From: Malachius bipustulatus
Lineage: Eukaryota; Arthropoda; Insecta; Coleoptera; Melyridae
Direction: 5' to 3'
DNA length: 64,000 nt
NCBI GenBank assembly: GCA_910589415.1
Contig: OU342630.1
Location: forward strand, 93,988,186-94,052,185
In this document: piece after piece, positions 1 to 64,000 of the stretch
How positions within the stretch are numbered: the first letter of the stretch is position 1
Layout of the letters: each line of letters begins with the position of its first letter
Made by a program: the position numbers and the translations under genes
The notes under the pieces: model-generated
Databases searched by the model: none
What the model was told of the DNA's origin: nothing
The model's input: the letters and a program-made list of their open reading frames with translations, nothing else

Positions 1-1
1 G

Positions 2-179
2 AAGAAAAACTCCGAGAAACCCATTGGAGGAACCTCCTCAGGGTTGAGACAAGCCAAAGAACTTCTCTGGAACTTCAACCGAGAGAGGTCGAAGATACTC
101 TTCAACCTTGGCAAGGAACGTCTCAGAACACTGACGGGATTTCTAACGGGACATTGCAAGCTCAGGTATTTCCATTATT
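2..179 (+). pseudogene. non-LTR retrotransposon ORF2 C-terminal fragment
   Basis: An open frame from base 2 runs to a TGA at 177-179. It contains a stretch reading RTLTGFLTGHCKL, which matches the region after RNase H in jockey/I-type non-LTR retrotransposons (typically 'L.G.LTGHC.L'). The start lies outside the window, and the expected downstream Cys/His segment is missing after the stop. This is a relic, not a host gene. Family assignment rests on the remembered motif only. Confidence 0.55.
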
Positions 180-660
180 GATAATTTTTGCGACCATTAT
201 TTGATTCATTCTCATTAATAATTATTGTGGATGAAAAGTCACGGTCGATGAAAATGACGTCACAAAATGAAAAAAAATTCCCGACATTTTCAATCTCAAC
301 AAATGCTACATATTTAACATAATGTAAACATAATTAGGGGAGCGTGGAGCCAATAGTCGATATTTACATGGGAATTCTCTACATTCGGAAAATCAAAAGA
401 AAAACGTGTATGTTAGTATGTTACGAAAAGGCCGTACATTGGGAAACATTTTGAAATTAAGCAATAAGAATCAATTATTTGTACTGATTTTATTTTACTG
501 CTCTATTTATGTTTACCTAATAGATAAATAAATAGTGGATGTTTCTATGTACAGCTATGTACAGTACAATAAATTAAATAATGCACAGTAAAGTAAGTAT
601 GTAAGTAGGTACCTATCTAGTAAATAAGTGAACTGAAACTGCAAGCTTATAAATACTTTC
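180..660. other. AT-rich intergenic stretch
   Basis: Between the retroelement fragment and the GDAP1-like 3' end I see only AT-rich sequence with GTAAGTAGGTACC-type simple runs. No coding or structured feature was recognised. Confidence 0.4.
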
Positions 661-671
661 CTCTGAAATAT

Positions 672-677
672 TTTATT
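672..677 (-). terminator. polyadenylation signal AATAAA of the GDAP1-like gene
   Basis: On the minus strand AATAAA lies 14-19 nt past the stop codon at 691-693. This fits a very short 3' UTR for the GDAP1-like gene. Confidence 0.5.
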
Positions 678-690
678 CGATATTTCACTT

Positions 691-3600
691 TTAAGGTTGT
701 TTTTTCAGTAAGGAATACGCTCCAACGGAACATAAAATCGCTGCTACAACGCTGATGCCTAGAACCAGAGGAGCTTGTTGCTGTATCATGCTCCTGATTA
801 GGTAAAATTTTCCAGGAATGGTCTTCTTGTAGGATTCTCTTTGTCTTACAATTTCAAAATACTTTTCAACGTGGGGTCTCTTGTCATCTGTCCAAAAATA
901 TGACTCAAATCCCAATTCGTAGAGACGATTCAGAAGAATTGTGAGACTGACATCGGCAATAGTAAATTTTTCAGATATTAAGTAAACATCCTTTTCACCT
1001 GAAAATATGAAAATTATTTATGTATACTATAAAGGTTATCCTAAATAGGTGCGATTAAATTTTAAGAGGTGATTCCTTTTGCGCGTTCTAAGGAAAAATA
1101 TAGGTCCCTTTAACTTGATGTGTTCGAAAATGTGAACTATGGTGTATGTGAACGACATAGTCGGATTCCATCCGAATGTTGGTCTGATACTCTTCGCTGT
1201 TGATACTACTACATATCTAAGTTACAGACCACCAACAGATATTAGAGATGCTGTGTGTACTGTGCAGTCGAGGGCTACTGACTGGTTTTCTGCAAATGAA
1301 CTAAGCTTAAATGTATGTAAAACCCAAAATCTGAACTTCAGCCTTCGGAATATCACACCCCAGCTTCCGACATCTAAATCTGTCAAATTTCTGGGGGTGT
1401 ATTTGGACCCCAAGCTTACATGGGGAGAGCACACAGGTCACTTAGTGGCCAGACTGGCTAGTATCGTTTATCTGATGCGTAACCTTGTCAGGGTAGTCTC
1501 ACGGGAGGTCCTGATGGCAGCATATCATGGCTACTTTGCATCAGTCATGACATATGCATTGTTATCCTGGGGTCATTCGGCTCATGCTGCGGAGGTCTTT
1601 GGTGTCCAGAGGAGGTGTGTCCGTGTGATGGCTGGTCTCGGTTATCGTGACTGCTGTCGGCGGACATTTGCTAGCCTTCGAATACTGACTCTGCCATCAG
1701 CATATATACTATTATGTCTTATATACATTAAGCGAAATTATAACCTGTTTACTCAGCATAGCGACATGCATAGCTACCCAACAAGGGGTAATTTGAATGT
1801 ACTGCCGGACTATTTTCGGCTTGGGAGGGCCAGGACCGGTACATCATACTATTGCATAAAATTCTACAATGTTCTACCAGCTCACATTAGAACTCTAGAT
1901 GAGAAAACCTTCAAAAAAAAGGATTAAGAACTACTTGACATCTAAAGCCTTCTATAGCTTTGAGGAATACCTTTCCTCAACCTTCACTGATGTATATGAT
2001 ATCTGACTATTGGGCTGGGCTCTGACTGAGGATCGACAGTGTGTTTCCAATTTATTGTCTTGCCTTTTAAGCCGTGTTTTGTTTGTTTTTTTTTTTGTGA
2101 CATTCTGACGTGTTTGTAATCAAACTATGTAATTGTTGTTTTTCTCTTTACTATCGAGCTATGTATTCGAAGTAATTCGAAATAATGTACCAATAATTTT
2201 TACTTTGATTTGACTTGTGTAAACACTTAAATGTGTATTCACACCAATAAATTATTATTATTATTAATGTACCATTTTTGAAAAACAGCAGGATGTAAAA
2301 AAATATTTTTCCAGTTTTTCAAAGATATCTCAGGAACCGTTTGAAATACAGAGCTCTCAGCTTTTGTATCTCGTTATTGATTTTAGTTGCCTTTTTATTG
2401 TTAATACATTTTTTTTCGTGTGCCATTGACGGAGATTAGGGTCAGAGAAATTGTTTGCCTTTCATTTTCAGACACATGTTTTGAAACATCCAAAGCGAGT
2501 TTTTCATCGTCGAGGGCCGTTTTCTTGGAAAAGGTTCACATTAGCTAGTATGATCAAGAGTACCTTTTTTGTATAGAAAATATTAGCGATTTAAAATGCG
2601 TTTCTAAAATGTGAATTTTCCCAGGGCCGTAAAAATTGAGGGGCAAAAAAACCCTAACGCAACTCCAAAATCTCCGTCGTAGACTTGTCAAAAAAATTAG
2701 TTAGTAAAAAACAGACGGTTCCCGAGATATCATCAAAAAACAGTACAAAAATGTTTCTTTGACACCCTCTGTATCTCAAAAATGGATAATTTTCAAGCCC
2801 ACACGTTAATAGGAACTTTTCTCTTAGAATTGGTCAAGGAATCTTAGAATAATAGCCCCCTCGAATTTTTCGCACTTATTTAGGATAACCCTGTATAGTT
2901 ATACTATTTATTTAAAAAATGTGATAAAGGAGAGTACCTTGTACTTTTGCTAGGAAATTAACAATTAAAAATGTCTCTCACAAAGTATAAAGGATGAGGC
3001 GCAAGAACCTTAGGGCATAAATGAAAAATTGTTTTGACTAAAAGTCTGAAACTTTATTTATACATATTGTATGATTCCAGTTTCGAGAATCTGAACTAAA
3101 ATTTTTGCAGCCCCATCAACTTCCGGTTACACCGAAAGTAGCCTTCAACTTCTTTATTTTAAATGCATCGTCCTGTATATTATTACACTTTCAGATTATG
3201 CGGAGAAATTTAGTAAAAATGGTGTTTATAGTTCAAGTTTGTAACGAGCGATTTGTGAGTTATAAACAAATGGAAATCGCAATTTTCTATTTTCAAAACA
3301 GCTTAAATTGAAAATGGGTCAAGATATCGGAAAACCGCTTATACAAGTCCCTATCTTAACTTTTCAAGTGGTATCCTATTGTGTGGATGAAATTTTTAAA
3401 CAAAGTGTTGAAAAATCGGCGATTTTTTCAAAAAAATTGAGATTTTAAAAAAAAATATTTATGCAAGTGCATGAAAAATTAATATAGGGACGTATACCTA
3501 AACCACTTTAAAAATAAAAAATTGCTATTTTCATTTGTTTATAACTCGTTATAAATTGAATGAACTAAAAACATTATTTTTATAAAATTTCTTTGCACAA

Positions 3601-6600
3601 GGGTGTCTCATTTAAAATAAAGGAGTTGATGGCTACTTTCCGGTGTAACCTGGATATGGGGTTGCAAATATTTTAGTTCACTTCCTCGAAGCTAAAATCA
3701 TAGTACACGTCCTGTATAAATTTTCAGGCTTCTAGTCCAATCAGTTTTCCATTTACGAATGCCCTAATATTCTCGCGTCTCACCTGTATACAGGGTGTCC
3801 CAGACTTAATTGACCAGGCCATATCTCATATACAGGTTGAGATAATCGAGCCGAATAAAAGGCATATTATTATAATTTTTCAAGCTGTATAACATGACAG
3901 CATGAAAACAACCCCCACTCCAACATCCCCTAAGTTACAGCCCCCACCCTTAAAAAAATGAATAGCACCCTGTATATATTTTTGTATATTCAAAACCAGT
4001 ATTCGATTCTCTATTCAGATGATTTTTCAGATTCAAAATTGGTTCACAGATAACCAAATTATTAATTTTATTTCAATCAAAGTAGTCAAGTTTTTTTTTT
4101 TTTTGTTCAATAATTTTTAATACTGAAATAGTTGCTAATACATGGTCATACATACAAATTACAAATTAATAAATGAAACTAATAAATGAAACTAATAATG
4201 AAATACAAAAATAAATAATAATACATAAAAGATAGGCATGCATAATCTAAAATGATTATGTATTATAACAAATGTTCAAAATGTAATCCTTCGGCAGCAA
4301 TGCACATTTCAAATCTTTGCAATAAACTCCTAGTACAGGTTGATATTAACATCTGTTCCGTAATTTGTCTACAAGCATTTCTGATTTTTATTTTCATGTC
4401 ATCGAGATTTTGAGGTTTTGTTGCGTACACTATATCTTTCAGTGCTCCCCAAAGGAAAAAATCAAGGGGAGACAAGTCGGGTGAACGGGCTGGCCATTTA
4501 ATATCAAGAGATGCATTAGCTATGACAGAATTACCGTATCGATTATGTAGATAATTCATTACAGTGTTTGCATTGTGTGCAGGTGCACCATCTTGTTGCC
4601 ACCATATTTGCTGTCTTTCTTGAATTGGTATATCGTCTAATAGTTCAGGTATTATGTTCTCCAAGAACTGTAAATATCGCTCACCATTTAAATTACCTTC
4701 AAAGAAATGAGGTCCTATGATATGTCCGTTAAATATTCCGCACCACACATTCACACCCCAAATTGTTTGGAATCTCGTTTCATCAACCCAGTGTGGGTTA
4801 ACAGGAGACCAGTAATTGGAATTATGACGATTCATTACTCCATTATTATGAAATCTCGCTTCATCACTCCACAAAATCTTGGATAGAAATAATGGATCTT
4901 CATGAAGTTTTATCGACACATGTGCAATAAATTCAAGCCGTCTATTGGTATCACCAGGCCGTAAGTCTTGAACCAAATGAACTTTAAAGGGATGATAAGT
5001 AAAGGATTTTAGTATTCTATGTATGGTACTTTTCGAAATCCCAATTTCAACAGCAAGTCTCCGAATCGATATATGAGGATTAAAATGTACATAAGCCAAA
5101 GCCTGATAACATTTATGACGTTTTCTTCATTTCTTGCTACTCTTACAACAGTATCTCTTTTATTATTTGGGAAATGCCCCACCCTCAATGTCTGTTCAAG
5201 ATGCACGAATGTATTTTCACTTGGAATTTGTCTGTTGGGGTAACGTTCATGATAAACTGCTTTGGCTCTTCTTTTATTTTTCAAACATTCCCCATAAATC
5301 AGAATCATATCTATGTACTCTTCAGGAGTAAACAAATAAGGCATAGTTATTAAATTGTTTGGACTTTATTTATAATAATGACTATCATCTGCCTATTGAA
5401 AACTATGACTAAATTATTTAAAAATTGTGACAGCTAAAGTCATTCGATAAAGTTCGACTAAAAAGTCATGGTCACCTTAAGGAATACATTTTGAACGTTT
5501 GTTGTGATACTTTAGATAATGCATTCCTAACTAGTATGTATTTATCTTTGTATGATTTTCATTTATTACGTTTGTAATTTGTTGTATGATCATGTATTAG
5601 TAACTATTTGAGTATTGAAAATTATTGAAAAAAAAAAAACTTGACTACTTTGATTGAAATAAAATTAATACTTTGGTTATCTGTGAACCAATTTTGAATC
5701 TGAAAAATCATCTGAATAGAGAATCGAATACTGGTTTTGAATATACAAAAATATATACAGGGTGCTATTCATTTTTTTAAGGGTGGGGGCTGTAACTTAG
5801 GGGATGTTGGAGTGGGGGTTGCTTTCATGCTGTCATGTTATACAGCTTGAAAAATTATAATAATATGCCTTTTATTCGGCTCGATTATCTCAACCTGTAT
5901 ATGAGATATGGCCTGGTCAATTAAGTCTGGGACACCCTGTATAAAAGATATCTAAACAATATCTAAAGAAAAGGAAAATCAACAGCTTTAAGCTCATTTA
6001 ACAGAGCTCCGTGATAAGCAATAAACAGATCCAACCAGATTTGAAGACATGGACATTGCATTGCCCTTATGGATGACTTGTGATCATGCCAATATATCAG
6101 AATCTGGTATGGATCTGTCTGCTGTGGAAAAATTGAAGATTTATAAAATATGTCAATGTTCAAAAATATTTATTTTAAACAACATACTTTGACGTGCTTT
6201 CGCATCGAAATGGCGTTCTACTTCATCAAGCACCAAATCCACCGAAGCCAGCACTCTTGCATATTCTTCTTTACTTAACATGGTCTTGTGTTTTGATTCT
6301 TGAGCATAAGATTTCTGAATCAACACATGTTTTATTTCTGGATTCTTTTCCGCGTGTCTCTTCAGGTTTTCAGGACTATTCCTCTCGGCGTCTAGAATAG
6401 TAAAACTTTGAGAGTAATTAAATTATAATACTCTGCTGGAATGAAATTAGTTTCCTTACTTAATATAGCCTTTCGGATGGGCGATATGAAGGGAATTCTT
6501 GGTTTCTTAACGAGCTCTGGTTGATAGAAAGATCCCATGGTAATTATTCCTGCCGGTAATTTATCCACAAGCTGCCTCAAATAGTTCATTTTTTGTCGCA

Positions 6601-7866
6601 TATCCCCATCTAGGTCGATTGGAACCAATCGTGGAGTTTCTCCTGAAAAAATATACGTACTTATCTCAATTTATTAATAACCATAAATGCGTCACCGAGC
6701 AGGTATAATAACCCAAATAAATCGTTTAAAGGATTTTTATTCTCAACGATGTTTTAACTATAGGTATAAATTACGACCTATACAAACGCCAAAGTCGGGG
6801 ATATGCGGAGGGTTGGCGGAAGTATTGACCCAGCACCTGAGCGAGTGGGACGCGATGCTTGGCCGCACCTGTATCATGGCGGGAGCCGGCTACCTCTGTA
6901 AACTTCTGGTTATTGCCTGATACATGGCGGGACATTCCTATGAAAATTCTCGTCCATAAAGGGAAAAGTTGCGTTAGTGTAAATTGTAAATTAAAGTAAA
7001 CGATTAAATTAAAGTAATTGAATCAGTTGAATTAGCTTTCCAAATTATCGGCGAACCCACAGAAGGAAAATACATAACATTATTATATTAAAGACGAAAA
7101 ATGTCTACACACAGAATCTTCGATCATGCATGGCCTATTTTCTCTTATGCCACTATTTCTCAAAAACATTAATACATACCTATGTAGTTAAACAGGGGAA
7201 CAACTGAGTAGGAATGTGGTGATTTTCAGAAGGAACGAACTTGACCACGGGACTGTCTAGATCGATAAGTAAATCTGTACGGTCTAAATTTGTATAGACC
7301 TAGGTAGGGTTCAGTTAATTTTTTTTTTTAGTTAATATTTTATGTACTTTAATTCGCATTTGACCTACCCTCAATTACAATTTACGCATTCTGAAATACA
7401 TCAAACCGTTTCCCAATTACAACTGGAAAATGTGTAGTAGGTAGGTGTACTAGAGTACTTATAATAAATAGGTATCGTAATACAATTAAAAACGCTTCAA
7501 TTATGGCCTCATAATTCGTCTGCTGTAAATAAAAAACTACTTATTATTTGGATGACTCATATTCAGACTACCCAACTTTTCACCAAACTGTCAAGATGAA
7601 AATTGAATAATATAATATTTTTTATTTAAAAAATACTTCAATAATTTTATCATTAGAACAGCTGCCTACTTACCGTCACTGAAATTATCTTCCAGATAGT
7701 CGATTATTCTCACTGAGTCAGGAATGATCTTATCAGAGTCCTGTAGGACAGGTACTTCGCCTCTGGGATTGATTTTGAGGAACCACGGCTCATATTGTTT
7801 TTCTCTAATTATATTAACAGCCCTTGGCTCAAACTGCAAGTTTTTCTCATAAAGAGCCATTAGAAC
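691..7866 (-). CDS. GDAP1: GDAP1-like GST-fold mitochondrial membrane protein
   Basis: Spliced gene with coding exons at 7674-7866, 6460-6642, 6188-6391 and 691-998. Each junction has GT-AG signals and the phase stays constant (phase 1). From the ATG at 7860 it encodes about 293 aa. Exon A gives a GST N-terminal fold (NPRGEVPVL, then IIDYLE). The last exon gives the GST C-terminal helix segment (FTIADVSLTILLNRL), then KRPHVEKYFE, and ends in a hydrophobic tail anchor (APLVLGISVVAAILCSVGAY followed by SLLKKQP). That layout is diagnostic of GDAP1, an outer mitochondrial membrane protein involved in fission and redox balance. Before the ATG the exon reads Val-Leu in frame, as in the family's '...KVL-ALYEK', so the true N-terminus is probably in an upstream exon I could not locate. 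Introns carry a mariner-like element and MITEs. Confidence 0.85.
1031..2893. mobile_element. MITE-like element split by a non-LTR insertion
   Basis: The ends are inverted copies of GGTTATCCTAAATA followed by (A/G)GTGCGA. The right end is an intact ...CCCTG next to TA; the left end has lost the CAGGG form (AAAGG). A non-LTR fragment (about 1103-2272) sits inside, so the host element is older. It lies in the last intron of the GDAP1-like gene. Confidence 0.6.
1103..2272 (+). pseudogene. 3' half of a non-LTR retrotransposon (reverse transcriptase C-terminus)
   Basis: An open frame at 1139-1927 (262 aa) covers the end of a reverse transcriptase. VNDIV is followed by LFAVDTTT, which stands where an LFADDTT catalytic motif is expected. 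Next come LSLNVCKTQ, KFLGVYLDPKLTW and SYPTRGNLN, typical of the thumb and C-terminal region of CR1/jockey-group elements. The second catalytic Asp appears lost (AVDT), so it is inactive. The frame shifts near an A-run at about 1915-1923, after which the homologous tail (NYLTSKAF) continues in another frame. The 3' end is a TTA repeat at about 2252-2268, a common non-LTR tail. The element is 5'-truncated. Confidence 0.75.
2990..3786. mobile_element. foldback MITE (family A)
   Basis: Imperfect inverted arms of roughly 180-300 bp: 2990 onward matches the reverse complement of about 3610-3786, including the ATTTTAAATG and GTAACC/GGTTAC blocks. TA flanks the right end (3787-3788). The core contains 'AAATCGCAATTTTC' and 'AAGATATCGGAAAACCG', which recur near 40.1 kb and 61.8 kb. 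Confidence 0.6.
3791..5939 (-). mobile_element. Tc1/mariner-like DNA transposon with long TIRs
   Basis: Full-length 2,149-bp element starting CAGGGTGTCCCAGACTTAAT and ending with its inverse, flanked by TA at 3789-3790 and 5940-5941. The terminal inverted repeats run about 390 bp (3791 to about 4180, and about 5550 to 5939) with few differences. This is far longer than the ~30 bp of classical mariner. The transposase lies on the minus strand and is broken by one frameshift. Confidence 0.85.
4263..5344 (-). pseudogene. Tc1/mariner-like transposase, single frameshift
   Basis: The N-terminal part (ATG at 5344, about 80 aa, FTPEEYIDMILIYGE then RAKAVYHERYPNR) is a helix-turn-helix of the DUF4817 type. 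The C-terminal part (to 4263, about 280 aa) contains a second HTH (ISIRRLAVEIGISKSTIHRI) and the DDD catalytic domain: LWSDEARF, WWQQDGAPAHN and RSPDLSPLDFFLWG. Counted by eye, 90 residues separate the first two Asp and 42 the last two. A one-base loss near 5100-5105 puts the two halves in different frames, so this copy should not make full-length transposase. Total length of about 360 aa matches the family. Confidence 0.85.
6785..6930. other. GC-rich island inside a GDAP1-like intron
   Basis: About 145 bp of clearly GC-richer sequence (CGGGGATATGCGGAGG ... GGCGGGAGCCGGC) in otherwise AT-rich intron DNA. It could be a short transposon or SINE remnant. I recognised no protein, tRNA-like box or repeat partner in the window. 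Confidence 0.3.
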
Positions 7867-8090
7867 CTAGAATAATATTTCTCAATAATAATGCAAATTT
7901 GATAAATACATATACAGATAGACTCAATAAATTTCAATCGGTAGGAAGGTAGACTACTAATTCGAAAAAACGATTTTCTGAGAATATTAATTTTAATGTT
8001 TTTTTTTTAATAATCTAAAAAAATCCAGTAGGTAGGTATACTTTGACCAAGATGCGTTGGAGTATTCCTTATTGAGACATAAAAACTTAC

Positions 8091-8162
8091 GAACAAAATC
8101 TCGCAAGCTGCTTGAATCACAACAAGGCAAGGACAGTACAACTTTTGCAGAGTAGCGAATAA
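8091..8162 (-). other. possible 5' exon of the GDAP1-like gene
   Basis: On the minus strand a 72-nt open stretch ends at a good donor (GTAAGT, 8085-8090) in phase with the acceptor at 7867-7868. It has no ATG and does not resemble a GST N-terminus, so it may be a 5' UTR exon or coincidence. Confidence 0.25.
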
Positions 8163-8349
8163 TTATTTATTGACGGGAACACTTTCACTGATTTAAGCCT
8201 ATAGTTCCGCAAAAATCTATGACAGAGAAAGTAATTAAATTTTCCTTAATGTATTTATATTTTTTTTAAATGAGAGGGGGTTCCTAACGAGATGACAGTT
8301 GCCTCAATATTGAGCGATTGCAGCGATCAGTAAACCGCTGAGGAATTCA

Positions 8350-8515
8350 GGTGTACAAATTGGAGGTCATCTGAGGAAATTGGGAGGTAATCTGAGGAAA
8401 TCTTAGTAATCCAAAGGTAATCTGCTCAGAAAATCTTCAGGTAATCTGCTGAGGAAATCTGGGAAATCTGGAGGTAATCCGAGGAAATCCGGAGGGAATC
8501 TGAAGGAATCTCACT
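8350..8515 (+). repeat. degenerate ~20-bp minisatellite
   Basis: Repeated variants of GGAGGTAATCTGAGGAAATC occur head to tail with indels and substitutions (about 7 units). It lies upstream of the GDAP1-like gene. Confidence 0.7.
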
Positions 8516-8929
8516 TAGTGCGATCTAGGCGCATGCGCGGAATACGCCATTTTATGTGATGGGAATCGTCGAAATAAATCATCGAAACATAATCGAAAAA
8601 ATAATCGAAATCAATTCTAAATATGATAAAGTAATTTTTTCAACGGGCGTTCAGCAGGCGAAGATTTTTTATTGTTTAATGTCACGCAATTCCCCAGAAG
8701 AGAAAAATGGCCTTACATATTATGCCATTTGAATTTTCGTAGAAAATGGTCTTTTAGAAGAACCCTTGTATCTTGTATTATAATACAAGATGGGAAAAAA
8801 CATTAAAAGTAAATTAACAGCATGACAAGAACCTTTTCCAAACTTTCTGTTAGTGCAATTTTTTTAGTAGGTATAGTTAGACACTGCCAGAGATAGGAAA
8901 GGGGGGGCAAGGTCGATAAACTTCTATAT

Positions 8930-9265
8930 TGATTTATCGGCACACTTTTGGAGCAAATCAACTTCACTGAGTGAGAAGAACGTATCTCAAACTATATACT
9001 CTTGTGACAAAAAAATGATTTTTCTTATTAGTTTACCAGTGGCGTTGGTAGAAAATAGATCAAAATGGCTCACTTTTTATACCCATTTTATGGCACATTT
9101 TCAAGGAAATTTAACTAAAATTTTCACAGTAGACAAATATATCAATAAATTTTGACCCCCGAGAAATTTGAGGAAGCGCATTTATGAAAGGGCGGAAATA
9201 TTCATAATTAGGCGAAACAATTAATAAAAAATACACTCATTTAGGAATTGCTGCGTGAGAAGGTT
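8930..9265 (+). repeat. dispersed repeat related to the 37-38.8 kb array
   Basis: Shares 'CCAGTGGCGTTGGTAG', 'ATTTTCACAGTAGACAA' and 'GGCGGAAATATTCATAA' with 37.6 kb and 38.5-38.8 kb. Non-coding dispersed repeat. Confidence 0.5.
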
Positions 9266-9579
9266 TAACGTGTGGGTTGGTGATTGCGAATCGTAATTAA
9301 TGATGCAGTAAAACAATAAATCAGCGTGGTGGAACTTTGTTTTTTTTTCCATCTGGGGGGAGGGGGTTTGTTAATTTTTAGGCGGCGAGTGTCACCTCTC
9401 AGACATTGTGTTCTAGCTTTTTTTAGAAAGATTAGCTTTTTCTAGAATTTTGTTTGTATTAAAAAATATGATTACAACTTCGGCGCTCCTTCTTGACTAT
9501 AAATATTTTTATAATTATGTATACAGGGTGTCCCAGCAGGTGTCGATTAACTTCTAGCCGTTCTCTCGCTATGAAGTGT

Positions 9580-10163
9580 CGACGTCCCGGCAGATGGCCA
9601 AAATAAAGCTCTCTAGCCTACAGAGACAAGCTTGTCTGGCGGTCTGTGGTGCTATTAACACCATCCGGTCAGCGGCTATGAAAATCCTACTGGATTTACC
9701 ACCTCTCCATATTTATTAGGAAATAGAGGCCAGATGAACTACATATGAAATGGTGCAAATGGCAAGAAACTTGGAACGAACGAGGTTACTGGATGACATT
9801 TATAGAAAATCACAGTCTTCTGGGTATGCCTACGGACATAATGCCTAAGACCAGGGCTGAATGCCGCCTGTGCTTGGAGGATGACACATTCTATACGAGT
9901 GTCCCGCTTTCGGAAGAACCAAATTACAAACCCGGTGGGAGGACTTTCTCACACCGGAGGACATAGATACATTAGCAAAAGTCAAGATGGTCAGCTTCGT
10001 CAAAGAGGCTGACTTGATGGGGTTAATGTAGAACGACTAGATGTGAGCCACAAAGCCAGAATAGACCTTGGTCGCAGTGGAGGTGTCCTAATGACCCACT
10101 CACGATGAACCTGATCTATTCTTATCTAACGTAGCTAAAGGACATCATTGTTAAAAAAAAAAA
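9580..10163 (+). pseudogene. decayed jockey-type non-LTR 3' fragment
   Basis: From 9580 the frame reads LSSLQRQACLAVCGAI then LLDLPPLHIY, the classic segment between reverse transcriptase and RNase H in jockey-group elements, followed at once by a stop. A second open piece (9745-9966) reads LLGMPTDIMPKTRAECRLCL. The region ends in an A-run at about 10150-10162, consistent with a retrotransposon 3' tail. Several stops and frame changes make it dead. It abuts a 'CAGGGTGTCCCAGC' MITE end at about 9524. Confidence 0.65.
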
Positions 10164-10169
10164 CCTTGC

Positions 10170-11140
10170 AGTCAACAGGAAAAGAAGTAAGATAATTTTA
10201 TTTATGATATATAAAGATTTTTTGATGAATGGAAATTTTAAGTATCTACAAAGACCAGACCTCTATTTATAATAATAGTCTGTTTAAAGGTGGATTATTC
10301 GCTGTTGGTTTTATGCAATATATTTACCTACTTTAGTTTGTCAGACAATAAAGCGTAATTTACAGCATTCACGATGTGATGTGCATGGTTACTGATTTAC
10401 GGACCTGCAATAACAAACGTTCAATATTTCATGATTTTTTTTTGTACAGAAAATTATGTAAAAAATATTCGTCTAGGTTCTAGGTACATACATCTACTAG
10501 AAATACATTAAAGATCATAAAATGGTTGATTAGAATGTGCAGTGAGTGGTAAAATAATAATTTTACATTTAAGATCCTATCTTTATAATAATAATGGAAT
10601 TCTAAATTGGAGGATACAAATAATACTGATTATTATGAACTTCTAACATTTATTGAATTTCAAACATAAAAAATTTAATAGCCTTCAATAATATCCATGG
10701 TCATGGTCAAGCCATGACCATTTGATCGTCTGTAAAAATAGCATTGAATTCGAAAGTGATTACCGCTTCGTCATTAACCATGATATATTAATTATCTATA
10801 TAATATTATGTATTAAATTTTATTTATTTCAAATCAGTGATTAGTTTTTTTTTTTTTTTTTGAAATCACAATGTTTATTATTATTACTAAAATCCATAGT
10901 CGACGTCCACTTGACAATGCCTAGTAGTTTATTTAATTATAATAATTATTTTCCGACGACAAAGAAAGGTGCTTTCTTGCTTCTCGGTGCCTAAAAATAT
11001 TCCAGAATACTCGATTTTTAGGCGACAAAAAACTTCAACCACGACCAGATTCATCAGATATCATTGCTCTGTCCTATAATTTATGAAAGTCGCCCCAGTC
11101 CAGACCATCAAATGTCCGTTGATCATGATGACTCATAGAC
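10170..11140. other. non-coding AT-rich stretch
   Basis: No gene seen. A perfect 10-bp-stem hairpin (ATGGTCATGG ... CCATGACCAT, 10697-10721) and TA-rich runs are the only structures noted. Confidence 0.4.
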
Positions 11141-11166
11141 CACTATAATATATATATATATATATA

Positions 11167-11836
11167 CAGGGTGATCCCGAAATGGCGGACACGGTATACA
11201 GGGTGTTGTAGAGGATGTTCAGAAAGACTGTAAATTTAAAACAAAAATGGTTTCCTCGGCTTCGTTACCGAGATATAGGGTGTCCTTTTTCGAAAATTTA
11301 AATCCAAATGGCAGTCAACTTTAAACAACCTACACTGGCAAAGCACATGGTTTTACCACAGCATAGTTATAGGTATGCTGTGGTTTTACATAACTATAAC
11401 GATAATGTTTGCTTTTATTATTTTTATTATCGGGAACGGAATTACAGGCATTCAAAGTTTATTTTATTCCCCGAGTTCAAAACAATTCTTCAATGTGGCA
11501 TCGTTGTTCAAATTCGAGCTCAACAATGAAACTAAAATAAATTTTGAATAATATCATCGAATATGTATCCGCGCAACGATTATTGTTTTTAACTTTGTTG
11601 GATTTGCCATTTCATATGTTTCCATGGTAACATCTATCTGGGTATTATTGTAGACCTAGACATTATTTTTCTGCCTAAAGAAGGGTAGTGCAGTATTGTG
11701 ACTTTTTTGTCCACAAAAGTGGTCATATCTTCTTACGGTGGCCATACTGGAGAAAAAAGTATAAGTGAACTTAGAATCTTTAATCCACAATGGAAGCTGT
11801 GGTGGTGTCCGTGTCCGCCATTTCGGGATCACCCTG
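11167..11836. mobile_element. MITE with 29-bp TIR
   Basis: 670-bp element starting CAGGGTGATCCCGAAATGGC (the match continues through GGACACGG) and ending in its exact inverse. It lies in a (TA)n target, so the duplication is TA. No coding capacity. The internal sequence contains a small ACCACAGCATA/TATGCTGTGGT palindrome at 11355-11385. Confidence 0.8.
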
Positions 11837-11959
11837 TATATATATACTGGGTGTCCCAGCTTATTCGAAGCGGTCTCTGTAGGCCAAACGATGGACTTTT
11901 TCAAAAAACCATTTGCAAATTCACGTACAGAATCACAATGGCCATAATTTAAAATTATT

Positions 11960-14150
11960 TTTGAGTATACAGAGTGTCCCATATGACAGTGGCATATCAA
12001 AGTTATGTTTTTTTAAATGGAATGCTCCTATGTTATTGCATTTTTAGATTGTTTGAGAAGAGAAAATAAGATTGGTTTTTACAGTAATCGAATAACGGTT
12101 TTGCAAATTGGAAATAAGTTGATGGTGATAAGGAGAATTCTAATTGCAAAAAAGTTAGTGGTGTAAAAGATAAGGAGGGAAACGAGGGGAAAAAAGAAAA
12201 AACCGAATATCTACACCACTGGAAGACATCCATAAAATCTGAAATACACAAATTAAAGGCCCTTATTGTTTGCTTATTGTTCATACCAAGTATCATCAAA
12301 ATCGGTTTAAATGTACACAAGTTCTAACCAAAAAACTCTTATATTTTTTTAAAGTTCGACATCCGGTATCTTTTAAACGAAACGTCATTTTGAGCTGAAA
12401 CTTATTTTTTTAACTTACATTTATGAGAGGAACCACCCCTTCAAGTTTGGCACAACATCTCTGATAGGTATACATGCTGTATATCTCTTCGGTAATCTCT
12501 TTTACTTGATAAATAAAGAGTAATATTTACGAGTTGACATACCTACCTGTGGCAGATATGAGAAATGATGTGCCGAAAAAAGGTAAATATTTTTGCGAAT
12601 GAAAAGGCCTTGTTAGCATATTTTGAACATTTGGCGTGGTGTTTCATAACCACACTAGTGCGTTAATAGATTTCTTAGCGCACTAGTGCGGTAATATGGA
12701 ACATTACCTAACTTAAATAGGTGGGATAAATAATGCTCTTTATCTAACAATTTTATAGAAAAAATAAATTACTTTTAGGCACTTGTGCCAAAATGGTATC
12801 ATTTCTAAACTAAAATGGCAATCAAAATGTGAACTTTATGATGCGATTCAACAAAATAGCTATTTATGATAAAAGTTGCAAAATAGAAGTGTTTTAAGCA
12901 CGCGACGAAAATAATTGTTAAACGAGGCCGCGAAGGCCGAGTTTGACAATCGTCAAATAATGCATATTAAATGGTAACTTGCGGATAATGTTTTATATCT
13001 TCTAACTCTTAATGAATAGGAAGAATAACGACGAAAAATAATTACGTAGGTTGGTACTTAATTATTATCGAACAATGTCACATGATACACATACTGGTAA
13101 TTTTTCTGAATCACATTTTAACCACAGAAACAAATAAAAATCATATAATTATTTACATGTAAGTTATAAATGCCCTATAGAGGTATATGTATTGATATGT
13201 TTTTCCTCAAATTAATATGAATTATTATTCACAATAATTATTATTATTCTACTATGTATTTTCTTTTTTTTTATACAAATATTTATTTAATTTTTATTTT
13301 CCAATCCTTTCGCACACGCCTTTTAAAATCATAATTTGAATAATTAGGGGATAAGAACACCAAATCTATTTAAATTATTAAATATTAAGAACTTATTTAT
13401 CATTCTAATCAATTCTCTCATACCTTTTGTGAGTAATAGGAATACGGATGATAGTACAATATAAGACCAGTGGGTATCCCATTTTTAGCCCTAGTTTCCT
13501 GACCATTTTTTGAAGACATTTTCACAAACAATCTACTTAATCAGGACGCACTCAGTGTGAGCACCTCCACTTGAATAACTCAATGTCGTTGACGTTATGC
13601 GTAACAACAGGACTTTTACAAACATTTCATAATTATTATTGTAAATTTCAAGCGCAATCTCAACTAACTGTAGGTAGATATTATTCAACCATCACTGCCA
13701 TAACAATCTATCGCGAAATTAAGGATTATTATTATAGTTGCGACATTAGGTAGAGGTATATTTATTATTATAGAGGGTGTGTTTCATTAATCAAGCAGGT
13801 ACAGAAAACTTGAGTGAAGTTTCCCTGATAAATGAATAAGGGTTGAGGGGGGGTCATTAAAATCTCATTTCAAGCTTCCCTTAGCAGTTAGTACATCAGC
13901 CTCTTGCAGTAGGGTAAAATATATTCACATTTATCATTTTTTTTCTGAATCAATGATTTGAAACAGAATTTTTTTTTTAATAACAATCAAAGACTGCTAT
14001 AAATATACCACCAAAAAGCGTTTTAAAAAAAATATCTTACAAATTTAGGTATCACCATATTTATAAATTGAAAAGAAATTATAATAAGAATTTCGAAAAT
14101 ACCTAGTACTTTTAAGGAAAACCATCAGTAGCGTAATTATAGAGACCTGC
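11960..14150. other. non-coding repeat-rich stretch
   Basis: No gene recognised. It contains partial MITE ends (TACAGAGTGTCCCATATG near 11,970), two GCACTAGTGCG-like palindromes at 12650-12690, and a CGAGGCCGCGAAGGCCGAG palindrome near 12925. The rest is AT-rich. Confidence 0.4.
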
Positions 14151-14579
14151 TATACCTACCATATACAGTGTGTGACCCATTTGTTCTTGAAACACCCTGT
14201 ATAATCTTAATTTATGGTGCGATTTTAAAAGGATTTCTTTTAAATCATAGAGCTTGATAAACTATATTTTGAGAGCAAAAAGCGTCTCATTCCTGTGAAA
14301 TCCGAGGCCTGCTAGATCAGTGTTTACTTGTAAAATATCAAAAATTCATATTAGCGATTTTTTTTTAGAAAAAAATTGGGCACACTAAATTTTATTGGAA
14401 ATGTCAGAGTAATAAGGATCTTGCAGTTATTTTAGAAATTCATAATAATACTCCGAATTTTCATTAATTTATTCGAAAAGGTCAAAAAAGCTATCCATGA
14501 AAAAAACCTTAAAGTATCTAACTGTCAAAAGTAATAAAAAAATTTGTAGGATAATTCCCATCAGTAAAACGTGTCTATA

Positions 14580-14745
14580 CCCAGGTAGCACACTGTCGTC
14601 CTAATGACGTCAATTTTAAGTCATTATTGGTCTGCGACGTCATTTGTCCAAATTAGGACGTCCAAATGACGTCACATTTTATGACGTCAATTCGACGTCT
14701 ATAAATTAACGTCAATGTGACGACAATATTAGGTCATATCTATGA
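14580..14745 (+). repeat. ACGTC-rich transposon end (left)
   Basis: Starts CCCAGGTAGCACACTG next to TA, then carries about seven ACGTC/GACGTC sites within about 110 bp. The same design in inverse orientation (CACTGTGCTGCCTGGG, then TA) ends at 39763. The pattern is that of a terminal inverted repeat with subterminal binding sites. No transposase gene was seen nearby. Confidence 0.55.
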
Positions 14746-14749
14746 CACA

Positions 14750-15770
14750 TATTTGATATTTCTTAGTTCTATAAAAAGTCCAATTTTATTTTATTTCGTA
14801 AAAATTATGGTCAATAATATGTACCTATGTTTTATTTACTTATAAAATCTTCAAAGCTCTTATTTACAAAAAAATTGTTTCAGCGTTCACGTATCATCAG
14901 AATTATTTTGCGTAGATGCAATGACCGTCATCGACATCTAATAAATGCTAATATTAAAAATCCACCCCGTCATTTTCCAATTTCCATCATTTCACAATCG
15001 CACCACTATTCGCTCTCTCGCTCGCTCAGGGTTGGTGCTAATTAATTAGTTCATCACTCTCATCGATGCTCGGTTTTAATCGCATAATGGAGGTCGGTTG
15101 ACGACAGCGCAACGCAAGCGACCAGCGTTGCCAGACGTAACATATAATATGGAATATTGTAACAATTTAAAGATTTCCATGAATTTCAAGATTTTTTTAA
15201 TAAATAATATGTAACAAAATCATCAACGTTCCTGATTCATAAGTACATTATAAATAGTTTTTTTTAAGTAGGTAGGTAACAACCTCTCTTTCAATAACAA
15301 AGAAAGAAAACATTTTTCTAAATTTTTTGAAATACAAAAACAATAATTCCAGTTTTCAAAGTCACATCAAATTTTAGTTTATGCTGAGTTTATTTTATTT
15401 TTATTGTAACATCATTTTCTGATCAATCTAATATCGACAATCCGGGAATCATAGTTTCTTTTCTTCTATAATATGGCAACCCTGAACAGGTACAAGACCG
15501 TTACCGTTAGGCAATACCATCACCACGGCACGTTAGGCACGGGGAGTAGTAGCGACTCCGACTCCAGCAGCCAGGTCGCCTTTATACTTTATTGTTTGAC
15601 TTTTGATTTGAATGTTTTGTTTTAGTGTATTTTTTAACAAAAAAATACACTATTGAGGACGACATCACTTTTCGAAAATCACCCAAACTCATCAAATGTC
15701 CACCGATCATGACCCCCAGATCACGAAAAAGTGGTTTTCCAAAATTCACCTGCCCACGATATATATATAT
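14750..15770. other. non-coding stretch before the ribozyme array
   Basis: AT-rich with a short GC-richer patch (15085-15140). No gene, RNA or repeat partner clearly recognised. It ends in a (TA)n run that borders the array. Confidence 0.4.
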
Positions 15771-15888
15771 ATATTTACTTAGAAAAATATTAACCGAGCC
15801 GCTGTATGAAAATACAAAATAATAATAATAATGGGCTTGGCTCTTCGAGCTCTCAGGCAGTCTACAAAACAGAGCCTTCCAAACAATC

Positions 15889-15954
15889 CTATCGAAATCA
15901 CAGACGGACCGTTTCGCTCTTATTATGAGCTCATCAGTGTGATATATCGAATAG
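15889..15954 (-). ncRNA. type I hammerhead ribozyme, copy 1
   Basis: Read on the minus strand: stem I outer CTAT, then inner ATCACA; core CTGATGA; stem II GCTC-ATAATAA-GAGC; core GAA; stem III ACG-GTC-CGT; cleavage-site C; then TGTGAT and ATAG closing stem I. All conserved core bases are present, and the asymmetric internal loop in stem I is typical of natural type I ribozymes. Predicted self-cleavage is 3' of the C at 15903. Confidence 0.88.
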
Positions 15955-16321
15955 ATACATCTGGAGGATGTAATTGCAGACTGCCATCGGTCTCGAGACG
16001 TTATTAAAATCCTTCATCCGGTTCACAGTGACCCGGAGAAAATCGCTACATCTACCGATGGATGACGGAACTACCGACCTGACGGCAACTCGCGCCATTC
16101 AGAAAAAGTGGCCTCGTGCAGTTTTATATGCTATGAGGCATCGACTTTTCGTCTGGCTTTGCTGCGCAGCCAGCAGATGTCACCATCATTGCCCAATGAG
16201 AGTATAAGTACTTAGAAAAATATTAACCGAGCCGCTGTATGAAAATACAAAATAATAATAATAATGGGCTTGGCTCTTCGAGCTCTCAGGCAGTCTACAA
16301 AACAGAGCCTTCCAAACAATC

Positions 16322-16387
16322 CTATCGAAATCACAGACGGACCGTTTCGCTCTTATTATGAGCTCATCAGTGTGATATATCGAATAG
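16322..16387 (-). ncRNA. type I hammerhead ribozyme, copy 2
   Basis: Same structure as copy 1, exactly 433 bp on. Predicted cleavage 3' of the C at 16336 (minus strand). Confidence 0.88.
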
Positions 16388-16754
16388 ATACATCTGGAGG
16401 ATGTAATTGCAGACTGCCATCGGTCTCGAGACGTTATTAAAATCCTTCATCCGGTTCACAGTGACCCGGAGAAAATCGCTACATCTACCGATGGATGACG
16501 GAACTACCGACCTGACGGCAACTCGCGCCATTCAGAAAAAGTGGCCTCGTGCAGTTTTATATGCTATGAGGCATCGACTTTTCGTCTGGCTTTGCTGCGC
16601 AGCCAGCAGATGTCACCATCATTGCCCAATGAGAGTATAAGTACTTAGAAAAATATTAACCGAGCCGCTGTATGAAAATACAAAATAATAATAATAATGG
16701 GCTTGGCTCTTCGAGCTCTCAGGCAGTCTACAAAACAGAGCCTTCCAAACAATC

Positions 16755-16820
16755 CTATCGAAATCACAGACGGACCGTTTCGCTCTTATTATGAGCTCAT
16801 CAGTGTGATATATCGAATAG
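16755..16820 (-). ncRNA. type I hammerhead ribozyme, copy 3
   Basis: Same structure, third copy. Predicted cleavage 3' of the C at 16769 (minus strand). Confidence 0.88.
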
Positions 16821-17187
16821 ATACATCTGGAGGATGTAATTGCAGACTGCCATCGGTCTCGAGACGTTATTAAAATCCTTCATCCGGTTCACAGTGACCC
16901 GGAGAAAATCGCTACATCTACCGATGGATGACGGAACTACCGACCTGACGGCAACTCGCGCCATTCAGAAAAAGTGGCCTCGTGCAGTTTTATATGCTAT
17001 GAGGCATCGACTTTTCGTCTGGCTTTGCTGCGCAGCCAGCAGATGTCACCATCATTGCCCAATGAGAGTATAAGTACTTAGAAAAATATTAACCGAGCCG
17101 CTGTATGAAAATACAAAATAATAATAATAATGGGCTTGGCTCTTCGAGCTCTCAGGCAGTCTACAAAACAGAGCCTTCCAAACAATC

Positions 17188-17253
17188 CTATCGAAATCAC
17201 AGACGGACCGTTTCGCTCTTATTATGAGCTCATCAGTGTGATATATCGAATAG
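17188..17253 (-). ncRNA. type I hammerhead ribozyme, copy 4
   Basis: Same structure, in the last minus-strand unit before the array inverts. Predicted cleavage 3' of the C at 17202. Confidence 0.88.
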
Positions 17254-17783
17254 ATACATCTGGAGGATGTAATTGCAGACTGCCATCGGTCTCGAGACGT
17301 TATTAAAATCCTTCATCCGGTTCACAGTGACCCGGAGAAAATCGCTACATCTACCGATGGATGACGGAACTACCGACCTGACGGCAACTCGCGCCATTCA
17401 GAAAAAGTGGCCTCGTGCAGTTTTATATGCTATGAGGCATCGACTTTTCTGAGAGCTCGAAGAGCCAAGCCCATTATTATTATTATTTTGTATTTTCATA
17501 CAGCGGCTCGGTTAATATTTTTCTAAGTACTTATACTCTCATTGGGCAATGATGGTGACATCTGCTGGCTGCGCAGCAAAGCCAGACGAAAAGTCGATGC
17601 CTCATAGCATATAAAACTGCACGAGGCCACTTTTTCTGAATGGCGCGAGTTGCCGTCAGGTCGGTAGTTCCGTCATCCATCGGTAGATGTAGCGATTTTC
17701 TCCGGGTCACTGTGAACCGGATGAAGGATTTTAATAACGTCTCGAGACCGATGGCAGTCTGCAATTACATCCTCCAGATGTAT

Positions 17784-17849
17784 CTATTCGATATATCACA
17801 CTGATGAGCTCATAATAAGAGCGAAACGGTCCGTCTGTGATTTCGATAG
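17784..17849 (+). ncRNA. type I hammerhead ribozyme, copy 5
   Basis: CTAT 17784-17787 pairs with ATAG 17846-17849. ATCACA 17795-17800 pairs with TGTGAT 17836-17841. CTGATGA is at 17801-17807, stem II at 17808-17822 and GAAA at 17823-17826. A 3-bp stem III ends in CGT (17832-17834), and the cleavage C is at 17835. The full three-way junction is intact. Confidence 0.9.
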
Positions 17850-18216
17850 GATTGTTTGGAAGGCTCTGTTTTGTAGACTGCCTGAGAGCTCGAAGAGCCA
17901 AGCCCATTATTATTATTATTTTGTATTTTCATACAGCGGCTCGGTTAATATTTTTCTAAGTACTTATACTCTCATTGGGCAATGATGGTGACATCTGCTG
18001 GCTGCGCAGCAAAGCCAGACGAAAAGTCGATGCCTCATAGCATATAAAACTGCACGAGGCCACTTTTTCTGAATGGCGCGAGTTGCCGTCAGGTCGGTAG
18101 TTCCGTCATCCATCGGTAGATGTAGCGATTTTCTCCGGGTCACTGTGAACCGGATGAAGGATTTTAATAACGTCTCGAGACCGATGGCAGTCTGCAATTA
18201 CATCCTCCAGATGTAT

Positions 18217-18282
18217 CTATTCGATATATCACACTGATGAGCTCATAATAAGAGCGAAACGGTCCGTCTGTGATTTCGATAG
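18217..18282 (+). ncRNA. type I hammerhead ribozyme, copy 6
   Basis: Same as copy 5, one 433-bp period on. Predicted cleavage after 18268. Confidence 0.88.
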
Positions 18283-18649
18283 GATTGTTTGGAAGGCTCT
18301 GTTTTGTAGACTGCCTGAGAGCTCGAAGAGCCAAGCCCATTATTATTATTATTTTGTATTTTCATACAGCGGCTCGGTTAATATTTTTCTAAGTACTTAT
18401 ACTCTCATTGGGCAATGATGGTGACATCTGCTGGCTGCGCAGCAAAGCCAGACGAAAAGTCGATGCCTCATAGCATATAAAACTGCACGAGGCCACTTTT
18501 TCTGAATGGCGCGAGTTGCCGTCAGGTCGGTAGTTCCGTCATCCATCGGTAGATGTAGCGATTTTCTCCGGGTCACTGTGAACCGGATGAAGGATTTTAA
18601 TAACGTCTCGAGACCGATGGCAGTCTGCAATTACATCCTCCAGATGTAT

Positions 18650-18715
18650 CTATTCGATATATCACACTGATGAGCTCATAATAAGAGCGAAACGGTCCGT
18701 CTGTGATTTCGATAG
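18650..18715 (+). ncRNA. type I hammerhead ribozyme, copy 7
   Basis: Same as copy 5, two periods on. Predicted cleavage after 18701. Confidence 0.88.
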
Positions 18716-19082
18716 GATTGTTTGGAAGGCTCTGTTTTGTAGACTGCCTGAGAGCTCGAAGAGCCAAGCCCATTATTATTATTAATTTGTATTTTCATAC
18801 AGAGGCTCGGTTAATATTTTTCTAAGTACTTATACTCTCATTGGGCAATGATGGTGACATCTGCTGGCTGCGCAGCAAAGCCAGACGAAAAGTCGATGCC
18901 TCATAGCATATAAAACTGCACGAGGCCACTTTTTCTGAATGGCGCGAGTTGCCGTCAGGTCGGTAGTTCCGTCATCCATCGGTAGATGTAGCGATTTTCT
19001 CCGGGTCACTGTGAACCGGATGAAGGATTTTAATAACGTCTCGAGACCGATGGCAGTCTGCAATTACATCCTCCAGATGTAT

Positions 19083-19148
19083 CTATTCGATATATCACAC
19101 TGATGAGCTCATAATAAGAGCGAAACGGTCCGTCTGTGATTTCGATAG
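19083..19148 (+). ncRNA. type I hammerhead ribozyme, copy 8
   Basis: Same as copy 5, three periods on. Predicted cleavage after 19134. Confidence 0.88.
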
Positions 19149-19256
19149 GATTGTTTGGAAGGCTCTGTTTTGTAGACTGCCTGAGAGCTCGAAGAGCCAA
19201 GCCCATTATTATTATATATATTTATATATATATATATATATATAGATCTTTCTATC

Positions 19257-19506
19257 CTTCCTGAGCCAGTCGAAATTTCATACCATCCTGAACCATGGCT
19301 TAAATAAGCAGTTGGAGCCCGTCTCTCGGCGTATATTTATTTGTCATTATTCGAATATCATATTTTTGAACATATACATCACGAAAAAAGAGATTTATTT
19401 TTTATCATTTTATACAAAAAAAACCGTACCATCCTGAACCATCATACTTGTGCTGACCTGAACCACTGTATATATTTTAGATGGTTCATACAATTCTGAA
19501 CCACGT
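19257..19506 (+). repeat. CCATCCTGAACCA motif cluster (left)
   Basis: Five variants of ACCATCCTGAACCA or its core occur in 250 bp (near 19257, 19283, 19428, 19454 and 19490). A larger cluster with both orientations lies at 36762-37092. Likely transposon subterminal repeats; no gene is attached. Confidence 0.5.
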
Positions 19507-19609
19507 CTTTTCTCACAACTGCCTATTCACTTTTTTTGTAAAACGCAGGTTCATGTCGCTCGAAAAACTACTTATCCCATTTTAAAAATTAAAAAAAATA
19601 AATATTTGC

Positions 19610-20010
19610 ATCCACGTATCCTAAGCTTCATCAATTTTTTTGGAATCGAGGAGCGAAACAGGGGTGCTGGGTGGGTAAGAAGCTAAAAACCACTATTGCA
19701 AACTAATATATTAAGGTCACAACTAAGGCCTCTTTGACTATATTTCTATTTTTTTTCTTCATTTTCAGGGCAAGGAATATCTTCGAGATTAACAGTAGCA
19801 CGATTATTATTTTGAATTTTGCATTTATTTTTCATTTGAATTCCAAAAAGCGTGACATTAATCCATGTATTCTGTAAATTCCCTGTAAACTCGGCGTAGT
19901 TATTCGCAATTCTCGCCATGACCGTACTCTGAAAACCTATTTTTAGTGCCGTTTTATTTTTGGCTACCATGCATTTGCAAAGCAAATGAAGTTTAGTCCA
20001 ATAAAGTCTA
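19610..20010 (+). repeat. dispersed repeat family B, copy 1
   Basis: Shares 'ATCGAGGAGCGAAA', 'GGTCACAACTAAGGCCTC', 'GGCAAGGAATATCTTCGA' and 'CCAAAAAGCGTGACAT' with copies at 23.5 kb (same strand) and 30.9-31.2 kb (opposite strand). It also holds the palindrome GCATTTGCAAAGCAAATG. No protein recognised. Confidence 0.6.
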
Positions 20011-20279
20011 AAAAGTCATACGTATCGATTAAGAATACACATCCTTTTGATAGTTCGATTTATTTTGTTTCATATACGTGGTTTTTATAGTAACCGTCCA
20101 GTTTGTCTAAACACTCCATCCCGCATAAATAAGTATACGTCAACATTGGTTTTGAATGGAATTAAATGCACAACACATAGGATAGAATGTCATTACGTGA
20201 ATAAATTTTATGCAGTTGTCAGTGGCTCTCAAACTGACGTAAGCGCTTCAATTCATTGTTTGAATGATTCCTTCTAAAA

Positions 20280-21700
20280 TTTACGCTCGTTCACAACTTG
20301 ACAATTAACTGTTTGACATTTTCTGGTGAAATTAAAAATATTAATTCGGACGGTTAGTGTGACGTCACATCTGACTTTTTAAAGTTAATCCTACTATACC
20401 TTCCTGGTGTTACTATAGATATATTCTCCGCCCCTAAAATAGATATAAATAAAGGAGCACAAACCATCGAGTTTGGCACTTAATTAGCACATAATTAGCA
20501 GATAATTCTGGTGCAGTTCATTTTTAATATTCCCGGAGTGGGGGGGCGGGAGTGCAGCTCAACGCAGCTAACAAACTGAACTATCTGAACTCAAAAAGTG
20601 TTTCCCAACACGGCTCATTTGAAATTGTTTTTTCAAAAAAAGTGTTCTAACCTGACCAGAACCTGACCGGTCAGATCATTGACGGGTTAAATATCTTTCC
20701 TTTGAAAAAAATTATCTAAGTAGACCATATTATGCAGTTACCTACTCGTATAAAATAATACGCCAAAATTAATGCGGCGGTTTTTTGATTTAAATAATTT
20801 TATTGCTCTGAGCGTTTGTAACTGACATTAGAAGTAAGAGGAAATTTAAGATATTCTGGTCACTGGGTTTTTAAATGGCTTCTAATAAAATTTGGTCACC
20901 ATTGTTCAACTAAGTAAAATATGTTATGAATACAATGAGAATTCTTATTTTGATGTTTTGTTTAATAAATTTAATGGAAATTTAGGGCGCATTTTTAAAA
21001 TATAACTCAACAATCTGATAGGGTGACTAAATAGAGCAAAGTAAATAACAGATTCATAGTTTTTAATCTTCAGAAATACCAATATGTAATACCTAATAGC
21101 ATCAAGAGGGTAGGTATGAGGATGCCGCTATTGCCACTAGCCAACTAAAAAGAAAGCAATAAATTAATCCCGGGAGCTGACAGCTATTGATCATAATCAT
21201 AAAATACCACCCGTTATTCATTCATTCTTTTTTTCATTCATAATATTTATGTTGTATTGTACGTTAATGAGTAAATTAAGGAACAGGACTTGAGAAACTT
21301 CATTTGAAAAAATTGTTTTTGCTGGTTTATAATAATAATGAATCGAATTTTTTTTGTTAATTCCTGTAGCTGATTGACTACAAAAATTGGTTTTAATTTT
21401 TTTATTTTAAGATTGAATAAATTTTCAACTACTGGAAAATTTTTGAAAACCTTGACTTGAACTTTCAACCATTTTCGCCTGCGGCGCTTCCCCTCCCCCC
21501 TCTCCTACGAGGCTATTTTCAAAATTCTGGTGATTTTTTAGTGGGAATACCAGGACGATTTAGTGGTGAACATAAATTTGTGTTGGTAACGCGGATTAGA
21601 AGTCAATTTTTTATGGCTCACACTTTATTATGTTATACATACCTACATTCATTTAATTAATAAATAAATGTTTAATTAGTATATTATGCAACGAGCTTAT
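20280..21700. other. non-coding stretch
   Basis: A stray piece of family B ('CCTTCCTGGTGTTACTATAG' near 20400) is the only recognised feature. Otherwise AT-rich, no gene. Confidence 0.35.
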
Positions 21701-21704
21701 AATG

Positions 21705-22510
21705 AAGGCTATTAATACGCGAGTATGATGGTTAAGATACGAGCCGTAGGCGAGTGTCTTAACCATCATAAGAGCGTATTAATAGCCATTATCTGCGAGT
21801 TCCATACACTATTTTTTCTACGACCCTTTTTTATTTCATCGAAAAGATTGAAAAATTATATATTTTAACAATGACCCGTGTACAATTGCGGATCATTGAG
21901 GTTAAGATAGGTTGCTTACGCATATTAGGTACCAAATTTTCTTTTCGTCGCTAAGATTATTCTGCTGAGACATGTTTTAGTATCAAGTTTAAGGGCACTA
22001 CTCACTACTGCGTAATTTTTATTATGCGAAGTTCGAATTCCGAATTTTACGCTTTGATTTTCAGTAATAATTTTAATAACATTGTCAGCCATTAATTACG
22101 ATATTGCTTACCTGCGCACGCGACGGTCACGGTCGCAGCGTTGCCGCTTTGAATACTATATCACGGACCGCTACGAATAATATAATACTTTATCTTCCTA
22201 TCTTTTACAGATATACCTACCTATCAAATTAATTAAGGTAACATAAAATCTTGATAAATGTTCTTTGAATGTTACTTATGTTCTAAATTAAATAAACGTT
22301 CAGATTTTTTTTCAGAAATACAGAACTTATATCACAAGGCAATTTTTGTCGTGAGTATGACAACTCTGTGACTTCGGTTGGTTTGCCGACCCGATTGTGA
22401 GCGAAAGGGAACCGATTCGATTGCAAATGCTCCTCTGCCATTGGATAGCTTGACCAGTGCTTTAATGAAAATTTGTATCTTAATGAGACCCATTAAAGCA
22501 CTGGTGATTC
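21705..22510. other. short palindromes in non-coding DNA
   Basis: Two short hairpins are visible. One is TTAAGATACGAGCC...GGCGAGTGTCTTAA near 21732-21763. The other is AGTGCTTTAATG...CATTAAAGCACT near 22456-22502. Both look like remnants of small inverted-repeat elements. Confidence 0.4.
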
Positions 22511-23514
22511 ATACTTAATTTGCAGATTAAAGGTTGGGAGTAGAAAAAGTATATTAATAAGTGTTAATAAGTGTAGAAGTGTATTTATTTATGTTGATCA
22601 AGTCAGATCAAAGTTATCACGGTCCCGTACCCCAATAAGAGGAATAAACAATTTTACTTTCATTATTCGGAAGCTCTTCAAATTCTTTAAGCAAATTTTT
22701 TCAAATGGCATAATTAATAAATTGATTTGCCGATGGAAATTAGTCGGTCAAAGTTAACGACAATGAAAGATAAAACATTTATACAGAATTCTTCAAGGGA
22801 TATTATTATTAAAAGATATCATTATAGGGTTTTTTGAAATACATAATTCCCTCCTTTGTATATTAAATTTTATTTTGGTTTTGCTAATACCCAACAAAAA
22901 ATGTGAAAATAAATAAATGTAGATATTATAAAGTAAGTAAGTACAATCATTTATTTGCAATTGAATGTTTTTTAAGCTATAAGAACTCTAATAGAAATCA
23001 TGCAAGAACATAACTACAAGAATTAGAGAGCCTCGTCAGGCATTTTTATCCTGATTTTTTAAGTAACTTCACCACTCGACCATTCAATTATTGCCTTATA
23101 ATTAATTAATAATATTCCTGGTTGTGGTTTAGTATCCTGGCGTAACCATTGCAGATTTCAGACAGTTGTTGATTAGAGTCCCTCGATTCAGAGGGACTTT
23201 ATATATTGTTTACCTGACACTTCACATTTTCTTCTTTCTTCTTTTTTGTTTCATTTTATACAAAAAAACAAAAATCTTACAATGCAACAACTGATTCAAA
23301 TTTACGTGTTACCTATAATAGACATGCAACTTCATCACATCACAAGTCATTAGCGCTGTTGTCATATTGAACGTTATAGGTGCTTGGGTATTTCCCCGTT
23401 CATTGCAGATATCTGTTCATTGCAGTATTGCAGGTTTTGGTATTCGACAAGCAAGATATTTCATTTCATTAGAGGAAACAAACGATGATGGGGAAGTATT
23501 AAAACTCTTGGTAA

Positions 23515-24080
23515 ATATATACATCCGCGTCTCCTAAGTTATTCCATAAATTTTTTCGGGATCGAGGAGCGAAATAGGTGTACTGGGTGGGTAAGAAGCT
23601 AAAAACAGATATTGCAAACAAATATTAAGGTCACAACTAAGGCCTCTTTGACACTACGGTCGCATTGTTATTTTTTATTCAATATCAGGGCAAGGAATAT
23701 CTTCGAAATTAACAGTAGCACGATTATTATTTTGATCTTTACATTTATTTTGCATTTACATTCCAAAAAGCGTGACATCAATCCCTATAGTCTGGGTCAT
23801 ATCGTACCCAGGGTATAGAAAGCTATATCCGTTCGGATCCGTCTCTGTATCGTCGGCAACGCTACGACGCGATAGGCCACTTCAGCACTTCTTCTAGTGC
23901 TTGTTTATACGCGGTACTAACCAGGACCGGACTCCCTATATCGATTTATAGTGCCTTTATTTTTGCTAATCATGTATTTGCAAAGCAAATGAATACCTTC
24001 CTGGTGTTACTATAGGTACGTCCTCCATTCCTATATGGTAGATGCCATAGTGAAACTGTAGGATAGCCAAATATAAATAC
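23515..24080 (+). repeat. dispersed repeat family B, copy 2
   Basis: Homologous to 19610-20010 and continues further, through 'AGGACCGGACTCCCTATA' and 'CCTTCCTGGTGTTACTATAG'. These pieces also occur inverted at 29150-29290. The breaks between copies suggest rearrangement of one longer element. Confidence 0.6.
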
Positions 24081-24289
24081 TGACCGAACTCTTAGACAAA
24101 ACAGAATAGTTATCAATTTTTTTAGGTGAATGTCTAATTAAGCAAATAAGACACAGTGTATTCCGCGGGAGGATATTTTTACTAACTCTATACTGTGTGT
24201 ACTGCGTGTATAGTTTTTTTTATTATTATTGCTTTTTGGAAATGCGATTTTAAATTGATACAAAAAGCCATCATAGGTACTTATTAAAT

Positions 24290-25640
24290 TTCGATAGGAC
24301 TCAATAAAATTGTCTTCGATAAAAACTCAAATGTAGCGCTCTTAACTTTTTATTTACATTTTTTATCTTTATTATTTTTAGTTAATAGTTAAACATAAAT
24401 ACCATATAAATTGAAGAGCTGCAGGCTGCAGATGAAGCTAAAGTGTTAAGATTTTTTTTTTCCGAAAATGTTTTTTAACCGAGATAGACGTTGTGTAAGT
24501 GTCATTTACAAAACAGGTTTTTCAACATCCTGTATCTCAATTAAGAAACATTTTCGAAAAATAATTCCTTTGCGTTTACTTCAGCTTTTTTAGCATTTTA
24601 ATATGACATTTCAAAAACGCAATAAAAATAATGGTTCAGAATTTTTTTATGAGAAAAAAATAAGGTGTCATGGGACCCCAGATTCTACGCCACTGGGTTC
24701 TTCGATTTCACCCAGAATTTTTTTAGGTTATTTTTTATTTACAGGTTATTAAATAGAAAGACTGTATACAAAAATTCAGAGTTATTGGTCCACTCTGTAG
24801 AAAGATATATACAGGGTGTTGATTTTCAAAGCGAGCCATAGGGGATTAGCATTGCGAAAGTGGTTTTTGTGGATTCCTGCTCGCCGTTTAAACTGACAGA
24901 AATGGTTTTGGTATCAAAATGAAGCTAAAATTATTGCGCATAACGCTTGACATCAGAAATTAATTTAATTTCATGTTGTTTTCTAAAATTCTCAAGTAAA
25001 AATTCAAGTAATTGTTAATGTTTAATCACAAAATAGCATGCCTTGTCTAAACAATAATGACGTTTCTACGTTTTGACAATCCAATAATAAAACATTGGTC
25101 TATTAAAAAAATTCACGGCAAATAAATCGCGAACCCTCCTGTAACTGGCTACACTTTAGTAGGTTTTCACCATAAAGACTCTTTCTTGGTTTGTATAACC
25201 CATTTTTAAATAGAACCAGACTTTATTATTATCTACTGACTTATAAAGTTTTATTATTGGATTGTCAAGACGTAGAAACGTCATTATTGTTTAGGCAAGG
25301 AATGCTATTTTGTGATTAAACATTAACAATTACTTGCATTTTTACTGAAGAATTTTAGAAAACAACGTGAAATTAAATTAATTTCTGATGTCAAGCGTTA
25401 TGCGCAGTCAGTTTAAACGGCGAGCAAAAACCACTTTCGCAATGCTAATTCCCTATGGCCCGCTTTGAAAATCAACACCCTGTATAATAAAAACCAGTTT
25501 TAAATCGAAACTTAAACACCCCGTATTTTGTTTAAAAAACGTTTTCGGAAAAGAAAACTATTGGAATTTTCTTAATATTCAAGCTTCATGTACACGCCCT
25601 CCAACTTATGGAACTGCATTTAGAAGCACCTAGTATAATA
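24290..25640 (+). repeat. dispersed repeat family G, interrupted by a MITE
   Basis: Matches 28317-28745 ('TCTACGCCACTGGGTTCTTCG' type block, 'TTGGTCCACTCTGTA', 'CGTTTTCGGAAA'). In this copy a MITE (24812-25482) sits at the point where the 28.5-kb copy is uninterrupted. Confidence 0.55.
24812..25482. mobile_element. foldback MITE with ~275-bp arms
   Basis: 671 bp between TA duplications, starting CAGGGTGTTGATTTTCAAAG and ending in its inverse. The arms (24812 to about 25100, and about 25250 to 25482) include CATAACGCTTGACATCAGAA and its inverse. The loop is about 145 bp. The transcript would fold into a long hairpin. Confidence 0.85.
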
Positions 25641-25649
25641 AGAATGCTA

Positions 25650-27290
25650 TATCAATATAAAGAAATATGCGAAATGTTTATGTCAAATATCTATAAGAAC
25701 CCAGAGATTAAAAAAAGTTGCTTCAATTTAATTCATAAAACTGCATTACTTCCCCATTAAGTAGGGGAAGTAATCATTTAACCGTTCCTCTAACAGAAGT
25801 AGTTTACAAGATCACTGTAGTAACTAGTACTAGACATTGAAAACACTTACCCCGTAGGTATATGTTTTTTAATTTTTTGCATGTGAGGTGTGGCTTGACG
25901 TCGAGCTACACCCCCCCACCAACCAAATTTCACCGAAATGAGTTTTAGCATAATAATGTGCTCCAAGATTTTTTCAAAATGATTTTGCTCTAACGTAAAA
26001 ACTAAAAAAGATACGAGACTTTCAAATTCATCCAATGCACGGTGCCGCAATATTAGTATTCTCTATTTAATAAAAAATTTTTAATGTTAAATAGTAAAAT
26101 CTATTATATTTTCGGGTCTGCTTTAGAACCACTGTGTTAAGTACCATTGTTGTAACATCGACAGTTGGTAAGTTATGTGAGTCGGCCTTTTGAAAATCTT
26201 CTTCCATATTCGTGTAATTTTATATTTTGTATTAAACTTTTAAATTTCTTAGCAATAATGTGCGCATTTAACGTAAACCCCCTCACACGACACCGAAGCG
26301 GAATGCCTGGTTTACGGCGTTATGCATGAGAACTGTGGGGCGCGGATCCACTAGATTCAGACAGAGGTAGTGACGTCAAGCCAATAATAGTAGAGCGTTC
26401 CGCCGATTCAAATTATGTACTCCGATACTTACTTTTAAAGGGCTGTATCTCGCAAACGGGTAAAGATAAAATTAAAATTCTTGCCCACATATAATGCTAT
26501 TATTATTCTTAAGTGTTTAAAAGTGGTTATTAAATAACCATTTGTCCACAAAATTTCCACAAACATTGTGGATTTTTTTTTGTGGATTTTCGAATTATGA
26601 CTCTAGCAGGTATGTTTGTATTTTTCGAGGTTTTGTTTTTAATGTAGTCATCATCAAGTAATATCACAGAAAACATTCGAATAATTTTTCCAATTATTCT
26701 AGGGTCATTTGATACAAAACTTTGAAACATAGTTTGTCTCATTTAAATTGACGTGAATTAAAAATTAACCAGAATCAAATCGCATAAATCTAATAATCAC
26801 AATTTCGATATTTTAACATTTAGGGCTGAATTCCTTAAATTATATAATGTAGATAGATAATTATTGTATTTTTGTAATTTTGTATTATTATGTAGAATGA
26901 ACCGGTTGTCGTTTATGACCAAGACCAATATCTGTCAGCTCCAGGGGGATGTTCCGGATATTTATTTATTGCTCTTCTAGTCAATGAACATAGAAAAAAA
27001 AATTTAGTGAAATACCTATACGCTCATTGTGTCTTCTAATATTATACTCCTATAATATCACATTATTGTCGCGCTCTAAAATTCCATTCATTTCAGGAAT
27101 AATATTTACCTAGGCAAATAAACTAGCAAAAAAAAAACTTATAAATAGTACAGACCTACCTAATTTTGATTGAAATAAAAACATATTATTCGGATTCGCT
27201 TATGAATAATTTCTTACAGGAATTCTCATACCTAGATACCTATACAAAGTAATTTTTGCGACAAAAATCGGGAAAAGCCCTAATAACGGA
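25650..27290. other. non-coding stretch
   Basis: AT-rich with no recognisable gene. A GC-richer patch at about 26290-26400 has no recognised product. Confidence 0.35.
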
Positions 27291-27510
27291 ACACATATAG
27301 TCCAGTCGGTAAAGTAAAAAATGTACCAAAAGTTTATAAAAAATCTTATCTAAGATATTCTTTCAATAATTGTTAATGAACCGGTTATAGAACATAAACA
27401 GACAAAAATTATAGTTCTGGGGGTGTAGCGCATCCCCCCCCCCTCGCCCAAAAAAGAACCATCCCTTTGGTGAAAAAAGTATTTTTTTTTTTGCTAGTAT
27501 AACTCATTAA
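27290..27510 (+). repeat. dispersed repeat family F, copy 1
   Basis: Direct match to 32955-33180, including CCAGTCGGTAAAGTAAAAAA, TGTACCAAAAGTT and a C-run followed by an A-run. Confidence 0.6.
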
Positions 27511-28316
27511 TCGTTGGAAAACTTAAAAAAATACGTATTACCTAGAGAAAAGAAGCAGAAAAGCTATTATAGAGTGATTTTGCAATTTTTTCGTATATGT
27601 CATAGTTTTAGAGTTATTTAGTATTTAAGAAATTGTAAATTTTCTATTTTTGATGCTCACGAATTTTTTGTTACTTTAAATTTTGACAAAAAATGAAATT
27701 ACTCGAAAACCAAACAACTTATAAATAAAAATAAAAATGGGTTTTGAAGGGGACATGAATACTTACAACTCTTTTTTGCCTTCCTCTCTGATTATGAATA
27801 TTTTTTGGTAGATACATATTACAATATGGTAAATTGTCTGTCTATTGTGGGTCTTATAATAGTATATTCTTCAACGAGCGAAGAATGATAGCTATTATTC
27901 ACGAGAACGAAAATTTCACAGGCGAGTGTTGCAACGTTTGAGTGGATAATAGCTATTCTTCGCGAGATGAAGACGCTATTTTCTTTTCGACCTTTTGAGA
28001 AAATTTATTAAAATTAGTTCAAAAAATAAATAAAACTTTTCAATAGATTTATTTTCTTGATATTTGCGTTGTCGTTTTTTACTAAATCCCCAGTTATTTC
28101 AATTATCAATAAAAGGATATTCTGGAATGGAGAGCAACTCCGAGGTCATTTTTTATCACACCACCACCCAGTCATTTTATATATTGTTAAGGGGACATAT
28201 ATCTCTATAAATATTTTCATGAATAGATATTACCTAACCCGGTTATTATGACCTGTCTGTCAGGTCAGGTTAGGTTCGCTGGCTAGACTAGCTAGACTGG
28301 CTAGACTAATAAAGAA
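27511..28316. other. non-coding stretch
   Basis: Contains a GAGCGAAGAATGATAGCTAT ... ATAGCTATTCTTCGCGAG inverted pair (about 27876-27965). No gene seen. Confidence 0.4.
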
Positions 28317-28745
28317 ATAAAAAATGTTGAAAACGCTACATTTGAATTTTTATTGAAAACGGTTATTAAAATTTTTGATAGTATTGCTTTTTTATAGCAA
28401 TTAAATCTGGCATTCTGAAAAACGGAAAAAAAAAAAATTAAAAACCGGTTCAGAAATTTTCAACGAGAAAAAAGCTGCCCTGTGCTGTGACGTCGGATTC
28501 TACTCCACTGGGTGCTTCGGTGATACCTATAGAATTTTTCCCTTTATTGGTCCACTCTGTAAAAAGATAAAATAAAAACAAGTTTCGTAATAACGATACT
28601 TATATTAAACACTCTGTATCTCGGTTAAAAAGCATTTTCGGAAAGAAATTATTTAAACTTTCTAAATATTTTAGCTTTATCTACACGTCCTTCAGTTTAT
28701 GGTATACTCTATTTAGAAACACATTTTTGTAGATTCAAAAATTCG
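28317..28745 (+). repeat. dispersed repeat family G, uninterrupted copy
   Basis: Paralogue of 24290-25640 that lacks the MITE, so it serves as an empty-site reference at about 28565-28580. Confidence 0.55.
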
Positions 28746-29149
28746 CTTTGTAAAATACACAAAAATGGTAAATGTTGAAAAAATAATATTATTTTTGTTT
28801 TGTTAATTCAATATAAACAATACAAACATATTCTTCTCATCCTTGAAAACAATAATACACAACCTCAACTTGTTTATTATCCTATAAGTCCTATTTTCCC
28901 GCTGTCATAATAATTCTTCCCGCACTTTGTCCTGATTACTAACCGCCAATGTATTATTGCCATACCAGTTTATTATCGGGACTGACAAGAAGTGCCAGAG
29001 GAATTAAATAAATACTAGTCGGTAAAATTTAGAAAGAAATAATCCCTGCCAGGGTGAGAAATGGTATCTTATAAAGACACTCCACCAACTGTCAATTAAA
29101 TATCACTGTCATTATTTAAATCTTGGTGTCCTACAGTTTCACTATGGCA

Positions 29150-29292
29150 CTTATTATAAGGGTGAAGGACGTACCTATAGTAACACCAGGAAGGTATTCA
29201 TTTGCTTTGCAAATGCATGGTTAGCGAAAAAAGGCACTAAAAATCGGTCTAGGGAGTCCGGTCCTGGTTAGCACCGGTCCTGGTTTTGGAAT
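29150..29292 (-). repeat. dispersed repeat family B, inverted fragment
   Basis: Contains CTATAGTAACACCAGGAAGG, the TTCATTTGCTTTGCAAATGC palindrome and GGGAGTCCGGTCCTGGTTAG. All three occur in opposite orientation near 23.9-24.0 kb. Confidence 0.55.
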
Positions 29293-29296
29293 GTCA

Positions 29297-30053
29297 ATAT
29301 TTAAGGAGGTGATTTTTGAGTCCATTTTAACAAGAAAACTTCATAAGAACGTATGTCCTAAAAGTCTTAACTTTTGAGATACAGAGTGGTAATAGTTTTT
29401 AAAAATAAATAATTTTTTCATAATATCTGTAATACCGCTCTGGATATTTTAATAAAATTGAATAGACAGGTATTACTCATCAAGAGGCATTTTTTCATGT
29501 ACCACATTTCGTTTTATCTCCACTAGTGACATCTTGCAGAATTTTACCTATGAATATTTTTATATTTTTTATTGTCATTTAACGACAATCTTGTGTGATA
29601 TTGTAGAGAAACAGATTTTTTTTTTAACGAAAACCGTGCATGGGACTGAAAAAAATAAGGAATCAAATTTGCTTGGAAATGAATGGGGATCCCAAAAATG
29701 ATTTCTATTTGAACAGAAATCAGTGGCGTACCATCAATGTCTGCTAAAATGTGCCGGTAAAATTCTACACGATCGTGCACCATCGTCACTAAGTGGAAAT
29801 AAAATCAAACGCGGTACATGAAAAAATGCCCCTTGATGCGGAGGATGTACCTGTATACGAAATTTCATTAAAATATCCAGAGCGGTACGTGTATTACAGA
29901 TATTACGAAAAAATGATTTATTTTATTAAAACTTTACCGCCCTGTATCTCAAAAGTTAAGACTCTTAGGACATACATTCTTATAAAGTTTTCTTCTTAAA
30001 ATGGGCCCAAAAATCACCCTCAAAATATTGACATTCAATTACATAACACCCTG
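29297..30053. mobile_element. foldback MITE, left end truncated
   Basis: The arms 29297 to about 29530 and about 29796 to 30053 are inverted copies (AATGTCAATATTT / AAATATTGACATT; CATGAAAAAATGCC and its inverse). The right end is CACCCTG next to TA. The left end lacks about 20 bp and is joined to a family B fragment. Confidence 0.7.
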
Positions 30054-30205
30054 TATACTGTAATGAAAAATTGGGTTCAGCTGTAAGAAACCGGTGATTT
30101 CAAGTTTGAATCTAATTTGAATATTATGACAATTAAATTTATGACTTGTAACAAATAAAAATTATTAGTAATTAATAATAATTATAAACGTAAAAAATAA
30201 ATATA

Positions 30206-30815
30206 CAGGGTGTCGCACGACGTGACTGCCATAGCTTAAGGGTAGGTGTAGTTTTTCAAGGCGATTCAGGATCTGGTTTTGAAATTTTCCTGAGGCCCTT
30301 CGTTTCGATTATACAGGGTGATTTGTGCAATTTGCCGAAATCTTTGATGAGCGATATCTTTTGAACGAATTGATCGAATTTTACGAAATTTGGTAGATAT
30401 GCTCTACTAATGATACTTATTACCTCGCATTTTTCGCCGATTCGAAAACTTTTACATTAGCATTTTTCACGTAGTTTTAGAAAATGGCACCAAACTTTGA
30501 ATAAAATGCATACATAGGCTGAACTTTTCGACAAAACCGAAAGATATCAAAATAATAAGTACGGCCCTGCAGTTGTCGAATCGGCGAAAAATGCGAGGTA
30601 TTAAGTGTCATTAGTAGAGCATATCTACCAAATTTCGTTAAATTCGATCAATTCGTTCAAAAGATATCGCTCACCAAAGATTTCGGCAAATTGCACAAAT
30701 CACCCTGTATAATCGAAACGAAGGGCCTCAGGAAAATTTCAAAACCAGATCCTGAATCGCCTTGAAAAACTACACCTACCCTTAAGCTATGGCAGTCATG
30801 TCGTGGGACACCCTG
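30206..30815. mobile_element. foldback MITE with ~240-bp arms
   Basis: 610 bp flanked by TA. Begins CAGGGTGTCGCACGACGTGA and ends in the inverse. The arms include CTTAAGGGTAGGTGTAGTTT and GATCAATTCGTTCAAAAGAT. They are near-perfect, with a ~130-bp loop. A solo end of a related element is at 34,990-35,010. Confidence 0.85.
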
Positions 30816-30904
30816 TATAAACATGCAAGGACGCGGCAGATTCATCATCTGAACGCTCCAGTACCGGCATAAGTTCCGAAGCTCACTCATAACGTATCCA
30901 GACT

Positions 30905-31200
30905 ATAATAATATAGTGATCAAATGTCACGCTTTTTGGAATGCAAATGCAAAATAAATGCAAATGAAAAATAACAATCGTGCTACTGCTAATCTCGAAG
31001 ATTTTCCTTGCCCTGAATGTGAAGAAAAAAATAGCAATTCGACCGTAGTGTCAAAGAGGCCTTAGTTCTGACCTTAATATTGTTTGCAATGGCTATTATT
31101 TTAGATTATTACCCACCCAGCACCCCTATTTCGCTCCTCGGTTCCGAAAAAATTGATGGAACCTAGGACACGCGGATGTAAATAATTACCTACCTTGTTT
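30905..31200 (-). repeat. dispersed repeat family B, inverted copy
   Basis: Reverse complement of the 19.6-kb and 23.5-kb copies (ATGTCACGCTTTTTGG, GAGGCCTTAGTTCTGACCTT, TTTCGCTCCTCG). Confidence 0.6.
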
Positions 31201-31725
31201 TTTATGTCGTTCGGTATGAAAAAATAATGGAAAACAAAAACTAATAAACTTCAAAAAATTAATTTAAAAAATGTTTGTTCTTCTTTTAAAAGCAAAGACA
31301 ACTTTTTGGACCGAATATGATAGAGAAATTAAAAAAAAAACTAAAGCAAGCAGTATGACTTCATATTGACCTATTTCAGCGAAAAATTTTCTATTTTTCT
31401 TTGAAAAAAATTTGAGTAAAAATTTTGGAATTTTTTTTCTTAAGTTTATTAATTTTTGGTTTCAATTGTTTTTTTCATATCGAACGACATAAAAAAATAA
31501 TATGGCTGAATTATAAGAAATTAAGATATGTCAAAAACTAGATTTCTATAGTTTTCAGTTTTTTCAGGATATTTCCGAAAATACTGGGGATAGTATTTCA
31601 AAACTTTTTCGTAAAATACTCATCTAAAAATAGCCCAACTTTTCTGTAATTTAACCGAACTCGTATCTTTAATGGTTTATGATATCCCTGTAGTGGCCCT
31701 TTAAATAGTTCTAACCCTGATGTAT
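31200..31725. mobile_element. partial foldback MITE, family E
   Basis: Half of the element seen complete at 62343-63330: 'ATATCGAACGACATAAAAAA' and 'TTTTTCAGGATATTTCC', ending in an AACCCTGA terminus. The matching opposite end is at 33209-33610, so the element may have been split or rearranged. Confidence 0.55.
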
Positions 31726-31729
31726 ACCA

Positions 31730-32950
31730 ATATCACTAACTGGATTGCATATTTTTAAGCAAAAACATGTAGGGTGATTTATAATAATTAAAATTAGGTA
31801 GGTATGTAATAAATTTATACAAGTGTTCAGAATGCCATTTGAGATAAAGAATTCAGTTTTTGGTTTTCTGTATCCAATTAAAATAGTAGGTACATCAGGA
31901 GTAGAATTTTTTTGTAAATAACTTTGTAAGGAAGCTAATTAAATAAAAAAAATGTAGGTATACCAGCTTTTTGTTTCAAGTGTCATACTGAATACTGATA
32001 CTGAATAGGTACTTGTGTAATTTTTTTCTTGATTATAAATCACCCTGATGTATAGCACCTAGACCTGTCCTGATTGAAATCAAAATCCGAACTAAATAAA
32101 ATACAAAATTTAAACTGTCATCGATAAACGCAAAAGTCAGTAGGTAGGTAAGTATAAAATGAACAAAAAGTAAAAACTACAGTCTTAAAAAAAATTGGTT
32201 ATTTGTTAGGAAGAACGAGCGGGAAGAAGGACTTTTAAAGGTTGCGTTGGAGAACTATTATACAATATAATAATGATGCTCTTTCAAATGTGAAACCCTT
32301 AAAATATGGAATTATTATGTTGTAAACAGAAGTGCTGAGTTATTCTGAAGTGCTAGACCGGTTCGTCCGCCGTGGCTGCAACACTTCTCTAGTTTAATTA
32401 TTATTATAATGTTTACAATGTTTGTGTCTTTCAGAAAAAATCCGACCGCCAGTGCGCTAGTATTCGACATCAAATCACACCCTGGATCCCAATAATAAAT
32501 TTACGATACATAAATAGACTGGCGCTCCATACTTTATTACCTTTATTTAGTATATTTAGTATAAAATGCTATATATAAATGTGATAAAATTTCAAATTAA
32601 AAAGAATAATAATAAATACCTACCTAATACCTTTACTAATAAGAGAAAATTATAATTTTAAAAAACATTTTTCCGATTTAAAAATACATTATTTATAATT
32701 AAAAATAGGTAAAGAGGTAGATAGTTACTTCATATCACTTCATAGCCGCCACTGCGGCAGGGATTGTTTTTTTTCATTTAAATTGTTATGGAATATTCAT
32801 TTGATTTATCAGACACTTCTGTGGCAATGAGCAATAAACGCGGGAAAATAGGAATAAGAAAAACAAGATTCAATAGTGTATTGGTTTTTCAACCCCAACC
32901 TCAGTTCGGTTAGAGCTGATGGATGAGCCGACGAGTTAATTTTCTATTAT
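31730..32950. other. non-coding stretch
   Basis: AT-rich with GTAGGTA simple runs. No gene or structured element recognised. Confidence 0.35.
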
Positions 32951-32954
32951 AGTA

Positions 32955-33180
32955 TTATTAGCCCCAGTCGGTAAAGTAAAAAATGTACCAAAAGTTCATA
33001 AAAAATATTATCTAAGATTTTCCCTCAATAACTGTTAGTGAAGAGGTTATAGAACATAATACCTAAGTCCACAAAAATCAGTTCTGAGAGTGCAGCCCGT
33101 CCCCCCCCCCCCCCCCCCCCCTTAAAAAAAGCTTTAGTAAAAAAATATTTTTTGCTAATAACTGTTTATCCGTAGAGTCC
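32955..33180 (+). repeat. dispersed repeat family F, copy 2, with 21-C run
   Basis: Direct match to 27290-27510. The C-run has expanded to 21 bases at 33101-33121. Confidence 0.6.
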
Positions 33181-33208
33181 CTCGAGTTATCCGTAGGTAT
33201 ATCATAAA

Positions 33209-33610
33209 ATATACAGGGTTAGAACTATTTAAAGGGCCACCACAGGGATATCCTACCTAAACCATTGAAGATACGAGGTCGGTTAAATTAGAGAAAAGTT
33301 GCGCTATTTTGTGGCCATCTCGAATCCGTCAAAACATGCAAGATATTTGTGACCGTTCCTGAAATATCCTGAAAAAACTGAAAAATCGATAAATCTTATT
33401 TTTGCCATAATTATCTTTTTTACAATTGGAAATTAATAAATAATTTTTCGTGGGCTTACATAAGCGGTTATGAGCTATTCATCTGACGTTTCAAAAAATT
33501 TCAAAGTCCACTAGATCCCAGAGTTTTCATAGTCAACTTTCGTTTTTCTTATGGCCGCCATATTATTTTTTATGTCGTTCGATAAGAAAAAATTATAGAA
33601 ACTAAAAATT
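33209..33610. mobile_element. partial foldback MITE, family E (left half)
   Basis: Starts ACAGGGTTAGAACTATTTAA and continues with GTGACCGTTCCTGAAATATC and TTACATAAGCGGTTATGAGC, as in 62343-62700. It stops at an (AAAT)n microsatellite. Confidence 0.55.
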
Positions 33611-33612
33611 AA

Positions 33613-33644
<32 letters not shown>

Positions 33645-33664
33645 AAATAAATAAATAAATAAAT
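33610..33664 (+). repeat. (TAAA)n microsatellite
   Basis: About 13 near-perfect TAAA units with one interruption. Confidence 0.9.
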
Positions 33665-34535
33665 TTAGAATTTAGACACTCAACTTCAAATTGCATTTTA
33701 AAATATTACAGATAAGTACAAGTGTACCTACTATGCATAGCAACCGTTGCCGACGCTATGGTTACTTACAAATGCGTGCATACAAATAAAAGAAATGTCA
33801 TAATAATTATTATTGATTGCAATTTCTGAACAATTATTATTATCTTGAATTCTTGATTGGGTACTTATTTTTTATTAATATGTTTGCCAGTAATAAAAAG
33901 AATATGAAAAAATCTTACTACCAATAATTTTGTCTGATTTCATCATGAGGAAATGTAGTTCAATGAGAGAATGTAAGTACCGGTAAGTACAGAGAAAGTA
34001 GATAGAATTACTTTTGACACGTTTCCATGTAAACAATCACTTTTAACACTGTCACCTGTCGTCGAAAGTGCGACTTTTAATGGCAGTTGCACAAAATTTT
34101 TTTTTTGTACAACTGCCATTTTTGTCACACTTTTAACGACAGCTGACAGTGTTAAAAGTGATTGTTTACATGGAAGCGTGTTAAAAATACTTTTAACACG
34201 AGTGTTAAAAATATTTTTAACACTGGTGTTGTCGTATTAAAAATATTTCTATCTACTTTTTCTGTACATTCTCTTTTTAAACTACATTTTCTCATGATGA
34301 AATTAGACAAAATTGTTTTAGTTTGACAAATTGTTTGACAAAATAATTGTTCAGAAATTGCAATCAATAATTATTATTATGACATCTCTTTTATTTGTAT
34401 GCACGCATTTGTTAGTAACCATAGCGTCGGCAACGGTTGCTATGCATAGTACACTTGTACTTATCTGTAATATTTTAAAATGCTGTTTGAAGTTGAGTGT
34501 CATTCTAAATTCATCAATTTTATTATCATAATAGA
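33661..34535. mobile_element. long palindromic foldback element
   Basis: Near-continuous inverted repeat about 875 bp long, centred near 34100 on ATGGCAGTTG...CAACTGCCAT. Outer landmarks such as ACACTCAACTTCAAA, TACAAGTGTAC and GCCGACGCTATGGTTAC recur inverted at 34420-34500. No coding capacity. A transcript would form a long hairpin. Confidence 0.8.
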
Positions 34536-35156
34536 GCAGTTTTACAAAAACCATTGTATGATATTCGTCTTAAAAAATATTTTATTTTGTTCGTGAATTT
34601 GTTGAATTCGCTCCGCTACGCTTCGCTCATTTCACAAACCTGTTCACTCACAAAATAAAACTTCACTTTTAACAATAATATCATAAATAGCTATTAGCAA
34701 AGTTCTATCTCGTCCGGCTCGGAAGTTAAAGGGTAGGGGGGAACTATAAACGTCCTCACTGGAACGTCCTCACACATATAAGAATGTGTGTAATAATCAA
34801 AATACCTTCAATGATATTATTTAATAATCTAACGGATAACAGCATTAAACCTCAATAATTAAGAAATCAGATTTATTTTTAAAGCAAACGAGTTTTGGAC
34901 AAATATGTACCTATAAGGTATTTTCAAAACAGTTCAAGGATTTGGAGGATCTTAAAAAAAAGGACCTTATTAAGACTATGGCTGTCGAGTCAAGGGACAC
35001 CCTGCATATTTAACTTTTTTGATGTAATAAAACTTCCGGTTAGTCAAAAATATTGTCTCTAAATTATGAATCATAAAGGAGATAATATCGTAATTTTTGT
35101 AGCCAAGTAAAAAGTAAAAAAAAAAAGTAAAAAAAAGTAAAATAGATGAAAAGAAA

Positions 35157-35950
35157 GGCTCTTACAAAAGGACTCCGCAGATTCCTTATGTGAACTGGCT
35201 CCCGGTTACATTTGTTGCAACTTTGGTGATCGGTAGTATTCAATGAGTTGATCAGAAGTCTCCATGGGCTTAGCCTCCAAAAAGTTCTGTTTTCGAGATA
35301 TTCACCCCTGAAGATGGATTTTTCCTATCATGACAGTCACGCATATATTTTAAAGTGTTGGCCGTCCTACTTGTTTTAGAGAGAAAATTAGAGAGATCAT
35401 TTGTTACGATTAAAAAGCTGTCTATGTTTCAGTAGTTACATTTTCGGTATGTTGAGTCATTTTCGAGAAAAACAGGAAAGTTTTCATTTTGTCTTATCAT
35501 TTTCGTAATTTTAACAATAAAAACTACAACAAACAAAAGCGCAAAAAATCCAGTTTGAAAGTCACAGCCAAGGCTATTGGTAAGGCTATGATAACATAAA
35601 ATTAAAACTCTTTCCCGTTGTTCTCGAAAATTACTCATCAGACCTCAAATGTAACCACTGATACAGAAGCAGCTTTTCAATCTTAACAAATGAACTAGGT
35701 ATCTAAGATTTCTCGCGTCTAAACGTTTAATACCGCCGTTTACAAGTTTATTTCATTAAACGCAATTTTTTATCCCTAGTCATAGAAAAAATTTATCTTT
35801 AGACTTTTATCTCGAGAACAAGACTTTTTGGGAAGCTACGCTCATGGAGACATCTGAGCTACTCATTGAATACTATCGATCATCATAGTTAAATCAAATT
35901 TAACCGGGAGCCAATTCCCATAACGATTATGAGGGGTCCTTTGGGCTGTA
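35157..35950. mobile_element. foldback element with ~390-bp arms
   Basis: Inverted halves about 35157-35540 and about 35545-35950 share GGCTCCCGGTTA / TAACCGGGAGCC, TATTCAATGAG / CTCATTGAATA and GTTACATTT / AAATGTAAC. No gene inside. Confidence 0.7.
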
Positions 35951-35959
35951 TGTAGCAAA

Positions 35960-36700
35960 AATCTCAAAAAACGCAAATAATATTTTACCATGCCATTTAA
36001 AAATAAGCGCAAGTTGATGTCTGCAAAAGATCAACGAAACGAAACACAATAAAAAGACTCAGCCTTACAACAACACTACTTTACAAAAGTTGTTTTGTAT
36101 CCTTTTAAATCATCGCTTTAAAAAAGTTGTATTCAAAGTCCTAAACAATTTGTGACTTTTTTTGCGAAATTTGGAAATGACTAATATCATAAATCTTTTT
36201 AAGTCTTCATTTTTCGTGTTTTATTTTTATTATCCGTATAACGGAAAGTTTCCTGTTTCTCAAAATGTTTAAAATTATAAAAAGAATTATTAGACTGATT
36301 CATTGGTGAGGATGTTCTACTGTATTGTAATCAAAAACATTAACGCTTTACCAAGAAATTTCATGTCGGCAATGTTTCAATTTGATAAAAAAAATATATA
36401 GCACACGTCATATTTCACTTTTATCTTATCATTATATTATGCTAAAATTTTGCAATTTTTTTTTTAAGTGGTTAAAAAGTGAGAAAAAGTGAAATAATTC
36501 CGAAAAATACCTCAAATCGTCTTGCTAATACCTAAGGAGATAACAATAGGTAGGTAGGTATAAGTACATTATTTTGATTAAAAAACGAACAACAATCTTA
36601 GATGAACAGGACAACAAATGAAACCATAATCTTAAGTATCATGGCATCTCGCTGAAATCTGACACCATTCCATTCAATTCGTGAACAAAAGAGTTTTATA
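35960..36700. other. non-coding stretch
   Basis: AT-rich, no feature recognised. Confidence 0.35.
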
Positions 36701-36761
36701 CAGGGAACGCTTAGCTTAGACTATTAAATAAATATTAATAGTCTAAGAGGGAACGGGTTTG

Positions 36762-37092
36762 GCCATCCTGAGCCATGCGGCGAAGACTCGAGCCGAGCTG
36801 TCGCCCTGGCACTCTCGCATGGTTCAGGATTGTCCCCCATACGCAAACATATACATGTATATATGAACGACGCGATTGCAGCGCCATCATCACAAAATGC
36901 GGAAATAGGCTGAACTAAAGTTTGGAGTTTCATACCATCCTGAACCATTTTCATATTCATACCACGCTATCTAGAGGTCACTCTAAGTCGTTTAACAAGG
37001 GTCTGCAATCCTGAACCACATATATGGTTCAGGTTTGTTCGACTGGTTCAGGATTAACCGTACGGAAACATACATTTGGTTCAGGATGGTAC
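36762..37092. repeat. GGTTCAGGATGG motif cluster (right)
   Basis: Six or more variants in both orientations (36762, 36818, 36933, 37006, 37025, 37042 and 37075), followed by a (TA)n tract. Same motif as 19257-19506. Probably a transposon end with subterminal repeats. Confidence 0.5.
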
Positions 37093-37137
37093 TATAGCGC
37101 TATATATATATTTATATATTTATATATTTATATATTT

Positions 37138-38790
37138 CTCCAAAATCGCGAAATTTCGATTTTCAAAACGCTCCTGTAGCTTTATCTTTCAAGATTAGTG
37201 AATGAAATTTTGTATCCTTGTAAAGCTTTGGAACGACGTTAGATTTTCGTTGAAAAAAATTCCTAAAGTCGCGTTACTTCTACAGGGTGTCCTTTCAAAA
37301 TTCCCCAAATCCCGTTTTTGTCATCTCATTTCAGGTCGCAGTTTTCAATCTAGGGGACTGAAATTTTTGTGGGAGTAAGATATCTATAAGAACTGGTCTG
37401 GTATTGTACTTGAGCAAAATCGGCCGAGCCGTTTCAAAATGGCGGCCATTTGAATTTTTGGAAAAATTGCTTTTTTTTGAACCCCTGTATGAGTAAGATG
37501 GAAAAATAACTTTGAAACTAAATCAACATGATTGGAGGAAAATTAATTGAAATTTGATTTAATGTTATAAAATTTGTATTACTTTTATTAATAAGCCAGT
37601 GGCGTGGGTAGGAAAAGGGTAAAAATCGCTAAATTTCTCTAACAATTTATGAGCACATTTTTGAAGGAATTAAATTGAAATTTTCACAGTAGGCAACTAT
37701 ACTAATAGCCTCTAGCCCTTAAAAATTTCAAGAAGTAAATAACAAAAATGGCGGAGTTATTTGAATTTTTTTTACATGATGTTTATTTCTCTAAAATTTT
37801 AAAAACTCTCCTGTAGCTTCACCTTTCAAGATTAATGAACGAAATTTTTTACTCTTTTGAAACTAAGAGATGACGTTTGATTTTCATAAAAATAATTTTT
37901 CTAAAGTTTTGTTACTTTTACAGGGTGTCCCTCCAAATTTCCAAAAAAAACCGGTCATGAGGCACGGTTTCTGGTCGCAGTTTTCAATTTAGGGGGCTGA
38001 ATTTTTTTTTGTAATAATATAACTGCAAGTAGTCGGTCTTGAGTAAAATCGGAATAGCCGTTCCAAAATGGCTGCCTTTTAAATTTTAGGAAAAATTGAT
38101 AGATTTTGAACCTCTAAATAAGCAAGTTAGAAACAAAAACTTTTAAGCAAAATTAACATTATTGGAAGAATAGTTATTGAAATTTGAGTTATTGCAATAA
38201 AATTTGCATTTTTTTATTATTAAGCCAGTGGCATGGGTAGGAAAAGGGTAAAAAAGGCTAAATTTCTATAGCCGTCTATTCTATTTTTCTATTTTTGTAC
38301 GAATCGAACTGAAATTTTTCCAGTAGATAACTATACTAATAACCCTTAATTCTAAAATTTTCAAGAAGCAAATAAGAAAAATGGCGGAGATATTCGAATA
38401 TTTTTAAATTATGTTTATTCCTCCAAAATTTAAAATTTTCAGTTTTCAAAGCTCCCTTTTCACTTTTTCAGTTCTATTGAAGGTAGTGTAAAAAATAGTA
38501 TTTTTTAGGTAAAGTCAGCCAGTGGCCGGCAAAGGAAAAGGGGCAAAATTGTTCAATTTTACCATTTATTTTGGTTTTGTTAAATTTAAAAATCCATTCT
38601 AAGGCACGTTTTCAAACGAAGTGAAATGCAATTTTCACAGTTAACCACTACGCTAATATGACCTGACTAGGGAAATTTTCAGAAAGCCAATTGAAAAAGC
38701 GGTGAAAATATTCATAAATTGGATCGCTTAAAAATACACTATTTATGCGATTGATGCGCAAGAAGGTTTTTTGTGTTCTCGTTAACTGTC
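37138..38790 (+). repeat. ~640-bp tandem duplication (about 2.5 copies)
   Basis: CTGTAGCTTTATCTTTCAAG at 37171 recurs as CTGTAGCTTCACCTTTCAAG at 37811. AAAATGGCGGCC, GCCAGTGGCGTGGGTAGG and TTTTCACAGTAGGCAACTAT also recur. The third copy is partial and diverged, and a relative lies at 8.9-9.3 kb. Short 'ACAGGGTGTCC' pieces are inside each unit. Confidence 0.7.
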
Positions 38791-39512
38791 ACCTCTCAGA
38801 TCGTCAGCAGAAGAACTTATTTGTGGTGATTGGTGTTATTAATTACTGTTATTGCATGGTTAGACATTCGTCTTTCAAAAATCTGTTTTTTACACAGGAC
38901 ACAGCAAGCTAAGGTAAGCTTTAAATAATAAAATAATGGGCAATAATCGAGGTAGGTAATAATATTAGTTATAATAGCAGATTCAAATGGGGAAATTACT
39001 TTTGTAATGCAAAAATTATTTGTTTTATACGTAAGCATGGAGGGTAACCTTAATTAGGACTACCTAACAAAAAATATTAGTAATTTCGGTTCACGTCAAA
39101 TGTTAATTAAAGATCAAGTAGGTACCTACGTAGGTATTTGTTGATTCTTATTTCTTACGATACGAGAGATCACCTGCCATAAAAGATAGTAAATCATCTA
39201 ATACTAATAATATTCTAGGCGAACATTTCTGGCTAATACAAACTCAAATATACTTTTTTTTGCAGTAAACAATAAGAACAACAAAAGGAGGACCTTTGTG
39301 TTAATCGAATGTTCCCCGTCAGAAAGTGGAGGCTTATCAATATTAAGGGATGACTGGGTAACACCAAGAAAAACCCAGATGTTTGAAAGTTGAAATATTA
39401 TGTTACTATTGTTTTTTTTTTGTACTGTATAGATACTGTAATCACCTATTAAATAAATTCTGTTGATACCTATGAGTCGAATTATTATTATTTCCTATAT
39501 GTATAGTCATGT

Positions 39513-39765
39513 CAGTCACATTGACGTCATTTCTGACGTCTTTTTACGTCACATTTGACGTCTTTTAACGTCATGTCTTGACGTCATATTTGACGTCTTC
39601 TAACGTCATGTTTTGACGTCATTTTACGTCAGATACTGACGTCATTTGGCTGTGACATAATGACGTCAGTTTTTGATCATCTGGACGTCATAATAAATGG
39701 ACTAATGACGTAAGTACTGTCGAAAAAATTACGTCAAATTAACGTCACTGTGCTGCCTGGGTAGT
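39513..39765 (-). repeat. ACGTC-rich transposon end (right)
   Basis: About 16 ACGTC sites in about 240 bp, in the first part spaced alternately 10 and 12-13 bp, then the terminus CACTGTGCTGCCTGGG next to TA. Inverse partner of 14580-14745. Confidence 0.6.
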
Positions 39766-39954
39766 AGTGTTAATAAGCATGGATAACATAACTTTGAGAG
39801 ACAAAATTGAAATTGCACGTCTAGTTGGCGATAATGCATACAGTTGGTGTTGGTGATAAATGTATAGATACTTTAATTTTTTTATTACTTTTATTATAGC
39901 TTTTGACCTTTTCGAATAAATTTATGAAAATTCGTATAGTATTATTACGGGGTG

Positions 39955-40480
39955 ATGACAAATCTGATAAAATTCATGAAGAATCTGATAATTTTCATCG
40001 CCCTGTATAACAATTTCATCCACACGATAGGATACCACGTGAAAAATTAAGATAGGGACATAATGTAAGCCGTTTTCCGATATTTTGAGCCGTTCTCGAT
40101 ATGTATAAGCTGCTTTGAATGTGGAAAATTGCGATTTTCGTTTGTTTATACCACACGCGGTGTAGTTATCTTACACCATGGTTTATAATAACTCATGAAC
40201 CACTCTCGGTACAATTTTGAACTGTAAACGCCATTTTTATTGCATTTTTTCAGGAAATGCTAAAATGCAATAATATACAGGTGTCCCATTTAAAATAAGA
40301 CACGTCAATTCAACTTCTGGTAAACCGGAAGTGCCGCCATTTTGAAAATATTTTCCGTCGATTCACCTTTAGTTATGTAAAACCTTTTTATACAAGCTTT
40401 CAGATTTCTGTAACGCGTATAGTTTCCCATATATACGGGCTAACTGACGCTCATCGTGAAACAGCCTGTAGAAATAGGTA
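39955..40480. repeat. MITE family A relative
   Basis: Contains CCACACGATAGGATACCACG and GATAGGGACAT with 'AAATTGCGATTTTCG', matching the cores at 2990-3786 and 61697-62237. The ends are not clean. Confidence 0.45.
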
Positions 40481-41932
40481 GATTTGATAGATATAGATAA
40501 ATAAAAATGAGATTAAATAAAATAGGTCTACAATAAAAGTTAATAGACCTCATACTTATTTAAAAAAATTAAATTCGAGATACATTTTCACATTCCCAGT
40601 GTACCTTTGACTCTTGTTCTTGTAAAATAAATTTTTCATATTCCAAAAAAATGGCACTACGGCAATCAAAACTTCGAAAACTTCCTACCCTCAGTAGAAA
40701 TCGCAAGATTTTACAGATGAAAATACAAAATATTTTAATTTAAAACAATGCGTGAGTTGCGGTTGTCGTTTTATCGTACGACTTTTGCTGGAAACGCGAT
40801 ACTATGGAGTATGGACAGTCCCATTGCTTATTTATCATGTGTTTTGTGTTTTACTGCAATCGTTCATCGCAACCTTGTAAGATCGCAACGCACGCACCGC
40901 AGTCCCCGGATGTAGCTACGCTAGGACACGTGTATTATACGGGCTAACGCTTTTTCGTCAGTGTCGGTAATGCAGGTTCCCTATATTAGGTGTATCGTGG
41001 AAACACCTAATAACACTTGTTTGTTTATAAGCATCGGTGCATGGTCGCAGCCAGCAGTACCAGCACTCGCAGCTGATTGGACGGTTTAGTCCTTCCCGAA
41101 GTTTTTTATTCAGAAACCGTCGGTTATAATATACATACCCGCCGTGATTATTTCTATCACCTACAATAAGTGAACGGTGTATAGCAGGAGCAGGGGTGCG
41201 TCAAGGTTAGTAAAGAATAGGTTGCGCCCAAGGTTAGTAAAGAATTCTTTTACTAACCTTGGGGGTGCGTTTATGAAGTAGTCTCCTGCTGTTGGAGTGA
41301 CTGTCGTCAGAGTGATGCAATTATTGTATTCAGTGAGTGTGCTCAGAGTGAGTTTAAATTTATGAACGACTCTAGGCAGTCTGCCTGGGCGAATGCGTGC
41401 AGAACATAACCAATAAATAATACTAAATAGATATAAATAAACAACATGCGTAAAGCAAAGCTTGTAGGAGTTGTAGGTAAACTTATTACCATCCCATCAC
41501 CATCGATACTATTAACAAATATCTACATCGAACTATCGTGTGAGCAAATGAAAACATAATTTAGGTAGGCCTTGGAAAAAAATTTCATGTCTTGGATTGG
41601 ATCTGTAAAACTGTAAAATGAAAATTTTGGTTTGTAAAATCGTAAACTCATTCTGATATTGCCTTCTTCTTGTTTTCCAATTTTATTGTCAAATAATAAT
41701 TATTTTGACATGTGCTGAAATAAGGTGCATCAGGTTGTTAAAATTAGTTTTGTGATTTCTTGAATAACGCGGACATAAATTATTCGGAGATTGTTCCAGT
41801 TACCGTGAAGTTTATTGGATTATTGACACTGCAAACCCCGTAAAAATGTCATGTTCAAGCCAAAGCAATAAAGGATTAATATCTAATAATAGTTTTCCTT
41901 AGTCTGCAGTTTGCCCTTTGTAAAATGGTAGG
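40481..41932. other. non-coding stretch with one strong hairpin
   Basis: No gene. A near-perfect palindrome at 41227-41263 (CCCAAGGTTAGTAAAG ... CTTTTACTAACCTTGGG) is preceded by a second copy of the left arm at 41199. Confidence 0.4.
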
Positions 41933-41940
41933 GTATTTAT
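41933..41940 (+). repeat. 8-bp target-site duplication (left)
   Basis: GTATTTAT directly before the CATAGAG terminus; identical to 53740-53747. Confidence 0.9.
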
Positions 41941-41963
41941 CATAGAGATAGAATAGAGAGGAG
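41941..41963 (+). repeat. left 23-bp terminal inverted repeat
   Basis: Exact inverse of 53717-53739. Confidence 0.9.
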
Positions 41964-42118
41964 ACGACATGACGTGACACAAATGGGATCAGGTCCGCCA
42001 TATTGATACCACTTTTATGTCAAACTTATGTTATGACATAAGTGAACGCTTTTTATTGAATTTCATTTGATTTAAGGACTGTCTTTAAGATCTTTGGTGT
42101 TAAATTGAAAAGCCAAAG

Positions 42119-42196
42119 ATGGTTTCTTGTGCAGTTCGTACCTGCTGTAGTAGAGACTGCACTGATAAAAAAAAACGTCCGAAATAACATTCCATA
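42119..42196 (+). pseudogene. THAP-domain N-terminal exon, frameshifted
   Basis: From the ATG the frame reads MVSCAVRTCCSRDCTDKKK, giving the first Cys pair (C-x4-C) of a THAP zinc finger. A nine-A run then puts it out of frame. One base later the reading would continue into ITFH and end exactly at a good donor (AG|GTAAGT, 42197-42202). THAP domains are C2CH DNA-binding modules used by P-element transposases. It is either a decayed exon or a homopolymer sequencing error. The downstream exon was not identified with confidence. Confidence 0.5.
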
Positions 42197-42682
42197 GGTA
42201 AGTATCAACAATATACAGGACCGTACCTACTTGCATAGTACACTAAAAATCTAAAATTGAAAATGACCATATATGATTATTTGCCGGATATTTTATATTC
42301 TTTTATTGACTTGAAAAACACAAAAGTCTGCAATATCCATCTGAAGACGTGTTAAAAATATGTATGAAATGTGAGAAACATTTTTATTTATGAAAATTTT
42401 GCAAATAAAAATTAAGTCTGACCCTGTCGAGTCGCCATATTGTTACTCCTATAAGCTCCACCCACTGATGCCGTTTTTTAATGTACTATTAGGTTGTCCA
42501 AGATGCTGTCAAAATGGATTCAATATGGCCGCCTGTAGAACTGAACAGCTCTTATTGAAAGTGGTGTGGATTATTAAGATAACATTATTTGTTTATTTCT
42601 TTTTTATATACTTAAAAGTTGAAGCCTTTTAAAAGGTCATATACAATCTCTTATTCCCTATTAAATTGGTTTTGGGTTAAAA

Positions 42683-43439
42683 ATGCCTACCGCCTGCTGT
42701 TGTGTTGTAATAAAGTGTGGAATCCGTGGAGATCGCGATTTTGAGCATCGCAAAGATCTCAATGAACTTTCTAAAAAAGACGTGTGAAATGGCTTCAAGC
42801 AATTAGAAGATCTGATTTATCAGAAACAACCTAATATGCCAGGGTTTGCAGCAAACATTTTTTGTCTGGTAAGCTGATACTGATACGCATTTATGTAATA
42901 ATATGTACCTACCTACCTACCTACCTACCTAATCGGATATTTTTTCCTGTAGATGTAAATGGACCCCGTTATGCAATAGGGAACCAACTGACATTCTGCG
43001 AAAAAATGAGATAATTTGTATTTCTAGCTTAACTAGGGTTCTAAACGTTTTGCAATAGAGGAGCCAAGTGTTGGAGCTCTGCTTATACCATCTATTGATC
43101 ACATGCACCAACTGAAAAATTTAGAAGGCATGTAGGTATACTACATTTTTACTACATCAGTAATTTCTCATTTAACTCAGTTGTATTTCTGTTGGTTGGT
43201 TCCCTATTGCAAAAGGGGGTCCAAATGCAATGTTATAACGATGATAAAAAAATACTCTGTTCACTTCAAATTCTTGATTTCGATATTTAAATTTTAGGAA
43301 AACCATCAGCATTAGTTGATGAAAATTGAAAACGATCCTGACAGGTTTCCTTCTTTGGCCATGGGATATAATAACTCAGACGTTGCTTTAAAAAGGGCTA
43401 AAGATGATCTGCTCAGAAAGAATACAATACAGAGTTGAG
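42683..43439 (+). pseudogene. THAP-domain gene, two exons, broken
   Basis: Exon 1 (42683-42868) begins MPTACCCVVIKCGIRGDRD, then reads KWLQAIRRSDLS and VCSKHFLSG at a donor (GTAAGC). This supplies Cys-x4-Cys ... Trp ... Cys-x2-His, the THAP C2CH pattern. Exon 2 (from 43299, after TTTTAG) continues GKPSALVDE and then FPSLAMGYNNSDVALKRA, the usual sequence after this THAP type. Lesions are a frameshift in an A-run near 42773-42778, an in-frame TAA near 42832, and a frameshift near 43325 where GAAAA is partly repeated. The reading ends at a TGA at 43437-43439. Non-functional as it stands. Confidence 0.7.
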
Positions 43440-43775
43440 AAAAGAAGAAAAAGTTCAAAATGAGAGTATTTCGGAGGTACTTAATTTGTGATATTTTTTG
43501 AGTTTATTTATTTATTAATTTCGTTAACTTGAGAGTTTTTATGTCCTACCTAGGTGACAAATCATGGAGAGTCCTCCAGTAGTGCTGTCGCCAATCTGCA
43601 AGATGATGTTGCTGGCAGAAAGTGATAAAACAGATTCAAACCATCTCTGTTCTGTACAGGAGACGACATAACACAAATGTTACCTACTGTCTCTACTACT
43701 GTCTTCTAGTGGCCTAGATATTCAGGGTTGGTGCCCTTTTCTTTTTACGAAAGTTTTTTTTCTTAATTGTTAAAT

Positions 43776-43779
43776 ATTT
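43776..43779 (+). repeat. 4-bp target duplication ATTT (left)
   Basis: ATTT immediately before the TG of the 5' LTR; same bases at 52191-52194. Confidence 0.75.
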
Positions 43780-45347
43780 TGTGACGGTTATATTTTGTCA
43801 CCTTCTAATAATGGTTACGGTGGTTATTATTTATTTTATTTATTGTAAATAAAAACAACGGGGTTATGTTATTTGTTTATATTTTGTTTATTATTTCTGA
43901 TTTATTTATTTTAGTGGCTGTTATTCTGTGGTCTTGTCTTGTCAGTGTTGTTTGTCATTGTCATTATTAATGGTGGGAACTGAATGTTCTTTTTATTTTT
44001 GCAAGAGGAATCTTGATCCTGCTGACCGGAGACTATCAGTTTTTTTATCAAAAAAGTTCGAACTATCTAATCACCCTGATTAAAAGTAGAAAAAAAAGGA
44101 AACTAAGAGGAAAAATTCAACAAAAATTACAATTTAATTATTAAAATAAAAATCCCCTCAGAGGAGAACTTTAAAACCTTTTCTGGTCGTTAATAATTAT
44201 TGAAACCCAGCTTCACATTAAACTCATAGGGAGTTTCAACGTGTGTTGGAGTAGGAGAAGCTGGATTTCGCTAGGCCGACCGTGCAGGGTACTGGTGGTA
44301 CGGTCATTCTTCTTAGAAGGATAAAAATTTATTACGGCAAGAAAACTCTCCAAGGATTGTTCCTTAAACGCCCTCCTTCTACATCGGAGGTGAGTAATTG
44401 CCAGTCCACTTTACTACGACACTTATTTTAGTTAATCAAAAAGGATATTGCTGGCACGCTTTGTGTCAGCCGAACTTTCCTATAGTCTCCGACAGCAGGC
44501 TACAGATGTTCTCTTTGCAGGGTTGTCCGTCCAGGGTATTTGTTCATCCACGGTAACTTTTCGGACGTGGTAACTGTCGATTTACTGATGTTGAAAACTG
44601 ATGATTTACTTTTGCGGCACGGAGTCACCAGAGTAGAGTCTCCATCTTGTCTTTGGCACCGGCTGTCCCTGCCTGACCGAGCCCGACGCACAGTCGTTGG
44701 TGAGCGCAACCCGGCCCGCACAGGTATTTACTAATTGTCAATTACCTCCACTGCCACAGGAGCCCCATTGGCACCGAGTCCAGGACTTCACCAGTGTTTT
44801 ATTTCATATTTTAGTTACTAATAGTGTGAACCAACAGCAGCTGCTCGCGGGGTAGATTATTAGGGACTTAGCGTAGACTAGAAATTAGTCTTTGTAATAG
44901 TACCTTCGTGATATATGCCGATACGTACCTGGAAGGGTCGATGTAGCTTGTTTCAAGTTATAATATAAACTAGGCACTCCCGTGGAGCTGATTGTTTTAT
45001 TACTATCTATTCTGGCCAACCTTAAACAACCCCTGTTAGGCAGAAAACCCTGCGGCCGTGTTTGCATTAGAAAATAACCATCTATTTGAACCATTGTTCG
45101 CTGGCAACCGTGGTGGTAACTATTTATATTTACTTGATTTTTCATCATAATAGTCATAAATACAAGATACAATAACACAATAATAGTAAAAAAATTATAA
45201 GCAACGCCACCGCCACCGCCACCAGAAGTATTCTTTTATTATAATTAATCGGACTCGACAGGTGGCGTCGACAGCTAGGTGACAACTCGCCCCCTGAGCT
45301 AGCCGTTTTCGCCTAATCCACGCTCAGGCTCACGGTTCCGTGTGGCA
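43780..45347 (+). repeat. 5' LTR
   Basis: Starts TGTGACGG, ends TGTGGCA, 1,568 bp, which is long for this class. Contains a CCACCG triplet run near 45207. Short ORFs inside are duplicated in the other LTR and have no recognised product. Confidence 0.9.
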
Positions 45348-45350
45348 ATT

Positions 45351-45363
45351 TGGCGCCCAACGT
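45351..45363 (+). promoter_or_regulatory. primer binding site (tRNA-Lys type)
   Basis: TGGCGCCCAACGT begins three bases after the 5' LTR and is complementary to the 3' end of an animal tRNA-Lys including CCA. Confidence 0.8.
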
Positions 45364-45756
45364 CAATATTACCCGTTTTGTTTGTTTTACGTGTTTGGTG
45401 TTTTTTTCTTTCTGGTTTCTTCTTCCTTGTTGTTTCAGTTTTCTTTTTTGTTCTTTTCAGGAAGCCAGGGAGGGGAATAAATGTATAGTTGCTTAAATAT
45501 ATGCTTGTGAATACAATATAATTTTATTTAATTATTATTTCAACACATTTATTATTATTGATAATTTAGATCACTGCATGCCATAAACCTATTTTATTTA
45601 CATTTTATTTACATATAGGTATTTTTTTTTCTTCTCGTATTTTCTGGTATTTTTTTATATAGGTATTTACATTGATTTATTTGCTGGATAATTTACAATT
45701 AACTGTACATATTTTATTTGGGGATAAGGTATATTACATAACTATTATCGTCGACC

Positions 45757-47412
45757 ATGGAGATAAATCGTTTGTTAGGTGACGAGCTAACCTATGAGTT
45801 GCTTGTGAGAGGTTGCGAACTAGGTACGACAGTGGCAGAAAAAAGGAATTTACTTCGACAGGCAAAACAGTCGGAAAAGCAGGGCTTACCACCTGTCACA
45901 TCGCATAAATTTGATCCAGAAAAGGAGTTGGAGTTGTGTTCGGCAAAGTTGGAGGAACTCACAGGTTGTGTTCAGGAGTTTGTTCCAGCGAATAGGGACA
46001 ACGAGTATCGTAGGATCAAGTCTAGGCTTCTTCATGTGCAGGGTAGGTTGGATAGAATAGAGCCACCGACAAATGCGCTACAGATGAAAAAGAATAATCT
46101 TTTAACGTTCTGCGCAGGAGTGTGTGAAGCACTCGAGGACGCTTTGAAGATTGCTAACCTTACGTCCAGGAGTAGGTCCGAGGCTTCCATTTTGGACGAG
46201 CCAAATTTGCTGTTGCCAGAGGTAACTGGGCCGGCGATCGGTCCTGTTCAGGTGGCAGCTAGTTCAGATCAGACATCGGGAACCACCTCTAGTGTCCCTA
46301 CTGCTGATCTGATTGATTTTGGGATACCACCAGACAATGTGGTGGATCTGAGGCCGGATCATGCGGGTGCTTCCATGCAGGGCCTGCGAGCCGATTCAAT
46401 TTCCCAGCAACTGAATCTGTTGCATTTCGCCCCGAGCGCAGGTTACGCTCCCCCACCAACTCAGTCACGACGAGTCTCATTTTCAACATCGTCGAACGAT
46501 AGGCATGCCCCCCTTATAGAAAGCGTCCCTGACGACGTGCCTTCTTTTCCGTATCGGGGATCCTCCACTTTCGTTGAACCCCCATCACAGCGAACGGAAT
46601 TTGCACCCGTAGGTAGGTCTCACAGTTTCCATCACAACTTCTGGAAATGGGGACTAACCTTTAGTGGAAAAGGTAGTGTGACGTCATTCTTGGAAGACAT
46701 CGAAGAGATGGCGGAAGCTAGGCGAGTCACGACGGGTGAACTGTTCCAGTCTATATCAGAATTTCTGAAGGGCGATGCCTTACTCTGGTATAGACCCCGA
46801 AAACACACATTGGTGGATTGGATGGACTTCAAGAGGAGGTTAAGGGATACGTTTCTACCTCCTGATTATGAGATCAATCTCATGGACGATATTCGGCGAC
46901 GGACACAGGGTCAGGATGAAAAGTTGATCCTCTATGTGGCAAGAATGCAGGGAATGTTCGCGAAGCTCACAGCTCCACCACCTGAGTGCGAACAAGTCCA
47001 GCTTATGCGGAGAAACCTTTTGCCCCACCTCCAGACTGCGTTGGCCTTGCAGGACATACGCACGATGGACGATTTAATTTCCGTTGGTCGGATCGTCGAG
47101 GAGTCGCAATGGAGAGCAAAGCAGTATTGCCCTCCAAAAACCGACGCGAACCTCCTACAAGAACCTAGCATGGCATATCAGCCGTCTAGTAAACCACCCA
47201 AGAGGCTGGCCGCTGTCCAGAGTAGTCCCACTGTTGCAGAGATTCAAACTCAGAACAAGGCCGTCATCTGTTGGGCATGTAAACAGCCTGGCCATGTTAG
47301 AATGTCCTGCCCGCAAGCGACCACGTTAGCATGCTATAAGTGTGGTACCAAGGGGTATACCACACGTACTTGTCCATCTTGTTCGGGAAACGGCAAACCG
47401 AGTCAACAGTAA
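45757..47412 (+). CDS. gag: Gag polyprotein of the gypsy element
   Basis: 551 aa from the ATG at 45757; structural protein that packages the RNA and assembles the particle. The middle part (about residues 295-470) holds the capsid-like retrotransposon gag domain (WKWGLTFSGKG, LLWYRPRKHTLVDWMDFKRR, LILYVARMQGMF). The C-terminus has two zinc knuckles. The first, C505-x2-C508-x4-H513-x4-C518, is canonical. The second, C526-x2-C529-x4-Y534-x4-C539, has Tyr in place of His. The frame is intact. Its last 73 bases overlap the pol frame, and the frameshift heptamer is at 47385. Confidence 0.9.
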   Translation: MEINRLLGDELTYELLVRGCELGTTVAEKRNLLRQAKQSEKQGLPPVTSHKFDPEKELELCSAKLEELTGCVQEFVPANRDNEYRRIKSRLLHVQGRLDRIEPPTNALQMKKNNLLTFCAGVCEALEDALKIANLTSRSRSEASILDEPNLLLPEVTGPAIGPVQVAASSDQTSGTTSSVPTADLIDFGIPPDNVVDLRPDHAGASMQGLRADSISQQLNLLHFAPSAGYAPPPTQSRRVSFSTSSNDRHAPLIESVPDDVPSFPYRGSSTFVEPPSQRTEFAPVGRSHSFHHNFWKWGLTFSGKGSVTSFLEDIEEMAEARRVTTGELFQSISEFLKGDALLWYRPRKHTLVDWMDFKRRLRDTFLPPDYEINLMDDIRRRTQGQDEKLILYVARMQGMFAKLTAPPPECEQVQLMRRNLLPHLQTALALQDIRTMDDLISVGRIVEESQWRAKQYCPPKTDANLLQEPSMAYQPSSKPPKRLAAVQSSPTVAEIQTQNKAVICWACKQPGHVRMSCPQATTLACYKCGTKGYTTRTCPSCSGNGKPSQQ

Positions 47413-50400
47413 GCCGGCTGTGTGACTCTGGTTCGGCTAAACCGGCTAGTTCCAAAATAAATCATGTGCTGGATTATATTCTGTCCCATTCTAAGGAAGA
47501 TTGTCGCCCCTATCTAGAGGTATCGATCTTCGGTTGTAAGATGCTTGGTCTTTTGGATTCTGGTGCAACCGCAACATTTGTCGGTCAGAAGGGGTACACT
47601 GTGCTCAAAGAGCTAGGGCTGAAGTTGCAGCCGAACTCTACAATGGTTACCGTAGCGAATGGCAGCTCGTGTGCTTGTTTAGGAGTGGTTAGAGCTCCTG
47701 TTCGTTTGCTGGACCGTATTCACCTGATCGACATATTGGTCATACCGGAGTTGCCGCACACCATGATCCTGGGTATTGATTTTTGGATCGCAATGGATGT
47801 GGTGCCGGATCTCCGTAGTGATGTTTGGCAGTTTGGGAGCGGAGGAATCGGAAGACCGGCCATTTGTGGAATCCAGGCGCATGCTAATCTTAGTCCCGAA
47901 CAGGAGGAACAACTAACTCAACTCGTGGACGAAAAATTCTCAAAAATGGGCACTGGACTGGGATACACCAATTTAGTGGAGCATGAAATTGTGACAGATG
48001 CTAAACCGATTAAGCAACGGTACTACCCAATGTCACCCATCAAACAGGCCATTGTAGATCAAGAGCTCAACACGATGCTGGAGCTTGATGTCGTGGAGCC
48101 CTCGAAGAGTCCCTGGTCTTCACCGTTGCTTCTCATCCCTAAGAAGGACAAAAGTTATAGGGTATGCATAGATTATAGGGCATTAAATGCAGTAACGAAG
48201 AAGGATGCTTACCCCATCCCGTATGTGTCCTCCATTCTTGAAAGGCTTCGCGGAGCCAAGTTTCTAAGTTCGATGGACATCAGGAGCGCCTACTGGCAGG
48301 TTGGTGTTAAGGAGTCAAGCCGCGAATATACGGCCTTCACTGTCCCTGGGAGAGGCTTGTTCCAGTTTAAGCGTATGCCATTCGGGCTTACCAATGCTCC
48401 TGCAACCTGGTCCAGGCTCGTCGATGGTGTCCTTGGAGCGGATTTGGAGCCGCATGTCTTCGTCTATCTCGATGACGTGATAATCATCAGCCCTGACTTT
48501 GAGACCCACTTGACAATCTTGGGTAAGGTGTTCGACCGCCTCACCGAAGCGGGTCTGACCGTTAAAAGAGAGAAGTGTAACTTCTGCAGACCCTCGCTCA
48601 AATATTTGGGCTATGTAGTCGATTCATCAGGACTGCACGTCGACCCAGAAAAGGTGGAAGCGATTCTCAATATCGAGGTTCCAAAAACAGCGTCTCAGGT
48701 ACGATCACTGCTTGGAGTCTGTGGTTGGTACCGCAAATTCGTACCAGACTTCTCTTCGCTTGTGGCGCCTCTAACGAGATTGACAAAGAAAAATGTTGGT
48801 TTTGCCTGGACAGATGAGTGCGAAGCGGCGTTTAGGGCGCTGAAGGACCGGCTGGTCTCGGCCCCGATATTGACCTGTCCGGACTTTGGGCAGCCGTTTA
48901 TTTTGCAAACGGATGCGTCGGCTTACGGGATAGGCGCCGTTTTGACTCAGTTGTTCGAGGGTGAGGAAAAGGTAATTTGTTATCTCTCGAGGTCCTTGAC
49001 GAGGCAGGAGCAACGTTACACCACCACAGAGCGAGAGTGTCTTGCGGTCATCTGGGCCGTGGAAAAACTGCGACACTATTTGGAAGGGGTGAACTTCACG
49101 ATCATCACAGATCATTACTCGCTGGTTTGGCTGGATCGCCAAAAGGATCCTACGGGACGGATAGCACGCTGGGCTATTCGACTGCAACCCTACGATTATA
49201 CAATCATTCATCGGAAAGGGAAAGATCATATAGTACCGGATTACCTGTCCAGAAGTGTCCCTCAGATCGACCTCATCGACACAGCTGTTGAGACCTTTTC
49301 CAACGCCGATGATCAGTGGTACCAGAAACTGAAGGAAAAGGTAGAGACCAACCCTCGCAAGTATCCTCAGTTTCGTATCCAGCAGGGTGTACTTTATAAG
49401 TACGTGAAACTTCGGCAACCTGATGTCATGGGTACATCCGAGCATTGGAAAGTGGTGGTACCGAAACCGCATAGGCGACAGCTCATCGCTCGACACCACG
49501 ATGATGTCACCGCGGGACATCTAGGAATCTACAAAGTTTATTGGAGGCTCCATGAAAAGTATACGTGGCCCAAAATGCAGGCAGATGTGGCGAAGTATGT
49601 TCGTTCCTGCCAGACTTGCGCAGCACATAAGCCTGAACAGAAGGCTCCGGTTGGTCTGATGGGAGGCGGGCATGATGTCGGTAGGCCCTGGCAGACGATA
49701 AGCCTGGATTTTGTCGGCCCATTGCCGCGTTCTTCTAAGATGAACACGCATCTCCTGGTAGTGAGCGACTATTTCTCTAAATATGTTGTCTTGTTCCCTG
49801 TGAGAGCAGCGACCGCTGAGGTGCTATGCCGACATGTGGAAGCTGGAGTTTTTCTCGTTTATGGAGTGCCTCGTAACATTATCTGCGACAATGGTGTGCA
49901 GATGAGGAGCAGGGTTTTTAAGTCGTTGTGCGACAGGTATCATGTAGAGATTTCATACACCCCACTCTACTATCCTCGGGCTAACCCCTGTGAACGAGTC
50001 AACAAAACTGTCAAGACCATGATCTCGTGTTATGTCAAGGACAACCAGAGAAAATGGGATGACCAGCTACCGGCCATCAGTTGTGCCATTCGAACGGCAC
50101 GAAGTGAAGTGACCGGCTATTCCCCATTCTTCATCAATTTTGGTAGGCCTTATGTTGGCGACGGACGGGAGCACCAGGACCCCGGAGGAAACTTGAATGA
50201 CCCGTCTACTCTAGAATCCTTAATGGAAAAGCGTCGATTGGGCTATCAGCGGATGTTCAACGAGGTGAAACAGCGTCTTATCGTAGCTCATGAGCGTTAT
50301 AGGAAAGTTTATAATTTGCGACGACGGCCAGTTCATTTCCAAGAGGGCGACAGAGTGTGGAAGAGAAGCAAGATCCTTTCTGATGCCTCCCAGGCTATTA

Positions 50401-50561
50401 ATGCCAAACTTGCGCCAAAGTACCAAGGGCCCTACAACATAAAAACAAAATTAGGGAGATGGACATATGAACTGACAGACGATACAGGGCAGAGCAAAGG
50501 GGTTTGGAATGTCCAAGACCTTAAGCCGTACTGTGACGGAGAGACGATTGACCCAGGGTAG
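47340..50561 (+). CDS. pol: Pol polyprotein of the gypsy element (made by -1 frameshift)
   Basis: The open frame begins right after a TAA at 47337-47339 and has no ATG there, so Pol is expected as a Gag-Pol fusion entering this frame at about 47388. Counting from 47340: protease DSG at 73-75; reverse transcriptase with YLDD at 376-379; RNase H with Asp525, a Glu in TERE (564-566) and Asp591; integrase zinc finger with His720, His727, Cys757 and Cys760; integrase catalytic Asp790, Asp850 and Glu885 (34 residues between the last two); GPY motif at 1030-1032. All key residues are present and there is no internal stop. The domain order RT-RNaseH-IN marks Ty3/gypsy. No chromodomain and no env follow. 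Confidence 0.95.
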   Translation: MWYQGVYHTYLSILFGKRQTESTVSRLCDSGSAKPASSKINHVLDYILSHSKEDCRPYLEVSIFGCKMLGLLDSGATATFVGQKGYTVLKELGLKLQPNSTMVTVANGSSCACLGVVRAPVRLLDRIHLIDILVIPELPHTMILGIDFWIAMDVVPDLRSDVWQFGSGGIGRPAICGIQAHANLSPEQEEQLTQLVDEKFSKMGTGLGYTNLVEHEIVTDAKPIKQRYYPMSPIKQAIVDQELNTMLELDVVEPSKSPWSSPLLLIPKKDKSYRVCIDYRALNAVTKKDAYPIPYVSSILERLRGAKFLSSMDIRSAYWQVGVKESSREYTAFTVPGRGLFQFKRMPFGLTNAPATWSRLVDGVLGADLEPHVFVYLDDVIIISPDFETHLTILGKVFDRLTEAGLTVKREKCNFCRPSLKYLGYVVDSSGLHVDPEKVEAILNIEVPKTASQVRSLLGVCGWYRKFVPDFSSLVAPLTRLTKKNVGFAWTDECEAAFRALKDRLVSAPILTCPDFGQPFILQTDASAYGIGAVLTQLFEGEEKVICYLSRSLTRQEQRYTTTERECLAVIWAVEKLRHYLEGVNFTIITDHYSLVWLDRQKDPTGRIARWAIRLQPYDYTIIHRKGKDHIVPDYLSRSVPQIDLIDTAVETFSNADDQWYQKLKEKVETNPRKYPQFRIQQGVLYKYVKLRQPDVMGTSEHWKVVVPKPHRRQLIARHHDDVTAGHLGIYKVYWRLHEKYTWPKMQADVAKYVRSCQTCAAHKPEQKAPVGLMGGGHDVGRPWQTISLDFVGPLPRSSKMNTHLLVVSDYFSKYVVLFPVRAATAEVLCRHVEAGVFLVYGVPRNIICDNGVQMRSRVFKSLCDRYHVEISYTPLYYPRANPCERVNKTVKTMISCYVKDNQRKWDDQLPAISCAIRTARSEVTGYSPFFINFGRPYVGDGREHQDPGGNLNDPSTLESLMEKRRLGYQRMFNEVKQRLIVAHERYRKVYNLRRRPVHFQEGDRVWKRSKILSDASQAINAKLAPKYQGPYNIKTKLGRWTYELTDDTGQSKGVWNVQDLKPYCDGETIDPG
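47385..47447 (+). promoter_or_regulatory. programmed -1 frameshift signal (slippery site plus pseudoknot)
   Basis: Heptamer GGGAAAC at 47385-47391 lies in gag phase as G GGA AAC and in pol phase as GGG AAA C. After an 8-nt spacer, GAGTCA (47400-47405) pairs with TGACTC (47423-47428). AGCCGG in the intervening loop (47412-47417) pairs with CCGGCT (47442-47447), giving an H-type pseudoknot. Spacing and composition match known retroviral -1 sites. Confidence 0.8.
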
Positions 50562-50607
50562 TCTGTCATCATGACAGGTCTCCGAGGTCACAACCTTTTG
50601 TTGCCTC

Positions 50608-50622
50608 GAAGGAAGGGGAGGG
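50608..50622 (+). promoter_or_regulatory. polypurine tract
   Basis: GAAGGAAGGGGAGGG ends at the base before the 3' LTR; plus-strand primer site. Confidence 0.85.
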
Positions 50623-52190
50623 TGTGACGGTTATATTTTGTCACCTTCTAATAATGGTTACGGTGGTTATTATTTATTTTATTTATTGTAAATAAAAACA
50701 ACGGGGTTATGTTATTTGTTTATATTTTGTTTATTATTTCTGATTTATTTATTTTAGTGGCTGTTATTCTGTGGTCTTGTCTTGTCAGTGTTGTTTGTCA
50801 TTGTCATTATTAATGGTGGGAACTGAATGTTCTTTTTATTTTTGCAAGAGGAATCTTGATCCTGCTGACCGGAGACTATCAGTTTTTTTATCAAAAAAGT
50901 TCGAACTATCTAATCACCCTGATTAAAAGTAGAAAAAAAAGGAAACTAAGAGGAAAAATTCAACAAAAATTACAATTTAATTATTAAAATAAAAATCCCC
51001 TCAGAGGAGAACTTTAAAACCTTTTCTGGTCGTTAATAATTATTGAAACCCAGCTTCACATTAAACTCATAGGGAGTTTCAACGTGTGTTGGAGTAGGAG
51101 AAGCTGGATTTCGCTAGGCCGACCGTGCAGGGTACTGGTGGTACGGTCATTCTTCTTAGAAGGATAAAAATTTATTACGGCAAGAAAACTCTCCAAGGAT
51201 TGTTCCTTAAACGCCCTCCTTCTACATCGGAGGTGAGTAATTGCCAGTCCACTTTACTACGACACTTATTTTAGTTAATCAAAAAGGATATTGCTGGCAC
51301 GCTTTGTGTCAGCCGAACTTTCCTATAGTCTCCGACAGCAGGCTACAGATGTTCTCTTTGCAGGGTTGTCCGTCCAGGGTATTTGTTCATCCACGGTAAC
51401 TTTTCGGACGTGGTAACTGTCGATTTACTGATGTTGAAAACTGATGATTTACTTTTGCGGCACGGAGTCACCAGAGTAGAGTCTCCATCTTGTCTTTGGC
51501 ACCGGCTGTCCCTGCCTGACCGAGCCCGACGCACAGTCGTTGGTGAGCGCAACCCGGCCCGCACAGGTATTTACTAATTGTCAATTACCTCCACTGCCAC
51601 AGGAGCCCCATTGGCACCGAGTCCAGGACTTCACCAGTGTTTTATTTCATATTTTAGTTACTAATAGTGTGAACCAACAGCAGCTGCTCGCGGGGTAGAT
51701 TATTAGGGACTTAGCGTAGACTAGAAATTAGTCTTTGTAATAGTACCTTCGTGATATATGCCGATACGTACCTGGAAGGGTCGATGTAGCTTGTTTCAAG
51801 TTATAATATAAACTAGGCACTCCCGTGGAGCTGATTGTTTTATTACTATCTATTCTGGCCAACCTTAAACAACCCCTGTTAGGCAGAAAACCCTGCGGCC
51901 GTGTTTGCATTAGAAAATAACCATCTATTTGAACCATTGTTCGCTGGCAACCGTGGTGGTAACTATTTATATTTACTTGATTTTTCATCATAATAGTCAT
52001 AAATACAAGATACAATAACACAATAATAGTAAAAAAATTATAAGCAACGCCACCGCCACCGCCACCAGAAGTATTCTTTTATTATAATTAATCGGACTCG
52101 ACAGGTGGCGTCGACAGCTAGGTGACAACTCGCCCCCTGAGCTAGCCGTTTTCGCCTAATCCACGCTCAGGCTCACGGTTCCGTGTGGCA
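50623..52190 (+). repeat. 3' LTR
   Basis: Same length as the 5' LTR, TG...CA ends, followed by the ATTT duplication at 52191-52194. Confidence 0.9.
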
Positions 52191-52194
52191 ATTT
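52191..52194 (+). repeat. 4-bp target duplication ATTT (right)
   Basis: Matches 43776-43779. Confidence 0.75.
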
Positions 52195-52735
52195 ATCTGT
52201 TATTTTATTCCAACTTAATTTAATTATGACTTGAAGTTGCGTTAAAAACCTTTCGCACATCAATCTCATAAATACAGTATTCTTATGCGTTCATTCAATT
52301 TTGAATACTTTCACCGTTTTTTAAATTGGCTTTCTGAATTTTTTAGTGACACAATCATATTAGTACTATAGTATTATTAAAGTTACCTACTGTAAAAATT
52401 TCAGTCTCCAATAAATTAATATATAAAATAATAATTGTGTTTTTATAAAACTGTAATTTTATTGACAACTTTGTAATGAGCACCAGCTTATGTTACAATA
52501 AAGTATATTATGTTCATTATAATAAATAAAATGTATGTTTCTGAAGTTGTTGATTTTTTCTACAATTGATATGTTATCCTCATGCTGAAGCTATATTATG
52601 AAGTTTCATAAACTCAAAATAATTCTTAAAAACATTTATCAAGATTATAATAAAGGTTTAAAAACACAAGTATAAAAGATATACCTATAAAATTTATAAT
52701 AGTACATTAATAAAATTAGTTGATAATGTAAGGGA

Positions 52736-53445
52736 TTATGGTAGGAGTGATAATGGTGATTGACCTTCAATGGCAGGAATTTCGTCAACAGAATAAGACG
52801 GCTTTTCTACATTGGATTTTTTATTTAATTCCATTTCACTAAGTCGATGAACAATTGGAACTTCTGATATTTTTGGAACGTTCCATATGCTGCCGCAGCA
52901 TCTGTACACGATGAGATGGTTTTTGTTCTGTGATTATGCTCCACTGTGAACAGCAAAGCAGCAACATGACTACAAACTTCAGAGAGACCAGCCATGCAGG
53001 TGCAATGGCCACAATTTATGGCACAGTCTTCTTCACAGATAATTCAAGCAAGCAAGGCGGTTTGTTCATTCGTTGAGAATGCTTTACCCTAAACAAAAAA
53101 CAATACATTAATAAAAACAAGTTAATGATCAAGATATTTTATTGCTATGGGTCATAGGAGGATAGTATTTTCATTTTACCTTTCCAATGAAGATCACACA
53201 TGATTAGCAATTTGCTTCAATCCCATTAAATGCAAAAGCCTGCACTTGTAGCCGCTTAAACTTTTATAAGCCTTCGTTTTCTTTTGTATAAAAACTGTGT
53301 GGCTCAACACTAAATACGACACGATGTCTGGTGCAGAAACAGGTGGTCCAGGATCCTCTGGAGTTAAGAAAAATGGATCAACGCCGTTCAAGATCCTAAT
53401 TTTTTCTTTATAGCGAACCATAATGTCGGAAGCACCACTTTCTAA
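52736..53445 (-). pseudogene. SWIM-zinc-finger gene fragment of a multicopy insect family
   Basis: The minus strand reads RILNGVDPF ... DIVSYLVLSHTVF ... KAYKSLSGY. After an acceptor near 53093 it reads GHCTCMAGLSEVCSHVAALL, a SWIM-type zinc finger (Cys-x-Cys ... Cys-x-His). A downstream frame (IWNVPKISEVPIV) runs to a TAA at 52736-52738. This resembles the large family of insect proteins with a SWIM finger followed by a YqaJ-type nuclease; the nuclease part is not visible here. A TGA stands where a Trp would be expected before IICEED, and frames change at least twice, so it is broken. It converges on the THAP gene across the gypsy insertion. Confidence 0.65.
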
Positions 53446-53716
53446 AGATAACAGGTAATCATACTTTTCTTAGTAACATCATTTTTATTGTAACTGACAA
53501 GCACACACACTGAATAACAGTAAACTTAAGATATAGCTCGATGTTCGAATTGATTATTTCGAAATGTTATAAATAAAATAAAACTTCTCTAATTGCCGCG
53601 AATGCCGCGTGCTGACTGTTCTGGTTCGATAATTTGCGTTTGTGTTTCTACAGGCCGCCATTTTGACAGTTGAAAGGTCACGTGTTCTGGACAACCTAAT
53701 TAGGTGATCATAGCGG

Positions 53717-53739
53717 CTCCTCTCTATTCTATCTCTATG
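53717..53739 (-). repeat. right 23-bp terminal inverted repeat
   Basis: Exact inverse of 41941-41963. Confidence 0.9.
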
Positions 53740-53747
53740 GTATTTAT
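53740..53747 (+). repeat. 8-bp target-site duplication (right)
   Basis: GTATTTAT, identical to 41933-41940. Confidence 0.9.
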
Positions 53748-53803
53748 GTTTAAGGCCGTATTACTTCGAATTATCTATCTACTTATTAATTATAAGTCAT
53801 TTA

Positions 53804-54025
53804 TTAAGAATTTGCACCTGAGGGTTTAACATAAACACACACCAGAAAGAATCCACCACAAGATATAAAAATAAAATCAAATAAGAATAAAGTAACATAA
53901 CCAATGAAAATGGGAATAATAAATCCAGAGATGTTTACACCATATATTAGGAACTTTCTTCCTACTATGCACTCATGCTCATGATAAAAGTAAGGTCTGT
54001 GATCTGTGGCTCTAGTGGTGGCCAT
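53804..54025 (-). CDS. hypothetical small membrane protein, 73 aa
   Basis: Single-exon frame with a good start context (AAAAATGGCC) and an AATAAA overlapping the stop region. The product begins MATTRATDHRPYFYHEHECI, then GRKFLIYGVNISG, then two adjacent hydrophobic stretches (about residues 33-50 and 51-66), ending KPSGANS. It looks like a real two-helix membrane microprotein: the extramembrane parts are polar and there is no repeat homology in the window. I do not recognise the family. It could also be the last exon of a longer gene. It lies 57 bp from the P-like element's right duplication. Confidence 0.4.
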   Translation of the reverse strand: MATTRATDHRPYFYHEHECIVGRKFLIYGVNISGFIIPIFIGYVTLFLFDFIFISCGGFFLVCVYVKPSGANS

Positions 54026-54239
54026 TTTTTAAGAGGGCAAACTCTTCTGGAAATAATGTTTATAAATTTTTGCCGGACAGTCGCTCGCCCAATTTTTTTC
54101 TCGAAAAACTATTCTCATAAAGTTGGTATGGCTGTGCTTCTCCTAAATAGCTGTGCAAACGGAATCTTGCCTTGTCACACCCTTACCTAAAAAAGTCCAG
54201 ATAGGTGGTACGGTTTAAAAAACACAAATACGGCCCTGA

Positions 54240-55375
54240 AGGTGGAATGCGTTCATAAACAGAAACTGACGTTTATGTGTAACAACCAGAGTGATGCCTT
54301 ACATTTTCCGGAATATCGGCAGATTGTTCCATTTTATGAACGTAATTCGAACGAGAAAGCAAATAATAATTCCAAAGTATTAGATTATGTGTAAGTGTGT
54401 AACTGTCAGATTCACACTTTTTTTTTAATTTAATACTAATTTTTGTAATTTACTAATATTATGCACAGAATTGATTCACCCATGTGTTTCTTCAAAACTC
54501 TGCGAGTGCACTTCAAGCGTCGTCATCGGCAATTTATGAGCGATGCTAGATTTTTATCCATCAAGCGAACTGGTTATTTATATGAACGCATCCAGAGTTT
54601 TTCATGTATGATGCAAACTGTAATTCATGAACGCACCCCAGACCACTCATAATCACAAAATAAGAAAAATAAGATTTTTAAAATTACTGACAGTGATTTT
54701 ATCGTAGGATTCAATCTAAGACATGAAATTTTTTTCCAGGGCCTACCTAAATTATGTTTTCATTTGCTCACACGATATAAACATGAAAAACAAATGACAC
54801 AGGGAACTGAAAATATGCTGCAAACATTTTCTATATGGAGAAAATCGCTTTATCCCTTCCAAATTTTTTTTCCAAGAAAATTAGTTAAAATACCATCTTT
54901 TTTACCAAAATAATTAGGTATCTTCTTAGATATAACCTCGGATATAAGAAATAGAAGGTGTTTCTAATTTAGCGTATTTGCTAATAATTAATACAAAAAT
55001 ATCAAATAATAAAAAATAAAAAGTATCTATTAGTTATAAAATATCAAAAAAAAAAAAAAAGTAGTAACGGTGGGAAGTAATCCAACTTTATTTTTTTATC
55101 ACTTTTTTACTTTTACGATTACGTTTTGTTTTACCTTCCCAATGCGCATGTTGAGCGTTTATCGCCGGTGTGAAGGAAACGACGAATCTGGAGCGTTCGA
55201 GTGATCGTGATCGCAATGGGTAATTTATGAACGAAGAACGATAGTTTACAGAGCGATATTTTATCTATTCTGTGGAGCGATCATTCACCCGGTCAATTTT
55301 ATGAACGGTTTTGTGCAATACATTGACGTCAACTGTGACACTGTACAGTGTACATCCATTATGAACGCACCCCGG
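54240..55375. repeat. region with recurring TTTATGAACGCA motif
   Basis: Variants of TTTATGAACG(CACCCC) recur at least seven times (near 54245 inverted, 54332, 54580, 54620, 55218, 55294 and 55354) without a fixed period. No gene seen. This may be a decayed transposon or regulatory DNA upstream of the DHRS4-like gene. Confidence 0.35.
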
Positions 55376-55901
55376 GTCGTGTGACTCGTGTGGTGATGGT
55401 GACTTCCTTCTCTGTCATTTATTATAATAATTTTTCTTGTGTCATTCTGAAACTCAAAGCTGGCCAAATGCACAAAGGTGAGTAAGCCATTACGCAAGAA
55501 GCAAGAAGAAGAAAATGAATTTTTGATTGCTTCGATATTTCCAGTTCCAGCTGATCAATAATAGCAATAGATTAATTTTGAATAATATTTAAATATTTTT
55601 CCAAATAAAATGTAAAATTAACCGTGTTGATTGATGAGTGACATGACTGACATCAAATAGTAAATACTCTAATCATCTATTCATCTAATGTATTTGCTGA
55701 CATGCAGCATACAGATGTAGACAATAATATTTGTACTTATGTAAATTATTATAAAAAAAACCAATACTTACATTTTGAACTTTGTTTTGTAATAATTTTT
55801 AACACTTTTTAATAAAGTTGCTATGTTTTGAATAATATTCTAACCTTTGGATCTTGATTAACGCAACGCAAACCATAATCGAAGAGAGATTAATAATAAT
55901 A

Positions 55902-58900
55902 ATGTTCTTACAACACGCATTAAAACCGTTTAATTATAATATGTCCAGCTCCCTTATAAGAAACATGGCTAGTGCTACAGGATCGAAATTAGGTGGAAAA
56001 ATTGCAATTGTAACAGCATCAACAGATGGGTAAGGTCAATGATATAATACAAGTAATTATTTAGGGTGTATTTGTATCACGCGGAACCCATCTTATCAAG
56101 TAATGTGTGCTTGCCTGTACAACCCCAACATTTTTGCATATTTTGTCCTCAACTCAACTTTGACATTGGTAGTAAACGGAAAATTCAATTACCTACCTAC
56201 CTTGAAATTCCTATTGGCTCATCTGTTATTATATGAAACCTCATAAGAGGCGCTTTTTCTTGTTGCAGCAGTTTCAATTACATTTCAAAACTGTTTAAAG
56301 CATTGATTTTATGACTGAGGGAGGACCCAGATTTGACAAAAAATTTAGACACACTCGAACGTCAAAGAAGAGTAGCTGATGATGACCTGAGTCTGTTTTA
56401 CAGATATTTTTATGGAAAGTGTTCAAGGGACGTGGCTCGCTTGATTCCACCAAGATCAAGACCGGGCAGAAATCCACGCCGAGCCGCAGACGCTCATCCG
56501 TATCAGGTTCAGCTCGTTACACCTCGTACCACCCTATTTCAGACTTCTTTTATGTATAGAACCGCATCACTTTGGAATACATTCCAAAGGGCGTGTTTCC
56601 CGAAAGTATACAACCTGCAGCGATTCAAGGCCCACGTGAATTGACCTCTCCGCTCATGCACCGCTCCCAGAGCGTCATAGGGATCTCCCTGCAGTGCATG
56701 TGCATTTTCAATTAAAAAAAAATGATCAGAAAAGTGAACTATTTTAAAATGTTGAAACTGACATTTATTACGTCTAAACCTCTTGACACAAAACATACAA
56801 CATGTTCAAACATTTAAACAAAATTCTCACTAAAAATAATCATCACATATTTATTATTATCGACATGCTAATAGAAATGTTGTAATTAAAAAAATTAAGT
56901 ACAGAAGTTTTATGTATTAGGTACAGTGATGTATGTATTAGGTAAAGATTCTGGTTCTCTAGTTCCCAACATCACACTAATACCATTCCCTCTCTGAATT
57001 GCTATCGATAGTCGTTGTTTGAACCAAATGCCTTCACTCATGTTGCCGGTAATTGATGTTCCAACATTTTAACATGGATATCATGCCGATTTATGCATTT
57101 TAGGACTCATGTTCTGATCTGCTAGCTTTAGATAAAGCTGGCAGAACGTGTCGTTTTTCTTAGAAAAAGTGGAGAGCAATAAATTTTTTATTAGCGTCTA
57201 ATTGTGGTTTTATAACATTTGTGTTCTGCTGACCCTGCTCTTCCAACTTTAGGGACATCTAGGCCAGGGAGGGATTCTGAACCTGCGGTCCTTCCCTCCT
57301 GGGGTATATCTGTGTCGTGCTCCGCTATCAATTTTGTTGTGTGGTTTTTGGACATTTGCCTATCCACCATCTGGGAACGCCCGGTTTTAAAGAAAATGTA
57401 TAGGGATCTTAGTTGTCTTAAGAAATACGAAGTCAGTTAAATGGGGGCAAAGTTGCATATTTTTGTGCTGATTAGTAATCTGAAAAAATCTGAGCTGTCA
57501 TTATAAATAATTGTCAAAATATTGGAAAAATATGAAATTCGCAATTTTTTGTTTTTATTTAATGACCAATCAAGCTAGCCATTTTTAACCGAAACATTAT
57601 TAGGACCCTTTTCAACAAGGAATCCAAAAATAATTTTGCAATCGCTCTAGCTCTCTAGATGGGCGGAAGCATCGATATTCAACTTTCGATTTTCTTATGG
57701 GTGCCATATTGGATTTTTCCCTTTTTGAACGCAATTTACTTTCCTGATTACCAAGACACATAACAAGTTGTGTTATAATATTTTGGAAAAATCCAATATA
57801 TGGCATCCATAAGAAAAAAAGCTAACTATTGATTTTTTGCCATCTTAAAGTGTTGTTAAATCATCTTAAAAAATAATTTAAATATTGTCTAAGGCTAGAA
57901 CGATTTGAAAATTTTTTTTGGATTCCTTGCGCTTATTGAAAGGTGTCCTAATAATCAGCTATAAAGTTAACATCACCTTGCCATTTCCAGTTATTTCATA
58001 CTTGGGTTAAATAAAACTATATAGAAGATTGTTTTCTGGATTTCCCGATCATAATCTCTGCTTTTCTCTTTCCAGAATTGGATATTCAATAGCCCGTCGA
58101 CTTGCACAGGATGGAGCGAAAGTAATTATAAGCAGCAGAAAACAAAAGAATGTGGATTCTGCAGTAAATAAATTGAAAGCTGAGAAGTTAGATGTTACTG
58201 GGCTGGTTTGTCATGTGGCAAATTCAGAAGACCGAAAAAAACTATTTACAGAAGTGTGTTACAAATTTTAGGGTCTTATTGTTGTTCTAAAGTATCCTAA
58301 TTTCAATATTTGAACTTTTAGGCTACCAAGTTGGGTGGGCTAGATATTCTAGTGTCAAATGCAGGGACCAACCCGACAATGGGCTATGTTTTAGATGTAA
58401 GTACTGTTATTGGTAATGATATGCCCCCCCCCTTTTTTGTTTCTTAAATAACTTTTCTTGAAGTTACATAAAAAGTTGATTAACTTTCCCTCGTTAAGCG
58501 AAAATAATTTTGTACTTCATTCAAATTTTCAATTATTGTACTATATCAAACTTTTCGGATTGATTATTTATTGATTGCAGTAATAAACTCTATGGAACGA
58601 TATTTTGCACAACTAACCATAGTATCTGGTTGCTGCCTGTATTGTGTCTGTCCATTTTAAAATATGTGTATTTTTACAGTGCGAAGAAAGTTCTTGGGAC
58701 AAAATATTTGAAGTCAATGTTAAGGCTTCATACTTGTTGGCAAAAGAAGCCCTTCCTCTTTTACGTAAAAGTCCAGCAGGCAGAATTGTGTTTGTATCAT
58801 CTATATCTGGCTTACAACCTTTCGAAGTAAGTGTTTCTCTTCGTCATCTATATACCTATATTAAGCTCAGTGAAGTTGTCACCACTAAGTGCAAATTTTT

Positions 58901-61545
58901 ATAAAATTCAAACTCTCAGTGGTAATAATCTAGAAATTAGATGGGTAGGAGGGGTAGGTGGGTAGGAGGGTAGGTGGGTGGATAGGTGGGTACCTACCCA
59001 CTCACCTGCCCGATAAGAAATAGCAACACAATGTTTGCCGGGTCAGCTAGTGTTATAAAAATATTTATCTAAGTGATATTTTTTGCTCGTCTGCTTTAAA
59101 AGTTTTTGAAATATTAAATGGACACATCTTATAAGGACTTATGTAAATCTACAAGAAATAATATAAATATATTGATAAAATACGAAATCAACTTGATTTT
59201 CAGCAACGGCTGAAGTATTCTAAATTTTGTTTCATTCTTAACACGTTGACTGCCAGCCTGGTCTATAAGACCGAGGATCCTATATCGCACCACGCCATCA
59301 TGGTCTATGAGACCGATGTCGTAGTAAGTCGCTCGCGCCGTCTCGGTCTATAAGACCGTGTCACAAAGTTGATCCCACAGCGCCACGAACGTGTTTTCTT
59401 ACGGACCTGCTCATGCGTTTAGACCAAGTCGGCCACAGGGAACGTTTGGCACGTCCAGTTGCAAGTTTTCATTTTTACATCATTTGCATGGTGCTTTTGA
59501 GGGTGAAAACTATACATAGACCGCCAACTCGGTCTATAAGACCGAGTCATTTTTTTATGTTTCATTACGCCATTTTTGAAAATTTTTGAAAAATTGACTT
59601 TTATTTCAACCAATATCATAGAGTTCTATCAATGGCACCAAATGGCCCCAGGGGAAAATTTTACTCAAAACACCTTGGCGCCATGGGAAATATAGGCAAA
59701 AACACCATGGCAGTCAACGTGTTAATAAGCATAAAATTGTGTACATTCTTTGTAATTGAACCGAACCTGCATGTAGTGAGCAATGTAATAAGTTATAACC
59801 CTGCATATTAATAAGACTCATTTTACATTATTATGTGTTACTTTGGGTGGCTATTGAAAGGACCTTTCAAATGCCAGCATTGATTTAGCATCTATGTATT
59901 TTTTTATATTAAATAGCCGAAGTATACTCAAGAATCACAACAACACACCGTAGGTAGGTAGGTCTTAATGAGTATAAAGACAATTAATAGCCTGTCGAAT
60001 TGGAGTCGGGTTTTAACCCATCGTCCTGACAGTTGTCAAGTCTGGAGCGCCCCAGAACCCAAATAACGTTCTATGTATTTTTAGCTACCATAAGAAGGGC
60101 TGACATACACTACTTATCAGGTTATTCCTGTCATAAAGTGTTTGGCAACATTACCTCAGTGTTTCTAAATTTTTGTTGCCAAAATTCTACTTCATTATTT
60201 TAAAATCTAATTTTTTAAATCATTCATTCATTCATTTATTTAAATTATCGTGTCTCGACATCAGATGGCCATTGAGACATTAACAGTACACTTACAATAT
60301 TATAATATTATACAAGAAGAGGAAGATTTGCATTTGCATTTACATTAGTTCTATTAAAATCTGTATCATAAAGAATAATTGAAGCTGGCATTGATTCTTG
60401 GATCCATTTCTTATATTTCATGGTAGAGGTCTATGGGTGGAGTGCTAGAACGCTAATTAAAGATTTGTCAGATAATTATTGATTTTAAATTGCAAATTTT
60501 GAAAATAGGGTGAATATTTTTAATGATATTTAATTTTTTATCAGTAATTAACTCTTCTAAAAGGGAGCAGAGTTTATTTCCAGCAATATCAGACCAACAT
60601 TTTGATAATACAGGGCATGTTAAAATCAGTAATTAACTGGCAGATCTGTAATTAACGTTCTAGCACTCCACCGTATGTCGTGCAGGTATTCAATGAGACG
60701 TGGTATCTGGCTGGGGGAACTGAGGATTTCCCGTATGCACTCTGATAGGCATTTATTTTGCCGGCTTATCTCGTAGTGAGGGCAGTCTATAATTATGTGT
60801 TTAACGGTAAGGGGGTGGAGACATTTTCGACATACAGGTGGGTCCTCGGTAGCCATCAGGTGTTTGTGTGTTATCCGGGTGTGGCCAATTCGCAGTCTTC
60901 TGATGACAATTTTTTCTCTTCTGCTCATAGAAGGTAGTTCAGCTGGTTTTACTGAGGGATGGATTTCCTGCAGCTTGGAGGGGATTGTATTCCAGTGGAT
61001 TTGCCAAGAGATTCTCGTGGAGCGTTTAAAGTGGGCTTTGAGATTGGTGTGGATTTGAACTCTTTCAGGAGTTGCGTTTGATGATGTGGTTTGTTTGGCC
61101 TTGCGTTTGATGATGTGGTTTGTTTGGCTTCCTGGTCGGCTTTCTCGTTTCCAGGTATGCCGACATGTGATGGAGTCCAAATTATAGTAATGGCTACTCC
61201 AAGGGAGGCAAGTTTATTGGAAGAGTCGTGGATGGCTGATACTAGGGGATGGTCTGTATAAATGTTGTTAATAGGCTGGATTTTTTAAATCAATTGTGGG
61301 AGCTTCTTGAATATGCCAAAAAATTGAAGTACATATAACCTTTACCAAAAAATTCTATTTTTTGTAATTAATAAGGTATAAAATTTAACTAAGTAAGAAA
61401 TTATTTTCAGCTACTGGGTGCTTATTCTGTCAGCAAAACTACCCTGTTGGGTTTAACAAAAGCTGCGGCACAACAGCTTGCTGGTGAAAATATCACTGTC
61501 AACTGTGTCGCTCCAGGTATAATCGAAACCAAATTTGCATCAGCT
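55902..61545 (+). CDS. DHRS4: DHRS4-like short-chain dehydrogenase/reductase (partial, C-terminus not in window)
   Basis: Five coding exons with GT-AG junctions and consistent phase: 55902-56029, 58076-58253, 58322-58396, 58680-58826 and 61411-61545 (221 codons). The NADP(H) loop reads TASTDGIG (residues 38-45), the unusual DHRS4 form of TGxxxGIG. SSRKQ follows, suited to NADPH. Then come SNAG (114-117), catalytic Asn140, Ser168, and Tyr181-x3-Lys185. The family reduces carbonyls such as retinal and often localises to peroxisomes or mitochondria. Alternative Met codons at residues 14 and 22 leave the exact start open. About 50 C-terminal residues, including any peroxisomal tripeptide, are missing and presumably lie beyond 64000. 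Introns carry several transposon pieces. Confidence 0.88.
56300..56721 (+). pseudogene. non-LTR retrotransposon 3' fragment in DHRS4-like intron 1
   Basis: The frame 56333-56644 reads [14 protein letters not shown], then [18 protein letters not shown] and [12 protein letters not shown], ending RFKAHVN. This is the well-known C-terminus of a jockey/RTE-like ORF2. It is followed by a short untranslated tail and an A-run at 56712-56721. 5'-truncated, same strand as the host gene. Confidence 0.75.
57599..57955. mobile_element. small foldback MITE in DHRS4-like intron 1
   Basis: 357 bp with inverted ends ATTAGGACCC...GGTGTCCTAAT and matching inner blocks (AAGGAATCCAAAAA / TTTTTTGGATTCCTT; GCTCTAGC / GCTAGAAC). 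Confidence 0.65.
58935..59012 (+). repeat. G-rich GGTAGGTGGGTAGG minisatellite
   Basis: Repeats of GGGTAGG(A/T)GGGTAGG end in the inverse TACCTACCCAC, in DHRS4-like intron 4. Runs of G3 could form quadruplexes. Confidence 0.6.
59242..59721. mobile_element. piggyBac-like MITE
   Basis: 480 bp with perfect 14-bp inverted ends CACGTTGACTGCCA / TGGCAGTCAACGTG, flanked by TTAA (59238-59241 and 59722-59725), the piggyBac target. The inside has four copies of a palindrome around GGTCTATAAGACC (near 59260, 59300, 59343 and 59530). No transposase. Confidence 0.85.
60425..60530 (+). pseudogene. second, opposite copy of a non-LTR 3' end
   Basis: GTGGAGTGCTAGAACG at 60438 matches the inverse at 60657-60672, the 3' coding end of the neighbouring minus-strand element. 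This shows two copies facing each other in DHRS4-like intron 4. Confidence 0.5.
60600..61285 (-). pseudogene. I/jockey-type non-LTR fragment with RNase H
   Basis: The minus strand reads [17 protein letters not shown] (the RNase H catalytic His loop), then [35 protein letters not shown] (the terminal Cys/His cluster) and finally [15 protein letters not shown] before the stop at 60626-60628. These are the RNase H and C-terminal parts of an I-group element. A short internal duplication (TTGCGTTTGATGATGTGGTT, twice near 61070-61115) disrupts the linker. 5'-truncated, antisense to the DHRS4-like gene. Confidence 0.8.
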
Positions 61546-61696
61546 GTAAGTGTTTGTTTTATTTTTATGTTAAATTTCACAATCATGAAATAATTAGCAA
61601 GTTGATGAAATTAAAGGGTATCATGAATTTTTGGGAGTCATTTTAAATTTCTGATAAGTTTATAGAATAATAATTTCACAAATATTAATATAAGTA

Positions 61697-62237
61697 CAGG
61701 CTGTTCTATAAGCTTTATGACAAACTTTGACAGATAATAAGTCACTTAATTTCAAACATGTTATTTCTAATAAACATGTGTCCGATTCGCTTTTGTTTTT
61801 TGAATTATAAACAAGTGAAAATCGCAATTTTTAATTTTGAAAGCAGTGTACGTCGGAAACGACACAAGATATCGGAAAACGGCTTACATGTCCCTATTTT
61901 AACTGATAATTTCCATTACCCTGTATTAAAATTTAAACCACAAAGTAGGATACCATAATATGAGAAGTTAATATAGGGACATGTAATGTAATAGAATGTA
62001 AATTAAATTAAAAAATTGACCTGTTTTTCTATTTTCCAAAATCAGTATTACTTTCCTTTTTAAGGAATTTATTCCATACTTATGACGTACACTGTATTCT
62101 TTTAAACGCTTGTCACATGTACACTACAGTGAATCGGACAAATACTTATGTGTAATAATAATACTTAAAAATATATGTGTAAAATCAAGCAACATCATTA
62201 TCTGTCAAAGTTTGTCATAGAGCTTGTATGTACATGA
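61697..62237. mobile_element. MITE family A copy in DHRS4-like intron 5 / downstream
   Basis: Inverted arms around TATGACAAACTTTGACAGAT (61717 and, inverted, about 62201-62220), with the family core AAAATCGCAATTTTTAATTT and AAGATATCGGAAAACGG. No coding capacity. Confidence 0.7.
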
Positions 62238-62342
62238 AGATACCGGACATATGGTATTTTGGTTAGAGTTAAAATTTATTTTCATCATATAAAAGCAATA
62301 TTTGAGCGTTATTGTAATAATTTGTTTGTTGCTCTTGCAATA

Positions 62343-63330
62343 CAGGGTGCACCATGTATCCTTCTCTATATTGCTATCTCTTAACGCTAACATATAAAGG
62401 GTCGGTTAAACAAGTCCAAAGAAGCGCAATTTTGTGGCCATCTCGAATCAGTCGAGCCATACAAAATATCTGTGACCGTTCCTGAAATATCCTGAAAAAA
62501 CTGAAAAATCGAGATTTCTTATTTTTGTCATATCTTTCTTATTATTAAAAAATAATAAATAATTTTTCGTAGACTTACATAAGCCGTTAAGATCTATCCA
62601 TCTGTCATTACAAAAATGTTCAAGGCCGACTAGAACCAAAAGTTTTCATAGTCAACTTTCGTTTTTCTTATGGCCACCATATTGTTTTTTTATGCCGTTC
62701 GATATGAAAAAAATCATAAAAACTAAAAATTGTTAAACTTAAAAAAATAAATTAAAAAATTTTTTATTCTTCTTTTTTCTTTACAAAAAAGTCAACTTTT
62801 AAGACCGAATTTCATAGATAAACTAAAAAACCATATGGCAAGCACTATTTCGGCGAATTTTACAAAAATGTTGACGTTTTTCGACGATTTTTTTTTGTTT
62901 TTCTTTGAAAAAAGAATAAAAATTTAAAAAAATTTTTTTTTAAGTTTATTAATTTTTGGTTTCCATTATTTTTTTCATATCGAACGGCATAAAAAATAAT
63001 ATGGCGGCCATAAGAAAAACGAAAGTTGACTGTGAAAACTTTTGGTTCTAGTCGGCCTTGAACATTTTTGTAATGACAGATGGATAGATCTTAACGGCTT
63101 ATGTAAGTCTACGAAAAATTATTTATTATTTTTTAATAATAAGAAAGATATGACAAAAATAAGAAATCTCGATTTTTCAGTTTTTTTAGGATATTTCAGG
63201 AGCAGTCACAGATATCTTGCATGTCTTGACGGATTCGACATGGCCACAATACTGCGCATCTTTTCTCTAATTTAACCGACCCTGTATCACTTAGTGTTCA
63301 GGAGATAGCAATATAGAGAAGTGCACCCTG
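62343..63330. mobile_element. foldback MITE family E, complete copy
   Basis: 988 bp between TA (62341-62342 and 63331-63332). Ends CAGGGTGCACC / GGTGCACCCTG (left followed by ATGTATCC; right preceded by AGAGAA). Arms of about 450 bp include CTTACATAAGCCGTTAAGAT and ATATGAAAAAAAT blocks, so nearly the whole element folds back. Short antiparallel ORFs in the two arms are mirror images, not genes. Confidence 0.85.
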
Positions 63331-64000
63331 TATACATTTTTTTAAACCTAAATTAATTTTTTTCATGTAACACTGTTGCTCTTGAGATGTGTTCCAACTT
63401 TAAATTGACAAAAAATGTACCATCTTTTAATGTTGGTGCATAAAGTTTTAAAAGCTCTGTAATGAGAATAATAACTATTCTCATCTCCATTTACCTTTTA
63501 CACTCATTATATCAATTATCATCCTCTAGATCTTGTCATCATAAACGTGTTTAGGATAAGTATAGTTTTTCCAGCGAGTGTTGTCTTTTGTGGTAACCAA
63601 GGATACATCATAATCTTTATACAGGATGTCCCAAAACTCAATGTCATCCCTTGAAGGGCTGGTAGGCCAAGTCATGACTGACCAGAATATCATAAGATGA
63701 TCTCAGTAAAAAATTGTTTATTTTCGAGATAATGGGACTTTTATGAATTTTGTGAAAATCGATACCTTAAGGTGGATTCACATCAATACAAATTTTCGTT
63801 GTGCGTTGTTTTTGACACAAATTTGCTCGTGTGCGGCGGAATATTCATATATGTGGACTGTGCGCCGCAAATAAATCCACGCAAACATTTTTGCAACGAA
63901 CGACGCACACGATCCGATGAGCTGTCGGTTTTCAACCAACTTCAAAGGGATTTGCTCCGCACAGTTATATTAATGTGGACGTGAATCAGTGCTTGTGTAA
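63331..64000. other. end of window, no gene recognised
   Basis: AT-rich with a 'TACAGGATGTCCCAAAACT' MITE end near 63620. The missing DHRS4-like C-terminal exon is not seen here. Confidence 0.4.

Follow-up and report, generated by a model that had tools for sequence, protein, structure and literature searches.

Organization of the locus and its surroundings

The window, that is, the whole 64,000-nucleotide stretch of contig OU342630.1 of the beetle Malachius bipustulatus that was analyzed, contains a 433-bp repeat with eight hammerhead copies that are split between two opposed, head-to-head arrays (15776-19215; Table 1). The minus-strand array shows no mismatches to the plus-array unit across 1,674 bases, and the plus-strand array has two (18785 and 18803) across 1,767 bases; all units agree save for these two substitutions in 3.4 kb. 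Both substitutions fall within the last complete unit of the plus array, which would be a unit made early if reverse transcription started at the right flank. Within each array, the motifs are spaced by 433 bp, and the arms of the inverted repeat, 1.4-1.6 kb long, are 99-100% complementary. There are no further copies of the unit in the 64-kb window, where the leftover blastn matches are 12-28 nt long (E >= 0.046). The earlier note described the locus as an eight-unit array of 433-bp hammerhead repeats at 15777-19214; the eight motifs and their spacing stand, whereas the change of orientation, with two opposed arrays meeting at 17449, had been omitted, and the measured bounds are 15776-19215.

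Table 1. Coordinates and strands of the arrays, hammerhead motifs, predicted monomer, junction and flanking tracts
Feature	Position	Strand	Remarks
Left flanking (AT)8 tract, presumed target	15759..15774	.	adjoins array end 15776
Minus-strand array	15776..17449	-	4 hammerheads in 3.87 units of 433 bp; RNA-sense 3' end at left TA tract
Type I hammerhead 1	15897..15943	-	RF00163 31.7 bits; core 15903-15937
Type I hammerhead 2	16330..16376	-	RF00163 31.7 bits; core 16336-16370
Type I hammerhead 3	16763..16809	-	RF00163 31.7 bits; core 16769-16803
Type I hammerhead 4	17196..17242	-	RF00163 31.7 bits; core 17202-17236
Head-to-head junction	17449..17449	.	one base common to both arrays; monomer positions 47 and 186
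Plus-strand array	17449..19215	+	4 hammerheads in 4.08 units of 433 bp; RNA-sense 3' end at right TA tract
Type I hammerhead 5	17795..17841	+	RF00163 31.7 bits; core 17801-17835; predicted cut after 17835
Predicted 433-nt monomer between two successive cut sites	17836..18268	+	
Type I hammerhead 6	18228..18274	+	RF00163 31.7 bits; core 18234-18268; predicted cut after 18268
Type I hammerhead 7	18661..18707	+	RF00163 31.7 bits; core 18667-18701; predicted cut after 18701
Type I hammerhead 8	19094..19140	+	RF00163 31.7 bits; core 19100-19134; predicted cut after 19134
Right flanking (TA)11 tract, presumed target	19223..19244	.	near array end 19215

The surroundings are a mixture of probable host exons and other mobile elements. 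About 200 bp to the left of the array, the plus strand may contain a first coding exon (15473-15577); should this exon be genuine, the array would be intronic and read-through could transcribe it. Further probable host-gene exons are found on the minus strand at 691-1017, with a GST C-terminal domain, and at 6153-6670; these exons may belong to a GDAP1-like gene, and the other two ORFs of the group have no Pfam match. Probable short-chain dehydrogenase exons occupy 58011-58904, with adh_short at 58623-58901. A Tc3/mariner-like transposase is encoded at 4263-5365 in two overlapping frames (DDE_3 and DUF4817), its closest relative being 69% identical and the named ones, among the best 120 of 955 matches, coming from aphids and an ant. 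A probable LTR retrotransposon spans 44486-52078, with a gag-like ORF (45742-47412) and an overlapping pol-like ORF (47340-50561) flanked by a duplicated set of short ORFs, the two sets lying 6,843 bp from one another; their translations are identical, which suggests that the LTRs of this element are young. Most of the listed relatives of the gag-like protein carry PF03732, and the named ones among its 65 matches belong to the beetles Callosobruchus, Rhamnusium, Molorchus and Exocentrus. An inverted repeat at 21702-21792, with 44-nt arms that are 82% complementary and a 3-nt spacer, resembles a MITE hairpin, and the weak matches to MIR7504 (57692-57815), MIR7127 (34040-34158) and MIR8007 (30415-30608), all far under the gathering scores, are probably repeat hairpins; a match to MIR7996 (E 4.6) is at chance level and was discarded.

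The hammerhead motifs

The 35-nt core CTGATGA-GCTC-ATAATAA-GAGC-GAAACGGTCCGTC occurs exactly eight times, four on each strand, and is embedded in a 73-nt stretch that is identical in all eight copies; in 100 shuffles, the core has no match even with up to three mismatches allowed. A type I descriptor that specifies the core, stem II of at least 3 bp, GAA, stem III of at least 3 bp with A15.1-U16.1, H17 and stem I of at least 5 bp matches these eight sites alone within the window, and finds nothing on either strand of 300 dinucleotide shuffles of the window. All eight sites thus contain the conserved core CUGANGA / GAA / U-H17 along with the three stems, of which stem I is open. The elements noted previously, namely CTGATGA, stem II (GCTC/GAGC), a 3-bp stem III (here ACG/CGT) and stem I (ATCACA/TGTGAT), are all present at each of the eight sites, and an outer part of stem I (CTAT/ATAG) can be read off the sequence. 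An asymmetric stem I loop and a loop II of 7 nt are present as candidate partners for a loop-loop contact.

All eight copies are detected by the Rfam model RF00163 (Hammerhead_1) with E 3.5e-5 in a 3.6-kb search, and a whole-window scan with E <= 1 yields no hammerhead beyond these eight places. In the same scan, the related model RF02275 (HH9) matches the same eight places, reaching 28 bits where the gathering score is 52, and these matches are not counted as a separate finding. The scan of the whole window at the gathering level reports nothing. A covariance score below threshold had been set beforehand as an outcome that would refute the interpretation in the earlier note, and formally this is the outcome, with 31.7 against 34 bits for RF00163; the gathering score is, however, a curated cut-off for listing and not a structural feature, and the shortfall of 2.3 bits is judged to be outweighed by the E-value, the complete core and the eight identical copies.

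Taken as a 3-bp hairpin with a 3-nt loop, stem III is unstable (+1.3 kcal/mol), and its pair probability in the predicted circle is 0, so that single motifs may cut poorly. Of the 9 positions in the segment formed by helix III and its loop, 8 are self-complementary, and a pairing of two such segments is predicted at -11.3 kcal/mol; given this self-complementarity, neighboring units of one transcript may work as a hammerhead dimer, a mode of action reported for the axolotl retrozyme (PMC7229834). The same study describes a mussel retrozyme that cuts although it is devoid of most of the nucleotides involved in the contact between loops I and II.

The monomer as RNA and its coding content

Folded as a circle, the predicted monomer has a free energy of -130.3 kcal/mol, compared with a mean of -113.6 for shuffled sequences, none of which (0 of 200; z -3.1) is as low. 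The paired fraction, 0.66, does not stand out, since 44 of 200 shuffles equal or exceed it, and the monomer is therefore not claimed to be highly self-paired. Strand-specific folding was considered and dropped because the antisense strand, too, has a lower energy than shuffles of its own sequence (z -2.8, 1 of 200), indicating that good folding is not confined to one strand. In the predicted circle, the pair probabilities are 0.5-0.96 for stem I and 0.99 for stem II, and forcing the full hammerhead costs 3.1 kcal/mol.

The GC content of the unit is 44.6%, and the longest stop-free stretch round the 433-bp circle amounts to 86 amino acids; the two listed ORFs of the unit have no Pfam match. Patterns for the A-box and B-box of Pol III promoters have no match on either of the unit's strands, in agreement with a 2020 review according to which promoters appear to be absent from retrozymes (PMC7761336). 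Outside the beetle sequence, the 27-nt core pattern has no matches in the viral_contigs and genome_contigs collections, the 32-nt unit pattern has none in viral_contigs, and a blastn search with 952 bases finds nothing in phages or plasmids; these collections consist of viruses, phages, plasmids and prokaryotes, so that the absence of homologues from them says little about animals.

Outer ends, junction and flanks

The window contains five alternating TA tracts with a length of 10 nt or more, and each of the two outer array ends is found no further than 8 nt from one of them. Altogether, 158 of the 64,000 window positions are within 8 nt of such a tract, and the probability that two random ends both are is ~6e-6 if the ends are independent, with the proviso that the limits on length and distance were picked after the locus had been seen. 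Inside TA tracts, the limits of a target site duplication cannot be drawn. With the monomer numbered from 1 at the base that follows the cut, the outer ends correspond to positions 81 and 127, both AU-rich, and the inner ends to positions 47 and 186, the two sides of the junction being 139 nt apart within the unit.

None of the four array ends coincides with the cut site. This observation speaks against ends that derive from ribozyme-cut linear monomers, although weakly, because four random ends would often miss the cut, too. Immediately beside the junction, there is the sequence GAGCTC (17453-17458) and a small GCTC-GAA-GAGC hairpin (17455-17465). A symmetrical fold-back as the source of the inversion is disfavored because the sides of the junction differ by 139 nt in the unit. 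The flanks (~2 kb on each side) share only 12-25 nt matches (E >= 0.14).

Probable assignment to the retrozymes and rival explanations

The locus probably represents a recent insertion, by reverse transcription, of a non-autonomous, non-coding metazoan retrozyme. The locus consists of tandem repeats within the 150-450 bp range, each with a type I hammerhead, with a GC content below 50% and no Pfam match in the unit ORFs, and in its unit size, GC content, tandem layout and lack of coding domains it matches the non-LTR retrozymes of corals, mussels and axolotl (Cervera and de la Pena 2020, PMC7229834). These retrozymes likewise have a type I hammerhead in each tandem unit, units of a few hundred bp with low GC and no coding region, and stems I and II that are free to form in the predicted circle (PMC7229834). 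The 433-bp unit is near the top of the 150-450 bp range cited there for the repeats and exceeds the ~170-400 nt RNAs reported for retrozymes (PMC7229834). Opposed arrays at one site, as seen here, are not described for metazoan retrozymes in the available portion of that report. The near-identity of the copies, combined with the lack of any further copy in the window, is what a recent multi-unit insertion would be expected to leave. The retrozyme-like interpretation proposed in the earlier note, which missed the inversion, is well supported in its core by sequence and anatomy.

The mirror-image layout itself could have been created by a fold-back read, a known artefact of sequencing and assembly, or by a mis-joined repeat, all the more as inverted repeats with arms of this length and identity are hard to assemble. 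A fold-back would, however, duplicate the flanking DNA, and the flanks are not duplicated; with the offset at the junction also against it, an assembly artefact appears exceedingly improbable. Another candidate is an ordinary hammerhead satellite similar to pDo500, the repeat of ~500 bp from cave crickets, which would have expanded by unequal crossing-over or via extrachromosomal circles and would then have undergone inversion or inverted duplication. Near-identical head-to-tail units are the outcome of recent amplification of this kind, and pDo500 of Dolichopoda is indeed an insect tandem repeat with a hammerhead (PMC2837043, PMC2808323), a satellite family that is common to several species; the word 'inverted' is absent from the accessible text of PMC2837043. 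What makes a satellite origin unlikely is that the locus is small and isolated, with no other copy in the window, that both outer ends are found at TA tracts, and that the four array ends each fall at a different position of the unit, which would require several separate breaks.

Penelope-like elements have a similar arrangement, in that their pseudo-LTRs carry type I hammerheads and are found in tandem and head-to-head copies at AT-rich targets (PMC11167929, PMC3846280, PMC7761336), and the repeats analyzed here could accordingly be pseudo-LTRs left over from such an element that lost its coding part. The hammerheads of Penelope elements are, however, described as minimal variants without helix III or loop contacts (PMC7761336), whereas helix III here consists of 3 bp. 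These elements are further distinguished by a reverse transcriptase with a GIY-YIG domain, and no telomerase-like reverse transcriptase with a GIY-YIG endonuclease was found either in the unit ORFs, which match no family, or in the 30 of the 94 listed window ORFs that were scanned. The unit is also far too short for an ORF of the 842-amino acid type known from Penelope-like elements (PMC3846280). A Penelope remnant thus seems very improbable, and a retrozyme insertion is the reading pursued below.

A possible route of insertion

For a retrozyme, the anatomy of the locus can be accommodated by the following scheme. Multimeric sense RNA from some active copy would cut itself at each hammerhead, giving 433-nt monomers that a host ligase could close, by analogy with the retrozymes that have been tested. 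A reverse transcriptase, most likely that of a Penelope-like element, would break a (TA)n tract, and both DNA ends of the broken tract would prime cDNA synthesis on AU-rich parts of the retrozyme RNA. Each cDNA would run for about four units, either round the circle or along an uncut multimer, and the joining of the two cDNA ends in the middle would produce the two head-to-head arrays.

Priming from both ends of one break is suggested by the head-to-head orientation, with the RNA 3' sides facing the target on both sides; the presence of about four units per side implies a circular template that was read repeatedly or an uncut multimer, and the 139-nt offset at the junction fits two separate primings. 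Considered alone, the two-sided priming step is the preferred mechanism, albeit a tentative one that is drawn from one locus. That the locus as a whole is the footprint of one retrotransposition, in which both ends of the broken TA tract served as primers, the circle was copied about four times from each and the cDNAs were joined head-to-head, is somewhat more doubtful.

The biochemistry of Penelope-like elements offers points on both sides. In vitro, a Penelope-like protein cuts the two DNA strands and also extends them, with a preference for AT-rich DNA (PMC11167929). In the same system, mutating the hammerhead left insertion normal, the main substrate was uncut RNA, and the starting point of reverse transcription was an AC-rich stem loop rather than an AU-rich stretch (PMC11167929), results that count against a circular template and against AU-rich starts on the RNA. 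A study of a bdelloid rotifer describes head-to-head as the commonest arrangement among inverted Penelope elements and cites a preference for simple AT-rich targets (PMC3846280). The authors of the rotifer study favor self-priming on an antisense template, based on palindromes at the junctions (PMC3846280). At the beetle locus, the distance between the two junction sides within the unit fits two separate primings, but, within the retrozyme reading, the inversion may likewise have originated from priming of the cDNA on itself, as the GAGCTC sequence and the small hairpin adjoining the junction would allow.

Implications

A transcript that reads through the locus from either side would, owing to the inversion, be half sense and half antisense. 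Such a transcript would hold a long, near-perfect hairpin, a possible source of silencing small RNAs, and, as predicted from the layout, this hairpin could hinder the folding of the ribozymes.

An opposed double array of a retrozyme at one site was not found described in a targeted, non-exhaustive search of the literature. According to the 2020 review, retrozyme repeats lack any conserved motif from which a mobilizing partner could be deduced (PMC7761336), and Penelope-like elements are their proposed but unproven movers. A young insertion with readable ends can address two questions, namely what enzyme mobilizes animal retrozymes and whether its template is circular RNA. The two-sided model predicts that the same genome contains other head-to-head pairs, AT-rich targets, and starts that cluster in one AU-rich part of the unit. 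If the locus is indeed the footprint of one two-sided event, it would provide a structural link showing that Penelope-like machinery mobilizes animal retrozymes.
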